The position numbers and the translations under genes are program-made. The notes below the pieces were generated by a model that saw nothing but the letters and a program-made list of their open reading frames with translations, was not told the DNA's origin and did not search any database. From Pseudomonadota bacterium (GTDB lineage Bacteria > Pseudomonadota > Gammaproteobacteria > Steroidobacterales > Steroidobacteraceae): DNA of 64,000 bases. The DNA lies in assembly GCA_018241505.1 (NCBI GenBank), contig JAFEDS010000017.1, positions 62,001 through 126,000 of the forward strand, written 5' to 3'. Positions 1 through 64,000 of this stretch are shown here, piece by piece. Numbering within the stretch: the first letter of the stretch is position 1; each line of letters opens with the position of its first letter.

Positions 1-1010
1 GCGCATTCGGTGAACTGCCTGGCAGCCGCGGCGTCGAGCAGCCCGCGCGCGCTCATCTCCGCAATGACCCGTTCAATGGGATCCCGACCGCGCCAGACCT
101 GCTCCTCCGCCTTCGTGCGGTAGCCGAAAGCACTGCCCGGCAACGGTCCGTTCTGATGGAAATAACGGTACACATCCGCCTCGATGAGAGTCGGGCCGTT
201 GCCCGAGCGCATGTGCTCGAGCGCCTGAGCCGTGGCCAGATGGACGGCCAGCGGATCCATGCCGTCCACTTTCCAGGCAGCGATCCCGAACGCCAGTCCG
301 CGTGATGACAGTCTCGGCTCGGCCGTCACCTCCTCAATGGCGGTCGACACCGCATAGCGGTTGTTCTCGATGAAAAAGCACAGCGGCAACTTCCAGGCGG
401 CGGCCATGTTCATGGTTTCCAACACCGAGCCGATGTTGATGGCGCCATCGCCGAAGAATGTGAAGGTGGCATCTCCGGTGTTGGATCGCTGGTGCGCCCA
501 GGCCGAGCCGGCGGCCATGGGAACTCCGCCCCCGACGATCGCGTTGGTTCCGAGGTTGCCTGACTGCAGCCAGCGCAGATGCATCGACCCGCCGCGTCCC
601 TTGCAGTAGCCCTGTGCCAGCCCGAGGATTTCGGACAAGGCCCGATGGCACACCTCGCGAATGCCGGCATCGATCTCGGGGGCGAGGCGGATTCCCTGCG
701 GCCGCAGAAAATGAAACGCCTTCGCCAGAAACTGGTGATGCGCGCGATGCGAGCCGTTGATCTGGTCGCTGGTTCGCAGCGCCATGACACAACCCACGGC
801 CGCCGCTTCCTGGCCGATGGCGGAGTGCGCCGGTCCGTGCACCAGTCCCTGGCCGGCCAGCTCCAACACTTTTTCCTCAAAGACGCGGATCAGGATCATG
901 TGGGTCAGAAAGGCCTGCAAAAGCGCCGGCTCGGCACGGTCCCAATCTCGGGATTCCGTGCCCAGCTCCAGCCAATGCGTGACGGGCAAAAGGGGAGTCT
1001 CAGTGGGCAT
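1..1010 (-). CDS. Thiamine-diphosphate-dependent dehydrogenase E1 alpha subunit (3' end outside window)
   Basis: Reading leftwards from ATG at 1010 gives about 336 residues with no stop before the window edge. It resembles the alpha subunit of pyruvate/acetoin-type 2-oxoacid dehydrogenases, which decarboxylate a keto acid or acetoin on ThDP and pass the acyl group to E2. The phosphorylation-loop-like KGRGGSMH lies at about 137-144. The ThDP/Mg motif is GDGAIN at about 187-192 with ENN at about 215-217, and the AIGQEA region (about 64-69) also fits. The substrate cannot be told without the beta and E2 genes, which should lie further left. It is transcribed divergently from the VOC gene, with palindromic sites between them. 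No convincing Shine-Dalgarno is seen, so a start further upstream is possible. Confidence 0.88.
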   Translation of the reverse strand, partial: MPTETPLLPVTHWLELGTESRDWDRAEPALLQAFLTHMILIRVFEEKVLELAGQGLVHGPAHSAIGQEAAAVGCVMALRTSDQINGSHRAHHQFLAKAFHFLRPQGIRLAPEIDAGIREVCHRALSEILGLAQGYCKGRGGSMHLRWLQSGNLGTNAIVGGGVPMAAGSAWAHQRSNTGDATFTFFGDGAINIGSVLETMNMAAAWKLPLCFFIENNRYAVSTAIEEVTAEPRLSSRGLAFGIAAWKVDGMDPLAVHLATAQALEHMRSGNGPTLIEADVYRYFHQNGPLPGSAFGYRTKAEEQVWRGRDPIERVIAEMSARGLLDAAAARQFTEC

Positions 1011-1075
1011 GCGCAGGACACCGTTCAGGCTTCGGGCGTTCGGATGGAAGCACGCCGTTCCAGCCTCTGTCAATT

Positions 1076-1091
1076 TGATTGGATCCAATCA
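1076..1091. promoter_or_regulatory. Perfect 16-bp palindrome, probable GntR operator
   Basis: TGATTGGATCCAATCA is a perfect palindrome. It sits just downstream of a candidate leftward promoter (TCAAAA, 17-bp spacer, TAAAAT read on the minus strand, -10 at about 1101-1096), so it would cover the start of the E1-alpha transcript. Short TTGGATCCAA-like palindromes are typical of FCD-type GntR regulators, and such a gene starts at 1735. The link is inferred. Confidence 0.6.
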
Positions 1092-1127
1092 GTTCATTTT
1101 AATGCTTCTATTGAGGCATTTTGACCC

Positions 1128-1150
1128 TATAATGGCACACATTGGATCCA
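1128..1150 (+). promoter_or_regulatory. Promoter -10 box and second GntR-type half-palindrome for the VOC gene
   Basis: A perfect TATAAT lies at 1128-1133 and is followed at 1141-1150 by ATTGGATCCA, whose core TGGATCCA repeats the centre of the palindrome at 1076-1091. The second copy would overlap the transcription start, the position of a repressor. The -35 region (about 1105-1110) is poor. Confidence 0.5.
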
Positions 1151-1162
1151 CAGAGCCCTTCA

Positions 1163-1693
1163 ATGGCACTTCCGAGTCTGCGCGGCGTAGAGCACATTGG
1201 TTTCACGGTTCCGGACCTGGAGCAGGCGACGAGCTTTTTTGTGGAGGTGATCGGCTGCCAGTGGGTGTACTCACTCGGGCCTATCGCGGATCCTGCCGGC
1301 GACTGGATGACTCGCCATCTGAATGTCCCGGCGCGCGCAGCCATCCGGGAGTTGCGTTTCTTCCGCTGCGGGTTCGGCCCGAATTTCGAGATATTCGAGT
1401 ACCAGGGGCCGCAATTGAGGCTCGCGCCGCCACGCAACTGCGACGTCGGTGGACACCATCTGGCGTTCTATGTTGATGATTTCGATCGGGCGCTGAGCTA
1501 TCTGACCCAGTGCGGCCTGCCCGTACTCGGCACGCCAACTCACCGAACGTCAGGCCCGAGCGCCGGTCAGACCTGGATCTATTTCCTGAGTCCGTGGGGT
1601 ATGCAGCTCGAGCTGGTGAGCTTTCCGCGCGGCAAGGGATATGAAGCGGATTCGCCGCTGCGCTTGTGGCATCCGGCCAGTCCGGGAATTTGA
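1163..1693 (+). CDS. VOC (glyoxalase/bleomycin-resistance/dioxygenase) family protein
   Basis: 176 residues with the paired beta-alpha-beta-beta-beta modules of the vicinal oxygen chelate fold. The first module opens with VEHIGFTV and contains FEIFEY; the second has GHHLAFYV and ends QLELVS. These place His and Glu where VOC enzymes bind a divalent metal. Members include glyoxalases, methylmalonyl-CoA epimerases and ring-cleavage dioxygenases, and the sequence alone does not choose between them. I take ATG 1163 over the TTG at 1142, because the TTG lies inside the operator-like repeat. The gene probably belongs to the same GntR-controlled set as the divergent E1-alpha gene. Confidence 0.82.
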   Translation: MALPSLRGVEHIGFTVPDLEQATSFFVEVIGCQWVYSLGPIADPAGDWMTRHLNVPARAAIRELRFFRCGFGPNFEIFEYQGPQLRLAPPRNCDVGGHHLAFYVDDFDRALSYLTQCGLPVLGTPTHRTSGPSAGQTWIYFLSPWGMQLELVSFPRGKGYEADSPLRLWHPASPGI

Positions 1694-1734
1694 CGTGATG
1701 GTCGACGTGGACATTTAAAGCGCTCGGCTCCACC

Positions 1735-2496
1735 ATGCAGCCAGATTGCCAGCAGGAGAAACGCATCAGCACCTCAGCCGAACGGCTTGCCGCACCTGGT
1801 TCCGAACACCCGGAATCAACACGCAGCAGCGATCGGGTGACCGCCTCCATCCGAGAGTTGATTCTGTCGGGACAACTGCCGCCCGGCAGCCGCATCGGTC
1901 AGGATGAGCTGGCCCTGCGTTTCTGCGTGAGCCGCCTGCCGGTGCGCGAGGCGTTGAACCGGTTGGAAAGTGACGGCCTGGTGGTGCTCAAACGCAACAG
2001 CGGCGCCTGGGTGGCCAAGCTCGATCGGGCCGAATGTTTGGAGGTGTACCAGATCCGCGAACGGCTCGAGCCCCTGGCTCTGCTGCAGGCCGCACGGAAC
2101 ATGCAGCCGGCGGACATCGACCATCTGCAGCAACTGGTCACGGCGATGGCGGCCACCGCCGACAGCGAAACCTTCCTGCGACTGGATCGCGAGTTTCATC
2201 TGGCGAGCTATCGGCCCGCCGGCATGCACCAGTTGTATCAAATGACCGAGCGATTCTGGAACAGCACACAGCACTACCGCCGCGCTTTCATCAAGCTGCA
2301 GGGACAGGAGGGAAGCTGGATCATTCATGCGGAGCATCGGCTCATCATCGATGCCTTGCGTCGCGGCGACTGCGAGGGCGCCGCTCACGTCCTGCATGAG
2401 CACATACGGCGCACCCGCTTCGAGCTGGCTCGACGCGAGGATATTTTCACCGACAAAGGACTGCAGAAGCCGCGGCATCGTTCAAACAAGGCGTAA
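1735..2496 (+). CDS. GntR-family regulator, FCD (FadR) subfamily
   Basis: 253 residues. An N-terminal winged helix (about 34-100; ASIRELILSG, then LPVREALNRLESDGLV) is followed by an all-helical FCD domain (about 105-235). The metal-ligand pattern of FCD regulators is visible as DREFH, HAEHRLI and LHEHIRRT. These proteins are usually repressors released by an organic acid that feeds the pathway they control. It follows the VOC gene and precedes a LuxR-type regulator by 6 bp. The TTGGATCCAA palindromes in front of the VOC and E1-alpha genes are its likely targets. Confidence 0.9.
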   Translation: MQPDCQQEKRISTSAERLAAPGSEHPESTRSSDRVTASIRELILSGQLPPGSRIGQDELALRFCVSRLPVREALNRLESDGLVVLKRNSGAWVAKLDRAECLEVYQIRERLEPLALLQAARNMQPADIDHLQQLVTAMAATADSETFLRLDREFHLASYRPAGMHQLYQMTERFWNSTQHYRRAFIKLQGQEGSWIIHAEHRLIIDALRRGDCEGAAHVLHEHIRRTRFELARREDIFTDKGLQKPRHRSNKA

Positions 2497-2502
2497 TCCG
2501 CG

Positions 2503-5256
2503 ATGTGGTCGCAGCAAACCGGCTTCCCAATACTGACCACCAAGTTGATACCGCCGAGCCAGTTGACCGGGCTCGTGGATCGACACAGGCTCCTGGCGCG
2601 GATAGAGCGGATTTTGCAGGAGCGGCTGTGCCTGGTCACGGCGCCTGCGGGCTACGGCAAAACAACCGTCCTGGCACAGGCGTTCGCGTTGCTGGCCGCA
2701 CAGGACCGGCGCGTCGGCTGGTTGAGCGTGGAGCGCGACGACAACGACCTCGCCCGCTTTCTGTCCTATCTCATTGAAGCAGGCCGCCGCACCGGACTGT
2801 CCTTTGGCGGCGCCACCGCCATTCTGCTCGGCGCGCGCGCCGGATTACCGGCGCAGACGCTCAAAACCAGCCTGCTGAACGAGCTCGCGGGGCTGACGAG
2901 CGATTTCTTTCTGGTGTTGGATGACTACCACCTTCTCGAAGATCCGGAAACGCTGGATTTCCTCAACTCGCTGCTGCTCGCGCCCCTGCCGCACGTGCAT
3001 CTGTTGATAGGTGCGCGCTCACACGACGCTTTGCCGCTCGGGCGCCTGCGCGCCCTCGGACAGGTCAACGAGTTGGAAGCGGCCGACCTGGTGTTTTCGG
3101 AAGCCGAGATTTCCGCGTTCTTTTCCCAGGTAGCGCGAATTTCCCTGGCGAATGACTCTATCACCTCGCTGCGCGCGGGTACCGAGGGTTGGATCGCGAG
3201 CCTGCAGATGATTGCCATTGCGTTACGTGGCTCCGACGATGTCAGCAGCCTGGTGCGCGCCTTCACGGGCGAGCATCGCAGCATCAGCGATTTTCTCAGT
3301 GAAGAAGTGTTCGAACGCCAGCCCGCCGAAATCCAGCAGTTCCTGCTGGGAACCTCTATGTTGAAACGGTTCAACTGCGGGCTGTGCAATGCGGTGCTGC
3401 GCCGCAAGGACAGCCGCGAATTGCTCGACCGGCTGGAGAGCGCCAACCTGTTCATATTCTCCCTGGGCAGCGACCGCCACTGGTATCGATACCACCATCT
3501 GTTTTCGGAGTTTCTGCGCAAGGTGCTGGCCGACCGCAGTCCGGAGGAGTTGGCGGAATATCACCGCCGCGCCTGCGCATGGCTGGCAGCGAACGACTTC
3601 ACGACCGAGGCCATCGAACACGCGTTTGCCTCCGGCGATCTCGCCAGGGCCGCGGCCCTGCTCGATGACGCCAGTACCGCGCTTTTCGCCACCGGGCAGA
3701 CATCCACACTGCAGATGTATTCGGCCCGGCTGCCGCCGGAGCTATTGAATGGCCTGCCCCGCCTGCAGCTCGAGCTGGCGTGGAACTATGAGATTCAGTG
3801 GCGCTTCGATCTGGCGCGCAGAGTTCTCGAAAATGTTCGCGACGTGTTGTCGCAGCGCAGAGCGGATTCCTTGCAAGGCAGCCAACGTCGCGCGATTGAC
3901 TTCCTGTTTGACAAACTGGCTCACCGGGAACTGATGCTGGCGATGTTCACGGACGACTACGCGACCGCCTTGCAGTTGTGCCTCGCGTGGCAACGATCCA
4001 ACAGCAGCGACGACCTGTTCATGGAAGCCTCCGTCGGCACCAGCCTCATGATGTGCAATCGCGAGCACTACTCCTGTGAGGGCACGGCCCAGACGGCCGA
4101 ATACCTGCGCCGGCTGTTTGTCGATGCGTCGGCGCTCTACGGCACGATATTTCATGACACGGCGAGCGGCGAGACTTTCTACATGCGGGGCGACCTGGAT
4201 CGCGCCAAAGAGCTCTACGAACGCGCCCTGGCGACGGCACAAACCCTGCACGGCGCCGGTTCCGAGCTGGCTTCAATGCCCGCGATGTTGCTCGCGGAGC
4301 TCTTGTACGAGCGCGGCGCCACCGAAGCGGCCGCGCAGCTCCTGGATCAATATCGGGCGACCTCCGCGGAATTCGGTTTTGTTGACCATGCAGTTGCCAG
4401 GTTCACGACCGAGGCGCGAGTGGCACGAGCACGCCTCGATCGCTCGGCGATGGAGACGGCACTGGATGCGGGTAGCCACATTGCGGCGCGCTATCAATTC
4501 AAGCGGCTGCATGCACACCTCTTGTTGGAGCGAGTTCGCCACCTCATCGCCGGCGGCAACGTCAAAGAGGCGGTACGGGTAACCCAGGCGGGCGAAATGC
4601 AGGAGTGGTGTCGAGGTTGGTCCCCTGGTCCCAATGCCTCGACGACCGACGAGCTGTTCGCAACTTGCCACGCCTTGGTGGTCGCCGAGACGGGTCGAGG
4701 CAGCGAGGCTATTGCGCTCATGCGCAAGTGGTTTGTCTTTACCCGAGATCGTCACTGCTATCGATCCGCGGTACGAGTGGGCGCCTTGCTGGTTAAACTT
4801 TGTGCTCGGGCTGGTGACAAACAGATCGCAACGCGCTACCTGTTGGAGACGCTCAAACTGGCCGCGCCCGGCGGCTTCATACGCACCCTGGTCGATGAGG
4901 GTCCGGTGCTCGCACAGTTGCTTCGCGATCTGTTGCAGCGTCCGCTCGAAAGCTCAGGCCTTTCCCGCGGATACGTAGAATCCCTGCTGGAACATTTTGG
5001 CGGCCCGCTGCCGGAAGCGAAGGCCGTGCGCACTGAGCCGGATCCGGGCCTGGACACGTTTGAGTCGCTGTCGGCGCGGGAGTTGGAGATTCTGCGCCTG
5101 ACCGCGGAGAACCTGGAGAACAAGGAAATCGCCGGAGCGCTCGGACTGACCGAGAGTACGGTCAAGTGGTACTGGAAGCGCATTTTCTCCAAACTGCGCG
5201 TCCACCGGCGCTTTCACGCAGTGAAAGTCGCCCGCCAGAACGGGTTGGTGGCCTGA
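2503..5256 (+). CDS. Large ATP-binding LuxR-family regulator (LAL/MalT type)
   Basis: 917 residues, the usual size for MalT/LAL regulators. A STAND NTPase lies at the N-terminus, with Walker A APAGYGKTT at 47-55 and Walker B FFLVLDD at about 135-141. A long TPR-like helical sensor region follows, and the C-terminus is a LuxR winged-helix domain (LSARELEILRLTAEN ... KEIAGALGLTESTVKWYWKRIF). Such proteins oligomerise on binding inducer plus ATP and then activate catabolic promoters. ATG 2503 lies only 6 bp after the GntR stop, so the two regulators are probably co-transcribed. The convergent neighbour is the Rieske-system reductase; either that operon or the E1 operon could be its target. Confidence 0.9.
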   Translation: MWSQQTGFPILTTKLIPPSQLTGLVDRHRLLARIERILQERLCLVTAPAGYGKTTVLAQAFALLAAQDRRVGWLSVERDDNDLARFLSYLIEAGRRTGLSFGGATAILLGARAGLPAQTLKTSLLNELAGLTSDFFLVLDDYHLLEDPETLDFLNSLLLAPLPHVHLLIGARSHDALPLGRLRALGQVNELEAADLVFSEAEISAFFSQVARISLANDSITSLRAGTEGWIASLQMIAIALRGSDDVSSLVRAFTGEHRSISDFLSEEVFERQPAEIQQFLLGTSMLKRFNCGLCNAVLRRKDSRELLDRLESANLFIFSLGSDRHWYRYHHLFSEFLRKVLADRSPEELAEYHRRACAWLAANDFTTEAIEHAFASGDLARAAALLDDASTALFATGQTSTLQMYSARLPPELLNGLPRLQLELAWNYEIQWRFDLARRVLENVRDVLSQRRADSLQGSQRRAIDFLFDKLAHRELMLAMFTDDYATALQLCLAWQRSNSSDDLFMEASVGTSLMMCNREHYSCEGTAQTAEYLRRLFVDASALYGTIFHDTASGETFYMRGDLDRAKELYERALATAQTLHGAGSELASMPAMLLAELLYERGATEAAAQLLDQYRATSAEFGFVDHAVARFTTEARVARARLDRSAMETALDAGSHIAARYQFKRLHAHLLLERVRHLIAGGNVKEAVRVTQAGEMQEWCRGWSPGPNASTTDELFATCHALVVAETGRGSEAIALMRKWFVFTRDRHCYRSAVRVGALLVKLCARAGDKQIATRYLLETLKLAAPGGFIRTLVDEGPVLAQLLRDLLQRPLESSGLSRGYVESLLEHFGGPLPEAKAVRTEPDPGLDTFESLSARELEILRLTAENLENKEIAGALGLTESTVKWYWKRIFSKLRVHRRFHAVKVARQNGLVA

Positions 5257-5263
5257 CACAGGC

Positions 5264-6238
5264 TCACAGGTCCAATTCGAGCGTATCCGAGTGCGCGCGA
5301 GATACGCAGATCATCATCGAGCTGTTGGCTTTTTGTTGCTCCGGTGTCAGCACGCTGTCGCGATGGTCCGGTACGCCGCTCAGGACGGCGGTTTCACATG
5401 TGCCACAGATTCCTTCCCGGCACGAAAATGGAACACTCACGCCGCGTTCCGCGAGCACGCTCAGGATACTGCGGTCGCCCGGCACGCGCAGCCGCTGACC
5501 GCTGCCGCGCAAGATGACCGTAAACTCCCTGTTGACAGCGGGCGCCACCGTTCGCGGAGCGAACCACTCGAAGTGGTACAGCTCGGCGGAGCGCGCACCG
5601 CGAGACTCCAGAACGGCGTTCATCAGCGACGCCGGTCCGCAGCAGTAGATGTGAGTGTTTGGGGCGAGACCGACGGTAGCTGAGGCGGTGTCGAGGACCT
5701 GCCCGCCCTGCTCGGCGTCGAAGTGAAACCGCAGCTCATCGCCGGCAGTGCCGAGCCCGCGCAGCTCATCAAAGAAGGCCGCGTGGGCTCGGGATCGCGC
5801 GCAATAGATCAATTTCCAACGCTTGCCGTGCTGTACGCACCAGCGCACCATGCACAGGATCGGCGTGATGCCGATCCCTCCCGCAATGAAACAATAGCTG
5901 CGCGCATCGGGCAGGAGTCGGAAATTGTTCCTGGGAAGACTGACGGTGAGCGTATCTCCGGCCCGGATATTCTCATGTACATACCGGGACCCGCCCCGAC
6001 TGTTGGGCGCAAGGGCGACCGCTATGCAGTAACGGTGCGATTCGCGTGAGTCGTTGCAAAGCGAGTAGTGCCGCACCCTGTCATCCGGAAGGTAAACCTC
6101 CAGGTGTGACCCAGGATCGAATCGCGGCAGGGACTGCCCTGCCGGATCGCGCAGCTCGAGTTGCACAATACCGTCAGCGACGTCGCGGACGCGGGAAACA
6201 TCCAGAGTTTGGGTCACATGATCCTGATTGTCGCCCAT
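5264..6238 (-). CDS. Phthalate-dioxygenase-reductase-like / VanB-type oxidoreductase
   Basis: 324 residues in the order FMN-binding barrel (RHYSLCND at about 56-63), NAD-binding domain (FIAGGIGITPIL; YCCGPASLM) and C-terminal plant-type 2Fe-2S domain with C273-x4-C278-x2-C281 and C311. This is the class IA reductase layout that hands electrons from NADH to a Rieske oxygenase. The gene starts 15 bp after the Rieske gene stop and is almost certainly its partner. It is VanB-like in organisation, but the substrate is not shown to be vanillate. It converges on the LAL regulator with 7 bp between stops, where a small GCCTG/CAGGC hairpin is present. Confidence 0.92.
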   Translation of the reverse strand: MGDNQDHVTQTLDVSRVRDVADGIVQLELRDPAGQSLPRFDPGSHLEVYLPDDRVRHYSLCNDSRESHRYCIAVALAPNSRGGSRYVHENIRAGDTLTVSLPRNNFRLLPDARSYCFIAGGIGITPILCMVRWCVQHGKRWKLIYCARSRAHAAFFDELRGLGTAGDELRFHFDAEQGGQVLDTASATVGLAPNTHIYCCGPASLMNAVLESRGARSAELYHFEWFAPRTVAPAVNREFTVILRGSGQRLRVPGDRSILSVLAERGVSVPFSCREGICGTCETAVLSGVPDHRDSVLTPEQQKANSSMMICVSRAHSDTLELDL

Positions 6239-6253
6239 CGCCCGGCTCGGTGG

Positions 6254-7312
6254 TTACACCAACGCACCGGCCGGGGTCGCGGCTGCCGCCTCTTCCTTGA
6301 GCATTTTGTCGAGCAACCACAACATCTTGCCGGGCCCCGCATCCAGGCCGATGTCGAGCATTTTTCGATCCGGCTGCTCTTGCATCCTGATGTGCTGTGC
6401 CTCCAATACGTCCGCATCCTCGCGAAAGGCAATGTCCAGGGTATCCTTCAACATGTCGGCGAGACCGGGGGCATCGGTCGCATTGCTCGGACCCCACGCA
6501 TAGTAGTAATCCACGGAGTCTTCGTCGCGGGGGGTCACTGCCTGGCACGTATAGGAATCGAGAAGAAGCTGGCCGTTGGATTCCCCCTCGGTCGCGGTCC
6601 CCGCGGCGAATACCCTGAAGTGCATGATCCAGTTGCAGGGGATCGTATGCTGGATGTCAAAGGACAGATCCACCCGCATGTCGGGTGGAAACAGGTGTGC
6701 AACCGCCGCGGTGGGCGGAATTGAACGCAACCAGTATTGCGTGTCCATGCCGCGCGCACGCAGTGTGTGCTTCGGTTTCATTTCGCAGTATTTGCGGCTG
6801 CCGCCCACCGTGTTCTCATGCACCCAGGCAAGATGACCGAGATCAGCCAGGTTGGCGATCTCCAGGCGGTAGTTGGCTTTGACATGCATTTTGGAGGTCT
6901 TGATGTGCCAACCCGGATGGCTCGGTCCCACGGAAAAGCAGATCAGTCCCGGGTCGGCCAGTTTCGGGTCGCCGAGCCACACCCAGATCCAGTTGTCCTT
7001 CTCAATGACAGGGTAGGCGCGAACGCAAGCACGCTCGGGAATGACAGCCTGCCCGGGAATCTCGTCGCATTTGCCGTGCTCATTGAACTTGAGGCCGTGA
7101 TACATACAGCGCAGGCCGGTGCCTTCCTTGCGCCCGCGCGACAGCGCGGCCTGCCGATGAGCGCAGCGATCCTCCAGCGCAACCACCCCGCCGTCCGGCT
7201 TTCTGAACAGCACGATTCGCTCGCCGGCGATCTTGCGCGCGACGATCGAAGCCTTGGCTTGGGTTACGTCGTAGTCCCAACCAGCGCAGTACCAGGCGTT
7301 TTTTACGAACAT
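6254..7312 (-). CDS. Rieske non-heme iron oxygenase, VanA-like
   Basis: 352 residues from ATG 7312 (MFVKNAWYCAGW, the classic start of this family). The Rieske cluster ligands are C50-x-H52 and C69-x2-H72. The mononuclear iron site is D157-x2-H160-x4-H165 in DLGHLAWVH. Such oxygenases demethylate methoxy-aromatics or hydroxylate aromatic or steroid-like rings using electrons from the reductase encoded downstream. The length matches the vanillate O-demethylase/carbazole group rather than two-component ring dioxygenases, and no beta subunit is nearby. The SnoaL-like gene ends 1 bp before this start, which suggests translational coupling. Confidence 0.92.
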   Translation of the reverse strand: MFVKNAWYCAGWDYDVTQAKASIVARKIAGERIVLFRKPDGGVVALEDRCAHRQAALSRGRKEGTGLRCMYHGLKFNEHGKCDEIPGQAVIPERACVRAYPVIEKDNWIWVWLGDPKLADPGLICFSVGPSHPGWHIKTSKMHVKANYRLEIANLADLGHLAWVHENTVGGSRKYCEMKPKHTLRARGMDTQYWLRSIPPTAAVAHLFPPDMRVDLSFDIQHTIPCNWIMHFRVFAAGTATEGESNGQLLLDSYTCQAVTPRDEDSVDYYYAWGPSNATDAPGLADMLKDTLDIAFREDADVLEAQHIRMQEQPDRKMLDIGLDAGPGKMLWLLDKMLKEEAAAATPAGALV

Positions 7313-7313
7313 C

Positions 7314-7757
7314 TCAGATGTCTCCAGGGGGCAATGTGGGAGAGGCCGCGGCGGTGCTCTCAGGCGACTGGATCTGCCGCCACAGCTCCAACGCATCATA
7401 GAAACTGCGGACCATGAGCCGGCGCGGAATGCGGCAATCAATCACGTCGACTCCTTTGAGCGCGACCGGACGGCCTGTGGCGGACCAACCGAACAGCTCG
7501 CCTTCGTGAGTGCCGCGCAGTATCCATTCCACATAGACCCGCTTCGAACAGAACACCGGTTGCTCCGCCTGCACAAAGAAGTCGGGGAAGGCTCGCCACA
7601 AGCGATTTGCATAACTCGCCAGCTCCGATCCCGTCACGCCGTGAAGAGCGAGAGGCCCACACAATGTGCCGCCGGGTCCAAAGACCTTCAGGACCGAGCC
7701 GGTGTGATGACTGTTCCACGAGTCAAAGTAACGATCGGCTAGCTTCACCATGTCCAT
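7314..7757 (-). CDS. SnoaL-like / NTF2-fold protein
   Basis: 147 residues with features of the NTF2-like SnoaL group: an N-terminal helix (LADRYFDSWNSHH), conserved FPDF, and a strand EWILRGTHEGELFG. Relatives act as small cyclases, isomerases or hydratases, or help ring-oxygenase systems. It is the first gene of the Rieske operon and lies opposite a sigma-54 activator, so it probably acts on the substrate or product of the oxygenase. The exact reaction is unknown. Confidence 0.75.
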   Translation of the reverse strand: MDMVKLADRYFDSWNSHHTGSVLKVFGPGGTLCGPLALHGVTGSELASYANRLWRAFPDFFVQAEQPVFCSKRVYVEWILRGTHEGELFGWSATGRPVALKGVDVIDCRIPRRLMVRSFYDALELWRQIQSPESTAAASPTLPPGDI

Positions 7758-7799
7758 CGACAGATGCCTTGCACGGGATCGAAAGCAGCCTAGGATCTC

Positions 7800-7815
7800 A
7801 GCAACTCAGGTACAC
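7800..7815 (-). promoter_or_regulatory. Weak candidate sigma-54 promoter for the Rieske operon
   Basis: On the minus strand GTGTAC-N5-TTGCT resembles the sigma-54 consensus TGGCAC-N5-TTGCW. The -12 element is perfect, but only one of the two -24 guanines is kept. It lies about 45 bp upstream of the SnoaL-like gene. An inverted repeat, CGGAA-aa-TTCCG at 7906-7917, lies about 90 bp further upstream, where an activator site would be expected. The divergent regulator is a sigma-54 activator, which makes this worth listing. Confidence 0.35.
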
Positions 7816-7964
7816 CCTCCGCGAAGGGGGGACGTCCCTCGGCAACAGTGGTTGAGGGCCCCGCTCGCCGCTCGGTGACGGGTGGTGACTATCGAACCCC
7901 TCATGCGGAAAATTCCGTTCCAATCGGCCAAGTTGGGTATCGTCGTCAATAGCGAGGATCGGGC

Positions 7965-9686
7965 ATGGCGTCGCGTTTCACGACATTCTCGCTGAGTGAA
8001 GATGCCGCGGAGGCCCAACAGCGCGAGCACAGTCCGTCACCGGGCAGACCCCGGCCCGACATATCGGATCTGACAGCGCGACTGCGGTTTGTGCCGCATG
8101 AAGGTCAGATCTGGCTCGACGACCAGCGGGTCGTGCTGCTGAATCTCGCCACTCTGATCACGCTCCGGCGTGAGCTGGTGGAAACCGTCGGTCCCCGAAA
8201 GGCGCGCGATATTCTGTTTCGGATGGGGCACGCCGCCGGTGCCCGGGAGGCCTTGCTCGCTTCCAAGGTGCGTATTGACCAGCCGCAGATAGATGCTTTC
8301 CTCGTCGGACCGCAATTGCATGCCATGCGTGGCGAGGTTTACGTAGAGCCCACGGTAATCGAGGCCGACATTGAATCGGGACGCTACTACAGCGAGCTCA
8401 TCTGGCGTAATTCAGCCGAGGCGGAGTGCCATTTGTCGTGTTTCGGCGGCAGCTCACAGCCGGTTTGCTGGATGGAAATCGGCTATGCCTCGGGTTATAC
8501 GAGCACGGTCATGCAACGGCCGATTGAGTTCAGGGAGATTGAATGTGTTGCGTGCGGCGATTCCAACTGTCGGATCGTGGGACGGCCGGCCGAAGCGTGG
8601 CCACTGAATTCCGAAGCAGTCATTTCCCGGGTGGATCTGCACTCATCGGCGGCCAAAGCCGTCGTCAGAGGCCTGGCTGACACACCCGATGGGGTCGTGG
8701 GTGCGTCGCCCGGTTTTCTCGGCGCATGGTACTTGTTGAAACGGGTGGCTCCGATGGATACCACCGTGCTGCTACAAGGTGAAACCGGTGTCGGCAAGGA
8801 AGTCTTCGCACGCGCGCTGCACGAGGCGAGCCCGCGCGCCGGCAAACCCCTGTTCAGTGTCAACTGCGCGGCCATACCTGAAAGTCTGATCGACGCCGAG
8901 CTTTTCGGAGTTGAACGCGGCGCCTATACAGGAGCCAATCAGCCGCGGCCCGGCTGGTTCGAGGCGGCTGATGGCAGCACCCTTTTTCTGGATGAAATCG
9001 GCACCCTGAGCATGGTCGCCCAGGCAAAGCTGCTGCGGGTGATTCAGGAAGGTCGATTCAATCGGGTCGGGGGCACCACGACACGCAAAGTGGATGTGCG
9101 CCTGGTCTGCGCCACCAATCTCGACCTCGAGGCGGAAGTGGAGCAGCAACGGTTTCGCCTCGACCTGTTGCACCGCCTGAATGTATTTCCCATCCTGATT
9201 CCGCCGCTGCGCAATCGGCTCGATGATATTCCGCCCCTCATTCAAATGTTTCTCGACCGGTTCAATCGCAAGACCGGCCGGAATATCAGCGGCTTTACGG
9301 TGTCAGCCGTGGACGCGTTGCTGTTGTATGAGTTCCCCGGCAATGTGCGCGAGCTCGAGAACATGATCGAGCGGGCCGCTATTCTCACGCCCGATCATGA
9401 GCCGATTGACACTTTGCACCTGTTCCGGGGTGCCAACCACTTGCGCAAGACCTTTCTCACACCTACGGCGAACGGCACACTCGCCGAACGCCAGGTTGGC
9501 GAACAGGACAGCGATAAAATCGGCGAAATCTGCGCGCGGCTGTCGTTGCCACAAATGGAAGCGCTCGCGATCCGGGAGGCATTGGCGGCCTGCAATGGGA
9601 ACGTGTCGGAGGCGGCGCGCCGCTTGGGACTGACTCGATCCAAGTTGCGCTACCGGCTGCGCGGTGACGGCGAGCCGGGCGAGTGA
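7965..9686 (+). CDS. Sigma-54-dependent aromatic-sensing activator (DmpR/XylR type, XylR_N + V4R)
   Basis: 573 residues. A XylR_N domain (about 38-130) and a V4R domain (about 140-205) with Cys at 155, 159, 168, 194, 197 and 202 form the effector-binding part. The AAA+ core has Walker A GETGVGKE (272-279), the sigma-54 loop GAYTGA (319-324, Tyr instead of the commoner Phe) and Walker B TLFLDEIG. A Fis-type HTH closes the protein (SEAARRLGLTRSKLRYRLR). DmpR and XylR bind phenol or toluene derivatives directly and relieve self-inhibition of the ATPase. It stands divergent from the SnoaL/Rieske/reductase operon, its likely target. Confidence 0.93.
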   Translation: MASRFTTFSLSEDAAEAQQREHSPSPGRPRPDISDLTARLRFVPHEGQIWLDDQRVVLLNLATLITLRRELVETVGPRKARDILFRMGHAAGAREALLASKVRIDQPQIDAFLVGPQLHAMRGEVYVEPTVIEADIESGRYYSELIWRNSAEAECHLSCFGGSSQPVCWMEIGYASGYTSTVMQRPIEFREIECVACGDSNCRIVGRPAEAWPLNSEAVISRVDLHSSAAKAVVRGLADTPDGVVGASPGFLGAWYLLKRVAPMDTTVLLQGETGVGKEVFARALHEASPRAGKPLFSVNCAAIPESLIDAELFGVERGAYTGANQPRPGWFEAADGSTLFLDEIGTLSMVAQAKLLRVIQEGRFNRVGGTTTRKVDVRLVCATNLDLEAEVEQQRFRLDLLHRLNVFPILIPPLRNRLDDIPPLIQMFLDRFNRKTGRNISGFTVSAVDALLLYEFPGNVRELENMIERAAILTPDHEPIDTLHLFRGANHLRKTFLTPTANGTLAERQVGEQDSDKIGEICARLSLPQMEALAIREALAACNGNVSEAARRLGLTRSKLRYRLRGDGEPGE

Positions 9687-9879
9687 CTCCATGGGCCCTG
9701 CACGCTCACGCTGCCGAAGCTCCAGCATGCGAGCCATCATTCAGATCCACTCCCGCGGTTCCTGGCGGGTGCGATTCGGGCCTGGCGGTGTCTATCAAAG
9801 GATCCAGTGGTGGCGCAGGAAGCCCGATCAGCGTGAGCAGGATCTCGGGGTGTTGGGTACATGCGTTGCCGGCGTCATC

Positions 9880-10116
9880 ATGTCGGCCCTGAACCTGTCC
9901 AATATTCACCATCATCATGTTGATGTGGACCTGCAATACGAAGCGGGCACATTGCAAGTGAGCGTGCAGGTTGAAACTGAAGCGCACACAGATTTGATCC
10001 AGTCTGTGCTGCAGACCGCTCTGCTGAAAGACCTGCTGGTCGGGGAGCTGTTGCGGGACTGGGGAACCCTGGAATTTTCAGCTTGCGCGCGCCCGGCCAG
10101 CACACTGATGGTGTAG
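9880..10116 (+). CDS. Small protein of unknown function with His-rich N-terminus
   Basis: 78 residues from ATG 9880, beginning MSALNLSNIHHHHVDVDL. It then alternates strand-like and amphipathic helix-like stretches (LQVSVQVETE ... LIQSVLQTALLKDLLVGELL). I do not recognise the family. The composition is protein-like and differs from the shadow frames around it, but no good ribosome-binding site is visible, so it may be spurious. Its end overlaps the convergent small membrane protein gene by 39 bp. Confidence 0.4.
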   Translation: MSALNLSNIHHHHVDVDLQYEAGTLQVSVQVETEAHTDLIQSVLQTALLKDLLVGELLRDWGTLEFSACARPASTLMV

Positions 10117-10245
10117 ATTACCTTCGGCGACCGGCACCGGATGCTCGCGCTGCCACCGGCGGCGCTCGTTGTATACCCGGGCCACGGCTCCGACTGAAAT
10201 CCAGATCCACGCTGCGACGATTGCGAATTCCAGGAAAGTGTTCAT
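10078..10245 (-). CDS. Small single-span membrane protein
   Basis: 55 residues from ATG 10245, preceded by a strong Shine-Dalgarno (GAAGGAGAT, 6 bases before the start). Residues 4-24 (FLEFAIVAAWIWISVGAVARV) form one membrane helix, followed by a basic stretch (NERRRWQREH). No family is recognised. The good ribosome-binding site and clean membrane topology argue for a real gene. It lies alone between an unrelated small open frame and the EamA transporter, which is on the same strand upstream. Confidence 0.6.
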   Translation of the reverse strand: MNTFLEFAIVAAWIWISVGAVARVYNERRRWQREHPVPVAEGNLHHQCAGRARAS

Positions 10246-10312
10246 GGGCGCATCTCCTTCAGTTGTGGATGAGACTATGCAGGCGCCGGCGGCGCGGAAC
10301 AAACACACATCC

Positions 10313-11227
10313 TTACGGCCGATATAGTTTTTCTTGTGGGAAAGCCCTGGTCGCCGCGGGTGCTGGCGCCGCGACCTTTTTCGCGCACATCACGCAAACC
10401 ACCACCGCAACGGTCACTGCCAGCATGGTGACGCTCACCTGTTCGCCGAGGAGCGTTGCGGACAGGGCGAGGCCGAAGAAGGGCTGCAGCAGTTGTAACT
10501 GACCCACGGCCGCGATACCGCCCTGCGCCAGGCCGCGGTACCAGAAGATGAAACCAATCAGCATGCTGAATACGGATACGTAAGCCAGTCCGATCCATGC
10601 GGGCACGCCGACCGTGGCGAAGCTCGAAGGAGCCGTCGCCAGCAGCAGCAACGCCATGAATGGCAGCGACAACACGAGTGCCCATGAGATCACTTGCCAG
10701 CCACCGAGCCTGCGGGACAACCTGGCCCCTTCGGCATAGCCGAGCCCGCACAGGATGACGGCGGCCAACATCAGCACATCGCCCAGCGGCGCGGCGGACA
10801 AGCCTGTTCTAAAGGCGAAACCGACCACGAGCGCACTACCCAGAGACGAGAATATCCAGAAGGCGGGTCGCGGGTTCTCACCTCCCCGCAGCACCGCAAA
10901 CGTTGCGGTGGCGAGGGGCAACAGGCCGATAAAGACGATGGAATGAGCTGCAGTGATGTGCTGTAGCGCCAGAGCCGTCAACAAAGGAAAGCCGATCACA
11001 ACACCGCAGGCCACTATTGCGAGCGACAGCAAATCGCCGCGCGCCGGTCGATTCGGCCGAAACAGCCATAGCAGCGCGAGACCGAGCAGTGCGGCAATCA
11101 CCGCGCGCGCGACCGTCAGGAAGACGGGATCGAAATCCATCACTGCCGCGCGGGTCGCAGGCAGCGAGCCGCTGAATATCAACACCCCCAGAAACCCATT
11201 GATCCAGCCCTTTGCCGTCCTGTCCAC
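10313..11227 (-). CDS. EamA/DMT-superfamily transporter
   Basis: 304 residues from a GTG start at 11227. Ten hydrophobic segments are arranged as two EamA repeats, the second ending LQLLQPFFGLALSATLLGEQVS, a typical signature. EamA proteins export amino acids and other metabolites. The frame runs further upstream to 11443, but that part is non-hydrophobic and overlaps the divergent regulator, so the GTG next to the first membrane helix is preferred. Pairing with a divergent MocR-type regulator is common for these exporters. Here the regulator is broken. Confidence 0.83.
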   Translation of the reverse strand: MDRTAKGWINGFLGVLIFSGSLPATRAAVMDFDPVFLTVARAVIAALLGLALLWLFRPNRPARGDLLSLAIVACGVVIGFPLLTALALQHITAAHSIVFIGLLPLATATFAVLRGGENPRPAFWIFSSLGSALVVGFAFRTGLSAAPLGDVLMLAAVILCGLGYAEGARLSRRLGGWQVISWALVLSLPFMALLLLATAPSSFATVGVPAWIGLAYVSVFSMLIGFIFWYRGLAQGGIAAVGQLQLLQPFFGLALSATLLGEQVSVTMLAVTVAVVVCVMCAKKVAAPAPAATRAFPQEKLYRP

Positions 11228-11294
11228 ACAAACGCGTCCGCCGATTGATTGGCGGCGATTCTGTGCGGGCCGGGCGTGCCGGCCCAGAGACGGT

Positions 11295-11337
11295 GCAGTA
11301 CAATTTGACGGAACTGTTCTGGTCAATGAGGCAGTAC
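11295..11337 (+). promoter_or_regulatory. Direct repeat GCAGTAC x2 in the MocR/EamA intergenic region
   Basis: GCAGTAC occurs at 11295-11301 and 11331-11337, directly before the MocR start. A TTGACG at 11305-11310 could be a -35 box. MocR/PdxR regulators often bind direct repeats in their own promoter, so this is a candidate site, seen only by eye. Confidence 0.35.
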
Positions 11338-11338
11338 G

Positions 11339-12546
11339 GTGGAAGCACACACGCTCGATGGGCCGCACGGCACCCTGATCGACAAAGTCATCGCAGCGGT
11401 CAAGCAACGAATCGCCAGCCGCGCGCTGACGCCTGGGGCACAACTGCCGTCCATCCGCGCGCTGGCCCAGACCCTGCGGGTTTCCAAGTCCACCGTCGTT
11501 GAAGCGTATGAGAGGTTGGCCGCCGAAGGAGCTATTCGTTCCCGGCCCGGCGCGGGCTTCTACGTCGTAGCGCCACTCGCGCCCCTATCGCTGGCCGACA
11601 TTGGCCCGAAGCTCGATCGTGCCATCGATCCTCTGTGGATCTCGCGTCAGTCGCTCGATGCCGGCGCGGAGGTCTTGAAGCCGGGCTGCGGCTGGCTACC
11701 GGCATCCTGGATGCCTGAGACCAGTCTGCGTCGCTCGTTACGCGCATTGGCGCGCGCTGACGAAGCGACGCTGACTGACTATGGAACACCGCTCGGGTTG
11801 CTTCCACTGAGACAACTGCTTGCGCGACGCATGAGCGAGCGGGGTATCGATGCATCGCCAGAACAGATCATGCTGATGGAGTCCGGTACACAGGCGATCG
11901 ATCTGCTTTGCCGCTTCCTGCTGGAGCCGGGTGACACGGTGCTGGTGGATGATCCCTGTTATTTCAACTTCCACGCATTGTTGCGCGCTCACCGCGCCAA
12001 GGTCGTTGGTGTTCCCTATACACCCAACGGGCCCAACGTCGAATCGTTTGCGCAAGCACTGAGTGACCATCAGCCCCGGCTCTACATTACAAACTCCGCC
12101 GTCCACAATCCTACTGGCGCGGTGCTCTCGCCAGTCACCGCACACCGCGTGCTGAAGCTCGCCGACCAGGCGGGATTGACCGTCATTGAAGACGACATTT
12201 TTGCCGACTTCGAAAATACCCCGGCCGCACGGCTCGCGGCATTTGATGGGCTGAATCGCGTGGTGCACATCGGCAGCTTCTCGAAGACGCTGTCGGCGTC
12301 CGTGCGCAGCGGATACATTGCTGCCCCGCGCGCCTGGATAGAAGGACTGGTCGACCTCAAGATCGCAACCGCATTTGGATCGATGCAACGGATGTGACTC
12401 ACCGAGCCTTGGCGGCCAATGTGGTTCTTGCTCCCGGCAACGCCTTCAGCCTTTCGTACACGGCGAGCAGCTTTCTGCGCTTCAATGTTGCCCAGTGCAG
12501 TGACGAGCGGATTTTTAAAGTGCTGAAGGCAGCAGTACACGCATGA
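11339..12546 (+). pseudogene. MocR-family (GntR + aminotransferase-fold) regulator, broken by an internal deletion
   Basis: The GTG start at 11339 opens a GntR winged helix (LPSIRALAQTLRVSKSTVVEAYERL) and a class-I aminotransferase-like domain. The PLP-lysine region is FSKTLSASVRSGYI. The frame stops at 12397 after LKIATAFGSMQRM. From about 12376 another frame continues DATDVTHRALAANVVLAPGNAF and ends LRFNVAQCSDERIFKVLKAA at 12546, which is the normal C-terminus of this family. Roughly 60-80 codons between the two parts are missing and the reading frame is shifted. The joined product could not fold as a full MocR regulator, so the gene is probably inactive. Its usual partner, the EamA exporter, is intact. 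Confidence 0.85.
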
Positions 12547-12657
12547 CCGTGGACAGTCGCGATCGTCCCTACCGCGTTCCCGTTCCGGCCCCTATTCAAA
12601 CTGACGAGTGCGCATGAACCTGCGGTACTATCCACGCTTTTAAATTGGGAGCGGACG

Positions 12658-13557
12658 ATGCATCGAGTACCCTGGCGGTTGGCTTTGGCTGGTATCACCC
12701 TTTCTGCAAGCGCTTTTGCCGCTGATGGATTCGGACCGGCATCCGTTCGGCCGGCTGCTCACCCCTTTCGCTTAGGGGCGCTCAAACTCACGGTGGTGCG
12801 CAGCGCCCAAGTCGTGTTACCCAATGACGGTAAGGTATTCGGTGTCGATTCCGGACCCGGTGCAGTCAGCGATCTCCTGCGATCCGCTGGCGCCCCGACA
12901 GATCGGCTTACACTGAGTGTTGACGCGCTACTGGTCCGCACGGGGGCGCGTCTCGTGCTCATCGACAGCGGCTTCAGCGCTGACAACCACGGAAACGTGA
13001 CAGGAAGTCTCGCAGAAGTTGCGGTCTCTCCGAAGGCGATAACGGATGTACTGATTACGCACTCGCACGGCGATCACACTGGTGGACTGTTGGATGCGAA
13101 CCACCATCTGGTGTATCCGAAAGCAACCATTCGGATGGCGAAGGCAGAGTGGGCGGCGTACCAGAAGAGCGCCCCTGCGGAACTCATAAAGGCCATTGCC
13201 TCTCATGTGAAGACGTTTGAGCCAGGTGCAACGATCGCGCCCGGTATCACTTCGGTGGCCCTCGATGGACACACTGCAGGTCACGTCGGCTACGAGATAT
13301 CCTCAAAGGGCGCTCGTCTACTGGACATTGGCGACATGGCTCACAGCTCCATCGTCTCACTGGCCAAACCTGATTGGACCATGGGATTCGACAAGGACCC
13401 CGCCATCGCCAAGCAGACACGCCAGACCACCCTGCAGCGCCTCGCCCACGACCAGGAGTTGGTGTTTTCACCTCACTTCCCGTACCCAGGCCTCGGTCAT
13501 ATCGTAACCGCAGGCAATGGATTCGCCTGGAAAGCAGGTGGGCCTGAGGAGCAGTAG
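12658..13557 (+). CDS. Exported MBL-fold metallo-hydrolase
   Basis: 299 residues with a Sec signal peptide (hydrophobic 7-20, cleavage near AFA-AD). The metallo-beta-lactamase motif HSHGDH lies at 135-140, followed by DGHTAGH and DIGDMAHS, with a last His near HFPYPGLGH. These give a full dinuclear zinc site. Layout and length resemble the periplasmic relatives of quorum-quenching lactonases and other MBL hydrolases. The substrate is unknown. A GGGAGCGG Shine-Dalgarno precedes ATG 12658. The gene stands alone, upstream of a riboswitch-controlled gene. Confidence 0.87.
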   Translation: MHRVPWRLALAGITLSASAFAADGFGPASVRPAAHPFRLGALKLTVVRSAQVVLPNDGKVFGVDSGPGAVSDLLRSAGAPTDRLTLSVDALLVRTGARLVLIDSGFSADNHGNVTGSLAEVAVSPKAITDVLITHSHGDHTGGLLDANHHLVYPKATIRMAKAEWAAYQKSAPAELIKAIASHVKTFEPGATIAPGITSVALDGHTAGHVGYEISSKGARLLDIGDMAHSSIVSLAKPDWTMGFDKDPAIAKQTRQTTLQRLAHDQELVFSPHFPYPGLGHIVTAGNGFAWKAGGPEEQ

Positions 13558-13670
13558 TCGGTCGCATTGTGCAGGTGCACCGGGCCGGGACTGCTTGCAC
13601 GCTCACAATAGTGCACCGAACAGATGAGAGGGCGCTACTGTCACCCTCTGCGCGCTCCCAGTAGAGTACT

Positions 13671-13765
13671 CGCATCACAAGGGCAAACCCGTCGCAAGGC
13701 GGGGACGCAAAGCCTCCGGTCTCTGACCTGATCGGTCAGAGATAGCGGGGTTGCCGGCAGACCTT
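13671..13765 (+). promoter_or_regulatory. c-di-GMP-I (GEMM-I) riboswitch aptamer
   Basis: The strand carries the conserved core in order: GGGCAAACC (13681-13689), a stem closed by a GCAA tetraloop, then GGGACGCAAAGCCTCCGG. A 9-bp perfectly paired hairpin follows (TCTCTGACC / GGTCAGAGA), then TAGCGGGGTTGCCGG. These match the GEMM-I consensus almost base for base, including the region that contacts c-di-GMP. The second hairpin is fully paired, with no obvious tetraloop-receptor bulge. It precedes the secreted Ig/FnIII gene at 13834. Confidence 0.93.
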
Positions 13766-13797
13766 CGCAATGAAAGCTGTCGTCATCGGGCATTTCG

Positions 13798-13828
13798 CCA
13801 CCTTGTGCGGTTCTACAACACGAGGTGG
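13798..13828 (+). promoter_or_regulatory. Shine-Dalgarno-sequestering hairpin (riboswitch expression platform)
   Basis: CCACCTTGTG (13798-13807) can pair over 10 bp (one G-U) with CACGAGGTGG (13819-13828), which holds the ribosome-binding site of the gene starting at 13834. The left arm CCTTGTG (13801-13807) can instead pair perfectly with CACAAGG (13676-13682) at the 5' edge of the aptamer. This gives two exclusive structures, as expected for a translational switch. Confidence 0.65.
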
Positions 13829-13833
13829 TATCA

Positions 13834-14763
13834 ATGAAGATGGGCATTTCCTGTGCCGGTAGGTTCGCTCGCGCTGCAATTTTCTGTGTGTTAGGAGGGT
13901 CGCTGCTGTCGGTGTCTTCACCGGCGTCCGCTGCCAGCAAGACGCTGACCATCAGTGGTCAGCCTGCGTCATCTGTGACGGTCGGTAACTCCTACTTGTT
14001 TCAACCCACGGCACACGACACGGTCAAGAGCCGCATCAAGTTCAACATCTATAACAAGCCCGCCTGGGCGACATTCGACGGCACAACGGGCCGGCTGTCA
14101 GGGAGGCCGTCTCGCCGTGATGTCGGTACCTACAGAGATATCAGCATTCGGCTCACCGACTGGTACGGATACGTGACCACTCCTGTGTTCTCGATCACCG
14201 TGGCCAACCCGTCGCCGCCCGCCAACACTGCGCCGACCATCTCCGGCCATGCTCCGGCAGTAGTTGATGCGGGAAGCATCTATAGCTTTGTACCCACGGC
14301 TTCCGATCGCGATAAGAACACTCTGACCTTCAGCATCGTCAATAAACCCCGGTGGGCCGCGTTCAATACGGCCACGGGCAAATTGTCCGGAATTCCTGCC
14401 AACACGGATGCCGGCGTATACGCCAACATCCAGATTTCGGTGAGCGACGGGAAGAGCCGTGTCGCCATGGCTGCCTTCTGGATTTCGGTCAAAGAGACTA
14501 CGGCCCGCAATGCGGAGCTGAGCTGGACGCCACCCGTCACGAACAGCGATGGATCGGTGCTGATGAATCTGAGCGGATATAACGTCTACTACGGCACCAG
14601 CCCCGATGCGCTCACGCAGGTCATCAAGGTCAGCAACCCAGGCCTCACGAGGTACGTGATCGATAGTCTGCCCAGCGGCACGTGGTACTTCGCGATGACC
14701 AGTGTTGCGGCTGATGGGGGCGAGAGCGCAAAATCAGCGGTGATTTCGACGACGACTTCCTGA
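13834..14763 (+). CDS. Secreted protein with two putative-Ig (He_PIG) repeats and a fibronectin type III domain
   Basis: 309 residues with a signal peptide ending near ASA-AS. Two similar repeats follow (about 38-125 and 130-222), each with the pattern YLFQPTAHD / YSFVPTASD and NKPAWATFDGTTGRLSG / NKPRWAAFNTATGKLSG, the mark of putative-Ig cell-surface modules. The C-terminal part (about 227-309; AELSWTPPV ... YNVYYGTSPDAL) is fibronectin type III. This suggests an adhesive or matrix component outside the cell. The start ATG 13834 is chosen for its SD GAGGTGG. A c-di-GMP riboswitch upstream fits a role in the attached versus motile switch. Confidence 0.88.
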   Translation: MKMGISCAGRFARAAIFCVLGGSLLSVSSPASAASKTLTISGQPASSVTVGNSYLFQPTAHDTVKSRIKFNIYNKPAWATFDGTTGRLSGRPSRRDVGTYRDISIRLTDWYGYVTTPVFSITVANPSPPANTAPTISGHAPAVVDAGSIYSFVPTASDRDKNTLTFSIVNKPRWAAFNTATGKLSGIPANTDAGVYANIQISVSDGKSRVAMAAFWISVKETTARNAELSWTPPVTNSDGSVLMNLSGYNVYYGTSPDALTQVIKVSNPGLTRYVIDSLPSGTWYFAMTSVAADGGESAKSAVISTTTS

Positions 14764-14777
14764 TCGATCGTGCCGGC

Positions 14778-14803
14778 GCACCGGGATCTCGAGATCCCGG
14801 TGC
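14778..14803. terminator. 26-bp perfect palindrome between convergent genes
   Basis: GCACCGGGATCTC followed by GAGATCCCGGTGC forms a perfect palindrome 15 bp after the Ig/FnIII stop and 5 bp after the convergent aminotransferase remnant's stop. It can act as a terminator hairpin for both strands, although no U-tract follows on the plus strand. Confidence 0.55.
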
Positions 14804-14807
14804 TCCA

Positions 14808-15108
14808 TCACCACATCATATACGGCGCGACGTCAGCATCCGACACAACGCCTCTGGTGACATCTCTCAGGGCCTCGCCAACTATCGCCGCTCCTTCCTT
14901 CGCCTCTTCCTCAGTCAACGTGAGCGGCGGAGTAAATTCGAGCACATTGCCGCGTAAACCGACATACAGAAACGCAGCCCCCAGTTGATAAGAGCGGTAG
15001 ATGGTTTTGGCGGTTGTCGTCACCGGTACGGGTTCGCGTGTCTTACGGTCCAGGACGAGCTCGATCCCGACCGCAAGCCCCCGCCCACGAACAGCCGTGT
15101 CCACATCG
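14808..15108 (-). pseudogene. C-terminal remnant of a class III (PLP) aminotransferase
   Basis: The minus strand reads VRGRGLAVGIELVLDRKT, then GLRGNVLEFTPPLTLTEEE and ends at 14808. This is the last ~100 residues of an omega-type aminotransferase (4-aminobutyrate aminotransferase family). The upstream four fifths, including the PLP-binding lysine, are missing. Homology begins exactly where the TetR gene stops (15109), so a deletion or rearrangement joined the two. The remnant has no start of its own and is presumed non-functional. Confidence 0.8.
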
Positions 15109-15705
15109 TCAGAACTGCTTTGCCAACAGGGCAAAACCTCGACGGATATAGTACCGCAATGGGTGGGCTGCATCAGCCTGCCTCCACTGGTCCAGCGCCA
15201 GACGCAGCGTACCCATGGCCACCATCGCGACCAAGCGCAGCCCGTCCCGCCGTGCCGGTGCCGGCCAAAGTTCACACATTGCGTCCAACAGGATCTGCTC
15301 TGCCTCGACGAAACCGGCTTCCTTGCGTGCGCGAAGTGCTTCAGTTGATTGCATCAGGTGGTCATAGACGATGGATTCCTTTGTCTCATAGCGCGACGCG
15401 AGCTTGATCAAACACTCGCGGACTGCAACCACAGGAGTCTGCCCGGGGGACTCGTTGAGCAGTGCGGGCCGCAACGCATGGCGGAATCCGCGATCGTGCG
15501 CGACCAACAGGATGTCCTCCTTGGAACCGAAATAGTAGAAGAATGTGCGGCGCGAAATGCCGGCCGCCTGAGCAATGGCCTCGAGGGTCGTACCCTCGTA
15601 GCCGTTTTTCACAAACAGTTTCAGGCCGCTTTCGATGAGCCGCTCCGCTGTCTCGCGCCGCTTGCGTTCCCTGAGGCCCTCTGGCTTTTCCGACGCCGCA
15701 CTCAT
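15109..15705 (-). CDS. TetR/AcrR-family regulator
   Basis: 198 residues from ATG 15705. The N-terminal HTH (about 12-58) reads ETAERLIESGLKLFVKNGYEGTTLEAIAQAAGISRRTFFYYFGSK across the usual TetR helices, and the rest is a helical ligand and dimer domain. An upstream in-frame extension exists but overlaps the divergent promoter. It faces the FAD monooxygenase gene. Two matching inverted repeats lie between them, so it probably represses that gene and itself. Its stop abuts the aminotransferase remnant, so its own C-terminus may have been altered; the terminal RRGFALLAKQF looks normal. Confidence 0.9.
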   Translation of the reverse strand: MSAASEKPEGLRERKRRETAERLIESGLKLFVKNGYEGTTLEAIAQAAGISRRTFFYYFGSKEDILLVAHDRGFRHALRPALLNESPGQTPVVAVRECLIKLASRYETKESIVYDHLMQSTEALRARKEAGFVEAEQILLDAMCELWPAPARRDGLRLVAMVAMGTLRLALDQWRQADAAHPLRYYIRRGFALLAKQF

Positions 15706-15728
15706 CCGAGTCGTTTCCTGCTGCGCTC

Positions 15729-15773
15729 TTGAAATATTACACCGAGTGTAATATAAAATCGCACCCAGTGCGA
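15729..15773 (+). promoter_or_regulatory. Sigma-70 promoter carrying two TetR-type operators
   Basis: A promoter TTGAAA (15729-15734), 17 bp, TATAAA (15752-15757) drives the monooxygenase. The inverted repeat ATATTACAC-cga-GTGTAATAT (15734-15754) fills its spacer. A second repeat of the same plan, TCGCAC-cca-GTGCGA (15759-15773), covers the expected start point. Both share the core CAC-C(G/C)A-GTG. This is a textbook repressor layout for the TetR protein encoded next door. Confidence 0.75.
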
Positions 15774-15794
15774 ACATTTGTGGAGACTCTTTTT

Positions 15795-17312
15795 TTGCTG
15801 CATGATGTTGTGATAGCCGGCGCAGGCCCCGTCGGATTGTTTCTTGCGTGCGAGCTACGGCTGGCCAATCTCTCGGTGTTGGTGCTCGAGCAAGCCGAGG
15901 ACTTTCGCTCCCCGCTGAAGCGCCTTCCATTCGGCCTGCGTGGTCTTTCCGTACCCACCATCGAGGCCTTCGACCGGCGCGGGCTGCTGAACGACATCTC
16001 TACATGGCAGCGTACGCGAGATTCCGCCAGCAGCGCGTCGACTCTCCCGCATTGGATGAATCAGCCGCGTCGCCCCGGGGGCCATTTCGCCGGCATTCAA
16101 TTCTACCAAGACACCATCGACACCTCGAAGTGGCGCTACAGGCTGCCGAGTGCAGCCATCACCCCCATCGCGGTCGAGATGGAGCACCTCGAATCCGTGT
16201 TGGCGGCTCGGGCCAGCGCGATGGGGGTGCAGATCAGGCGCGGCATCGGCGTGGCAGGCTTCAGTCAGTCGGACGAAGAAGTGCGGATTTTCGCCGGCGG
16301 CGCTGCTTTTCGCGCACGCTGGCTCGTTGGTTGTGACGGCGCCCGCAGCGCTGTTCGTAAAGCCGGCGATTTTACCTTCGCCGGCACCGATCCCGAATTT
16401 ACCGGCTACTCCGTTGAAGTTGAGTTGGCCGATCCGAATGGTCTCGCGCCCGGCCGCCACTACACAGCGGCGGGCATGTATACCTATTCGAAACCCGGGA
16501 CCATCGCAATGGTCGATTACGACGGCGGTGCTTTCCACCGAACCCAACCGATCAGTCTCGAGCATGTCCAGTCGGTGTTGCGCCGCGTTACGGGCACCGA
16601 TGTCACATTGAACGCCCTCGGCCTCGCCACAACCTGGACGGATCGCGCCTATCAGGCGACCACCTATAGCAACGCGCGAGTGCTACTGGCCGGCGATGCC
16701 GCGCACATTCATTCCCCTTTGGGTGGCCAGGGTCTCAACCTCGGGCTGGGTGACGCGATGAACCTTGGCTGGAAGCTGGCTTCTACCATCCGAGGCACTG
16801 CCCCGGCAGGCCTGCTCAATAGCTATTCGAGCGAACGACATCCGGTAGGAGCGCAGATCCTCGACTGGTCGCGCGCCCAAGTGGCGCTCATGCGGCCGAC
16901 GCCAAGCACCCGCGCGCTCGAAGCTGTCATTCGTGGTCTCATCGACACGCGCGACGGCGCGACCTATTTTGCCGAGCGCGTGTGGGGCATTTCCGTTCGC
17001 TATGATCTTGGCGGGCATCCGCTGGAGGGCCGTAGTGCTCCCGATTTTGAGTTGGTCAATGGCGCAAGACTCGCTGCGTTCCTCCAGCACGGGAAAGGCT
17101 TGCTGTTGGACTTTGACGCTCGGCCTGAGCTCAGAGCGCTCGCAGGCCGCTGGGGCAATCAATTGAGCTATGTGGCAGGCGAAGTCAAGGATCGCCTCGG
17201 CCTGAGCGCGGTGCTCGTGCGTCCCGACGGCGTTGTTGCCTGGGCCGCTGCGGGCGCCGCCATTCCTGATTGTGAGCAAGCGGCTCGAGCCGCCTGCCAA
17301 TGGTTTGGCTGA
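15795..17312 (+). CDS. FAD-dependent aromatic monooxygenase (PheA/TfdB/MhpA type)
   Basis: 505 residues from TTG 15795, chosen because GGAG lies just before it and the FAD motif GAGPVG must be close to the N-terminus. The motif DG in LVGCDGARS, and GDAAHIHSPLGGQGLNLGLGDAMNLGWKL for FAD ribityl binding, complete the group A flavoprotein monooxygenase pattern. The C-terminal thioredoxin-like tail (about 400-505) is typical of phenol/resorcinol hydroxylases. These enzymes hydroxylate phenolic rings with NAD(P)H. The gene is controlled by the divergent TetR protein. Its specific substrate is unknown. Confidence 0.88.
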   Translation: MLHDVVIAGAGPVGLFLACELRLANLSVLVLEQAEDFRSPLKRLPFGLRGLSVPTIEAFDRRGLLNDISTWQRTRDSASSASTLPHWMNQPRRPGGHFAGIQFYQDTIDTSKWRYRLPSAAITPIAVEMEHLESVLAARASAMGVQIRRGIGVAGFSQSDEEVRIFAGGAAFRARWLVGCDGARSAVRKAGDFTFAGTDPEFTGYSVEVELADPNGLAPGRHYTAAGMYTYSKPGTIAMVDYDGGAFHRTQPISLEHVQSVLRRVTGTDVTLNALGLATTWTDRAYQATTYSNARVLLAGDAAHIHSPLGGQGLNLGLGDAMNLGWKLASTIRGTAPAGLLNSYSSERHPVGAQILDWSRAQVALMRPTPSTRALEAVIRGLIDTRDGATYFAERVWGISVRYDLGGHPLEGRSAPDFELVNGARLAAFLQHGKGLLLDFDARPELRALAGRWGNQLSYVAGEVKDRLGLSAVLVRPDGVVAWAAAGAAIPDCEQAARAACQWFG

Positions 17313-17330
17313 CCAGCCTCCAGTGTCCTC

Positions 17331-17906
17331 TCAAGCGTCGTTGAGGGCGACACCCAGATTGCGAGCCGTGGAGCAGCTATAAGCCTGGCTCTGCGTGCCG
17401 AAGCACCAGGTGATCTCGTTGTTGTTTTGCGGCCGGACGATAGGTCGATCGCCCTCGTTCTTGTGGCAGCCGCAGCGACCGCACGCAGCTCCACCGCAGC
17501 AGTCATTGTAGGAAATGATGTAGTGACGGTCATCGGCGGGATTTCGGCAGGTGCCGATCCACGTGACCGGCGACATTTCAGTTCCGGGCGGACAGGAATT
17601 GACGCTTCCACCACAACAGCTACACAAGGCGCCGTCGATGGCGCAGTAGCGCCAATAGTCACAGCTTGTCGGATCGCCTGGATCCTGAGGATTCCCCGTA
17701 CTGTGCTCACTGTGCGTGCCGGAAGGGCCGGGGGTATCCGCGCCTTTGTCGCTTCCACGGGCTACTGGCAGCAGCGGCAGGCCGCTAGTGCCCACCAACA
17801 CGCCGCCCACGATATTCAACAATCCACGGCGTGATGTCCGGCCCGCCAGTGCCCGGGAAAGCCGCTCGGTCATGACATCAAACCTTTTGACACGATTCAT
17901 GCTCAC
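17331..17906 (-). CDS. aauA: TTQ aralkylamine (aromatic amine) dehydrogenase light chain
   Basis: 191 residues. A Tat signal (RTSRRGLLNIVGG at about 23-35) precedes a Cys-rich domain. Trp116 (VTWIGTC) and Trp167 (ITWCFG) are the two residues that become the tryptophan tryptophylquinone cofactor. Asp91 (AIDGA) and Asp135 (YNDCC) match the catalytic and maturation aspartates. There are 14 cysteines; the extra pair in CSCCGG and AACGRCGC is, from memory, a mark of aromatic amine dehydrogenase rather than methylamine dehydrogenase. The enzyme oxidises primary amines to aldehydes in the periplasm and passes electrons to a cupredoxin. It lies 14 bp after the heavy chain gene. The maturation genes (E, D, G type) are absent from the window. 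Confidence 0.9.
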   Translation of the reverse strand: MSMNRVKRFDVMTERLSRALAGRTSRRGLLNIVGGVLVGTSGLPLLPVARGSDKGADTPGPSGTHSEHSTGNPQDPGDPTSCDYWRYCAIDGALCSCCGGSVNSCPPGTEMSPVTWIGTCRNPADDRHYIISYNDCCGGAACGRCGCHKNEGDRPIVRPQNNNEITWCFGTQSQAYSCSTARNLGVALNDA

Positions 17907-17920
17907 CTCGTGGTTCTCGC

Positions 17921-19078
17921 CTACCGAACGGCCTCGATCAGAACGCTCCTGTGTCCCCCGGTCATGTCCAGACTGCGCACGAAACTGCCGTGCGGCAGCT
18001 CATACACATCCAGCTTTTCCCTGGATGCGACCAGCAATAGCGGCTCACGATCATGAGTAACTTCGATCGATGACGCGGGTCGGACGAGCCGTATTCTCGC
18101 CACGCGTGTGCGGGAGGCAGGATCGAAAACCCACACCTCAGTCCCCGCATCCTTGTGCGTTCCCTCATGAGCGTTGGGCTGCATGATCACATACAACCGC
18201 CCATCATCCCCGCTCGTGATGAGCTGGTTTCCACTGGGGCGCCAATTGGCCGCAGCCTCCTCCGGGCTCACCAGTGACCAATCGGGTAGGATCTTCGCCT
18301 CCGCCCCACGTAGATCCAACGGCTGAATGCGCCCGAAAAAACTGGGGAAGTAGCGGATACCGTTGGCCACGGCCGACGTCGTGAACAACGGGTCCTCATC
18401 CAGCAGGTTGAAGGGCGCAGATTCCGTCTGACTGGCGAGGCTGCCCTTTGCATCCAACTGCACGTTCAGCAACGTTCCGTTCCCGCACAATGTGGCAAAG
18501 CCGCGGGGTCCGCTGGGGAATGCCAGTGTGCAGCCGGGAATTGCAACCTCGCTGAGCACCTTGCGCCGTACCAGGTCCACCACGGTTACGGAGGCGGCTG
18601 GAGTAAAGTTGAACACCGTAGCCAACTGCTCGTCGGCAGCGAAACTGAACATCCCCTGCATGGGCACTACGAGAGCCCGCTTCGCCTTGGGCAACACGAC
18701 TTCACCAACAGGCAGGAGCGTCTGCTTGTCGTAGATCGTGATGAAATCCGTTCTGGGCCCGCGATTGCCACGCGCCCACACAGTGTCGGCCACATAGAGC
18801 TCCGGGCGCTTGTTGCTCACCAGCAAAGTCGCGGACTCGTGGCCCGGCAGATGCCCTTCGACCGCACGCTCGTCGCTGCCCACATCACGCAACTCGAACT
18901 TGTCGTTCGAATACGCAAGGAACGCCCATCCCTTCGGATACTCCGCAGGCAACTTGCGTACAGTCAGACCGGTATCGACAGGCAACGGCGTTGGAAACCG
19001 ATCGATCGTGGCACCCTGCGCCAGACCGCCGGCGAGCGCCAGCGCGCAGGCGGCGCTGACCAACTTGGTCGTTTGCAT
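17921..19078 (-). CDS. aauB: TTQ aralkylamine/methylamine dehydrogenase heavy chain
   Basis: 385 residues with a Sec signal peptide (about 1-23, ALAGGLAQGA). The body is a seven-bladed propeller rich in beta strands; recognisable family stretches include ELYVADTVWARGNRGPRTDFITIYD, GCTLAFPSGPRGFATLCGNG and the near-terminal THDREPLLLVASREKLDVYE. Two heavy and two light chains make the periplasmic amine dehydrogenase. The immediate upstream promoter carries the CTGTGATC-N-CAG element, and an SD (GAGAGGGG) lies before ATG 19078. Order B-A without intervening E and D genes is unusual for this system. Confidence 0.9.
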   Translation of the reverse strand: MQTTKLVSAACALALAGGLAQGATIDRFPTPLPVDTGLTVRKLPAEYPKGWAFLAYSNDKFELRDVGSDERAVEGHLPGHESATLLVSNKRPELYVADTVWARGNRGPRTDFITIYDKQTLLPVGEVVLPKAKRALVVPMQGMFSFAADEQLATVFNFTPAASVTVVDLVRRKVLSEVAIPGCTLAFPSGPRGFATLCGNGTLLNVQLDAKGSLASQTESAPFNLLDEDPLFTTSAVANGIRYFPSFFGRIQPLDLRGAEAKILPDWSLVSPEEAAANWRPSGNQLITSGDDGRLYVIMQPNAHEGTHKDAGTEVWVFDPASRTRVARIRLVRPASSIEVTHDREPLLLVASREKLDVYELPHGSFVRSLDMTGGHRSVLIEAVR

Positions 19079-19111
19079 TGTTGTAGTGCCCCTCTCGGCC
19101 GCGACGCATAA

Positions 19112-19156
19112 AAACTACCAGCTCGGATCGACAGCAGTCAAGTTCTGTGATCTCAG
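19112..19156 (-). promoter_or_regulatory. Promoter of the amine dehydrogenase genes with CTGTGATC-N-CAG element
   Basis: On the minus strand the 12-mer CTGAGATCACAG (19156-19145) is followed after 3 bp by TTGACT (-35, 19141-19136), an 18-bp spacer and TAGTTT (-10, 19117-19112). This predicts a start about 27 bases before the heavy chain ATG. The same 12-mer, with the same 3-bp distance to TTGAC, occurs at 23561-23572. Confidence 0.65.
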
Positions 19157-19297
19157 ATTTTCAGAGCACTCTGCGTGTCCTCAGTACTCCCATGTAGGGC
19201 CCGAACTGCAGCCACAGAGTTTCGATGAGTTGCAGCAGGGTGCGGCGCGGTTGGGCGCGGTAGAGAAGGAAGTGGAAACCGGGGACATGAGCCTATT

Positions 19298-19309
19298 CTG
19301 CGATCACAG
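19298..19309. promoter_or_regulatory. Additional CTGTGATC-N-CAG element after the esterase gene
   Basis: CTGCGATCACAG lies 3 bp beyond the esterase stop and 220 bp upstream of the heavy chain start. It is identical to the copy at 23561-23572, but no TTGAC box lies next to it. It may be an auxiliary site for the amine dehydrogenase promoter. Confidence 0.45.
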
Positions 19310-19312
19310 TAA

Positions 19313-20986
19313 TCAGGGCGCCGTCACCTGGTCCCTTACCAACTCAGCGAGGCGGATGGACTGCTCATCCTCGAAAACCGCAGAAGGCACCCGGTCCCAC
19401 GCAACGCGCTCTTCGGCAAAGGGATCCAATAGCACACAACTACGTTGATTCAACTCCATGGTCGCGCGCGTGCCGGAGTCATACTTCGGCCAGCTTGGAA
19501 GCTCCGGGTTGTTGGGGTTTCCCGTCCTGGCGAAGGCGCTCCATGCCGCCACGACTCGATCTGCGAGGCGCTCCCATGTGCCTTTGGGGCCCACGTAGGC
19601 GTAGGACAACGGCGTCGTCACGTGGAATACGAAAGGGAGCTCAATGCCATGCATTGCTCCATAAGCCAGTCCCGTCGGTCCTGGCGCGGGCGAGCGGTAT
19701 GCGAAAGAGTAGAAATAGGTGGGTTGGCGCCGGCTGTTCTCTTCCGCGAGGCGGATCGAGGGTAGGCGAAGGAGCGCGTCCGAAAGCAGCGTCTCAAAGG
19801 CCGTCGCGTCGTTGGGGGCGCCGTGCCTGTAGTGCTCGACAATCGCCCGAGCCTCATCGGCTTTTCCGACCCGGTCGAGTCCGAGGAAGGCCACCAGGTT
19901 GTGCGCCATCGCCGTGGCAGATTGCTCATCGAGCGGCAGTCCGTACATGGCGATAAAGTAGCGCATCTCCTCAGCATTGGTGCCGATCAACATCGGTACG
20001 GCAGCCGCGGGATCCGCGTGAAATGCTTCGACGATAGGCCCCTTGAACAGGGTCCCATCGTTTACCAGGCCGAACGTGGCGTGATAGCGCGGATCTTCGA
20101 ACAGCCGCCGCTGTGCCGCGAGTAACTTCGCTACCGGCAGGTTGCGCAGCTCCGTGACTGTCTTCACGGCCGCGAGCTTCATGAGCTGACCGGCGAGCGC
20201 CGCTGCTTTATCGACTGACAGCAGCGGCCCGGTATCGCCGCTTTGGATGATAACTTTGTGAAACAGCCCGCGCGCGCCGGCAGCGACCAACAGAGCGCGA
20301 ATGCTCGCGCCGCCGGATGACTCGCCGAACAGGGTCACGTTGCCCGGGTCACCCCCGAATCGGGCGATGTTGTGTTGGATCCACGCGAGCGCGGCAATTT
20401 GATCCAGGATGCCGTTGTTGCCGCTTTGTACGTACTTCGGCCCGCCGAGACGCCCCAGGTACGCAAACCCGAGGGCACCCAGCCGGTACTGCAGAGTGAC
20501 CACGACGACCTTGCCGCGCCGCGCGAGCTCGCTTCCCTCATAGAAGGAGTCCGCGGCGCTGCCTTCGAAGAGCGAGCCACCGTGAATGAAGACCATGACC
20601 GGCAATGGACCTGTAGCCGACTGGGGCGTCCAGACATTGAGAGTCAGGCAATCCTCACACTGGATCACATCGCCGTCTTCGGAGCTGTCGTAGGCATCGA
20701 GCACTTGCGGACATGCGGGTCCGCGCGCCTGGGCATTCCGTACCCCTTGCCAAGGCGAAGCGCTCTGCGGCGGCCGGAATCGCAAAGATCCCACAGGCGC
20801 GGCGGCGTATGGGATGTTGAGAAAGAGATCGACCCCACCTCGTTCCACTCCCAACAACTTGCCGGCGGTCACCTCACGGAGGATGTCGGTGCCACCCAGC
20901 AGAAAATCCTGAGGCGCCGCCGCTGCCGCAACCTGTAGCCGCAAGAGAGTCAGAAGTGCAGCAATGATCCGCAGCCGCGACAGCAT
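19313..20986 (-). CDS. Exported type-B carboxylesterase
   Basis: 557 residues with a Sec signal peptide (about 1-24). Motifs of the cholinesterase-like alpha/beta hydrolase family are all present: NIPYAAAPVGSLRF, CEDCLTLNVW (110-119), the oxyanion HGGS (135-138), nucleophile elbow GESSGG with Ser223, the acid in TNAEE, and the catalytic His in AMHGIELPF. The family cleaves carboxylic esters and some carbamates and amides. The gene begins 8 bp after the penicillin-acylase-family gene, so both are read from one promoter, and it is followed by the amine dehydrogenase genes. This suggests it removes an ester-linked group from the same substrate. Confidence 0.9.
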   Translation of the reverse strand: MLSRLRIIAALLTLLRLQVAAAAAPQDFLLGGTDILREVTAGKLLGVERGGVDLFLNIPYAAAPVGSLRFRPPQSASPWQGVRNAQARGPACPQVLDAYDSSEDGDVIQCEDCLTLNVWTPQSATGPLPVMVFIHGGSLFEGSAADSFYEGSELARRGKVVVVTLQYRLGALGFAYLGRLGGPKYVQSGNNGILDQIAALAWIQHNIARFGGDPGNVTLFGESSGGASIRALLVAAGARGLFHKVIIQSGDTGPLLSVDKAAALAGQLMKLAAVKTVTELRNLPVAKLLAAQRRLFEDPRYHATFGLVNDGTLFKGPIVEAFHADPAAAVPMLIGTNAEEMRYFIAMYGLPLDEQSATAMAHNLVAFLGLDRVGKADEARAIVEHYRHGAPNDATAFETLLSDALLRLPSIRLAEENSRRQPTYFYSFAYRSPAPGPTGLAYGAMHGIELPFVFHVTTPLSYAYVGPKGTWERLADRVVAAWSAFARTGNPNNPELPSWPKYDSGTRATMELNQRSCVLLDPFAEERVAWDRVPSAVFEDEQSIRLAELVRDQVTAP

Positions 20987-20994
20987 AGGGTATC

Positions 20995-23481
20995 TCAGTT
21001 GGTCGGGTGAGCTGTGCTGCGCCGAGTGGCAGCATAGGTCAGGTGCCGTGTTGCGACGGCCGCGCTTTTTACCGACTCAGGCGACATGTCGATTCGCTTC
21101 AGCTCGTTCTCAGTATGCATCTGCACCTGGTCGGACAGGTTCGGGTTGCCCTTGCCACTCGGATCAATGAACAGGTTCTGTCCGCCCGCCTCGACGACTG
21201 AATACAGCGCGGGTTGATTGGGGTCGATCTCCATGAGGCCCACCCAACCTTCACCCCCATTGTGCCGTACAACCGCCGGGCCGAGCCCCAGTACCGCGAA
21301 TGTACGGGTGCTCACAGACTCGCCGCCCGGCAGTGCGGGACGTTCGGGCGTCTGCAGCGCCGCGTTGTAATATTTCCAGAAGATCGGCAACCGCCATTGC
21401 GACATGTCCTTGCCGGTGAATGCGGGCTTCAGAGTGTCGATAGTTTGACGCAGCGTCTGAACCAATACTGCGTTGCGATCCTGGCCCTTGAAATAGTCGA
21501 ATTGCAGCGGCAGGCCGGCCGCCTCCCCTTGCACAGCGCGCAGCAACAGGCTGGTCTGATACTTGTGATAGCGGTCGGCGTCGATCTTCCACCACCAATC
21601 GCCGATTGACGGACCAAAAATCACTCCCGGCGCGACCTGCAGCCAGGTCCGAAAGATCGTCAGACCCGGATTATCGTACTGCCCGTCCCGATCGAGGTCC
21701 TCGTAAAGACCGTTGAACGATAACATCAGCTCAGCCGCGCGTTTGACCTCGGCGTCGTCCGTTCCGGCGACTGCGGCGCGGATATACGGCGCGAAGAAGG
21801 CCGGCGAGGTGTTTGTGTGATCGCGCGCGCCCAGTCCATTGAAGATTTTGCGATTGATTTCCCGCATATCCAACAATGTCAGCGCGTGGCCCGCGGCAGC
21901 CAATTCGGTTCCCAGATACGTGCGGAATGCCTTACCGATGCGAGCATCATCGCCCTCGGGACTCCACCTCGTCGCCTTGCTGTTCCAGGTGTGTATGAAT
22001 CCTTGCTTTGGATTGAGCATGTGGGGACGCTCGTTGACCGAGAGAAAACCGTCCCATTCGTATTCACCAGTTCCCGGTGTAGGCAGGCGGGAGTCCGCGT
22101 TGGGCGAGCGTTTGGGAATCAGACCGGCTTCCCAGAAACCGAATTGCCCGTCGGCATTGCCGTAGCACACACCGAGATTCCAGGCCAGCTTGGACACTCC
22201 CTTGTCCTGGAATTCCTGGAGATTCCGGGCACGGGCCAGCTCGACAATCGCAACCCAATTGTCCAGCTCCTTGCCGCGGACCGCGTACCGCTCCGAAAAG
22301 GCGGTTTGCCGTGCAACGTCCCAACTGACGATGGGGCCGTGAACGGTCCAAGCGACCTCATGCGTAACGGGGGCGGCGCCCTTGACCCGGATCGTTTCTT
22401 TGCGGGTTTCCATACGCAGCCAGGCTCCCTTGTATCGGTACCGATATCGATCCTTCGGGTTGAGCTGCTCCGCGTAGGTGGTGGTTGTATCCGCATTTCC
22501 GGAAGTTAAAAGCCAGCCGTGATCCAGCGACCGTCCCATGATGGGTGGCCCCCAACCGGGAGTACTGAAGCCTGCGGTATCGAAGCCGCCGCCATGCAAG
22601 TGGGATTCCGGGCCATCGGCGGTCGCTTCCAGCATGAGGACGTGGCCGCTCGCCGAGCGAGTTGGGCCGATGACGAGGCAGCGACTCGCCTCTGTTCTGG
22701 GCACGGACGCGACTCTTACCGCCACGCCCGCCGTGCTTGCGGATAGAGGATAGGGGTGCGGCTGCGGCATCGGCTGCGCCGGCGCGAGATCCTCCCCCGC
22801 CGGAATCGTGGTCGGCGAGTCAGGATCGCTGAGCGGGACCACATCATCGAAGATGGTGCGGCCGACTTTTTGCCCATACCTGGCGACCATTGCCTGCAGG
22901 AATGCCAGGTTCTGCAGTTCGTAGCCTTCCCGATCATGCGGCGTAGCGGCCACCACACTGAGAAAATCCAACAACGACCAGGGCTGCGGACGGATGCCCC
23001 ACTGCACGAACTCATAAGGAGTATCGTGTTGTGGGTCTCGCGCGATTTCCTCGATTCGGCGGTTGATGCCATCCACCAGGCCCTGCATCATCCTCTGATG
23101 CTCCGCGGGGATGGCTGCATACATGCGCAGCAACTCCTGCTTCGGCAACGCCCGGTCTCGAGCGATGATGTCGGAAGCGACCGCGGAGCTGCCCACCAGC
23201 TCCGCCCGCTGACCGAGAGCACCCCGGCGCGACAGCTCCATCTGCGCCAGCCGATCGCGCGCCAATGCGTATCCCAGACCGAACATCACCTCCGCTGAGC
23301 TCTCGGCGAAGACATGGGGTACTCCCTTGGCATCACGGTAGATCGTGACGTCGGCGGCGGGTCCCACGCTGTCGATGTCGGAAGCGGTCCCAACCGTCTG
23401 AGACGCTGCAATCCCGCCACACAGCGCGGTTGACACAGCGGCAAGGGCAAGCACACGTCGCAGATCTACTGTTGTCATCAA
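20995..23481 (-). CDS. Penicillin-acylase-family N-terminal-nucleophile amidohydrolase
   Basis: 828 residues, the usual length for the precursor. A signal peptide (about 1-27) is followed by the alpha chain (ADVTIYRDAKGVPHVFA ... ARDRLAQMELSRRGALGQRAELVG), a linker, and the beta chain starting at the predicted nucleophile Ser266 (EAS266RCLVIGPTRSASGH). The family self-cleaves before this serine and hydrolyses amides such as penicillins, acyl-homoserine lactones or N-acyl amines in the periplasm. The residues after the serine (R-C) differ from the common S-N-x-W. It is first in an operon with the esterase, and upstream of an amine dehydrogenase that could consume the released amine. Confidence 0.9.
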   Translation of the reverse strand: MMTTVDLRRVLALAAVSTALCGGIAASQTVGTASDIDSVGPAADVTIYRDAKGVPHVFAESSAEVMFGLGYALARDRLAQMELSRRGALGQRAELVGSSAVASDIIARDRALPKQELLRMYAAIPAEHQRMMQGLVDGINRRIEEIARDPQHDTPYEFVQWGIRPQPWSLLDFLSVVAATPHDREGYELQNLAFLQAMVARYGQKVGRTIFDDVVPLSDPDSPTTIPAGEDLAPAQPMPQPHPYPLSASTAGVAVRVASVPRTEASRCLVIGPTRSASGHVLMLEATADGPESHLHGGGFDTAGFSTPGWGPPIMGRSLDHGWLLTSGNADTTTTYAEQLNPKDRYRYRYKGAWLRMETRKETIRVKGAAPVTHEVAWTVHGPIVSWDVARQTAFSERYAVRGKELDNWVAIVELARARNLQEFQDKGVSKLAWNLGVCYGNADGQFGFWEAGLIPKRSPNADSRLPTPGTGEYEWDGFLSVNERPHMLNPKQGFIHTWNSKATRWSPEGDDARIGKAFRTYLGTELAAAGHALTLLDMREINRKIFNGLGARDHTNTSPAFFAPYIRAAVAGTDDAEVKRAAELMLSFNGLYEDLDRDGQYDNPGLTIFRTWLQVAPGVIFGPSIGDWWWKIDADRYHKYQTSLLLRAVQGEAAGLPLQFDYFKGQDRNAVLVQTLRQTIDTLKPAFTGKDMSQWRLPIFWKYYNAALQTPERPALPGGESVSTRTFAVLGLGPAVVRHNGGEGWVGLMEIDPNQPALYSVVEAGGQNLFIDPSGKGNPNLSDQVQMHTENELKRIDMSPESVKSAAVATRHLTYAATRRSTAHPTN

Positions 23482-23787
23482 ACGGCCCGCCGGATTGAGA
23501 GACTAACTCGTTCACTGCAATTAACCAGCATCATGTCATACCTCGATCGTCTGTCAATATCTGCGATCACAGTTGTTGACGAACAACCCGACGGCTGATA
23601 ATTTCCGGCCTCAACGCAGGAGGGGCCCTGCGGCATTTACAGCCAAATACCAGTATTTCTAAAACCTTCAGATGGACCGCGCCATGCCGTTCTGTACCTG
23701 AAGCATTCGTCTGGATGTACTTAGAATTCGTCCAGTCTGTGATCTAAGTGGCTCAGATATTGATCGATCAACGACAAGAGGTTACGT
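23482..23787. promoter_or_regulatory. Divergent regulatory region between acylase and TonB receptor genes
   Basis: CTGCGATCACAG at 23561-23572 has a TTGAC box exactly 3 bp away on each side. Leftward there is TTGACA (23557-23552), 16 bp, CATGAT, giving a 42-base leader to the acylase gene. Rightward there is TTGACG (23576-23581), 17 bp, TAATTT (23599-23604) for the receptor. A fourth copy, CTGTGATCTAAG, lies at 23737-23748, 40 bp before the receptor ATG. The outer TGTCAA/TTGACG arms also form an inverted repeat, so the operator may be longer than 12 bp. Confidence 0.65.
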
Positions 23788-26139
23788 ATGAACATCGTCC
23801 GGCGGGTCCAGGGTTCAGCGTTTTTGTGGTTCGGCCCTGCCTTTCTGGCACTATTGGCGCCCACACTGGCTTGCGCGGACGAGGCGGGATCAGACACTCT
23901 GGCGGAAATTGTCGTCACCGCGACGAAGCGCGCCGACCCGCTCAGCAAAGTCCCCATCAGCCTAGTGGCATTGACGCGGGACGCGTTGGATTCGCAAGGC
24001 GTCAGAAACATCCAGGACATTGTGAGCCAGACGCCCGGTGTTGACATCGGGCGAAGCCCTGGCAATGGTCCCGGGATCCGGATCTCCATACGCGGTATCG
24101 ACTCCGATGCGGGCGCCGCGACGACCGGTGTCTATATCGACGATACCGCCATTCAGGCCCGCAACAACTCTGTCAACGTGGCAGGAACCTCGTTTCCGGA
24201 AGTTTTCGACCTCGATCGCGTGGAAGTGCTGCGCGGGCCACAGGGCACCCTCTTCGGCGCGGGAGCTGAAGGCGGCGTGGTGCGCTTCGTAACGGCCCAG
24301 CCTGGCCTGAATGAGTTCTCAGGATACAGTCGCGCCGAAGTCAGCGGCACCCATCGCGGCGGGCCTAGCGGCGAGCTGGGAGCCGCTTTCGGTGGTCCGT
24401 TGCTCGACGGCGTGCTCGGGTTCCGGGCAAGTGTGTGGGACCGTCACGACGGCGGCTACATGAATCGAGTTGCCTGGGAAACCCAGGAGAACCTGCCCAA
24501 TAGCGATTGGAGCAACTCCAAGGTTGCACGGGTCGCGCTGACCTACGCGCCGATTTCGGGAGTCAGTATTACACCCTCGCTTCAGTTTCAGGAGCTGTAT
24601 TCCCATGACTCATCGACAGCCTGGCGTTTGCAGGATAATCCGGCCACAGCTCCCTATCAGAACAGCGCGACACCCTATACCAACGGTTACCAACTGAGAC
24701 AGCCCAGCGATGATTCAACCACGCTGGCGTCACTGAAAGTGGAAGCGATCCGGCCCTCAGTCACATTTACGTCAATCTCATCCTACTTTCACCGCAACAA
24801 TATCAGTGTGGAGGATTCAACGAACACGGATACGGCGGCCGTTCTTGGCAACGACTACGTTTTTCCGCAATCTCCGGATGGCGGCCTGTACTACGTGGCC
24901 TCCTCGAGTCATGCCAGTCAGAGTGTTCTCACGCAGGAATTGCGCCTGCAAAATACGAGCGCGGACGCGCGCCTGAAGTGGCTCGGCGGCATCTTTTTCT
25001 CACAATCCAAATTGCACGACTCGCTGGCGCAGCCTGCAACGGCATTCCCCGCGCTCTACGAGCAGGTCACGGGCGATTCGTTCGTCGATGACTTCGGCGG
25101 TCCGCTGCTCGATGGCATTTATGAATATACCGGAGATGAGCGCAGTACAGAGACTCAATACGCCCTCTACGGTAATGTGGACTATCTATTCGCCGACAAG
25201 TGGACCCTGACTTTGGGTCTGCGAGCCGCTCTCACCGAAGTGAAGTACGCGATCGTCGAGAACGGCCCCGAAGGCCCCGTCGCCGATGTACCGACGGGCA
25301 CATCAGGAACACAGAAGGATCATCCGGTCACCCCGAAAGTCGGCCTGAGCTGGCAGCCTGACGAACACAACATGATTTACGGCTCCATCGCCAAAGGCTA
25401 TCGCATCGGCGGCGTGAATTCCGGAATTCCCAGCTATTGCGGCGCAGATGCGGTCCTGGCAGCGAGCCCAACGTACAAATCCGACACGACAATGAGCTAT
25501 GAGCTCGGCGCAAAGAGTCGGCCCGCCGGCGGCCGGCTGCAGATCGATGCCAGCATCTACCATATCGACTGGAAAGACATTCAGCAGACCCTGTCATTCA
25601 TTTGCGGATATGGATATACCGGCAACGCCGGGCGCGCGCGCAGCGATGGCTTCGATCTGAGCATCAACGTCCAGATCATGAAAGCCTGGACCGCCGGTAT
25701 TACCGTCGGCCACACCAATGCCAAGTTCACTACCGATACAATCAATCCGGCCGGGCAGCTCGTGATCGTCGAAGGCGAGACCCTGGGACAGACACCCTGG
25801 ACATTGTTTGGCTTTACTCAGTACGGCTTTCCCATCGCCCGCAACTGGAATGGCTACCTGCGAATTCAGGAAAAATATAATAGCCGCAATCACAACGTCC
25901 TCGGACTTGCAGACACAACACACAATTCCGATCCGGACTACCATCCGAATGATGCAATGAGTCAGCTCGATGTCCGCGCCGGACTCACATTCAATCGATT
26001 CGACGTTTCGCTGTTTGTCAACAATGTGACCGACCGGAATCCGGAGCTCTACGTCCGCCACAACAACGGTTCGCCGCTGTTCACGTACTCGACACTCCGG
26101 CCGCGCACCGCGGGGCTCACGGCCACTTATCGATATTGA
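23788..26139 (+). CDS. TonB-dependent outer-membrane receptor
   Basis: 783 residues. A signal peptide (to about ACA-DE, residue 30) is followed by a TonB box (EIVVTATKRAD), a plug domain with LDRVEVLRGPQGTLFGAGAEGG, and a long beta barrel that ends in the aromatic residue expected for outer-membrane proteins (TATYRY). No STN domain is present, so it is not a signalling receptor. It imports a bulky substrate using the proton motive force via TonB. The shared upstream motif suggests it brings in the molecule attacked by the acylase, esterase and amine dehydrogenase encoded to its left. Confidence 0.93.
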   Translation: MNIVRRVQGSAFLWFGPAFLALLAPTLACADEAGSDTLAEIVVTATKRADPLSKVPISLVALTRDALDSQGVRNIQDIVSQTPGVDIGRSPGNGPGIRISIRGIDSDAGAATTGVYIDDTAIQARNNSVNVAGTSFPEVFDLDRVEVLRGPQGTLFGAGAEGGVVRFVTAQPGLNEFSGYSRAEVSGTHRGGPSGELGAAFGGPLLDGVLGFRASVWDRHDGGYMNRVAWETQENLPNSDWSNSKVARVALTYAPISGVSITPSLQFQELYSHDSSTAWRLQDNPATAPYQNSATPYTNGYQLRQPSDDSTTLASLKVEAIRPSVTFTSISSYFHRNNISVEDSTNTDTAAVLGNDYVFPQSPDGGLYYVASSSHASQSVLTQELRLQNTSADARLKWLGGIFFSQSKLHDSLAQPATAFPALYEQVTGDSFVDDFGGPLLDGIYEYTGDERSTETQYALYGNVDYLFADKWTLTLGLRAALTEVKYAIVENGPEGPVADVPTGTSGTQKDHPVTPKVGLSWQPDEHNMIYGSIAKGYRIGGVNSGIPSYCGADAVLAASPTYKSDTTMSYELGAKSRPAGGRLQIDASIYHIDWKDIQQTLSFICGYGYTGNAGRARSDGFDLSINVQIMKAWTAGITVGHTNAKFTTDTINPAGQLVIVEGETLGQTPWTLFGFTQYGFPIARNWNGYLRIQEKYNSRNHNVLGLADTTHNSDPDYHPNDAMSQLDVRAGLTFNRFDVSLFVNNVTDRNPELYVRHNNGSPLFTYSTLRPRTAGLTATYRY

Positions 26140-26191
26140 TCGCAGCGCGGCAGGGTGGAGTGCGCCGAGAATCCGAAAATGCCCTTCATCC

Positions 26192-27616
26192 CTACTCGGC
26201 GTATCCCAAAACGGCTTTGATCTCGAGAAACTCGGCAAAGCCGTATTCGCCCCACTCTCGACCGTTGCCGCTTCTTTTGTACCCTCCGAAGGGCGCGAAT
26301 AAATCGCCCCCCGCACCATTGATTCCGACTCGGCCTGCGCGCAGTCGGGCGGCAATCCTATGGATTCCGGTGGGACTGGATCCCCAGATGTAGGCGGCCA
26401 ATCCGTACTCGGTGTCATTGGCGATCTCGACTGCCTGCTCCATGCAGTCGTAGGTGAGGATTGAAAGTACGGGCCCGAAGATTTCCTCCCGTGCAATTCT
26501 CATAGTGTTTTTCACGTGAGCAAAGACGGTGGGCTTGACGTAATAGCCGGTGTCCAGACCGGGTGGATGGCCCTCGCCGCCCGTAACGAGTGTCGCGCCT
26601 TCGTCGATTCCGCTCCTGATCAAATCCTGGATCTTCTGCCACTGAGTTGCGGAAGCTACCGGGCCCATGTTTGCACCGCTCGCCGGATCGCCCACTTGAA
26701 TGGACTCGGCGACCGTCTTCGCAATAGCAATGGCCTCGTCCCTGTATTTTGAGTGCACCAACATCCGCGTGGCGGCATTGCAGGACTGTCCAGAGTTCCC
26801 CATGACGTTTCTGACGCTGGCCGTGACCGCCACTTCCAGGTCGGCGTCTTCCAGGATAATGGTTGGCGACTTGCCGCCCAATTCCTGCGCAACTCGTTTC
26901 ACGGTTGGCGCGGCCGCTTTCGCGATCTCGATACCGGCGCGCGTGGAGCCGGTGAATGAAATCATGTCCACCTGCGGATGCGAGGAGATCGCGGCGCCGG
27001 TCGTGACACCGTCCCCATTGACGAGATTGAAGACGCCCTCGGGAAGTCCGGCGGCATGCACGATCTCAGCGAACAAGTACGCTGAGAATGGCGCGACTTC
27101 GGAGGGTTTCAACACAACCGTGCAACCTGTCGCAAGGGCCGGTGCAACCTTGCAGGCGAGCTGATTCATTGGCCAGTTCCACGGAGTAATCAGGCCACAC
27201 ACTCCGATCGGCTCCTTCAGGATTCGCGTGGTACCGCGCGTCTCCTCGAAAACGAAATTCTTCAATACCGCCACGGCCGTTTCCAGATGCGCAAGCCCAC
27301 TTCGGGTCTGCGCATTGCGGGCCAGAGCCACGGGAGCGCCCATCTCTTCCGTGATTGCGTCCGCGATTTCGTCAGACCGGCGTCGATACTCGGCGATGAT
27401 TCGCTCGAGGGCGCCGATGCGTGCCTGGCGGCTGGTGAGGGACCATTCGCCGAATGCCCGGCGTGCCGCTCGGACCGCCAGGTCGACCTCAGCGGCGCCA
27501 GCCACAGATATCCGACCCGCTTCCTGCCCAGTGGCGGGGTTGATCACAGCAAGTGTCCGAGGCTTCGCCGGCTCAACCCAAACCCCATCAATGTAGAACT
27601 TCAGATAGTCGCGCAT
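26192..27616 (-). CDS. NAD(P)-dependent aldehyde dehydrogenase
   Basis: 474 residues with the full family pattern: TPWNWPMNQ, the general base Glu in QELGGKSP and the catalytic Cys in NSGQSCNAAT, plus EEIFGPVL and the C-terminal GGYKRSGNGRE. It oxidises an aldehyde to the acid in the cytoplasm. It is the last gene of the sigma/FecR/TonB operon, 8 bp after the MFS gene. The aldehyde could come from that operon's substrate or from the amine dehydrogenase next to it; position favours the first. Confidence 0.93.
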   Translation of the reverse strand: MRDYLKFYIDGVWVEPAKPRTLAVINPATGQEAGRISVAGAAEVDLAVRAARRAFGEWSLTSRQARIGALERIIAEYRRRSDEIADAITEEMGAPVALARNAQTRSGLAHLETAVAVLKNFVFEETRGTTRILKEPIGVCGLITPWNWPMNQLACKVAPALATGCTVVLKPSEVAPFSAYLFAEIVHAAGLPEGVFNLVNGDGVTTGAAISSHPQVDMISFTGSTRAGIEIAKAAAPTVKRVAQELGGKSPTIILEDADLEVAVTASVRNVMGNSGQSCNAATRMLVHSKYRDEAIAIAKTVAESIQVGDPASGANMGPVASATQWQKIQDLIRSGIDEGATLVTGGEGHPPGLDTGYYVKPTVFAHVKNTMRIAREEIFGPVLSILTYDCMEQAVEIANDTEYGLAAYIWGSSPTGIHRIAARLRAGRVGINGAGGDLFAPFGGYKRSGNGREWGEYGFAEFLEIKAVLGYAE

Positions 27617-27624
27617 TCAGATCC

Positions 27625-28938
27625 TCAGGCCGGGCTTTTTGCTCCAACTTTGATGGGTGCCGTTTCCGGCATGAGCTGCATGGCCATCAGACCCACAGCA
27701 ACACCCCCCATCATGTACCAGGCGGGCGTGAGCGGATTTCCGGTGAGCCGGGTGACCCACGCCACCAGGAATTGCGTAGAGCCGCCGAACACCGAAATCG
27801 CCAACGCATAGATGATGGAGAGAGCTCCCGATCTGACGCGATGCGGCAGCGCCTCCGTTACTGCAACCAGCGACACCGAGGTGGACAGAGTCGAGGTGCT
27901 AGCCAGCACCGCGCACGCCAGTAGCAGTGCACCGGTCGTACGCTCGCGCTCAATCAACGCGAAACAGGGAAACACGAGCAGAGCCAGGCACAGCCAGGGA
28001 ATCACCATGATGGGCTTGCGCCCAAAGCGATCCGACAGCCATCCCCCCAGCGGATCGCAGACCACTCCGCAAAGACCCACCATCGCAGTCGCAGCGAATG
28101 CAACCCCCGACCTCATGCCGAGAGTTGAATTGGCGTACGTAGTCATGTAGTCGAGCAGATAGTTCGTCGTGGTGGCTGAGGCAATCAGCGCAAAGCCGGC
28201 TGCTGCGACACGGATATAACTTGCGAAGGCGGGGTTTGGGTCGCGCGTACCCACCAGCTCCAGGGTTTCGTGGAGCATGCGCCGCAGAACGAGTCCCACC
28301 GGAATGATGACGGCACCCGCTAACAGCGCTACGCGCCATCCCCAACTGTCCAGCGCGGCGTTGTCCAGCACCCTCGATAGTCCGACTCCCACGGCACCGG
28401 CAACCAACACCGCAACATCGGCACTCGTTGCCTGAAGCGAAATGTAAAACCCGCGCCGCCCAGGCGGTGCGGCCTCCATCAGAAAGGCGGTGCTTGGACC
28501 CACTTCCCCACCCAGCGCGAAACCCTGTATCAGACGAAACATCACCGCGAGGATCGGCGCGGCAATTCCGATCGTGGCATACGACGGCACGAGCGGCAGC
28601 CCAACCACCGCGACTGCGATCAAGCTGAATGATACGAGCATGGCCGGTTTGCGGCCGGCTCGATCCCCGTAGCGCCCCAGCACCACAGCCCCCAGCGGCC
28701 GGGTCAGAAATCCCACTCCGAAGGTGGCAAGGGAAGCCAGCAGGCTGACTTCAGGCTCGTCGGAAGGAAAGAATGCGCGGCCGATCTGCGCGGCGAAGAA
28801 TGCATAGGTAACGAAATCATAGAATTCGACGGCGTTGCCCAGAGCGACTGCAAGAATCTGCCGGGCCGGCAGACCCGTTGCGGCCGCATTGACAATAGAA
28901 GCGCCCACGGCGGCCTCAGGAGTTCGCGCCTCGTCCAT
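27625..28938 (-). CDS. MFS transporter, metabolite:H+ symporter (MHS) type
   Basis: 437 residues with about 12 membrane segments. The MHS signatures are clear: GNAVEFYDFVTYAFFA in helix 1, GRYGDRAGRKPAM in the first loop, RLIQGFALGGEVGPS in helix 4 and WLSDRFGRKPIM in the middle loop. Such carriers import dicarboxylates, shikimate, betaine or other organic acids across the inner membrane. The start ATG 28938 is chosen because it lies 5 bp after the preceding stop. Its place after two periplasmic hydrolases suggests it takes up their product. Confidence 0.9.
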   Translation of the reverse strand: MDEARTPEAAVGASIVNAAATGLPARQILAVALGNAVEFYDFVTYAFFAAQIGRAFFPSDEPEVSLLASLATFGVGFLTRPLGAVVLGRYGDRAGRKPAMLVSFSLIAVAVVGLPLVPSYATIGIAAPILAVMFRLIQGFALGGEVGPSTAFLMEAAPPGRRGFYISLQATSADVAVLVAGAVGVGLSRVLDNAALDSWGWRVALLAGAVIIPVGLVLRRMLHETLELVGTRDPNPAFASYIRVAAAGFALIASATTTNYLLDYMTTYANSTLGMRSGVAFAATAMVGLCGVVCDPLGGWLSDRFGRKPIMVIPWLCLALLVFPCFALIERERTTGALLLACAVLASTSTLSTSVSLVAVTEALPHRVRSGALSIIYALAISVFGGSTQFLVAWVTRLTGNPLTPAWYMMGGVAVGLMAMQLMPETAPIKVGAKSPA

Positions 28939-28943
28939 TACGC

Positions 28944-30044
28944 TCAAGCGCCCCAAACTCGTTCGTACACACGCAGCCAGTTTTCACCCAGCACCTGGCG
29001 CACCTGCGCCGCGGACCAGCCTCGTTCCAGCAGGCCTCGTGTGAGATTCGGCAGGTTGCCGATATTCTCGAAGCCCTTTACGTAGAACCACGGCATCTGC
29101 TGACTGTAGGCCTCAGGCGCCATCACGAGCCGGTCTGCCGGTGACAGCGGCCCCGGGTTGTTGCGCCCTTCAATGAAATCCGGACCCAGGCCGATGTGTT
29201 CCACGCCAATCAACCGTTTGAGATAGTCGTACTGATCCAAGTGGCGGGCGAGATCCACCTGCGGCGTTCGTACTACGCCGCTGTCGCTGGACTTGCGAGC
29301 ATGGAAATCGTTGAAAGCCGATAGTCCGATTACGCCCCCCGTGCGCGCAATCGCTTCCAGCAAACGATCGGAAGAGCAGCGTGGATTGTCATTCAACGCA
29401 CGAACGTTGGTATGGCTGCAGATGACGGGTACGCCGGCTGAGATCGCGATCGCATCAAATGAGGTCTGCTCGCCGGTGTGGCCCCCGACGTCGAGTACCA
29501 TGCTAGCCCGGTGAACTTCCTCGACCAGTCGCCGTCCTGCTCGCGTCAGACCCACCTGAGCATCGAGGCAACCACCTCCAAAGTCGTTTGCAGTGTTGTA
29601 GGCAATTCCGCAGATTCGCAAGCCGAGCTGCCGGTAGGCACGTAGATTCTGCGGCTGAGGGTCACCCGCCACGATCAGGGCATCTGCCGATTGCCAACCC
29701 GCCACGTGAGAGATCAACTGCTGCTCCCGTAGCTTCCTGATCTCCCTGACACTGCCGGCCGGCGCGATCTGCGCTGTGTGCTCATCGAAGAATTTGAACA
29801 GCGCTGCGAAGCTGCCCATGTCGTCCCCGACACTGTGGTGCCAACAACTCACGCCGCCGGCTTTGAGCAGAGTCAAATACGCCTCACTCAGATCGGAAGG
29901 GTCCAGACCGTTGACAACGAGGGTGGAACGCTGCAGCGCCGCAACGGCATCGTCACTGCTTGTCTGGGGTTGTGTCCGGCCCGCCTGCATGGCGCCTGCT
30001 GCACCCAGGGCAAGCGAGCTACGTACAAACTCGCGCCGATCCAT
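28944..30044 (-). CDS. Tat-exported M19 (renal dipeptidase-like) protein lacking the first metal-ligand pair
   Basis: 366 residues from ATG 30044, whose A is shared with the previous stop (TAATG), implying coupled translation. A Tat signal, DRREFVRSSLALGAAG, opens the protein. Family features are DVGGHTGEQTSFDAI and VICSHTNVRAL, which hold two expected histidines, and the C-terminal GENWLRVYERVW. The usual H-x-D near the N-terminus (DGHND) reads NGLDP here, so one zinc site is probably absent. Classical members cleave dipeptides or beta-lactams; this branch may be altered in chemistry. It lies between a serine hydrolase and an MFS carrier in the same operon. Confidence 0.85.
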   Translation of the reverse strand: MDRREFVRSSLALGAAGAMQAGRTQPQTSSDDAVAALQRSTLVVNGLDPSDLSEAYLTLLKAGGVSCWHHSVGDDMGSFAALFKFFDEHTAQIAPAGSVREIRKLREQQLISHVAGWQSADALIVAGDPQPQNLRAYRQLGLRICGIAYNTANDFGGGCLDAQVGLTRAGRRLVEEVHRASMVLDVGGHTGEQTSFDAIAISAGVPVICSHTNVRALNDNPRCSSDRLLEAIARTGGVIGLSAFNDFHARKSSDSGVVRTPQVDLARHLDQYDYLKRLIGVEHIGLGPDFIEGRNNPGPLSPADRLVMAPEAYSQQMPWFYVKGFENIGNLPNLTRGLLERGWSAAQVRQVLGENWLRVYERVWGA

Positions 30045-31501
30045 TACGACTTCACACGTGCCATCAAGCGTTCCCAACTCGAGACGAATCTCATCCGCCC
30101 ATCGGGCCCTGGCCGGATAAAGCGCACCATCATGTCGCTGCCACCAGGGGTGGTATCCTTCCCCGCAAATGTGTCGTTGCCGACGGACACCAACTCAGTA
30201 GCCGCACTGTCCTGATCGACGAAATTGTCAAAGGTATCTATCTTGTCGCGCGTGCGCAGAGCCAGCCCGCCTTCACGGGCCGAAACGATGTAGCGATCGA
30301 TATTGCTCTCGTAAATCCCCACGTAGGGCCTGGGGTCTACGGACCCGGGTCGCGGGTGAGGCGGCGCGGATCGAATTCCGGTCCAGGCCTCCAGGATAGG
30401 ATCCAGGAATGCCTTCTTGAGCTCGTCACCCCGGTCGCAGTTGGTGAGCAACGCTGCGGCGCGGCCGCTCTCGGGGTGCGCAAATAAATGAGACCGTATA
30501 CCTGGCCCTCCGCCGGCATGGCTGAGCAGGCCCCCCGGCGAGATCATCCACCCCAGCCCGACTTTGAGTGCGTTCGCGCCGACGGGCACGAATTCGGCGG
30601 TCGGCTCGCTCATTCTTTTGGCGGACGCCGCAGATAGAATGCGCGCATTGCAGTTACCAACACCGCCATTCATGAGCGCGCGCGCAAAAGCAATCAGATC
30701 AGTGGCCGTGGTCATCTGCGTGGAGCCGGCCGGGGCGAAGCTGGGAGCAAGAAAGGGGCGCGTCGATTGCACGAGCTTTCCCGTAACGCGATCGGTGAGG
30801 TCGCCCACACTCGCGCGAAAGCGCGGCACCTCGAGCGGGTCAACTAACGCGTGCCCCATCCCGAGCGGCTCGTAGATTCGGGACTTGATCAGTGTGTACC
30901 AGCTTTTGCTGCGCAACTTCTGCACCATGTATCCGGCTATCACGGTCGCCATGTTGCAATAGGAAGTTTCCTCACCGGGCGGAAACAGTTGGTCCAGATC
31001 GGCGCACCGTCCGATCGAATCAACAATCCGTTCCTGGTCGGGCCCGTACTCGGGCAGCCAATCGCAGTTGATACCGCTCGTATGGTTCAGAAGCATCCCG
31101 CAGGTCATGCGCTCCAACGCCTGTTTGTCGCGTAGGCGCAGCTCAGGTAAATGCTTTCTCACGGGGTCTTCGAGTGCCACCCTGCCTTCATCCACCAGTT
31201 GCATCAGCAGGGCCGCATTCATGACCTTTGTGATGGAGCCAACATGCATCACTGTGTCGACAGTGACCGGATCGCCCGTCACGCTGTTGCGCAATCCCGC
31301 TGTGGCGGTGTGCAACACTCTTCCGTCCCAGTAGGCAAACGATGCCCCGGTGACGCCGGTGGCCAACCTGGAGGCTTCGAGTCGCTGTGGGTAGTCGCGC
31401 CCGGTCTGCGGGACTTCGAGGCCAGGCCCGGACCGCGCAGCCGGCACTGCGGCAACGACGACACCCGCCGTGTGCTTGATGAATTCCCGACGGGTAGACA
31501 T
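30044..31501 (-). CDS. Tat-exported serine hydrolase of the beta-lactamase/DD-peptidase fold
   Basis: 485 residues. The Tat signal STRREFIKHTAGVV is followed by the class-C fold motifs S89-I-T-K92, Y181-C-N183 and SHAGGGPG. A C-terminal all-beta extension (about 380-485) is typical of the esterase and peptidase members. This group includes esterases, D-aminopeptidases and true AmpC enzymes, and nothing here shows antibiotic resistance. Its ATG overlaps the TonB receptor stop by one base (TGATG), and its stop overlaps the M19 start, so the three are translated together. Confidence 0.9.
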   Translation of the reverse strand: MSTRREFIKHTAGVVVAAVPAARSGPGLEVPQTGRDYPQRLEASRLATGVTGASFAYWDGRVLHTATAGLRNSVTGDPVTVDTVMHVGSITKVMNAALLMQLVDEGRVALEDPVRKHLPELRLRDKQALERMTCGMLLNHTSGINCDWLPEYGPDQERIVDSIGRCADLDQLFPPGEETSYCNMATVIAGYMVQKLRSKSWYTLIKSRIYEPLGMGHALVDPLEVPRFRASVGDLTDRVTGKLVQSTRPFLAPSFAPAGSTQMTTATDLIAFARALMNGGVGNCNARILSAASAKRMSEPTAEFVPVGANALKVGLGWMISPGGLLSHAGGGPGIRSHLFAHPESGRAAALLTNCDRGDELKKAFLDPILEAWTGIRSAPPHPRPGSVDPRPYVGIYESNIDRYIVSAREGGLALRTRDKIDTFDNFVDQDSAATELVSVGNDTFAGKDTTPGGSDMMVRFIRPGPDGRMRFVSSWERLMARVKS

Positions 31502-33960
31502 CAGAACTGCCTACGGAGGGTGAGCGACGCACTCGTGGGGCTTCCCGGTACATTGCCGTAGAACAAGGTCTGATAGTTGTTGATGTAGTAGCGCTTGTTC
31601 AGCACGTTGCTCAGACTGAGCTGAGTATACCAGGGCCCCCTTTCATAGGACGCCGAGAGATCAACGAGCGTGTAGCTCGGAATTTGCCGGGTGGAACCGT
31701 CGTAAGAGGTGGCCACCGAGTCGATGAACCTCACCCCGCCGCCCAATGAAAGACCGGCCACGGTTGCCGCCGGCAGCCTGTAAGTGGAGTACAGGCTGAA
31801 GGTGTGCTTCGGAAGATACAGCTCGGTTTGCCCCTCGACCGAGGGGTCGGCGTCGCGCGTAACTTTCGGATCAAGGTAGGCATAGCCTGTGTTGATCTGC
31901 CAATCGGGCGTGAGCTCGCCCAGCGCCTTGATCTCGAGGCCATTGTGTCGCACCTCGCCAACCGCCTTGTAGAAGTCCGCGCCGTTGAGCGACTGATCGT
32001 AAGTTGCCAGGTTACGCTCGGTGATCCGGTACAGGGCACCACTGAGCAGCAACCGGGCGTTCAGGGTGCGAACTTTGATTCCGGCTTCATATTGCTTGCC
32101 GACCAGCGGCGGCAGCGGAGTCTGCGCAATCGTCAGCAAAGGCTGGGGATTGAACGATTCGCTGTACGAGATGTAGGCGTTGGTCCGCGGAAGAATCTCG
32201 TAAACCAATCCGGCGCGGTAGCTGACTTGTCCGTCAAAATTGTAGTCCTGCACCACCTCATTGGTCAGCGTGGACACTTTGGGTTTCGAGTACGAAGCGC
32301 CTGCCAGAACCGACAAACGCTCAAAAAAACGGGTGACCGATTGTGCTGACACCGTAAAGGTGTGCGTATCTATATCCGAATCATACGGGAATACCGGACC
32401 GCTCCCGAGCAGGCTGTTGAACGCCTGCGTGATTGCTTCGCGACTGTCGAAGATGTTGAGCGTACCCGAGGTCCCCGGGAACAGGACGGCGGTGCTTTGC
32501 TTGCTGTCCTGATAGAGAGCGGCTATCGATATGAAACTGTCCTTCAAGCCGGTTGCATCCAGCCGATAGATTGAGGAAGCCCCGATGCCATAATTCTCTG
32601 TAACCTGAGGCCCGCTGAATTTTGTAACCTGGAAGGTCACATCGCCACTGTCAGCGAGGTCAAAGGCATAGTCATTGCCGCCGGTGAGGCTCGAACGCTC
32701 GTAGTTTCCCTTGAGGCTGAACTCGAGAACAGAGCTCGGACGCCAGGTGAGCTCGCCTGATCCGAAGTAAACCGAGGTCTTCAACTCGATATCCTTCGAG
32801 CCGAGAAAGAATGACCGTGGCACCGGCGCAGGCGTGCCGTCCGCCTCTGTCGGGACACCGTCGAAGGACGGTCGCGTAAACCTCTGATATCCTCCGTGTA
32901 TGTAGCCACTCACCGAATCGGTGAAGTCCACATTCAGGCCGCCGTACAGCACCGACTTCCTGTGATGCAGATCGTCAATGAAGCTGTTGCCCTGATCCCA
33001 AACCGCGATGCCTATGCCGCGCACGCGCTCTTGTGAGTCGAGCGGCTTCGCAATCTGGCCTTCCACGCGGATACCTCTCCAAGAAGACACTTGTGCAGAC
33101 AGATAGCTCGGTGTCAGGTGTGTAGCGCTCTTGGTCACATAGTTGACCAACCCTCCAGGGCTGGATATGCCGTATACGACTGATGAAGGTCCTTCTACGA
33201 TCTCCAGCCGATCGACAATGGCAAATTCAGGCTCGTACGAAGTGAATGTTGAAATCGCGTCGATGCCATCGATCGCCCGCCCGGCCGAGAAGCCGCGGAT
33301 TTTGATGACCGAGCCATTGTTCTCGGGATTTCCGGCATCGATGGCGCCGGGGGTGTAGGAGGCGATCGCGCCGAGCGTGTTGAGATCGGCCGCCTTGATG
33401 AAATCGCCACTGACCAAACTGATCGATTGCGGCACCTGCTCAATGGGCAGCGGCAGATTGGTGGTGCCCTGGGTATCGGCAGCCAGAAACTGGTAGCGCC
33501 CGGTCACCAGGACCTCTTGAAGGTTCGTCCGATCTTCCTCACGGCCCTCGCCGGATGTAGGCCCGTTGCTACTATCGGCCTCACCCTCATGGGGTGCGGG
33601 CGAGTCGAGCGCGTTTGTAAGGCCCGGTGAGGCGGGTGCCTCCACCCGAAGGGGTTCGACGATGATCGCACCTTGCGCGGTGACTCGGTATGTGAGGCCG
33701 GAGCCTTGGAGCAGGCGTTTCAATGCCTGGTCCCGGTCGAGATCCCCCTTCAGGGCCGGCGCCGTCTTTCCTTGTACGGACTTGGGTGTGAATTCGATTT
33801 CAACACCGGCGTCGTGCCCAAACTGTGTCAGTGAGGCCGACAAGCTCTGCGCCGGAAGGTTGAGATTGACGTGCGGAGCCGTGGATTGTGCAAAACACGT
33901 GGCCGCGGCGCCGGTCATTGTCAAAAACAGAATGGATCGCAGCTTTCCGCTTCGAGACAT
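31501..33960 (-). CDS. TonB-dependent signalling receptor (FecA/FpvA type, with STN domain)
   Basis: 819 residues from ATG 33960, preferred over ATG 33984 because AGGGG lies 9 bases before it. After the signal peptide comes an STN/secretin domain (about 30-110; VNLNLPAQSLSASLTQFGHDAGVEIEF). A linker, TonB box (LQEVLVTGRY), plug (VDRLEIVEGPSSVVYG) and barrel ending LTLRRQF follow. The STN domain lets the receptor signal substrate binding to FecR in the inner membrane. Directly upstream lie FecR and an ECF sigma factor, and directly downstream two exported hydrolases. The plug is of the siderophore-receptor subtype, but no iron-uptake genes are present. Confidence 0.92.
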   Translation of the reverse strand: MSRSGKLRSILFLTMTGAAATCFAQSTAPHVNLNLPAQSLSASLTQFGHDAGVEIEFTPKSVQGKTAPALKGDLDRDQALKRLLQGSGLTYRVTAQGAIIVEPLRVEAPASPGLTNALDSPAPHEGEADSSNGPTSGEGREEDRTNLQEVLVTGRYQFLAADTQGTTNLPLPIEQVPQSISLVSGDFIKAADLNTLGAIASYTPGAIDAGNPENNGSVIKIRGFSAGRAIDGIDAISTFTSYEPEFAIVDRLEIVEGPSSVVYGISSPGGLVNYVTKSATHLTPSYLSAQVSSWRGIRVEGQIAKPLDSQERVRGIGIAVWDQGNSFIDDLHHRKSVLYGGLNVDFTDSVSGYIHGGYQRFTRPSFDGVPTEADGTPAPVPRSFFLGSKDIELKTSVYFGSGELTWRPSSVLEFSLKGNYERSSLTGGNDYAFDLADSGDVTFQVTKFSGPQVTENYGIGASSIYRLDATGLKDSFISIAALYQDSKQSTAVLFPGTSGTLNIFDSREAITQAFNSLLGSGPVFPYDSDIDTHTFTVSAQSVTRFFERLSVLAGASYSKPKVSTLTNEVVQDYNFDGQVSYRAGLVYEILPRTNAYISYSESFNPQPLLTIAQTPLPPLVGKQYEAGIKVRTLNARLLLSGALYRITERNLATYDQSLNGADFYKAVGEVRHNGLEIKALGELTPDWQINTGYAYLDPKVTRDADPSVEGQTELYLPKHTFSLYSTYRLPAATVAGLSLGGGVRFIDSVATSYDGSTRQIPSYTLVDLSASYERGPWYTQLSLSNVLNKRYYINNYQTLFYGNVPGSPTSASLTLRRQF

Positions 33961-34042
33961 CGATCGTGACCCCTGTGGTGGCATTTTTGCTCAGCTCATC
34001 ACAAGGAAACGCAAGAGGGCTCAAAACCCTCATAGTCGATCG

Positions 34043-35107
34043 CTACGGGCGCCGCTCCATTTTGTGCCCGGAATTGGCAATCAAACGAGTTTCGCCTCCG
34101 GGCACCTGCACGACCGCAACCGGGAGGATTTCGCCGATGAGGGTGCCGAAACGTTCGGGTTGCCCGATGCGAAACACACCGCTCAGGCGCAGACGCTTCA
34201 AATCCTCACCCTCTGCTACGAGTGGCTGTTCGGAGTAGCGGTTGAGCTCAGCAATTGCGTTTTCGAGCGTCTCGTCCTCGAAGGTGATCCAGCCTTCGCG
34301 CCAGCTCGTCGCCTTGACGGCGTTGGTGTTTGTCAGCTTTGCAGCGGCTCCTGGCGTGACCACCATGCGTTGCCCGGGTATCATCTCCAAGGGCCGGCGC
34401 TGCAGCGATTTCGTATCGGTCGCTGTTCCGGCTCCCGGGTCTACACGCACCCGTCCTTCAACCAACACAACTTCGATGCGATTGGATTCCAGGCGGACGT
34501 CAAACTGCGTACCGAGGGCCTGAATCTGCTCATCGCCGGCCGCCACGATAAAAGGACGTGCCTCGTCCTTTGCCACATCGAAGTAGGCTTGCCCCCGCAC
34601 GAGGTGAACCAGACGCCTTCCGGAGGCGAAGTCTGCATCCAGTACCGTGTCGAGATTCATTGAAACAACCGTACCGTCAGACAGGGTTATGGTCGATCGT
34701 TGATTGTGCGCAGTCGCGTAGCGGGATGTGCTGGTAGCAATGGATCCCGAGCTATGAGGCTGGCTCACCCGGTAACCTATGAAAGCGGCAAGCGCGATGG
34801 ACAATAGCACCGTCGCAGCCAACGCCACCGCCCGAGGCCAGATGCGAGGCGCCCGAGTTGCGGCCAGTGCCGCGACTCGCAATGCACGCAGCTCTCCTTC
34901 ATCAGCCGCATCCACGAACCCTGACCACATCGACTCGGTCTGCTCGTACGCCGATCTGTTGGTAGCTGAGGCCCCCAGCCACTCCCGGAATCGGAGCTCA
35001 TCATCCGCGGCCATGCTTGCGCTGTCGCGCCGAACGAACCAATACGCAGCCGCTTCACTGACGGTCATCGCCGCCAGCTCGCGGTCGGAAATTGCACTCG
35101 TGCTCAT
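34043..35107 (-). CDS. FecR-type anti-sigma/sensor protein
   Basis: 354 residues. An N-terminal cytoplasmic domain (DUF4880-like; AAAYWFVRRDSASMAADDELRFREWL) is followed by one membrane helix (about 94-114, WPRAVALAATVLLSIALAAF). The periplasmic FecR domain (about 140-240; TLSDGTVVSMNLDTVL, GEAYF-like GQAYFDVAKDEARPF) comes next, then a C-terminal region resembling STN-interacting DUF4974. It holds or activates the ECF sigma factor until the receptor signals. Its start overlaps the sigma gene stop by 4 bp. Confidence 0.92.
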   Translation of the reverse strand: MSTSAISDRELAAMTVSEAAAYWFVRRDSASMAADDELRFREWLGASATNRSAYEQTESMWSGFVDAADEGELRALRVAALAATRAPRIWPRAVALAATVLLSIALAAFIGYRVSQPHSSGSIATSTSRYATAHNQRSTITLSDGTVVSMNLDTVLDADFASGRRLVHLVRGQAYFDVAKDEARPFIVAAGDEQIQALGTQFDVRLESNRIEVVLVEGRVRVDPGAGTATDTKSLQRRPLEMIPGQRMVVTPGAAAKLTNTNAVKATSWREGWITFEDETLENAIAELNRYSEQPLVAEGEDLKRLRLSGVFRIGQPERFGTLIGEILPVAVVQVPGGETRLIANSGHKMERRP

Positions 35108-35649
35108 TCGTCGTTCATCCGTTGATTCAGGTACGCCACTGCCTTGGCCATTTGCTTTTCCACGAGACTCAGTGAGATTCCGAGCCGTTGGGCGATGTCC
35201 TGGTAACGCAGCCCTTCCAGTCGCCTCAGAATGAAGATCGTGCGCGCTCGCTCGGGCAACTCCAGCAGTGCCCGGGAAGCACGTGTCAGCGTCTCCTCAC
35301 CTATTAAAACGCGGTCGGCAGAAAATTCCTCACGTGAGTGCTCTGCAGGATCGAAGGATTCATGAACCTCAGTCCGGTGGGAACGCCGTTTTCTCGCGCG
35401 ATCCGTCACGACGCTGGCCGCAGTCTCAAACAGGTACCCGCGAAGATCCTCCACTTCCTCAACCCGCCCCCGCTTCAAGAGCCGGATATAGACTTCCTGC
35501 ACGAGGTCATCGACTTCTTCGCGTTCGTGCACGCGTCGCATGAAGAACTGGCGCAATACTGTGCCGAACTGATCGGCCAGGTGCCGCAGCGACTCCCGGT
35601 CAGGCGCGGCAGGGTCGATTGCGGCTGATTGGGGTGGTTGAGGCGCCAT
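35104..35649 (-). CDS. ECF sigma factor (FecI type)
   Basis: 181 residues with region 2 (LADQFGTVLRQFFMRRV ... EEVDDLVQEVYIRLLKRG) and region 4 (LLELPERARTIFILRRLEGLRYQDIAQRLGISLSLVEKQMAKAVAYL). It is the first gene of a seven-gene operon that it probably drives itself once FecR receives the signal from the receptor. The sequence between it and the transposase remnant should hold its promoter. Confidence 0.93.
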   Translation of the reverse strand: MAPQPPQSAAIDPAAPDRESLRHLADQFGTVLRQFFMRRVHEREEVDDLVQEVYIRLLKRGRVEEVEDLRGYLFETAASVVTDRARKRRSHRTEVHESFDPAEHSREEFSADRVLIGEETLTRASRALLELPERARTIFILRRLEGLRYQDIAQRLGISLSLVEKQMAKAVAYLNQRMNDE

Positions 35650-35772
35650 TGGAGCACCCTACGCCCGGCTCGGTGCCGCCGGCAAATCGAGACATTGGGT
35701 ATGCGGGTTTTGCAGGTACTTACGTTCTTTAGTTGAATGGGCCGGAGCGGCTGTACCGTGCGAGTTAGGATC

Positions 35773-35925
35773 AGTCAGTATCTGAATAACCTGGTCGAGC
35801 AGGACCCCCGAGCCATCAAACGACACTGCGCCTGGATGACCGGGTTCAAGTCATATCGGAATGCGGCCATCCCCATTTTGTGGGAATAGAGCTCGCTCAT
35901 CGCATCCATGAACGGCAGCTCTCAC
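35773..35925 (+). mobile_element. Transposase remnant of IS6/IS240 type
   Basis: The plus strand reads QYLNNLVEQDPRAIKRHCAWMTGFKS, then YRNAAIPIL. After a one-base frame shift it continues GIELAHRIHERQL. This matches the last part of IS6-family DDE transposases (NNLIEQDHR-IK ... MLGFKSF ... GIEL-HRI). The rest of the gene and both terminal repeats are missing. The segment occupies most of the 306-bp gap between the sigma gene and tRNA-Pro; I see no intact gene in that gap. Confidence 0.75.
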
Positions 35926-35955
35926 CTGAGTACCCGGAATGGACAATGGAACAGA

Positions 35956-36032
<77 letters not shown>

Positions 36033-36230
36033 AGATGGTCAACCCGGCCCCTGGGCGAGCCCGGGAAGGCGGCGCAGGAGCAGGGCCGCGCAGTGTACTG
36101 AACGGCCCCCGCCCCGGCAACGCAATTCTGCGCGGCTCCGAGCGGGATCAAGGACTTGCGGCTGGCTGGCGCCGCAGGAAGGACCCGGTGAGCCGCCTTT
36201 CGGCGCGCCGTGCGGTGGTGGGCGCGACGC

Positions 36231-36884
36231 TCAGAGCTTCATTTCGGGCACGTTGGCCTTGATACGCAGCGGCGCCTCGGTTCGCTGCACAATGTAGTCG
36301 ACCGCCACGCCGGGCGCGCGTTCGATCAGCTCGAGGCCCGTGGGCGTCACATCGATCACGCCGAGCTCGGTAATGATCCGGCTGACCACGCCCAGGCCGG
36401 TAATGGGCAGCGAGCACTTGTTCTTGATCTTGGATTCGCCGGCCTTGGAGGAATGCTCCATGACGACGACAATGCGGCGCGCTCCCGAGACCAGGTCCAT
36501 CGCGCCGCCCATGCCCTTGACCATTTTCCCAGGGATCATCCAGTTGGCGATGTCACCGGAGGCACTGACCTCCATCGCACCCAGAATGGCGACGTCGATG
36601 TGGCCGCCACGAATCATGGCGAAACTGTCCGCACTGTCGAATATCGCCGCTCCCTGCGTCATGGTGATGGTTTGTTTGCCGGCGTTGATCAGGTCGGCGT
36701 CCTCTTCCAATTCATAGGGGAAGGGACCGACCCCCAGAAGGCCGTTCTCACTCTGCAGTACCACCGAAACGCCGCTCGGGATGTAGTTCGCGACCAGGGT
36801 GGGGATGCCTATTCCCAGGTTGACGTACTGGCCATCGGCCAGTTCCCGGGCGGCCCGCTTTGCCAAGTCTTCACGCGTCAGCAT
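36231..36884 (-). CDS. scoB: 3-oxoacid CoA-transferase subunit B
   Basis: 217 residues from ATG 36884 (SD AGAGG upstream). The family signature with the catalytic glutamate is SENGLLG (about 45-51), preceded by [30 protein letters not shown] and [13 protein letters not shown] are also typical. With subunit A it moves CoA from succinyl-CoA to a 3-keto acid such as acetoacetate. It follows subunit A by 13 bp. Length and motifs are complete. The exact acceptor (acetoacetate or 3-oxoadipate, as in PcaJ) cannot be fixed; no other beta-ketoadipate genes are next to it. Confidence 0.93.
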
Positions 36885-36897
36885 GTTGTTTTCCTCT

Positions 36898-37599
36898 TCA
36901 GCCGACAACCAACGGTCGGTTGGTTTTGCGCTCGATCCGCTTCTCGTGCGGGCCAACTACAACATGATGGACATAGACGGAGGGTGTGTCGACCTGCTCG
37001 GGATGGATCTCGCCAACCTCGACGAGCTCCTCGACTTCGGCCACCGTTACCCGTCCCGCCATGGCACACAGGGGGTTGAAGTTGCGGGCCGTCAGCCGGT
37101 ACTGAAGGTTCCCCATACGGTCGCCCCGCCAGGCCTTCACGATCGCCCAATCGGTACGGATGCCACGCTCCATCACATAACTGCGGCCATCGAAATCGCG
37201 AACTTCCTTGCCATTGGCGACGAGGGTGCCCACTCCAGTCGCAGTAAAGAATGCCGGGATGCCGGCGCCCCCGGCGCGCAAGCGTTCTGCGAGCGTCCCT
37301 TGCGGCGTGAGCTCCACTTCCAGCTCGCCTGAGAGGTACTGCCGCTCGAATTCCTTGTTCTCGCCCACGTAGCTGGAGATCATTTTTTTGATCTGCCGGT
37401 TCGCGAGCAGGATGCCCAGACCGAAGTCATCAACGCCGCAATTATTGGAAGCGACCGTCAGGCCGCGAACGTTCAACTCACGGAGCGCCTGGATGCACAG
37501 TTCGGGAATTCCGCACAGACCGAATCCCCCCGCTGCGATGGTTGCGCCGTCCCGAATCCCCTCGAGCGCCTCGCGTGCACTCGCTCGAACCTTGTTCAT
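36898..37599 (-). CDS. scoA: 3-oxoacid CoA-transferase subunit A
   Basis: 233 residues with the glycine-rich [10 protein letters not shown] (about 24-33), [12 protein letters not shown] and [22 protein letters not shown], all hallmarks of CoA-transferase family I alpha subunits. It forms a heterotetramer with the downstream subunit B. An MFS carrier gene diverges from it (starting at 37710), so uptake and activation of a keto acid may be linked. Confidence 0.93.
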
Positions 37600-37709
37600 G
37601 TCAACAACTCTCCGGGCTCCAGATGAATTCTACGACATCGGTCCGACAGGATATCATCTGCGCGCTCGGTGGCGCTCAAAACGCATAAGAAGGCTCCGGA
37701 CCGGCGACC

Positions 37710-39023
37710 ATGTCCCTCAATCAGATCCCGCTCTCCGATTCACAGCAGCGCTTGCAGCTTCGTAAAGCCGTCGTTGCCAGCACAATTGGCACGACCATCG
37801 AGTGGTACGACTTCTTCCTCTACAGCATCGTCACGGGACTGGTGTTTCCGAAGCTGTTTTTCCCGCAATCCAACCCTCTGACCGGCACGCTGCAGGCGTT
37901 TTCGGTCTATCTGGTCGGCTTTATCGCCCGGCCAATTGGCGCCGCCCTGTTCGGACATTTTGGCGACCGTGTCGGCCGCAAGACGACGCTCATTGTCACC
38001 TTGGGACTCATGGGAGCGGCGACTTTCCTCGTGGGCTTCGTACCCACTTACGCCCACGCTGGAGTCTGGGGAGCAATCATTTTGACCGCGCTGCGCCTGA
38101 TTCAGGGCATTGGCGTTGGTGGGGAATGGGGTGGTTCCGTTCTGCTGGCGATGGAATGGACCCGGGGCCGGCCGAATCGCGGGCTGGTCACCTCCTGGCC
38201 GCAGATGGGCGTGCCGCTCGGGCTGGTCCTGGCCAATCTGGCCGTACTCCTGTCGAGCCGGATATCGGGTGACGCTTTCTTCGAATGGGGTTGGAGGCTC
38301 CCGTTTTTCCTGAGTATCAGCCTCATCGCGATAGGTCTTTATATACGGCTGGGAGTGCTCGAAACGCCCACCTTCGCTGCCTTGGCCGCCGATCGGAAGC
38401 TCTCGCCCCAACCCGTCCTCGAAGTCCTGCGCAAGCACTCCCGCGAAATTCTCCTGTCGGCACTGGCCCGAACCGGCCAGCAGGCTGTTTTCTATGTGTT
38501 CAGCGCATTCATTTTCTCCTACGGCACGACCGTCCTCGGAGCCTCGCGCGACTTCCTGCTCATCGCGTTGCTGACTGCCTCGATGCTCTCCTGCATTACC
38601 AACCCTTTGTTCGGGTTTGTCTCGGATCGTTTCGGCCGCAAACGAACCTACCTGCTGGGGATTTTGCTTACGGCGATGTTTGGGTTCGTCTACTTTGCCG
38701 CGCTCGATACGCGAGCGCCCGCTGTGATGTTTGTAGTGATCGCGATCTCCTTCGTCCCGCACGACATGATGTACGGGCCACAAGCTGCGCTCATTGCCGA
38801 AAGTTTCGACGCGCGTCTGCGCTATTCGGGGGCCTCGCTCGGCTATCACATCGCGTCTTTGTTCTCCGGTGGCCCTGCTCCCCTCATCGCCACTGCCCTG
38901 TTGGCTCGCTACCATACAGGTTTCTCAGTGGCGGCGTACCTGGCAGCCTGTGGTGTCGTGAGCGCGATTGCAACCCGTTGTCTTGTCGATCGAACCCATG
39001 ATCGCCTGGATGAAAGCGGCTGA
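37710..39023 (+). CDS. MFS transporter, MHS (metabolite:H+ symporter) type
   Basis: 437 residues with about 12 membrane helices. The motifs are TIEWYDFFLYSIVTGLVFPKLFF, GHFGDRVGRKTTL, RLIQGIGVGGEWGGS and VSDRFGRKRTYLLG. It belongs to the same family as the carrier at 27625-28938 but is clearly a different branch. It is likely an importer of an organic acid. It is divergent from the CoA-transferase genes and convergent with the binding-protein/hydrolase fusion, with only 2 bp between stops. Confidence 0.9.
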   Translation: MSLNQIPLSDSQQRLQLRKAVVASTIGTTIEWYDFFLYSIVTGLVFPKLFFPQSNPLTGTLQAFSVYLVGFIARPIGAALFGHFGDRVGRKTTLIVTLGLMGAATFLVGFVPTYAHAGVWGAIILTALRLIQGIGVGGEWGGSVLLAMEWTRGRPNRGLVTSWPQMGVPLGLVLANLAVLLSSRISGDAFFEWGWRLPFFLSISLIAIGLYIRLGVLETPTFAALAADRKLSPQPVLEVLRKHSREILLSALARTGQQAVFYVFSAFIFSYGTTVLGASRDFLLIALLTASMLSCITNPLFGFVSDRFGRKRTYLLGILLTAMFGFVYFAALDTRAPAVMFVVIAISFVPHDMMYGPQAALIAESFDARLRYSGASLGYHIASLFSGGPAPLIATALLARYHTGFSVAAYLAACGVVSAIATRCLVDRTHDRLDESG

Positions 39024-39025
39024 AG

Positions 39026-41200
39026 TCAGGGCGCATCCGCACCCTCAACAAAGGTCTGCACTTCCCGATAGAGCTGAAAGCGACTGGCCTCCAGGTGCAT
39101 TACATGTGTGCCGCGGCTGATGACAACGTCACGTTTGACAGGGGCGTTACGCAGACTTTCATACAACCAATGGGCATCCTTGTTGGTAGTCACATCATCC
39201 CACTCGCCGCGAATGATCAGGACTGGAACCCGTATCCGGGAGGGGTCGTAGGGAAAATGTCCGCTCCAGGCTCTGTCGAGGTCTGCCAACGGTCCGTAAG
39301 GCACACGAACACTGGGCGGAGTACGTTGGCCGCTGTTTGGATCACTCGCCAGATACGCAGGTCCCCACAACGCCATATCGGAGGCGGCCAGGACCGGCGC
39401 CTCGCCTCGCGGAACGTATCCGTAAAAGCGTTTGCGCTGGGCCTCCACCGTAACATTCCAGGCCGGCGCAGGTTTGTTGGCCGAATCGTCGTCAGGATGC
39501 TCGTGTCGCAACGCTACAGGCCCAAACAACACGAGCCGATCCAGCAGATCGGGGTGTCGTGTCGCGAGCAAGCCGCTCGGCAAGGTTCCCCAGGAATGCG
39601 CAATGATGGACAACTTCTGCATGTGCTGTTTGTCCCGGATGAAACGCATGGCCGCCTCAATCTGCCTGGAGGCCTCTTCCGTGCGCAGTAGCGGAGCACC
39701 CGTCGCCGCGGGATCGCTCATCGGCGGATAGCGATCCGAGCCGCCATAACCCATGAAATCGAGCGCCCACGAGTCGATCCCGGCTCGCGCCAGATCTTCC
39801 ATCCACGAATGCCCCCCGAAGGGATATGCGGCCGCCAGCGCCGACGGAAACGTCGCGCCATGTACGAAGAGAACCGACTTCGTGCCAGCCGTTGAACCGT
39901 GCAACGGCGGAAGATGACGCAGAAAGAGCCGCAGGCCGCCTGCCTCGAAGGGGATCAGGAAATGTTCCTCACCCGCAGTTTGGCCGTGAACGTCTTGCGC
40001 CGACGTACTCGATGAGATGACTTTCCAGGCTCCGTGTTCCGCACGAACCAGCACGAAAGGCTTGAGTGACTCGCGCTGCGGTGTTCGATTGATCGTGCCC
40101 ATGACGCCGTTCATGGTTTGAAGGTGCGCCAGGGTATCCCGGAGCTTCCGCCGATCTGACGCCACTGTCTGTGGCCCCGGTACAATCCCGCTCTGTTCGA
40201 TGGCTTGCTGCAGCGTGAACAAGATCTCCCAGCCAGCCATGCTATGCAGATCGGCGATGCCACCCATTGCCTCGACCTCATGTGCTTGCCTTTGTCTCTC
40301 TGGAGTATTGGCAACGAAACTCGTGGGAATAACCAACCCGTCCGCCGCCGGCCCGCAAAGAGACAACGTCTCGGGTGTTGACGCGCTGGTCAAGCCGATG
40401 AGCAGCTTAGGGTGAATATTCTGCTGAGCCAATTGCGTGAGAACACCGCAGGTTGTCCGGGCATGAGCGGAGATCACCACAACGTCCGCGTGAGAGTTGC
40501 CGATCGCCTTCGCCGGCGCCTCAAAGGCCGTATCGTTAATGGACCAGCCGGTATTGCCCAGTACCTGAAGTCCGCTCGCGATGGCTTTCTTGCTGATGAT
40601 GTTCTGCAATGTTGAATGCGAATGGGCAAAGTCCGACTCCTCCGCGGTGTACACAGTTCGGACCCCGGGATACTGCTGCCGCACCCACGCCCAAAGTGAC
40701 TCGTACATATCGCCTTCATTGGGAGAATTGCGGAATGCCCATTCCGATAGGCGGGCCAGATTCGCTTTGGTCGCACCATCGGTAAATACCGGTATCCGCA
40801 AGCCAGGGTCATTGTTATCGTCCACCTTGTGTTGGAGCGTCCCATAGAGCGGTTCCGCTACCGACGAGCAGCTCGGACCGATTGCCACCAAGGTGTCAGC
40901 AGCCGCTGCCTGCTTCAGAAAGGCGATGGCGTCGTCAGCGTTGCAATGATCGTCGGTGTAGGAGATGTCGAAATGTCCGACCGAACCGTCTGCCAACTTC
41001 ACACCTCCATCCCGATCGATGCGTTGGGCCGCTGCAAGTAACGCCGCGCGGCTGTTGATCCCGAAAGACTGCACCGGGCCGGTCAACGCGCCGAAGGCGG
41101 CTATTTTGATGGAGGTCACTCGCTGCTTCGCGCAGCACGTGCCTGTCATGACCGTCATGGCTAACAAGAAAGCTGCGAAAGTTCCACCACGTTGTGGCAT
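39026..41200 (-). CDS. Fusion of a Leu/Ile/Val-type binding-protein domain with an alpha/beta hydrolase
   Basis: 724 residues from ATG 41200 (AAAGGTAGAGCC before it). A signal peptide (about 1-24) precedes a periplasmic binding-protein type 1 domain (about 30-400). This domain begins TSIKIAAFGALTGPVQSFG, holds IGPSCSSVAEPLY and ends VMGTINRTPQRESLKPFVLVR. The second half (about 430-724) is an alpha/beta hydrolase. It has the oxyanion stretch LFVHGATFPS, nucleophile AHSWGTLPSG, acid in IRGEWDDVT and catalytic His in SRGTHVMHLE. There is no stop or low-quality sequence at the junction. Binding and hydrolysis of one ligand in the periplasm is the simplest idea. An ArsR-like regulator is divergent. 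Confidence 0.85.
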   Translation of the reverse strand: MPQRGGTFAAFLLAMTVMTGTCCAKQRVTSIKIAAFGALTGPVQSFGINSRAALLAAAQRIDRDGGVKLADGSVGHFDISYTDDHCNADDAIAFLKQAAAADTLVAIGPSCSSVAEPLYGTLQHKVDDNNDPGLRIPVFTDGATKANLARLSEWAFRNSPNEGDMYESLWAWVRQQYPGVRTVYTAEESDFAHSHSTLQNIISKKAIASGLQVLGNTGWSINDTAFEAPAKAIGNSHADVVVISAHARTTCGVLTQLAQQNIHPKLLIGLTSASTPETLSLCGPAADGLVIPTSFVANTPERQRQAHEVEAMGGIADLHSMAGWEILFTLQQAIEQSGIVPGPQTVASDRRKLRDTLAHLQTMNGVMGTINRTPQRESLKPFVLVRAEHGAWKVISSSTSAQDVHGQTAGEEHFLIPFEAGGLRLFLRHLPPLHGSTAGTKSVLFVHGATFPSALAAAYPFGGHSWMEDLARAGIDSWALDFMGYGGSDRYPPMSDPAATGAPLLRTEEASRQIEAAMRFIRDKQHMQKLSIIAHSWGTLPSGLLATRHPDLLDRLVLFGPVALRHEHPDDDSANKPAPAWNVTVEAQRKRFYGYVPRGEAPVLAASDMALWGPAYLASDPNSGQRTPPSVRVPYGPLADLDRAWSGHFPYDPSRIRVPVLIIRGEWDDVTTNKDAHWLYESLRNAPVKRDVVISRGTHVMHLEASRFQLYREVQTFVEGADAP

Positions 41201-41258
41201 GGCTCTACCTTTGCTGATTGTCACTGCGCGCTGAATCTAGCAGTTGCTCCGCCGGTTT

Positions 41259-41280
41259 TAGTTCAACTAAGATTGAACTA
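41259..41280. promoter_or_regulatory. Inverted repeat at the start of the ArsR-like gene
   Basis: TAGTTCAA-ctaaga-TTGAACTA is a perfect 8-bp inverted repeat with a 6-base spacer, and its last base is the A of the ATG at 41280. It lies between the divergent fusion gene and the ArsR-like gene, and is the obvious binding site for the latter. Confidence 0.65.
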
Positions 41281-41981
41281 TGGATGACGCAACGAAACTG
41301 GCGGATTTGGCGGCGCAGCTTGCCGACCGGTCGCGGGCCAGGATGGTGGTGAGCCTCATGGACGGCAGCGCGCGGCCTGCCAGCGAGCTGGCGCGGCTGG
41401 CGGATCTGTCCGCGGCCTCGGCCAGCATGCACCTGGCGAAACTGGTTCGCTCGGGCATCCTCGTGGCCAAAAGCGAGGGACGAAACAAGTACTACCGGAT
41501 AGCAACTCCGGGCATGGCACACGCCGTGGAGGCGCTGGGAGTGGCGTCCCAGAGCCTCACCGTTCTGTCGCGTAGCGAGCGCACTTTGTTGGCCAATCCA
41601 TGGGGCTTTGCCCGTACCTGTTACGACCACCTGGCCGGCAGGTTGGGAGTGGAGCTGGCATTGGCGCTGCAGCGTCGGAACTATGTGAAGGTCGAGGGCC
41701 GGGACTTTGAGTTGACCGCAAGCGGCGCAACCTGGTTGCAGGAAATCGGCATTGACTGGCAAGTGCTGGAAGGCCGGAAGCGTTTGTTTGCGCCCCAATG
41801 CCTCGACTGGACCGAACGCCGCTACCATATCGCCGGCGCCCTGGGCTCCGCATTGCTGGCGCGGATGTTTGAGTTAGGTTGGCTCAAAAAGGCGTGGGCG
41901 CCGCGTTTGGTCAAGCTGACCGCGAAAGGCGAGATCGAGCTGAAGCGTCGGCTGGCGATGGTGATCACCCCCGCAACTTGA
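41280..41981 (+). CDS. ArsR-like winged-helix regulator with a long C-terminal domain
   Basis: 233 residues. The first ~85 form an ArsR/SmtB-like winged helix (LADRSRARMVVSLMDGSARPASELARLADLSAASASMHLAKLVRSGIL). The rest (about 100-233) is a second region with WLQEIGIDWQVLEG and LDWTERRYHIAGALGSAL, found in a group of ArsR-like proteins without the metal-binding cysteines of SmtB. It is likely a repressor responding to an organic molecule. The ATG overlaps an inverted repeat, so the transcript is probably leaderless or self-repressed. Confidence 0.85.
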   Translation: MDDATKLADLAAQLADRSRARMVVSLMDGSARPASELARLADLSAASASMHLAKLVRSGILVAKSEGRNKYYRIATPGMAHAVEALGVASQSLTVLSRSERTLLANPWGFARTCYDHLAGRLGVELALALQRRNYVKVEGRDFELTASGATWLQEIGIDWQVLEGRKRLFAPQCLDWTERRYHIAGALGSALLARMFELGWLKKAWAPRLVKLTAKGEIELKRRLAMVITPAT

Positions 41982-42106
41982 CTCCCTGTCGACTCAGGCG
42001 GTTGTGGAGGTGCTTGTCGTAGACATGACAGGCGCGCGACACGACGCGCCAAGACTCGCGGCCATTTTCTCGGAATCGACATGTTGCGTCAGTAACCTCG
42101 ATTGCC

Positions 42107-44302
42107 ATGAAGCAACTGTGGTTATTGACTCTCTGCATGTGGGCCGGAAACGCTATTGCGACCGAGGCACCCGAGGATCCTGACACTTCTTTGGAGACAT
42201 TCTCCACCGTTCTGATACAGGGACAAAAAGATGGCCCCGTACCCAGCGCGGCGGTTACTGACAAAGGCTCGCCTCAGTCCGTTGTGGATGAGACCGTGAT
42301 TCGCCAAATCGCCTCTCCCGTCGGCGACTTCGGTACGGTCGCGAACTTCACGCCCAGCTTTGTGAGCACCGCGCCGAATGGGCCTGGCTTCGACGCAGCC
42401 AAGAACCTGAGCCTGCGCGGTTTCACAGACGGACAGTTCAACGTCACCATGGACGGCATTCCGTTCGCCGATCCAGACACCTTCGGACACCACTCGACTT
42501 CCTACTTCCCGACGTCGGTGCTGCAGCAGGTCGTGGTTGATCGCAGTCCCGGAGGTGCAACCGATCTGGGTTATGCCTCTTTCGGTGGCTCGCTCAACGT
42601 CTATTCGGAAATGATTCCGGAAGTGGCACGCGTCCGGACGTTCGCTACCTACGGCTCATTCAATACATTCCTGATCGGGTCAACGCTCAACACCGCGCAG
42701 CCGAGGGAGTCGGGTCAGACCGGCGTGATTGCGACCGCCGAGCACAGCGAGTCGGATGGCGCGATGACATGGTCCGCCGGCTACAAGGACGACATCTTTC
42801 TCAAGACGGTGACTGTGCTCGGCGACGTGGGCCGCCTGACCGCCCTTTACACCTATGACAGGTATCGGTTCTACAACCCGGGAAGTCTCACCACGGCCGA
42901 CCTGACTGAGATCGGTTCGTCCACTGGATTCAGTAACGATCCCGCGAGCCCAAACTACTATCGGTACTCTTCAACAGTGCGCAGCACCGACTTCGGCTAC
43001 CTGAAGCTCGAGGCACAGCTTACCGGCGCGTGGTCGCTGGAGGACAAGCTCTACACCTACTCCTACCGTAACAATGGCTACAGCCTCAAGGGTGACCAGA
43101 CATCTTCCCCCATCGGCTCAGGGTTCGCAGGCATTCCCCCGAAAGATATTGCCGGCCGTCTGACGAACGAATCCTACCGCGTAATCGGCAACGACGTGCG
43201 TATCGGATATTCCGGCAACTACGGGACATTCTTGCTGGGAGTCTGGGCCGAACACAGTTGGCAGACCGAATCGCGCGTCGGTGTGGATCTGAACGCGGGA
43301 GCGCTCTACAACGTCAACAAAGCCGCGCACTCCCCTGTTTACTTCAATTTCGACAGCCATTTGGATTCGGTACAGCCGTATGCGGAGTATGTTTGGCAGC
43401 CTTTTGAGCCGCTGAAGGTCAGGCTTGGGGTTCGATATCGAGACGTCAAACGCAACCTCGATGCCTCCGTCATCCAGAATTTCCTGGCCGGCCCTCCGGG
43501 AACGCAGTCGCGGACCGTGCGTAGCACTCTCCCCAGCATCGATGCTACGTATCGCCTGGCGGAGAATACCAACGTGCTCGCACAGGTCTCAAAGGGCTCG
43601 CTGGTGCCCAGCCAGGCGTTCTTTTACACAGCGCATCCCGCCGCAGGAAACCAGGCCGATCCCGAAACCACCCTCGCCTACCAGCTTGGCATCGTCCACC
43701 AGTCGGCCGCATATGGAATCGGCCTCGACGCGTACGCCATCAAACTCAACAACTATGTCGCGACAATCGTCGAAAACGGTAACACCCTGTTCGTCAACTC
43801 CGGCGACGTGCTCTACAAAGGCCTCGAAGCGGAAGGACATGTCGCTCTGGGCGCTGGATTGACTGCCGTAGCGAACGCGAGCTTGATTCGTGCAACTTAT
43901 CGGCAGTCAGGGATGACTTCCGCAATTCAACGAGCCGGGGATACGATCCCCTTCACGCCGGACCATACCGGCCTCGCTGGATTGATGTATACCCACGGCC
44001 CCTGGAGCGCGAGCCTGTTGACGAAATTTGTCGGCCGTGAATACCAGGGGAAGAATGGCAGTGCCGACGGCAACCTCTACAAGGTGAAGGCGTATTCCTA
44101 TACCAACGCGACGGCCACCCGCAACATATCCGGCCTGGCCGCCTTTGAGAACCTGCGCCTGACGCTTGGAATCAACAACTTGTTCAACTCGCACGCCATC
44201 ACCGACAACGCCGGCTACACCGCCGCCGGCCCTCCAGGCCCCAACCTCGTGAACGTGCTTGCCCGCATCAACTATACTCTCAGTGCGGTGGCCGACTTCT
44301 AG
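42107..44302 (+). CDS. TonB-dependent outer-membrane receptor
   Basis: 731 residues. A signal peptide (to about AIA-TE, residue 19) precedes a plug with ISL-like motifs (LSLRGFTDGQFNVTMDGIPFADP; VVVDRSPGGATDLGYASFGGSLN) and a 22-strand type barrel ending LARINYTLSAVADF. There is no STN domain, and the TonB box is weak (STVLIQGQ). No neighbouring catabolic gene points to its substrate. It follows the ArsR-like gene after 125 bp. Confidence 0.9.
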   Translation: MKQLWLLTLCMWAGNAIATEAPEDPDTSLETFSTVLIQGQKDGPVPSAAVTDKGSPQSVVDETVIRQIASPVGDFGTVANFTPSFVSTAPNGPGFDAAKNLSLRGFTDGQFNVTMDGIPFADPDTFGHHSTSYFPTSVLQQVVVDRSPGGATDLGYASFGGSLNVYSEMIPEVARVRTFATYGSFNTFLIGSTLNTAQPRESGQTGVIATAEHSESDGAMTWSAGYKDDIFLKTVTVLGDVGRLTALYTYDRYRFYNPGSLTTADLTEIGSSTGFSNDPASPNYYRYSSTVRSTDFGYLKLEAQLTGAWSLEDKLYTYSYRNNGYSLKGDQTSSPIGSGFAGIPPKDIAGRLTNESYRVIGNDVRIGYSGNYGTFLLGVWAEHSWQTESRVGVDLNAGALYNVNKAAHSPVYFNFDSHLDSVQPYAEYVWQPFEPLKVRLGVRYRDVKRNLDASVIQNFLAGPPGTQSRTVRSTLPSIDATYRLAENTNVLAQVSKGSLVPSQAFFYTAHPAAGNQADPETTLAYQLGIVHQSAAYGIGLDAYAIKLNNYVATIVENGNTLFVNSGDVLYKGLEAEGHVALGAGLTAVANASLIRATYRQSGMTSAIQRAGDTIPFTPDHTGLAGLMYTHGPWSASLLTKFVGREYQGKNGSADGNLYKVKAYSYTNATATRNISGLAAFENLRLTLGINNLFNSHAITDNAGYTAAGPPGPNLVNVLARINYTLSAVADF

Positions 44303-44451
44303 CGCTTCCCAAGATGCCCGCAATTGGGCACCTTTCTCGGCGATTTCACTCGCAGTAACGACTTTCGTCCGTTGCACTGCAGGTCGTGATCCGCGATAAG
44401 GCAGCCAGTTCAATGAAGGAACTCTAGTGCCGGCAATTTTGCAGGCAGGCA

Positions 44452-45636
44452 GTGCATTATCATGGTGTTGGTTTGACACGAGGCCTGGCTGCTGCCTATA
44501 ACGGCCTGCTAGTCGATATTGCCGCTGCGATCGAAGGCGCGCGCAGCAGCGCAGTTAGATCGGTAAACCGGGTCATGACGGCAGCTTACTGGCTGATAGG
44601 TCAGCGAATCGTGGAGCACGAACAGGGTGGCGAACTGCGGGCCGCCTACGGCGGCAAGGTGCTCAGGCGACTGGCGCGTGACCTTTCAAAACGATTCGGC
44701 CGAGGGTTCTCCGAGCGCAACCTCGAACAAATGCGAGCCTTTTATCTGGGATGGCCCATCCCATCATTTCCGCAGACACCGTCTGCGAAATCAGAAGCCA
44801 TCCCGACCGAAACCGTCCATTCACGCTTTCCACTTCCGTGGTCACACTACACGCGGCTTCTTTCTGTGAGGAACCCCGCCGCCAGGGCATTTTACGAGAG
44901 AGAGGCACTGCGCGGGGGATGGACGATTCGCCAGCTCGACCGCCAGATTCAATCCCAGTTCTACGAGCGCACGGGACTTTCCCGTGACAAAGCGAAAATG
45001 CTGACGGCAGGCGCCGAATCGGTGTCCGGGGATCCGATGACACCCGATGATGAGATCAAGAACCCATACCTGTTGGAGTTCCTGGGGCTAAGAGATGAGT
45101 ATTCAGAAACCGAGCTCGAAGCGGCGTTGATCGAAAAGCTGCAATCTTTTCTTCTCGAACTCGGTGGCGATTTTACATTCGTCGGACGCCAGTATCGACT
45201 ACGCGTGGGGGATGAATGGTATCGAGTCGACCTGATGTTCTTTCATCGTCGGCTCCGATGTCTCGTCGTTATCGATTTGAAATTAGGCAAACTCACCCAC
45301 GCGGATGCTGGTCAAATGCATCTCTATTTGAACTACGCGCGCACCCATTGGACGTTGCCGGGCGAGAATCCCCCGGTGGGACTAATACTTTGTGCGGAAA
45401 AAGATCACGCGATAGCAAAGTACGCGCTCGATGGGCTTCCAAATAAGGTTCTTGCTGCAGAGTATCGCACTACGTTGCCGGAGGAAGGGGCGCTGGCCAA
45501 AGAAATCGAAAAGACACGTCGCCAGCTCGACGCACATAGCCGACGGCAACCAACATCATCACAGGTGGGACGCCCCCGGCGTACTCCGCCGTCAATCGAG
45601 TCTGGCGGCCGCCACCGTCGCAATCGGCATCGGTAG
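44452..45636 (+). CDS. DUF1016 / YhcG-type PDDEXK nuclease-domain protein
   Basis: 394 residues. The N-terminal helical domain (AAYNGLLVDIAAAIEGARSSAVRSVNRVMTAAYWLIGQRIV; GFSERNLEQMRAFY) and the C-terminal nuclease-like domain are both typical. The active-site pattern is YRVDLMFFHRRLRCLVVIDLKLGKLTHADAGQM, with Asp, Asp and Lys as in PD-(D/E)xK enzymes. The last ~50 residues are basic and low in complexity. The family is often seen near mobile elements or defence genes; its role is not settled. The start (GTG 44452) is uncertain, and a TTG a few codons on is possible. Confidence 0.85.
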   Translation: MHYHGVGLTRGLAAAYNGLLVDIAAAIEGARSSAVRSVNRVMTAAYWLIGQRIVEHEQGGELRAAYGGKVLRRLARDLSKRFGRGFSERNLEQMRAFYLGWPIPSFPQTPSAKSEAIPTETVHSRFPLPWSHYTRLLSVRNPAARAFYEREALRGGWTIRQLDRQIQSQFYERTGLSRDKAKMLTAGAESVSGDPMTPDDEIKNPYLLEFLGLRDEYSETELEAALIEKLQSFLLELGGDFTFVGRQYRLRVGDEWYRVDLMFFHRRLRCLVVIDLKLGKLTHADAGQMHLYLNYARTHWTLPGENPPVGLILCAEKDHAIAKYALDGLPNKVLAAEYRTTLPEEGALAKEIEKTRRQLDAHSRRQPTSSQVGRPRRTPPSIESGGRHRRNRHR

Positions 45637-45731
45637 CGGGGGCATAGTGCATCGCGCACTATTGTGACATGCTGAGGCATCGGCACTCGCGGCGCCCTGG
45701 CTGTCGTTGGGGAACACCGCAATGGGAGTCA

Positions 45732-46346
45732 GTGGTGAAAGCGCGGGTGAATCACGGAGCCATCGTCGGGGTCGCGGAGCACGGTAACTCAGCGGTGCTG
45801 ATCACTGTCGGGCCCAGCGGCGAGCTCCTCGATCGCCGGCGCATTGACCTCACTCAGAATCTACCCACCCACCCGTATCACCACGAAGGCTCGTGGGCGA
45901 TTGGCCGCTATGCCAATAGCGCCTGGGCGAAGAAAATTTCGCTGCCCGATGCCATTGCGCTGGTCGAACGCGTGCACGCGGCCGCCGCGAAGGGGGCAAG
46001 TCAGAGCCTGGAGAATCTGGCTTCGGGGGTGTCCGCGCAAATAAAGGCCATCGCGATCCGCGTCTGCCCACCGCTTCCAAAAACGACTGAAGAGCGGATC
46101 AGGGACACCCGCGCCGCAAACGTCGCCGACTCAATAATGTATCGAGAAGCACTGGCGCACGCGGCGGAGGCGCGCGGATGGGCTGTGCGCTGGTACGACC
46201 GCGAGAGTGTGTTTGAGAGAGCTGAGGCTGCGGGCGGCGGCAAAGACATCGAATCGATCCTCAGCGCGATGGGGAAATCGATCGGGCCACCGTGGCAAGC
46301 CATTCACAAGCTCGCTGCGGCCGCCGCATTGGCCGCGCTGGCGTAG
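45732..46346 (+). CDS. Unrecognised protein, possible RNase H-like fold
   Basis: 204 residues from GTG 45732, chosen because GGGAG lies just before it. The N-terminus (HGAIVGVAEHGNSAVLITVGPSGELLDRRRIDL) has the strand-hairpin pattern of RNase H-like proteins. Later IKAIAIRVCPPLP, an arginine-rich helix (TTEERIRDTRAANVADSIMYREAL) and RGWAVRWYDRE alternate helix and strand. I do not recognise the family, and no clear catalytic carboxylate set is certain. It follows the DUF1016 gene by 95 bp. The C-terminal run of alanines is normal for a high-GC genome. Confidence 0.6.
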   Translation: MVKARVNHGAIVGVAEHGNSAVLITVGPSGELLDRRRIDLTQNLPTHPYHHEGSWAIGRYANSAWAKKISLPDAIALVERVHAAAAKGASQSLENLASGVSAQIKAIAIRVCPPLPKTTEERIRDTRAANVADSIMYREALAHAAEARGWAVRWYDRESVFERAEAAGGGKDIESILSAMGKSIGPPWQAIHKLAAAAALAALA

Positions 46347-46458
46347 CGGCCGCCATTGCCACAGATTTTCTTTGAGGGCGTGTAGATCTTCGCATCGAAG
46401 AGCAGCAGCTCTCACGTTACGCTCAGCATTTGTGAGCGGCGGCGGAGGATGAAGACCT

Positions 46459-48015
46459 ATGGAAGCAGAGAATCGCGAGAGCATGCGGCGCACGCGGCGT
46501 AAACCAACGGCGCCGTTAACTGCAACAACCGCGGACAACCGCAGCCAGCGCTACCGGACACTTAGAAATCCATTTCAGCCACTTCGAGTGTTCTCGGACG
46601 ACCGCGTTGAAGCGCTGCATAGCGCGGCGCTTGGGATTCTCGAGAAACAGGGTCTCAAAGTTCTATCTTCGGACGCACGTACCCGCTTTCGTTCAGCGGG
46701 AGCGACCGTTGACGAATCTACTGAAACAGTGCGGATTGATCGCGGCCTCGTCATGGAGTCCCTGGCGCGCGCGCCCCGCGAGATCAAGCTCCACTCCCGC
46801 AACCCTGTCCGTAACGTCACACTCGACGCTAATTCGCTGACCTTCGCTCCAGTCTCCGGTCCGCCGCACATAATGGACTCCGTCGGTGGGCGACGGACAG
46901 GAACACTCGCCGACTACGCGAACGGTGTTCGTCTTTGCCAGGCGTTCGAAGTGATACACATACTCGGCGCCGTAACCGAGCCACAGGACATCCCAGTTGC
47001 ATGCCGGCAGCTCGAAATGCTCCACGCGCAACTGACATTGTCCGACAAGATTCCACACACCTACTGCCGCGGGCGCGCCCAGGTGGCAGACTGCCTCGAG
47101 CAGGTGCGGATTGCCTCCGGCCTGTCAGATGACGCATTTCGCAACACGCCTTGTACTTACACCATTATCAATACAAATTCGCCGCGCGTCCTCGATACAC
47201 CGATGGCCGACGGAATTATGGACTTCGCCCTCGCCGGCCAGGTGCAAATGATCACGCCATTCACGCTCGCTGGAGCGATGGCACCGATTACGATCGCCGG
47301 CGCGCTTACACTCGCGCATGCCGAAATGCTCGGAGGGCTGGTCCTCGCACAGATCACCCGACCGGGTGCACCGGTCGTCTATGGAAGCTTCACATCCAAC
47401 GTCGACATGAAGTCGGGATCGCCAGCGTTCGGCACGCCCGAGTACTTCAAGGCGCAAGTCGGCGCCGGGCAGATGGCGCGTTTCGTGGGTCTGCCCTGGC
47501 GATCGTCCAATGCCACAGCTTCCAATGCACCCGACGCGCAAGGGGCATACGAATCGCAGATCAGTCTCTGGGGTGCCCTCTCCGGTGGCGCGAACTTCGT
47601 GTTGCACGCGGCCGGTTGGCTCGAGGGCGGTTTGTCCGCCAGCTACGAGAAGTTCATTCTGGACATTGAGCAACTGCAGATGCTGGCGGAGATGTTGCAG
47701 CCTGTCGGCGCGACTGAGGAGGATTTCGGAGTCGACGCCATTGCCGAGGCCGGACCCGGCGGTCACTTCTTTGCGACCCAACACACCATGGCACGATACA
47801 GGGACGCCTTCTACTCACCGCTGGTCTCTGACTGGCGCAACTACGGCACCTGGAGTCAGGACGGTGGAAAGACCGCGACTGAGCGGGCAGCCGCCATCTG
47901 GCGCTCAACGCTCGATACGTTTACGCCGCCCCCTATCGACCCGGCGATCTCAGACGCCCTGGAGGCATTCCGGCGGCGGCGCATCGAGGAAGGCGGCGCG
48001 CCGCCGGCATCGTAG
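46459..48015 (+). CDS. MttB-family (trimethylamine methyltransferase-like) corrinoid methyltransferase
   Basis: 518 residues with strong family stretches: ALGILEKQGLKVLS near the N-terminus, HSRNPVRNVTLD, TPFTLAGAMAPITIAGALTLAHAEMLGGLVLAQ and EAGPGGHFFATQHTMARYRDAFYSP. The frame is continuous, so the pyrrolysine of true trimethylamine methyltransferases is not encoded. Non-pyrrolysine members demethylate glycine betaine and related quaternary amines, passing the methyl group to a corrinoid protein. No corrinoid protein or methyltransferase partner gene is in the window. GGAGG lies 11 bases before the start. Confidence 0.9.
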   Translation: MEAENRESMRRTRRKPTAPLTATTADNRSQRYRTLRNPFQPLRVFSDDRVEALHSAALGILEKQGLKVLSSDARTRFRSAGATVDESTETVRIDRGLVMESLARAPREIKLHSRNPVRNVTLDANSLTFAPVSGPPHIMDSVGGRRTGTLADYANGVRLCQAFEVIHILGAVTEPQDIPVACRQLEMLHAQLTLSDKIPHTYCRGRAQVADCLEQVRIASGLSDDAFRNTPCTYTIINTNSPRVLDTPMADGIMDFALAGQVQMITPFTLAGAMAPITIAGALTLAHAEMLGGLVLAQITRPGAPVVYGSFTSNVDMKSGSPAFGTPEYFKAQVGAGQMARFVGLPWRSSNATASNAPDAQGAYESQISLWGALSGGANFVLHAAGWLEGGLSASYEKFILDIEQLQMLAEMLQPVGATEEDFGVDAIAEAGPGGHFFATQHTMARYRDAFYSPLVSDWRNYGTWSQDGGKTATERAAAIWRSTLDTFTPPPIDPAISDALEAFRRRRIEEGGAPPAS

Positions 48016-48055
48016 TATGTCCGGCCGGCGCCCCACTGCCGAACGGGCTGGATTC

Positions 48056-50653
48056 CTAAAAATCTCTGCCAACAGAGATCCCAACTGTCCGCGGTTGGAT
48101 GTACAACGTCGCAACGGGTAGCAAATCCACTCCCCGCTCGAGTACGCCGCGCTTATCAAACGCATTATTCACATACCCATTGAATGTCCACGTCCCATAC
48201 CTGACACCGACATAGGCATCGGCCTGGGCATAGGCCGGCAGATACTCTCTCGGTCCCGGTGCTGAGCCGGATCCGGAGAAGGCGCCCAGCCGGCTGCCCA
48301 CGTAGGAAATCGAGGCGCCCGCCAAACCAGTCAACTCACGCGTCAGCGGAAATTCCTGGCTCAGCGAAAAATGACCCGAAAAACGGCTGCTATAGGGCAA
48401 GCGGTCGCCCGAGCCACCCTGCGCAACCGAAATTGACGGCAGCGACTGGGTCAATTCGGCCGTATTCCAAACTGCCCAGGCGCTCGCGGTCAGTCCACGA
48501 AGGGGCCGCGTCTCGAGCGAAAACTCGACACCCTGGCTCTTCGCCGCACTGGCATTGGTCAGGTAGCCGATACCCGGTGGGACCATGGCGTGAAGCTGGA
48601 TGTTCTTCCAATCGATACGATACAGCGACACGTCATAGGACAACAACCGGTTCAGGAAGTCGCCCTTGGCCCCGAGCTCGTAGTTGTAGGTCTTGTCCGG
48701 CGAGTACTCGCACGAGAAGTTGAACACCTGGCACAGCGGCCCATTGGAGCCGCCCGGCCGATAGCCTGAGGCAATACGCGCATAGGCCATGAGCTCGGGC
48801 GACAGTTTGAACCGCGGGGTCAACAGGTAGGTGACCGGCTTGGCCGACGAATGAGTTCTCGCGCCCACCTGGGCCGCCGGAACACCCAGCAGCGGCGCCA
48901 ACAGCGTGTTCTGCAGCGATTGATCAATCGAGCTCCAGCGCCCACCGGCCTGCACATCAAACTGGCTGCTGACATGCCAGGTCAGATCAGTGAATGCCGC
49001 ATATTCCGCATAGACGCTCGGCGTGGCCGTTCGCAATCCGTTCGCAACCACTTCCCCGGATGCAGGCGTGATCACGTTGATGTCCTGCACCACCGTCGAG
49101 TCTTCATGGGTGTAGAACCCACCCAGCAGCCAATCGAGGCGGGTGCCGAACGGCACAGAGAGGCGTACCTCTTGCGAGAACTTGTTGGTTCTGCTCGCGC
49201 TGATCAGGCCTGTTGTGCCAACATTGTACGCCATCTCAGCCAGCGGACCGTACACCGAGCTCACGTCGACCGATGTTTGCGCTTGCCGAATGTTATAGCC
49301 GCTGAGGGATACGAGCTCGATGCCGGCGCCGAGCTTGGCATTCACGGTCGCGCTGTAGGCCTGGATCTTGCCGTCGCTCGGTCCCGTACCGAGGGCCCAT
49401 GACTGTTGCAACCCCGCGGATCCTGGACTGACGTCGGCCGTGCCATCGGACCTGAAGTCCTGATACAACGCGCTGAGCTTGACTGACAGGTCTTCGGTGG
49501 GGCGCCACAGACCGGAAAGCCGGCCGCCACTGACGCGTTGATTGTTGACCCCATCCCGATGCGTCGTAGTGTTATCGATGAAGCCCGGATCGCGGCGTGT
49601 AAATGCGCTCGCGCGCACAGCCAACTCACTGGACAGGGGCACATTGACCGCGCCGCGAAACGAATACCCCGCATCCGGTCCGTTGTGAACACCGCTGGCA
49701 CCGGCTTCAACGTGGCCTGCCAGCTCACTCGTGGCAGGGTCCAGCGTCACAAACTTGATCAGACCACCCAGGCTGCTGGCACCATAGAGCGCTCCCTGGG
49801 GACCGCGCAGGACTTCGATCCTGGCGAGATCCGCCGGATCCAGATCCGGCACGACGGCGCCGTAGCCGATGTAGGTTGACGAACCGAACGGTATATCGTC
49901 CACCGTGATCCCAACACTGGGATTTTCACCTGGGCCGGTGGTGATGCCGCGAATTGACAGGAGCTGACCAAACGCGGGTTGCGGGGCGACATTCAAACCC
50001 GGGACGCGGCTTGCATAGTCCTGTATGCGCACCTGGTTCTGTTGAATGAGAGAGTCGGTGTTGATAGCGGAGACCGGCACCGGCACGTCCTGGAGCCGCT
50101 CAGTGCGCTTCTGGGCAGTTACAACTACTTCCTCGAGCACCGCATGCGTGTCCCCGGCAGCAGCACCTGTACCAGCAGTCGGCGCGCTGGCAGCCGCGCC
50201 CGTTCCAGCGTCGGTACTGTGTCCGCCGGCACCAGCACCCGCATTGGTGCCCGCGCCCACATTTTCATCCGCTCCGGCGCTCGGGTCCTGCCGCACAATC
50301 GTCACTGCGCCCTGGTCGATGAATCGATACGTGAGCCCTGTCCCGCTCAGCAGGCGTGTCAGTGCCTCATCGGCAGTCAGCTCGCCGGCCGCTCCCGCGG
50401 TCTGCAGGTTGTTGACCAGGCCGGAGAAATACAACACCTGCAGGTCACGGCTCTGCGCGAATGCCTTCAAGGCCGGACCCAATGGCTGGGGCGCGATGTC
50501 GGTGTGTTTCCTCATTGCCGCGCCTGCATCCTGCGCAAGCGACAAGCCCCCCAGCGAAAAACTGATCGCAGCAGCCACTATCAATGCACGCATCCACGCC
50601 CTCTTGCCCCACACGAGGTTTGTAATATCGGCCGCCCAGCGCGGCCGCTTCAT
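48056..50653 (-). CDS. TonB-dependent signalling receptor with STN domain
   Basis: 865 residues from ATG 50653 (an in-frame ATG seven codons upstream is possible). A signal sequence around MRALIVAAAISFSLGGLSLAQ precedes an STN domain (DIAPQPLGPALKAFAQSRDLQVLYF). A long Ala/Gly-rich linker (about 125-175) follows, then the TonB box LEEVVVTAQKR, a plug (LARIEVLRGPQGALYG) and a barrel ending PRTVGISVGRDF. FecR and sigma genes lie directly upstream in the same direction. It converges on the MttB-family gene. The substrate is unknown. Confidence 0.92.
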   Translation of the reverse strand: MKRPRWAADITNLVWGKRAWMRALIVAAAISFSLGGLSLAQDAGAAMRKHTDIAPQPLGPALKAFAQSRDLQVLYFSGLVNNLQTAGAAGELTADEALTRLLSGTGLTYRFIDQGAVTIVRQDPSAGADENVGAGTNAGAGAGGHSTDAGTGAAASAPTAGTGAAAGDTHAVLEEVVVTAQKRTERLQDVPVPVSAINTDSLIQQNQVRIQDYASRVPGLNVAPQPAFGQLLSIRGITTGPGENPSVGITVDDIPFGSSTYIGYGAVVPDLDPADLARIEVLRGPQGALYGASSLGGLIKFVTLDPATSELAGHVEAGASGVHNGPDAGYSFRGAVNVPLSSELAVRASAFTRRDPGFIDNTTTHRDGVNNQRVSGGRLSGLWRPTEDLSVKLSALYQDFRSDGTADVSPGSAGLQQSWALGTGPSDGKIQAYSATVNAKLGAGIELVSLSGYNIRQAQTSVDVSSVYGPLAEMAYNVGTTGLISASRTNKFSQEVRLSVPFGTRLDWLLGGFYTHEDSTVVQDINVITPASGEVVANGLRTATPSVYAEYAAFTDLTWHVSSQFDVQAGGRWSSIDQSLQNTLLAPLLGVPAAQVGARTHSSAKPVTYLLTPRFKLSPELMAYARIASGYRPGGSNGPLCQVFNFSCEYSPDKTYNYELGAKGDFLNRLLSYDVSLYRIDWKNIQLHAMVPPGIGYLTNASAAKSQGVEFSLETRPLRGLTASAWAVWNTAELTQSLPSISVAQGGSGDRLPYSSRFSGHFSLSQEFPLTRELTGLAGASISYVGSRLGAFSGSGSAPGPREYLPAYAQADAYVGVRYGTWTFNGYVNNAFDKRGVLERGVDLLPVATLYIQPRTVGISVGRDF

Positions 50654-50692
50654 GTGGCAATAGAGCGTTTGCAAAAGAAAAGTGGGTACTGC

Positions 50693-51745
50693 TTAGTTGC
50701 GGTCCCGCAGGCGAACCTCGATTTCGTGGTCGCTCTCGGTCAACACAATGTTCGGCTGGGCGCGCAGGAAACCCAGCAGGGAATCGGGATCGGTCGATGA
50801 GTAGATCCCGCTGATCCCGATCGAGCGCAGCTCCGCGCCGACAATGACGAGCCGCCGCGTGTTGTACCGGTTATACTCATCAGCGACTTCGGCGAGCGGG
50901 GTTCCTTCAAAAATCAGCCGTTTCTGCACCCACGCCGTCGCAACCGCCACATCAGCATGTTTCGGCGGGCTTTGTTGGACCTTGGGTTGAGGGGGCACCA
51001 CGACCTGGTCGCCGGCAGCCAGGTACACGAGCTGAGGCCTGTCACCGACCTCCGCCACCGCTACGCGCCCTTCAACAACGGTAACTATCGTACCGGAGCG
51101 CTTGCGATATACATCAAACTCCGTCCCGACCGCGCGTACGGTGGTCGCGCCGCTGTGAACGAGAAACGGGCGGTCAGGGTCCTTCGCGACCCGAAACAAC
51201 GCCTGACCATCCCTCAAATCCACTTCGCGGGCACCCGACGAGAGTCGAACCCGTACGCTCGAGAGGGCATTCAACTCGATGGTCGATCCATCCTGCAGAC
51301 GTACGGTTCGTTGCTCCCCGATGCCGGTGCTGTAGGTGTTGGCTCTATACAGGAATCCCCACACAACCGCGCCAAGGATCAAAGCCACACCGGCCACGCA
51401 AGCCGCAACGGCCATCCGCAAGGTACTCGTTCGGCGCGGGGCTGCGGTCGCCTGCAATGAAAGCGGCACAACATTCTCGTCGCGGCTGTCCCGCGCGCGT
51501 GCAATGAGGTGTTGAATGTCGATTCGATGCCCGGGGTCCGATGTCGGTAATTCGGCCCACCCTTCCGCAATCTCGAGATAGGCCTGGATGTGCTCCGGCG
51601 AACGCCGCAGCCATTCATAGAAGCGCGAGCGATCCGCCAGGCTCATTTCACCCGTGCGGAACTCGATGAACCACTGGGAGGCTTCGGCGGCAACGAGCTC
51701 GCCTTTCACGCTCTTTGATAATCGACTTTCCATCACATTGCTCAT
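50693..51745 (-). CDS. FecR-type anti-sigma/sensor protein
   Basis: 350 residues with an N-terminal cytoplasmic domain (EASQWFIEFRTGEMSLADRSRFYEWLRRSPEHIQAYLE), a membrane helix (about 111-132, MAVAACVAGVALILGAVVWGF) and a periplasmic FecR domain (TVRLQDGSTIELNALSSVRV; GQALFRVAKDPDRPFLVHSG). It transmits the receptor signal to the sigma factor. Its start overlaps the sigma stop by 4 bp, and the receptor gene follows after 39 bp. Confidence 0.92.
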   Translation of the reverse strand: MSNVMESRLSKSVKGELVAAEASQWFIEFRTGEMSLADRSRFYEWLRRSPEHIQAYLEIAEGWAELPTSDPGHRIDIQHLIARARDSRDENVVPLSLQATAAPRRTSTLRMAVAACVAGVALILGAVVWGFLYRANTYSTGIGEQRTVRLQDGSTIELNALSSVRVRLSSGAREVDLRDGQALFRVAKDPDRPFLVHSGATTVRAVGTEFDVYRKRSGTIVTVVEGRVAVAEVGDRPQLVYLAAGDQVVVPPQPKVQQSPPKHADVAVATAWVQKRLIFEGTPLAEVADEYNRYNTRRLVIVGAELRSIGISGIYSSTDPDSLLGFLRAQPNIVLTESDHEIEVRLRDRN

Positions 51746-52269
51746 TCCGACAATGCCCGGCCCGTCCGGCCCTTCCTGCAGTGATGAGCGGCACGCATCA
51801 AATATTTCTTCACGCTGTCGCGCGAGACGCCGAGTTGGTCGGCAATTTCCGGCACCGTGAAACCGAGCACACGATGCATCACGAGCGCCGCCGCGACCCG
51901 AGGCGGCAACTGGCCGAGTGCGCGCTCCAGCAGCTCCATCTTGCCCGCGGCATCCGCCTTGGCTTCCGGATCTTCGGCACCCGAGAAGGCCATTTCGTCC
52001 TGCGCGTCTGTGATGTCGATAGACACCGGGTCCGACGACCGACGCAGCGCGTGCTGGTGCAGGACATGACTGGCAACCGTGAAGAGATACGCCTCCGGAT
52101 TTCTAATGGCATCCTGCTGCTGTACCCGAAGCAGCCTCAGAAACACTTCCTGCGCGACGTCCGGGACGTCGTGAACATTGCGCAAGCGCACAGACAGAAA
52201 GCGCCGCAGCCGCCGCCCGTAACGGGCGGCGATCTCAGCCACAAAGCCTTTTCCTTCCGCGGTCGGCAA
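51742..52269 (-). CDS. ECF sigma factor (FecI type)
   Basis: 175 residues. Region 2 reads RLRRFLSVRLRNVHDVPDVAQEVFLRLLR, and region 4 reads LPPRVAAALVMHRVLGFTVPEIADQLGVSRDSVKKYLMRAAHHC. It heads a three-gene surface-signalling set with the FecR protein and TonB receptor. The transketolase gene ends 84 bp upstream on the same strand, and that gap (TTTTCCCTTTCC-rich) should hold the sigma promoter. Confidence 0.92.
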   Translation of the reverse strand: MPTAEGKGFVAEIAARYGRRLRRFLSVRLRNVHDVPDVAQEVFLRLLRVQQQDAIRNPEAYLFTVASHVLHQHALRRSSDPVSIDITDAQDEMAFSGAEDPEAKADAAGKMELLERALGQLPPRVAAALVMHRVLGFTVPEIADQLGVSRDSVKKYLMRAAHHCRKGRTGRALSE

Positions 52270-52353
52270 ATCGAAGGTCCGGTCAACGCTGGTTCTTCAG
52301 GACTTTAGAGCGTTTCCGGCGGCCAAGTGGGTGTAACTATTTTCCCTTTCCGG

Positions 52354-54273
52354 TCAAGGAGTTGACAGCGCCTCAATGGCGGCCGCAATGCCTTTCGGAT
52401 CCAGACCCTGATAACCCATCTGCTGCCACAACCCGCCGCAGCCTTCCTTGTGGGTGCCGATATGGTGGTACTTCCCCTTGAAGCCGGCCTGCAGGAGGTA
52501 GCTGCCAAAGCGGCTGCCGAGGCCCGTTTTGGCATTCCAACCTTCCACCACGAGAACGAACGGCGCGGCCGCCAACTTCTGCATCATCGCCGGATCGGCT
52601 ACGTTGACCGTGGACTTGTTGACGAGATTGACCTGCAAACCCCGCTCCCGCAGCGTAATCACCGCATCGAGAGCGCGGTACACCGTTTCGCCGACGGCAA
52701 CCACATAACCACTACCGGCGGGCGCCTCACGCACCAGGTCATCCTTGCCGGGCTCGAATGCTCTGCCCTGATAGAACGGCTTACCGTCCTCGCCGAGAAT
52801 GTCAGGCACCGTTGCACGGGTGGTGAACAGGAAGCGCAGTCCCGGGTCATTGAAAATCCGCCTCACACACGCCGCAAACTGATGTTGGTCCGCGGGAAAA
52901 TACAATCGCGTCGTATCCTCACCGTGCCCCGGAGTCACACCGCCGTCGGCAAACATGCTGTTGATGCCGAAATGACAGGTGTTGTCCGCCATGTCATCGA
53001 CACCGCTGTGCGAGAAGTGCGCCAGCACGTTGGCAAAGTTGAGGCGCGCCATGGTGATTTCACTGATGCACATCTCCAGGAACGCACTGAAGGTGGCATA
53101 GATACCCTGCTTGCCTTTGCTCGCACCGAACCCCGCGGCCGCGGAATAGTTGCCGCGCTCCATGATGCCGCCACGCACGAATACTTCAGGGTGCTTCTTG
53201 CGGATATGGTGCAGGCCGCACGAGCCTTCCAGATCGTTATCGAACACCCGCACGCTCGCCACGCGGGTCTTCTCGTCCATGCCGTCCAGGATCTCGTTGA
53301 CGAGCTTGCCGAAGTCGTCACGGTTCTTGCCGACACCCGAGGATCCCTTGAAAGTCAGGGGACTCTTCGCAGGCTTTGCGGCCTCCAACATGGCGATCGC
53401 CTCAGCATAGCCGCCGCGCTTGCGCAGATAGGCGATGGCGGTCTCGACTTCGAGCACGTCATGTGCCTTCGGCTTACCCTCCGCGCCCTCGATTCCCGGC
53501 GCCATGGGCCGCTTGATCACCAGGGCATGCGGCCTGTCTTCGCCGAATACTCGGCACAGGTCCACATACAACGCGTCGAGATCTTCACCGAGAGTTGTCT
53601 CAGTCAGCACACCGTAACCGGAAAGAGTCCGTGTCAGGTCGTATCCGGGCATGTATTCCTGCGGGTGTCCTGCGATCGTGACGTTGTTGTCATCGACCAG
53701 CACTTTGACATTGAGCTTCAGGGCGACGGCCAGGCGAGCCGCTTCCGCGTTGTCACCTTCCATCTCGCTGCCATCGGACCCCAGCATCACCACGGCCTTG
53801 CCGGGATTGGCCATGGCCACCCCATTGACGAACGCCCACAGATGGCCCAAACGGCCCGAGCTGAACTCCACGCCCGGGGTCAAAAACTTCTCCGGATGAC
53901 CGGGCAGGCCACTGCCGAACTCCCGGTAGTGCAGCAGCTTTTCCGCCGGCATGGCGCCGTTCAGCACGCTCAGGAGGTACTGCGTGGCGACGCGGTGGCC
54001 CGCCTCATCGTAGAAAACCGGCACGATGGGCGCGCCGTTGGCCATGAACGCCCGGACGATCATGAGCTCCGGGACCGTATCGTAGGCACCGCCGGTATGG
54101 CCGGAGAGACCCTTGGCACCGGCCAAGGCCGTGAAGAACACAATGGTGTCACGAGCCAATTGGATGTTTTGCCGCAGAGTCGCGCGCTCATCGTCGGTCA
54201 GGGACGGCTTGCCTGGGTCGAGCTTCAGCGGCTTCAGGCCGTTCAAATCAATTGGAAAGCGGTCGGTGGACAT
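52354..54273 (-). CDS. tkt: Transketolase
   Basis: 639 residues, normal length. The ThDP domain (about 40-300) has GLSGHTGGAYDTVPELMIVRAF and the GSDG...DNN motif (LGSDGSEMEGDNAEAARLAV; VDDNN). The pyrimidine domain has the cofactor-proton Glu region (FSAFLEMCISEITMARLNFANV), and a C-terminal transketolase domain follows. It exchanges two-carbon units in the pentose-phosphate pathway. The sequence is of the actinobacterial/plant-like short form rather than the E. coli TktA type, so a specialised role cannot be excluded. It is divergent from a universal stress protein. Confidence 0.9.
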   Translation of the reverse strand: MSTDRFPIDLNGLKPLKLDPGKPSLTDDERATLRQNIQLARDTIVFFTALAGAKGLSGHTGGAYDTVPELMIVRAFMANGAPIVPVFYDEAGHRVATQYLLSVLNGAMPAEKLLHYREFGSGLPGHPEKFLTPGVEFSSGRLGHLWAFVNGVAMANPGKAVVMLGSDGSEMEGDNAEAARLAVALKLNVKVLVDDNNVTIAGHPQEYMPGYDLTRTLSGYGVLTETTLGEDLDALYVDLCRVFGEDRPHALVIKRPMAPGIEGAEGKPKAHDVLEVETAIAYLRKRGGYAEAIAMLEAAKPAKSPLTFKGSSGVGKNRDDFGKLVNEILDGMDEKTRVASVRVFDNDLEGSCGLHHIRKKHPEVFVRGGIMERGNYSAAAGFGASKGKQGIYATFSAFLEMCISEITMARLNFANVLAHFSHSGVDDMADNTCHFGINSMFADGGVTPGHGEDTTRLYFPADQHQFAACVRRIFNDPGLRFLFTTRATVPDILGEDGKPFYQGRAFEPGKDDLVREAPAGSGYVVAVGETVYRALDAVITLRERGLQVNLVNKSTVNVADPAMMQKLAAAPFVLVVEGWNAKTGLGSRFGSYLLQAGFKGKYHHIGTHKEGCGGLWQQMGYQGLDPKGIAAAIEALSTP

Positions 54274-54411
54274 TCCTGACTCCTGGTCGTTGAGGTGCTA
54301 TTCGACCATATCGACGCCGGTTTCTGCACGTACGGGTTCGGCCGAATTGTGGGCTGGGGCTGCGCTCGCCTACATTCCAGGCACACCCGCAACTCGTCAA
54401 GGAATGCAGGA

Positions 54412-55329
54412 ATGACCCAGCCCCACATCCTGGCCGCTACCGATTTTTTGCCTAAAAGCCGGCCTGCAATGGCACGCACCGCCATTCTGGCGCGCAGCCT
54501 CGGCGCGAACGTGACTCTAGTGCACGTGGTGCCCGTGGACCCGTGGGACCCTACGGCTTCGGGCCGCGCCCGTGCAGCACAGGAACGGATGGCTGAACTG
54601 GTAAACGATCCGATCTGGATGGACGTCACCAAACCCAACACCCTGGTCAGCACGGGCCAGCCGGCACGCGTCATTCTCGAAGTGGCCGCGGCCAACACAG
54701 TTGATCTGCTCGTTCTCGGTCCGCATGGTCGCCGCCCTTTTCCGGACTCTCTCACGGAGAATTTTGCCGGCACCGTGGCGACCCGATTGTTGGCCGCGAG
54801 AACCTGCCCTGTTTTGATTGTGCGTGAGACCGCGCATCACAGCTATATGCGCGTGCTCATGGCGCTGGATGTTTCGCCGATAGCCAGTGCGGCAATTCGT
54901 GCGGCCGAAGCGATGATGGTCGAGCCGCAGGCCGATGTGAGTGTGTTGCATGCATTCGATACGCCGTACATGGGGTTGGTCGAGCATGGAGATGTCGGAC
55001 AGGGAATGAGTCTCCACTATAAGAGTCTGTGGAACTCACACGCGACCGTCAGTATCCGATCGCTGCTCAGGCGGGCCAGTGTCGATTTTGCCCGCTACGG
55101 AATCCAGATTGACGACGCTACCCCGGCGCGCGCGATCCTCAGCGCCATCGACCTGCAAGAGCCGGATCTGCTCGTAATGGGCACCCGTGGCCGTGGGCCG
55201 CTGCGGCGCGCCCTGTTGGGGAGCGTTGCTAACGAGGTGCTCAACGAAGCCTGGTGCGACGTTTTTGTGGTCCCCGAGGGGTCGTTTGCGCAAGCGGCCT
55301 CCCCCATCCGCTCGAGTGCCGTGAACTGA
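54412..55329 (+). CDS. Tandem-domain universal stress protein
   Basis: 305 residues from ATG 54412, made of two UspA domains (about 3-140 and 145-290). The second has the full nucleotide-binding signature GTRGRGPLRRALLGSVANEVL; in the first the same region (GPHGRRPFPDSLTENFAGTVATRLL) is partly changed. Such proteins help survival under starvation or low oxygen. It is divergent from transketolase and lies 49 bp before a histidine kinase gene, which may be in the same operon. Confidence 0.9.
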   Translation: MTQPHILAATDFLPKSRPAMARTAILARSLGANVTLVHVVPVDPWDPTASGRARAAQERMAELVNDPIWMDVTKPNTLVSTGQPARVILEVAAANTVDLLVLGPHGRRPFPDSLTENFAGTVATRLLAARTCPVLIVRETAHHSYMRVLMALDVSPIASAAIRAAEAMMVEPQADVSVLHAFDTPYMGLVEHGDVGQGMSLHYKSLWNSHATVSIRSLLRRASVDFARYGIQIDDATPARAILSAIDLQEPDLLVMGTRGRGPLRRALLGSVANEVLNEAWCDVFVVPEGSFAQAASPIRSSAVN

Positions 55330-55378
55330 AGCACTGCAGCGGACACTGACGGCGCCCGCTTTGGGTTATTGTGTCAGT

Positions 55379-57025
55379 GTGATTGCCAATACTCCGATTC
55401 TGCCCCGTTGGCATCGACGCGAGCTGGCCGCAGCGTGCGCCTACCTCGCGCTGTTTGTGATGCTGGACTGGACGAGCTATGTGCAGCCCGTCCTGAAACT
55501 TGGCATCACCCCTTGGAATCCCCAGGCGGGTCTGACGCTGGCAGTACTCCTGCTGTTCGGTCCACGATGGTTGCCGATCACAGCGCTGGCGGTGCTCATG
55601 TCCGAAGTGCTGGTACGACAGGGCTCCCCGGTCTCCGGACTGGTGTTGGGTTACGCGGTTTGGGTTGCCGCCGGCTACGGCGTGCTCGCGACAGTCCTGC
55701 GCAGGCTGGGTCTCGCTACTCCCATCAGGGACTCGCGTTCCGCAGCGAAGTTTGCCGGCGTGACGGCTGCCGGCACGCTGCTCATTGCAGCAGGTTACGT
55801 CGCGCTGTTTATTGCCGCGGGCCTGTTGGCCCGTGCTCATTCTCCCAACTCCCTGCCGTCCTTGTGGATCGGGGATCTGACCGGCATCCTGACACTGACG
55901 CCCGTGCTGATTTACGGGCACGAATGGGCGGCGGGATTGCGGCTGTTGCGCCGCCGGATCTGGGAAGGCCTCGCCCAGCTACTGGCATTGCTGCTGACAC
56001 TCTGGATTGCGTTCGGTCTCTCCGCGACCAACCAGCTACATTTGTTTTATCCGTTGTTTGTGCCCGTCATCTGGATCGCGTTGCGCTGGGGAGTGGCGGG
56101 CTCGATATTGTCCACACTCCTGATTCAGATCGGGCTGATTGTGGGCGCGCAGGAGCAAAGCAACGCGCCTCCGCTGCTCGACCTGCAATTCCTCATGTTG
56201 ACTTTGAGCCTGACGGCGTTCCTGCTCGGCGCGGTGGTCACCGAGCGGGCCGCAGCCGCAACCGACCGCCAGCGAGCGGAAGCCCGCTTGCGCGAGCGCG
56301 ATACGGCTCTCGCCCGCGCCATGCGGTTCGCGGTCGCCGGCGAGCTTGCTTCCGCCCTGGCTCACGAGCTCAATCAGCCCATTACCGCTCTCGTTTCCTA
56401 CCTGCGCGCCTCGGAGATCATGGCGACTGCCGGCCGGACCGGTGACGAACGGCTCGCAGAGACGCTGAAAAAGGCCGTGCAGGAAGCGATCCGCGCGTCG
56501 GAGGTTTTGCGCCGGCTGCGCAACTTCTATCAGGGCAATGCCGGCAAGCGCCGGCCCGTCAATCTCAGCAGCCTGTGCGAGGCGGCTTCGGTATCATTTC
56601 GCGACCGCCTGCAGCGTGCGGGGGCACGTCTCGTGACCCGTGTGGATGTCTCTCTGCCGCGCGTGTCGGCGGATGCAACTCAGATTGAAATAGTGCTGCA
56701 CAATCTGCTGTCCAACGCCATCGATGCCGTGATGCATGTACCTGCCGACAGGCGACTGATAGAAGTGGCAGGCAACCAGGTTGGCAACTCCATCCTGCTG
56801 CGGGTCGAGGACTCGGGACCCGGACTTGCGGAGGACATTGCTGATCGGCTGTTTGAACCTTTCATGACGAGCAAGCCCGACGGTATGGGGCTGGGCCTCG
56901 CCATCAGTCGCTCGCTGCTGCGCGCCGGCGGTGGCGAGCTGTCTTTCGACAAGAGCCGTCACGGCGGCGCCGCTTTCATTGTCCGCTTACCCATTGGATC
57001 GGAACAGGCCAACGCCCATGAGTGA
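55379..57025 (+). CDS. MASE1-type sensor histidine kinase
   Basis: 548 residues from GTG 55379 (a TTG at 55361 is also possible). The N-terminal half has about eight membrane helices in MASE1 layout (ITPWNPQAGLTLAVLLLFGPRW; IWIGDLTGILTLTPVLI-like). A linker helix, the phosphoacceptor His in ASALAHELNQPITAL, the N box (LHNLLSNAIDAV) and G boxes (DSGPGLA; MGLGLAISRSLL) follow. It is FixL-like in its catalytic part. It overlaps the response regulator gene by 8 bp, so the two form a two-component pair. Confidence 0.9.
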   Translation: MIANTPILPRWHRRELAAACAYLALFVMLDWTSYVQPVLKLGITPWNPQAGLTLAVLLLFGPRWLPITALAVLMSEVLVRQGSPVSGLVLGYAVWVAAGYGVLATVLRRLGLATPIRDSRSAAKFAGVTAAGTLLIAAGYVALFIAAGLLARAHSPNSLPSLWIGDLTGILTLTPVLIYGHEWAAGLRLLRRRIWEGLAQLLALLLTLWIAFGLSATNQLHLFYPLFVPVIWIALRWGVAGSILSTLLIQIGLIVGAQEQSNAPPLLDLQFLMLTLSLTAFLLGAVVTERAAAATDRQRAEARLRERDTALARAMRFAVAGELASALAHELNQPITALVSYLRASEIMATAGRTGDERLAETLKKAVQEAIRASEVLRRLRNFYQGNAGKRRPVNLSSLCEAASVSFRDRLQRAGARLVTRVDVSLPRVSADATQIEIVLHNLLSNAIDAVMHVPADRRLIEVAGNQVGNSILLRVEDSGPGLAEDIADRLFEPFMTSKPDGMGLGLAISRSLLRAGGGELSFDKSRHGGAAFIVRLPIGSEQANAHE

Positions 57026-57617
57026 TCCCACCGTCTTTGTTGTCGATGACGACGCACCCGTCCGCGACGCCTTGAGCCTTCTGATTTCCTTGAAAGGTTT
57101 GCGGGCGTCGGTGTTCGCTTCGGCCGATGATTTCCTGACGGTGTACGACCCCGAATGGCGCGGATGCCTGCTGACCGATCTGCAGATGCCGGGCACCAGT
57201 GGCCTCGAGCTGCAGTCAATTCTGCGCGAGCGCGAGATCACATTGCCGGTCGTCGTTCTCACTGCCCACGGCGATGTCGTCAACACCCGGATGGCGCTGA
57301 AGAACGGCGCGGTCGATTTCCTGGAGAAGCCCGTCGATGACGATGTGCTCATTGACGTGCTGCAGAATGCGATTCGCATCGACGCCGAGCAGCATGCGGC
57401 CCGCACGCAGCGCCGGAACATTTCCCAACGACTCGAGCGCCTGACGCCCCGCGAGCGCGAAGTTCTGATGCTGCTCGCGCAGGGGTCGCAACATCGGGAA
57501 ATCGCGGAGCAGCTCTCCATCAGCCCGCGTACGGTCGAGGTTTACAAGGCGCGGATGATGGAGAAGCTGCAGTGCCGGACGCTGGCGGATGTCATTCGGA
57601 TCGCGTCGGCCTCCTGA
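57018..57617 (+). CDS. FixJ/NarL-type response regulator
   Basis: 199 residues from ATG 57018. The receiver domain has the acidic pair VVDDD, phosphoacceptor Asp in LLTDLQMPGTSG, Thr in VLTAHGD and Lys in FLEKPVDDD. The C-terminal LuxR HTH is LTPREREVLMLLAQGSQHREIAEQLSISPRTVEVYKARMMEKL. This is the FixJ arrangement. The cognate kinase gene overlaps by 8 bp. The adjacent universal stress gene could be a target, as in redox-controlled systems; this is inference. Confidence 0.93.
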   Translation: MSDPTVFVVDDDAPVRDALSLLISLKGLRASVFASADDFLTVYDPEWRGCLLTDLQMPGTSGLELQSILREREITLPVVVLTAHGDVVNTRMALKNGAVDFLEKPVDDDVLIDVLQNAIRIDAEQHAARTQRRNISQRLERLTPREREVLMLLAQGSQHREIAEQLSISPRTVEVYKARMMEKLQCRTLADVIRIASAS

Positions 57618-57618
57618 A

Positions 57619-58041
57619 TCAGGTGGAGTGCTCTGCAAACACAACAATATTACCGGCGGGATCGGCGTAGCCGATTTCCGTACTGCCGTAAAACGTCTTT
57701 CGCTTTGGCATGACAACCAACTCGCCGTCGAGGCGGGTTGCAACATCAGCCAGGCGGCTCACCTCGACAAACAGCGTCGTTTGTTGAGGCACTGCGCGGA
57801 ACGCGTCCTTGATGGTCGCGGACTTCACGAGGTCCTCCTGCACGCTCGCGGCCGTCTGATACATGATCTCGATGCCGGCGGCGGTCAGAATCACAAAGGC
57901 CAGTTGGCCGTTGGCGCCGGGAACTTCGGTACTGGGTGTCAGGCCGACCTTCTTCCAGAAAGGCAGAACCGGTTCGATGCGGTCGACTACGAGGACGGGA
58001 GTAGCTTTGTTCAACAAGGGCACGGGTATCTCCGGTGGCAA
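57619..58041 (-). CDS. VOC (glyoxalase-like) family protein
   Basis: 140 residues with a glyoxalase/bleomycin-resistance layout: ATPVLVVDRIEPVLPFWKKVGL at the start, VEVSRLADVATRL in the second module and IGYADPAGNIVVFAEH at the end. The first-module histidine is replaced, so metal binding may be incomplete. It lies 18 bp downstream of the AraC-type gene and is probably co-transcribed. Its stop nearly touches that of the convergent response regulator. Confidence 0.8.
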   Translation of the reverse strand: MPPEIPVPLLNKATPVLVVDRIEPVLPFWKKVGLTPSTEVPGANGQLAFVILTAAGIEIMYQTAASVQEDLVKSATIKDAFRAVPQQTTLFVEVSRLADVATRLDGELVVMPKRKTFYGSTEIGYADPAGNIVVFAEHST

Positions 58042-58059
58042 GCGCGGGAAGAGCCGACC

Positions 58060-58848
58060 TTAGACCGTCGTGACCACCCCATCTTGAAGAAATCCGGCGC
58101 CCGGCATCTGACTGGCGGCCCATTCGGTCGGCGTGAGACCCGTGAAAGCGCGGCAGTCGCGGACCAGATGCGCCTGATCGCTGAATCCGGTCAGCGCTGC
58201 AATCGACGCCCAGCCGCGGGAACCTCGAGCATACAGTCGCAAAACGGAGCGAAGGCGTGCCAGTCTGCGATACGCCACCGGCGTGAGGCCCACGTTAGCG
58301 ACAAATCGGCGTTCGAACGCGCGCTCGCTGAGGCCAAGATCGCGAGTCAAGACCGAGACTGAAGGAAAATCCTGCGTGTCCGCCCGCACCCACTGAGCCA
58401 GTGCGTGACGTACCAGGGCATCGGGCTGATCCAGCGAAGCCGCTTTCCGGCGCAACGCATCTATCAAGAGCCACCGGGCATCGTCGGCGGATTCGGCAAG
58501 CTGCGCGGCCGAAACACTCACCGCGGCAGGAATAACAGCATCGAGAAGCTCATCCGCACGTACTGCGCCAAAGGCGGCAATCGCACCGGGGCGCAGTCGC
58601 ACCCCGAGCAGATCAACCGCGCCGCCGAGCTCGACCACTCGAGCCGTGCTCATGGGGCCGATCAAGTCACTCGACGCTCCACCTTGACCTCGTGCTTGCT
58701 CCAAGTCAAAGAGAAGATCGGCGCACCCGTCGGGCAGCACCCGATGGCGCACGTCGACGGCACGGCCGGCGATCCGCCACAGGCACGCCACCCACGGCGC
58801 CAGATCGGCCGGCGGAAGGTATTCCGTGTACGTCGGGGAAGGCGCCAT
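58060..58848 (-). CDS. AraC-family regulator
   Basis: 262 residues from ATG 58848. The N-terminal sensor (YLPPADLAPWVACLWRIAG; HRVLPDGCADLLFDL; GVRLRPGAIAAFGA) is of the DUF6597 type. The C-terminal AraC HTH has LTRDLGLSERAFERRFVANVGLTPVAYRRLARLRSVLR and DQAHLVRDCRAFTGLTP. The usual target of these regulators is a neighbouring small enzyme gene, here the VOC or DUF1428 gene. Confidence 0.88.
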   Translation of the reverse strand: MAPSPTYTEYLPPADLAPWVACLWRIAGRAVDVRHRVLPDGCADLLFDLEQARGQGGASSDLIGPMSTARVVELGGAVDLLGVRLRPGAIAAFGAVRADELLDAVIPAAVSVSAAQLAESADDARWLLIDALRRKAASLDQPDALVRHALAQWVRADTQDFPSVSVLTRDLGLSERAFERRFVANVGLTPVAYRRLARLRSVLRLYARGSRGWASIAALTGFSDQAHLVRDCRAFTGLTPTEWAASQMPGAGFLQDGVVTTV

Positions 58849-58891
58849 CGCCTCAGCATACCTCTCCCGCGTACAGCGGAGTTGTTTTTGA

Positions 58892-59614
58892 CTAGACGTC
58901 CAGGATCGAGCTGAAGCCACCATAGAACATGCGCTTTCCGTCAAACGGAGGAGTGTTGGCATGGTCAGGCTTCATTCGCTCATCGGCCATCACTTTCTGC
59001 CACCCTGCATCGCGAGCGGCTTTTGAAGACCATTCGATCCAGGAGTAGACGACGTTCTCAGCGCCGGTGGCTTGCACGGCTTTCTTGAAGTCGGTGACTT
59101 TTCCGTCGCGGACATCGTCGCCCCAGGCCTCTACGACACGAAGGGCCCCATACTCAATGAACATAGGCGCGTGCCGGCCCGCAAACTGACGATAGGCTTC
59201 TTTTTTGGATGTCAGCACCGGCACAACAAAGCCATCCACATAGCCCGTCCTGCCTCTCGGCCCCTCATCCAGGAGAGACTCGAAACCGGAGAAAATCATG
59301 CGCTGACCATCAAATGGCATGGAGCTCCCCATATCGGCCATGCGCGGGTCCTTGGACATCTTTTCGTTAGCCGCGTCGCGCACTTGCCGCGACGGGTATT
59401 CAAACCACGAGAAGACGACCACTTCGCCGTCTTTCGCCTGAACCGACTTCCTGAAATCCGTGACCTTGCCGTCCGGCACATCGTCACCCCAGCTCTCGAA
59501 CATGCGGCGTACGCCGAATTCCTTGAGCAAGGACGAGGCCTTGGTCGCGTGCTCTATATATGCGGCCTTGTTCGCGGCTGGGACGGCGGCAATAAACCCT
59601 TCGACATAGATCAT
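58892..59614 (-). CDS. Protein with two tandem DUF1428 domains
   Basis: 240 residues from ATG 59614 with a good SD (AGGTGAT). Two homologous halves of about 120 residues are evident. MIYVEGFIAAVP ... RRMFESWGDDVPDGKVTDFRKSVQAKDGEVVVFSWFEYPS matches GYVDGFVVPVL ... RVVEAWGDDVRDGKVTDFKKAVQATGAENVVYSWIEWSS, and both end with PFDG-RM-(F/Y)-GGF-like segments. DUF1428 proteins are small dimeric alpha/beta-barrel (ABM-like) proteins of unknown function, so the fusion may form an intramolecular dimer. It lies upstream of AraC and VOC genes on the same strand. Confidence 0.87.
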   Translation of the reverse strand: MIYVEGFIAAVPAANKAAYIEHATKASSLLKEFGVRRMFESWGDDVPDGKVTDFRKSVQAKDGEVVVFSWFEYPSRQVRDAANEKMSKDPRMADMGSSMPFDGQRMIFSGFESLLDEGPRGRTGYVDGFVVPVLTSKKEAYRQFAGRHAPMFIEYGALRVVEAWGDDVRDGKVTDFKKAVQATGAENVVYSWIEWSSKAARDAGWQKVMADERMKPDHANTPPFDGKRMFYGGFSSILDV

Positions 59615-59719
59615 GGCGATCACCTTGTGAATTGGCGCAGGTGCCCAAAAGGACGCACGGGCACAGTGCAACCCGACATGTGGCGGAAAATATTCTCCGT
59701 CAGGGGCTGGCGGTAGTCA

Positions 59720-60346
59720 CTATGGCTCGTCGCCGCCGGCGCCGCCAGAGCTCGTGCCCCGAGAGCATTGTGTGACTGTGCCATCGAACACAACCTGCAA
59801 CGAACGAGAGGTATAGAGGCTACCTGGCGTGACCGTGGCGCGATCCCACGGAATCCGGCCGAAGTACCACAGGTTCCACAGCCGGAGGTCCGTCCCACGA
59901 TTGCGCTCCAGAAGCTCCCGGAAGGTCTGCACTTCGCCAATGACCTCTCCGGTGGACTCCTGCAGTACTTCGCGCACAAACCGGGAACAGAACTGCCGCC
60001 GTGAGTGCAGGTTGAAACCCGTGTCGTAGAATCGTCCGAGACGACGCTTCATTGAACGCCGCAACCTGCCAACTTCTTCGTCGGTCAATGTACGCGGCAG
60101 CCTGAGTACCGCGACGCGTCCCTGCACAGAGCGGCGCACAAAGCTACTGAACCGCGTTCGGCGTGAGAGTGGGACCCTACTCTCGGCCACGATGGCACCG
60201 AAGCAGTTGAAACCCACGACGATGCCAACGTGGTTGGTCCACGTGCGTGTCGCGTCGGCAATTTGCCGAAAGGGAGGACCGCCAATGCGTGTAAACACAA
60301 TGTCGCCAACACGCAGATGACTCTCGAGCTCGGTGCCTACATTCAT
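59720..60346 (-). CDS. YebB/YiiX-like permuted papain-fold protein
   Basis: 208 residues. The permuted NlpC/P60 pattern is seen: LRVGDIVFTRIGG, the catalytic-type His in TRTWTNHVGIVVG, and Cys in RRQFCSRFVREVL near residue 120. Such proteins are thought to be cysteine peptidases or amidases acting on peptidoglycan or lipids; no member is firmly characterised here. No signal peptide is visible. The gene stands apart from its neighbours and its role is open. Confidence 0.8.
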   Translation of the reverse strand: MNVGTELESHLRVGDIVFTRIGGPPFRQIADATRTWTNHVGIVVGFNCFGAIVAESRVPLSRRTRFSSFVRRSVQGRVAVLRLPRTLTDEEVGRLRRSMKRRLGRFYDTGFNLHSRRQFCSRFVREVLQESTGEVIGEVQTFRELLERNRGTDLRLWNLWYFGRIPWDRATVTPGSLYTSRSLQVVFDGTVTQCSRGTSSGGAGGDEP

Positions 60347-60420
60347 GAACCGAGCGTCGCAGGCGGTAGCCGTTGACGCTACTGAGGCGCGTGAAGTAGC
60401 TAAGGATTAGCCCCCAGGTA

Positions 60421-60811
60421 TTACCCCGTGATACTTTCTTCTGGGCGCAGCCTGAAGTCGTACTCAACCGTGTAGAACGGCGTGTCCATCGGCTCGCCAT
60501 CGGGGCGCGCACCCGCTCGAATCGGCGCTTCCGCGGTCGGTAGGATGATTGAGCGTAATTACCAGCACCGATACACCGAGCGTATCGGACAGGAGAATGA
60601 ATTCCTGACGCTTTTCAGTACATGTCCGGCCCACGTCGGTGAGGAACTGAATGGCTGTCATCCATTCCGCCTCGGTGAGCCGCACCTCCCGCACGAAGTC
60701 GTGCAGATGTGTCACCAGCGAGCTCATCACCTGTTTGAATCGCGGATCGTTGCAGTCCGCGAGCCGCTCGAGGACGGCCCCGGTAATGCTCTTCTCATCA
60801 AACTCACGCAC
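60421..60811 (-). pseudogene. Intradiol ring-cleavage dioxygenase, gutted by a large internal deletion
   Basis: The minus strand starts REFDEKSITGAVLERL and reads through MSSLVTHLHDFVREVRLTEAEWMTAIQFLTDVG to LGVSVLVITLNHP. This is the N-terminal helical domain of catechol/hydroxyquinol 1,2-dioxygenases. In another frame, further down, it reads ARPDGEPMDTPFYTVEYDF and ends at 60421, the usual C-terminus. The catalytic barrel with the Tyr/His iron ligands, about 150-190 residues, is missing and the frame is shifted. The gene is dead. It follows the VOC gene by 7 bp. Confidence 0.85.
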
Positions 60812-60818
60812 AGCGTAT

Positions 60819-61355
60819 TCAGCGATACGTGTTGTTCGAGGTGTGATTGCCGGCCAGCCAGCGCTTCAACGCAGCATGAGCATCCGCGCGGCGATCGCGT
60901 GCAATCTGGTCCGCCTCCGGATGATCGAGTGTGAACTCGAGAATCAACCCATTGGGATCGGTTACATACACGGAGCGGCAATAGCCGTGCTCCAGCACAA
61001 ACGTGTCCGGTGGTTGAATTCCGGCCGCGGCAATGCGTTTCTCAATGGCCTCTTGGGTGGCGGCGCTCACCTTGAGTGCGATGTGATGAAACGGCGACGC
61101 CGGCATTTTTGGGCCAAACTCTTCCTGGTCCGCTGGATTCTCGAACTGGAAGAAGGCCAGCGCTCCGCCATCTCCCATTTCGTAGAAGGTGTGGCAGTAC
61201 GTACGCACTTTCCCGAACAGCTCGTCCGATTCGCACCATGTCGCCACGAGCGGCAGTCCGATGACCTCCTCATAGAACTGCCGGGTCTTTTCCTGGTCGC
61301 GCGTGACATAGGCGTTGTGATGCAACCTGACTGGAACACTCGGTGATTCGGCCAT
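60819..61355 (-). CDS. VOC-family protein (extradiol-dioxygenase/glyoxalase-like)
   Basis: 178 residues with two modules: VRLHHNAYVTRDQEKTRQFYEEVIGLPLV, with YEMGDGGALAFFQFE, then PFHHIALKV and VYVTDPNGLILEFTLD. His and Glu of the metal site are in place (HHNAYV, LAFFQFE, FHHIAL, LILEFT). It may act on an aromatic or thiol-linked compound. It lies between a TonB receptor gene (20 bp upstream) and the broken intradiol dioxygenase, so it was probably part of an aromatic degradation operon. Confidence 0.87.
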   Translation of the reverse strand: MAESPSVPVRLHHNAYVTRDQEKTRQFYEEVIGLPLVATWCESDELFGKVRTYCHTFYEMGDGGALAFFQFENPADQEEFGPKMPASPFHHIALKVSAATQEAIEKRIAAAGIQPPDTFVLEHGYCRSVYVTDPNGLILEFTLDHPEADQIARDRRADAHAALKRWLAGNHTSNNTYR

Positions 61356-61375
61356 GGAAGGACTCCTCTCGCATC

Positions 61376-63625
61376 CTAGAACTTGTAGGTGAAATCAACG
61401 CCGTAGCGCCTCGGCAAGGCGCGCCACAGAAAGCCGCCCGCGGAGAATTCGGCATTGTAGATCTTGTTGGTCAGATTCTTCGACCACGCCGTGACGGTCC
61501 AGCGGTCGCCTTCAAAGCCCGCCCTCAGGTCGAGCAGGTTCACTGGATCGCGCGAAGTGACATTGTAGGGATCCCACCAGGTGCGGCCGATCTCCTGGAA
61601 GTCCAGGCGCAACGTGCCGTTGATGCCCTCCACCAGCCGCTGGCGGTACTGGAAGCCCGCGCCGACGGTGTTTTTGGTCAACAGGGGCGGCTTGTTGCCC
61701 ACGACCTTGGGATCCTCCATGCCGGTGATCTTGCCATCGGTGTAGCCGAAGTTGGCATACAAGTCGAGGTGGTCCGTGGCCCGAGCCGTCAGCTCCAGCT
61801 CGACGCCCTTGTAGGTGGCATCGAGATTGCCGAGGTTCTGAGTGGAGGTTGTCGCATCGAAGTAGAAGAAATAACCGTTGCGCGACTTCGTATGGAACAC
61901 GGACAGATTGGCATTCAAGCGCCGCTGCAGGAACTGGCTCTTCGCGCCCAGCTCCCAGGTATCGGCCACCTCCGCATTGAACAGATCGTGCACACCGAGA
62001 TTGCCGGCCGCCTGGGCAATGGCTCCGACACCGGTTTGATTGAATCCACCGCTGCGGAAGCCGCGGCTCCAGCCACCATAAACCGTGAGATTGTCGGCCG
62101 CCTTGTAACGCAGGGTCCCCTTCGGTTGAGTCTCGCTGAAGGTGTGCTTGCGGACCTCGCCATTGAAAGCCGTGGGGTCGGGCAGGAACTTCGTGGGCGT
62201 ATCCGTCCTGTTCTGCCTCGAGTCCTCATCGTAGCGGATGGCCGCATCGAGCTCGAGCCGGCTCGTGATGTCATAGGTCGCATCGCCGAACACGGCCCAC
62301 GCATCATTGTTCTGTGAGTCGGAGAGGAACGTCACGTTGGTGCCGTCCGCGAAGGGGTTGGACGGGTCGACGATCGGGTTGCGATAAACTCGCGGCACGC
62401 CACCTCCCCGGTCCACGAGATTGTCGGTGGAGATGAAACGCTCCGTGTGCACATAGTACAGGCCGGCCATCCAGGAAAATGGACCGACCTTGTCGGCGGT
62501 GAAGCGTAGCTCCTGGCTCCAGGTCTTCACGTCAATGAATTGGGATTGGCTTTCATCGAGCGGTCCGCCCAGCCCGGCCGGTATGCCGGCAAAGAAGACG
62601 TTGTAGGCAATTGAGCTCTTCACCGGGCGAAAATCATAGGCATCGCCGGTGTCGATTTCCCGCGTGCTGTTGTAATCTGTCACTGACGTGAACGTGCCGG
62701 CGCCGGCCTTGTAGTCCAGCTTCAAGGCAGTGTCGAGTACATCACGGTAGTCGACGCCGAGGTTGTTATCCTGGATCGGGCTCGTGACATTGTTGGCGTT
62801 CGGGAGCGTCGTGAAGGTACTGAAGACGTTGGCCTCGTCGTCACGCGGAATAATGTAATAGTAGGCCGTCGTTTCCACGCGATCGCGGAAAACACGCAGA
62901 TCGGCTGTCCACTCATCGCCCGGACGCCACAACAAGCGCAGGCGCCCGGAATAATCACGATACGGATCGGCCTTTTTGTCGAGGTAGGTATTCTGCAGAT
63001 AGCCGTCGGTGTTGTAGAAGTTGAGCGAGGCGCGATAGCGCAACGTGCCGGCCGAATCGATCGGACCGCTGACGGCGACCTGGGCCCGTTCGGAAATGCC
63101 GTTACCGATACCTACTTTGCCGGTACCCTCGAAGTGATCCGCGGGATCGACGGTATGAATGATGATGGCACCGCCGATCGCATTGCGTCCGTACAGGGCG
63201 CCCTGCGGTCCCTTGAGGACTTCGATCTGCTGAATATCGTTCAGTTCCTGGTTGAACTGATAGGGGTTGGTTTCCAACACGCCGTCCACCAGCACGGCAA
63301 CCGAAGGCTCGCTGTTGCGGGCTTGCGAGATGCCGCGGACGGTGATGAAGGAATTGCCGACGTTCTGCACCTCGACCATGGTCATGTTCGGCACCATGGC
63401 AACGAAGTCACGCGGGCTTTCTATCCCAGCCGACTGAATTTGCTGGGCCGTGAAGACATTGACGGTGATGGGTACGTTCTGGAACGACTCGTCACGCCGG
63501 CGGGCGGTGACGACAACTTCCTCCAGTGACGCCGGCTGTGTTTGCGCCCACACGGACTGCGCAAACAGGACGACTCCCAACCCAGCAGCCGCGGCTGACA
63601 GGATTCGGCGCATCGGATTGAGCAT
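61376..63625 (-). CDS. TonB-dependent outer-membrane receptor
   Basis: 749 residues from ATG 63625 (SD GGGGGAT). A signal peptide (to about VWA-QT) precedes TonB box LEEVVVTARRRDE, plug motifs (VRGISQARNSEPSVAVLVDGV; IQQIEVLKGPQGALYGRNAIGG) and a barrel ending RRYGVDFTYKF. There is no STN domain. It starts 26 bp after the CaiB/BaiF gene and is followed by VOC and dioxygenase genes, so the set looks like uptake, CoA activation and oxidation of one substrate. Confidence 0.93.
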   Translation of the reverse strand: MLNPMRRILSAAAAGLGVVLFAQSVWAQTQPASLEEVVVTARRRDESFQNVPITVNVFTAQQIQSAGIESPRDFVAMVPNMTMVEVQNVGNSFITVRGISQARNSEPSVAVLVDGVLETNPYQFNQELNDIQQIEVLKGPQGALYGRNAIGGAIIIHTVDPADHFEGTGKVGIGNGISERAQVAVSGPIDSAGTLRYRASLNFYNTDGYLQNTYLDKKADPYRDYSGRLRLLWRPGDEWTADLRVFRDRVETTAYYYIIPRDDEANVFSTFTTLPNANNVTSPIQDNNLGVDYRDVLDTALKLDYKAGAGTFTSVTDYNSTREIDTGDAYDFRPVKSSIAYNVFFAGIPAGLGGPLDESQSQFIDVKTWSQELRFTADKVGPFSWMAGLYYVHTERFISTDNLVDRGGGVPRVYRNPIVDPSNPFADGTNVTFLSDSQNNDAWAVFGDATYDITSRLELDAAIRYDEDSRQNRTDTPTKFLPDPTAFNGEVRKHTFSETQPKGTLRYKAADNLTVYGGWSRGFRSGGFNQTGVGAIAQAAGNLGVHDLFNAEVADTWELGAKSQFLQRRLNANLSVFHTKSRNGYFFYFDATTSTQNLGNLDATYKGVELELTARATDHLDLYANFGYTDGKITGMEDPKVVGNKPPLLTKNTVGAGFQYRQRLVEGINGTLRLDFQEIGRTWWDPYNVTSRDPVNLLDLRAGFEGDRWTVTAWSKNLTNKIYNAEFSAGGFLWRALPRRYGVDFTYKF

Positions 63626-63651
63626 ATGACATCCCCCTTGAAATCCGCTTT

Positions 63652-64000
63652 TTATTCGACTCTGCGCACAGCCTCGGGCCACACCCCACTCTTGCTCAGC
63701 GCGGCCCGGATCATCGTCCCGTGTTGATCCAGGAGAGGCGCGGCCGCCACTGACTGAGCCCGCTCACCGTCAAACTGCACAGGCGGACGCACGGCCTGCG
63801 TAGCGGTCTGCGGCGAGTCCACCGGTACGACGATCCCCAGGTGCGCAACCTGAGGGTCGTTCACAACATCATCGAGGCGATTGACCGGCGCGTACGGAAC
63901 ATCCGCGGCTTGCAACCGCTGCATCCAATGAGCGAGCGGCTTGCGCGAGAAGCGCTTGTTCAGCTCCACGCGCAACGTTTCATACTCGGCAATCCTGCGT
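63652..64000 (-). CDS. Family III (CaiB/BaiF) CoA-transferase, C-terminal part
   Basis: About 116 residues up to the stop at 63652; the gene continues beyond the right edge. The segment reads FSRKPLAHWMQRLQAADVPYAPVNRLDDVVNDPQVAHLGIVV and ends near LLDQHGTMIRAALSKSGV. This is the well-known C-terminal part of CaiB/BaiF CoA-transferases (LDEWL-x-GVPAGPVN pattern). The enzyme moves CoA between carboxylic acids, for example carnitine, bile-acid or formyl/oxalyl types. The catalytic Asp lies outside the window. Confidence 0.88.
   Translation of the reverse strand, partial: RRIAEYETLRVELNKRFSRKPLAHWMQRLQAADVPYAPVNRLDDVVNDPQVAHLGIVVPVDSPQTATQAVRPPVQFDGERAQSVAAAPLLDQHGTMIRAALSKSGVWPEAVRRVE

Follow-up and report, generated by a model that had tools for sequence, protein, structure and literature searches.

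The described systems closest to the locus studied here are those of two GntR-family regulators, AkgR of Rhodobacter sphaeroides and PS417_07240 of Pseudomonas simiae. In the passages of their paper that concern this motif, Price et al. (PMC6365646) describe GTGATCAC as a palindrome that precedes a gntR-like gene and that also figures among the sites of AkgR, an activator, and both the GntR family and the GTGATCAC core recur in our system, as does a site upstream of the regulator's own gene cluster. The known systems concern deoxyribonate and, by the title of a paper cited in those passages, central carbon metabolism (PMC6365646), whereas the block analysed here encodes an amine dehydrogenase, an acylase and a TonB receptor. 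In the open-licence literature searched, we found no regulon of the GntR/AkgR kind that joins a TonB receptor with an acylase and an amine dehydrogenase, no paper treating TGTGATCACA together with GntR, no relevant report on CTGTGATCACAG and, by title, no bacterial work on TGTGATCACA with a regulator. Since GTGATCAC is in print as a GntR/AkgR motif, this kind of system is already known; a regulon with this gene set under such a switch seems new.

FadR-type operators (TKGT/ACMA) typically have a gap of 3 nt between GT and AC, and of 2 nt in some groups, according to the part of PMC4494728 that describes them; the element studied here, GT-GATC-AC, has a gap of 4 nt and so departs from this usual, non-defining spacing (PMC4494728). 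The FadR (FCD) subfamily is further marked by a GntR helix-turn-helix joined to an FCD domain and by palindromic operators with TGT...ACA ends, as found here. The VanR operator, ATTGGATCCAAT, is likewise a 12-bp palindrome centred on GATC, with a different half-site. Among solved structures, the best match to a profile of the three candidate regulators described below is McbR of E. coli (PDB 4p9f, E 6.5e-39).

Palindromic sites and predicted promoters of the block

The window, that is, the whole 64 kb stretch of DNA analysed, was scanned for the exact pattern of the near-palindrome, which confirmed the four copies of the original prediction together with their coordinates (Table 1) and yielded no others. 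All four lie inside the gaps 19079-19312 and 23482-23787, as had been claimed, and the GTGATCAC core occurs in the window with one or two letters changed, as GCGATCAC, GTGATCTC and GTGATCTA. The pattern had been fitted to these same four sites, so its rarity is by itself little proof; at up to two mismatches the window holds no excess of the element (33 found, 30.6 expected), and the motif alone would therefore not convince.

The element had been described as ending 3 nt before TTGACT, TTGACA and TTGACG in the promoters of the heavy chain, acylase and receptor genes, respectively. This spacing is exact in the block and is not fixed in relatives, where TTGAC begins 1-7 nt past the core CA (0-6 nt past the CAG position, most commonly 4 past CAG). 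Of the -10 boxes foreseen for the two leftward genes, that of the heavy chain looks good, while that of the acylase is weak, its candidates being CATGAT (23530-23535) or ATGATG (23529-23534), 16 or 17 nt after the -35 box. Judged by their boxes, TTGACG-17-TAATTT of the receptor and TTGACT-18-TAGTTT of the heavy chain are good-looking predicted promoters, and the layout of the latter is that of 13 promoters in relatives. The carboxylesterase and acylase genes, whose ORFs are 8 nt apart, are probably co-transcribed, and operator 3 would be common to the divergent acylase and receptor promoters, both of which are predicted. Operator 2, to which no promoter is assigned, may be an auxiliary site or chance; its end is just 3 nt from the stop codon (19313) of the esterase gene. 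Operator 4 lies downstream of both the predicted receptor promoter and its predicted start.

Table 1. Genes, predicted promoter boxes and predicted operators of the block, in window coordinates (the -35 box of the heavy chain is called from sequence only)
Feature	Position	Strand	Basis or remark
Amine dehydrogenase light chain (Me-amine-dh_L)	17331..17906	-	Pfam; NCBIfam 193.4 bits, just below cut-off 196.85
Amine dehydrogenase heavy chain (Me-amine-dh_H)	17921..19078	-	Pfam
Predicted -10 box TAGTTT, heavy chain promoter	19112..19117	-	18 nt after -35
Predicted -35 box TTGACT, heavy chain promoter	19136..19141	-	
Predicted operator 1	19145..19156	-	reads CTGAGATCACAG towards amine dehydrogenase genes; exact match; 3 nt before TTGACT
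Predicted operator 2	19298..19309	+	CTGCGATCACAG; exact match; just outside esterase stop codon
Carboxylesterase	19313..20986	-	Pfam
Penicillin-amidase-type acylase	20995..23481	-	Pfam
Predicted -35 box TTGACA, acylase-esterase promoter	23552..23557	-	
Predicted operator 3	23561..23572	.	CTGCGATCACAG; exact match; TTGAC 3 nt off on both sides
Predicted -35 box TTGACG, receptor promoter	23576..23581	+	
Predicted -10 box TAATTT, receptor promoter	23599..23604	+	17 nt after -35
Predicted operator 4	23737..23748	+	CTGTGATCTAAG; exact match to the original pattern; 39 nt before receptor start codon
TonB-dependent receptor	23788..26139	+	Pfam

Distribution of the element in the genome

Across the 7.88 Mb genome, the element (CTGYGATCWMAG) occurs exactly at eight places: four in the block, one on contig C7, 106 nt before the start of a GntR/FCD gene, one on C9, 28 nt before the start of another GntR/FCD gene, with the remaining two falling within long open frames of C2 and C46. 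It is thus not frequent in unrelated genes, its six exact copies outside long frames being those of the block and of two FCD-GntR upstream regions. The 20-mer CTGNGATCNCAGNNNTTGAC (site-N3-TTGAC) has three exact places in the genome, every one in the block (22 places at up to two mismatches, compared to 8 for a backward control), and the exact 20-mer was found in none of 216 other genomes of the family. With at most one mismatch, CTGTGATCACAG is found at 11 places, namely three in the block, three in the C7 region around the regulator P0005, one at the C9 regulator and four elsewhere; since its backward control gives 8, it is the clustering that counts and not the total. Exact TGTGATCACA, among the matches listed, stands at three places: C7:193641, C13:42468 and C46:222882. 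The first two each lie no further than 20 kb from one of three regulators with the helix word MPVREAL (see below); the last is where an open frame ends.

Loose matches abound across the genome, with 103 places for CTGYGATCRCAG and at least 120 for the loose core TGTGATCACA, each at up to one mismatch, so that no regulon is definable from them and only the tight element is informative. This abundance, like the lack of excess in the window at two mismatches, would favour taking the sites for chance or an unrelated repeat, whether a degenerate pattern fitted to four look-alikes or collapsed CRP-type sites, a reading made very improbable by the finding, backed by controls, that the palindrome recurs at regulator genes both here and in other genomes (see below). 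CRP sites have 6 nt between TGTGA and TCACA, whereas the half-sites of the element abut, and a CRP-like site was rejected on this spacing. Together with the palindrome beside TTGAC in other genomes, the eight exact copies and the confinement of the 20-mer to the block indicate, at the level of sequence, that the four sites are non-random and more than chance.

A group of GntR/FCD regulators with the palindrome upstream

No regulator gene in the block matches the element, as the original prediction had observed, and the candidates sit on other contigs. Among the 23 FCD matches in the genome, the helix word MPVREAL is found in three FCD-GntR proteins alone, namely P0005 (C7:176316-177071, another contig of the same genome) and the proteins encoded on C9 and C13. 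These three are mutual best matches (33-38% identity), and the Pfam GntR (3.9e-17) and FCD (5.4e-19) domains of P0005 place it in the FCD (FadR) subfamily of the GntR family; a tree of the FCD proteins was poorly resolved, with 11 of 19 inner branches open. The core palindrome, at up to one mismatch, lies upstream of all three MPVREAL regulators compared to 2 of the 20 other FCD genes, these two being the identical C14/C17 pair, with the mismatch inside GATC (upstream windows were set around the estimated gene start). The 12-mer CTGYGATCRCAG is likewise present upstream of the three, with 0, 1 and 2 mismatches.

At four compared FCD positions, which we take to be the metal ligands, P0005 and the C9 and C13 proteins carry Asn-His-His-Asp. 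The canonical FCD metal ligands are Asp-His-His-His, a set absent from all three; in the other FCD rows of the same genome the last position, which is C-terminal, is His in 12 of 18 and Asp in none (the comparison left out L033, which is wrongly framed, and L036, a duplicate of L037). Neither P0005 nor the C13 protein attains any NCBIfam cut-off, P0005 scoring 93.8 bits with PRK11414.1 (cut-off 225) and 62.3 bits with the PhnR-type model (cut-off 271.5).

Because the three regulators have the core motif in common, the pairing of the sites with P0005 rests on the CTG...CAG flanks and on shared gene content. The C7 region around P0005 (150-200 kb) encodes an acylase 67% identical to that of the block, three amine dehydrogenase heavy chains and two light chains, three TonB receptors (two were compared with the receptor of the window, each being 37% identical to it), two DAO oxidases, two amidohydrolases and one gamma-glutamyltransferase, as well as a glutamine-synthetase-like protein nearest to type III glutamate-ammonia ligase and gamma-glutamylputrescine synthetase, far below both cut-offs. 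The likely theme of the block and the C7 region is amine/amide catabolism. No good site was found near the start of the paralogous C7 acylase operon. The block itself was not found in other genomes: the acylase had a match at E 1e-50 in one of 60 relatives and at E 1e-100 in one of 369 genomes of the class, each time the genome it came from.

The sites could instead be read by a regulator other than P0005, be it a paralogue (C9 or C13) or a further protein, for example the TetR protein (15109-15930) or the FCD-GntR protein of the window (1774-2412), seeing that the two paralogues have the same core palindrome upstream and that the TetR and window FCD genes lie closer. We regard this as unlikely, given that the C13 sites are of a different flavour, with tandem TGTGATCACA-like pairs 19 nt apart, while the TetR protein and the FCD protein of the window are the less likely binders, the former having no element with one mismatch or fewer near its gene and the latter a different helix, RLPVREAL, and no site upstream. 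P0005 is retained below as the foremost candidate, and the C9 protein may be an alternative reader of the sites.

Conservation of the palindrome and of its TTGAC neighbour

Searching named genomes with a profile of the three regulators (A1) gave 440 relatives, and 80 of these were retained; MPVREA formed part of one of the two search patterns, so that this word was partly selected, while the upstream DNA was not. Scored over a stretch of 370 nt that takes in the surroundings of the match start and the DNA upstream of it, TGTGATCACA with at most one mismatch is present in 40 of the 80 relatives (2.2 expected from the rest of the same loci), exact TGTGATCACA in 14 (1.2 expected) and TGYGATCRCA in 48 (4.8 expected), with the reservation that some genera (Pseudovibrio, Shinella, Novosphingobium, Ancylobacter) contribute several loci each and the 80 are thus not independent. 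Four other palindromes, serving as controls, were found upstream in 0, 0, 1 and 2 of the 80. The contrast was weaker for a 12-mer like that of the original prediction at up to two mismatches (26 of 80 windows compared to 204 of 1831 control windows). Asn-His-His-Asp is present in 78 of the 80 relatives, L071 and L084 being not fully readable. An AkgR-type regulon would carry GTGATCAC at its target promoters and, in line with this, the core of that palindrome is exact in C7, C13 and relatives.

The 80 loci contain 176 oriented TGNGATCNCA sites, and at 28 of these TTGAC, the commonest pentamer there, begins 1-7 nt past the palindrome, compared to 2 of 176 at 40-52 nt. Counted again under a different edge rule, the occurrences number 29 where the background rate predicts 0.8, and TTGAC adjoins only 1 of 838 sites of six other GATC palindrome forms. 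The 28 comprise 13 promoters of the closest group, 8 sphingomonad sites and 7 others. In the closest group, 13 of 21 loci (L054-L074) have the layout palindrome-TTGAC-17/18-TAG(C/G/T)(G/T)T, with -10 boxes reading TAGCGT, TAGCTT, TAGTTT or TAGGGT 17 or 18 nt after TTGAC, and in the other 8 such a promoter was not found within the stretch examined; the -10 boxes are less clear in the 8 sphingomonad sites and mostly absent in the 7 others, and each box in the relatives is the best of seven spacings and so flattered. The 13 promoters probably descend from a single one. In the family at large, the palindrome with TTGAC 3-6 nt after the core CA occurs in 49 of 217 genomes, compared to 2 of 217 for a backward control that has CTAG and is weak.

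The original prediction had also allowed for a longer operator of which TTGAC would form the arms. This found no support: the sites upstream of regulators are mostly without such arms, and in the closest group a -10-like box follows 17-18 nt after TTGAC. The inward arm GTCAA lies near 7 of the 176 sites, compared to 28 for TTGAC.

In relatives, the distance between palindrome and TTGAC differs by as much as 6 nt, which exceeds what a strict contact would lead one to expect. In six sphingomonad loci TTGAC is also found 24 nt from the palindrome, towards the glutamine-synthetase-like gene, a position about two helical turns from the near one. The C7 glutamine-synthetase-like gene has homologues in 43 of the 80 loci and the C7:170227 DAO gene in 40; at least one of the two is represented within the stretch examined in 47.

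Activation or repression

These comparisons establish that the palindrome tracks the MPVREA regulator group across genomes, sits upstream of the regulators' genes and, here and in relatives, adjoins predicted TTGAC promoters. The rare exact element, the regulator upstream regions and the TTGAC layout of relatives support, as the best reading, the earlier view of a real regulon element with activator-like placing. We consider it likely that the element is the operator of a GntR/FCD dimer of the MPVREA group, most likely P0005, and we propose that it acts by activation. From its place beside the -35 box, a dimer carrying its effector would assist RNA polymerase in initiating at the promoters of the amine dehydrogenase, acylase-esterase and receptor genes, and an amine or amide substrate would in this way switch on uptake, deacylation and oxidation together. 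The three would thereby be tied into one unit, as had been suggested, by activation.

GntR proteins are often repressors, and the same regulator family and operator could serve repression, with a dimer beside the -35 box that blocks RNA polymerase unless released by an inducer. Gaps varying over 0-6 nt are easier to reconcile with this, and the C9 regulator's own site stands directly after a -10-like TTTATAAAT, a position that fits self-repression; the C9 regulator would thus repress its own gene. At the predicted promoters of the block and of relatives, however, the sites lie upstream of the -35 box and not over the core promoter, mostly at 1-7 nt and in six sphingomonad loci at 24 nt, distances that fit an activator, and AkgR is termed an activator in the pertinent passages of PMC6365646. 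Repression at these promoters therefore seems to us rather improbable, and activation the preferred reading.

More tentatively, and with somewhat less confidence than an even chance would warrant, we suggest that a GntR/FCD subgroup defined by the MPVREA helix, the Asn-His-His-Asp pocket and the 4-nt GT-AC gap activates from two helically phased places, one beside the -35 box and one about two turns upstream, and that it coordinates TonB uptake, an N-acylase and a quinoprotein amine dehydrogenase in trans in a lineage with two related amine-catabolic regions, as a regulon for the substrate-specific use of amides and amines.

What was a bare sequence motif now has a likely regulator, together with a promoter layout and a metabolic theme. 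For many unstudied bacteria, the predicted rule is that GntR proteins with the helix (A/Q)MPVREA, which often stand beside glutamine-synthetase-like and DAO-type genes, bind TGTGATCACA-like palindromes. If this is true, the motif could allow regulons of amine and amide catabolism to be predicted from sequence.

Tandem palindromes and further regulators

Near the C13 regulator, one of the three GntR/FCD proteins with the MPVREAL helix word, GTGATCACA-like palindromes occur in pairs, the members of each pair being 19 nt apart; one pair is found at the regulator itself and the other precedes a different gene. These pairs represent a putative tandem-operator variant of the motif seen at the block, where the predicted operators lie. 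The FCD-GntR regulator encoded inside the window carries RLPVREAL in place of MPVREAL, and no palindrome was found upstream of its gene. The gene of a XylR/DmpR-like sigma-54 activator is placed upstream of the block.

Positions of regulators, palindrome pairs, gene rows and gene copies
Feature	Position	Remarks
FCD-GntR regulator	1774-2412 (C8:63774-64412)	inside window
XylR/DmpR-like sigma-54 activator	7965-9686	domains XylR_N, V4R, Sigma54_activat
Aldehyde dehydrogenase, transporter, M19 dipeptidase, beta-lactamase-family protein	26192-31501	same direction, adjoining block
TonB receptor with STN domain, FecR-like protein, ECF sigma factor	31501-35649	consecutive genes
Palindrome pairs	L237 (C13:36001-52000)	record positions 42449/42468 and 47028/47047
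Identical FCD-GntR genes	C14:220602, C17:5995	L036, L037
Acylase paralogue	C7:155781-161120	L021

Gene copies and genome size

Two FCD-GntR genes on separate contigs, one of them close to a contig end, encode an identical protein and are perhaps an assembly duplicate. The genome measures 7.88 Mb (estimated contamination 5.67%) compared with about 2-5 Mb for most listed genomes of its genus, reflecting either an expanded genome or a mixed assembly. The acylase paralogue is 67% identical to the block acylase; one TGA was counted inside the matched stretch, yet the open frame spans 793 aa.

Further gene rows of the window

No exact element was found in the window at the four genes adjoining the block (aldehyde dehydrogenase to beta-lactamase-family protein), which possibly encode additional steps of its catabolism. 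The TonB receptor, FecR-like and ECF sigma factor genes likely constitute a FecIR-type cell-surface signalling system.
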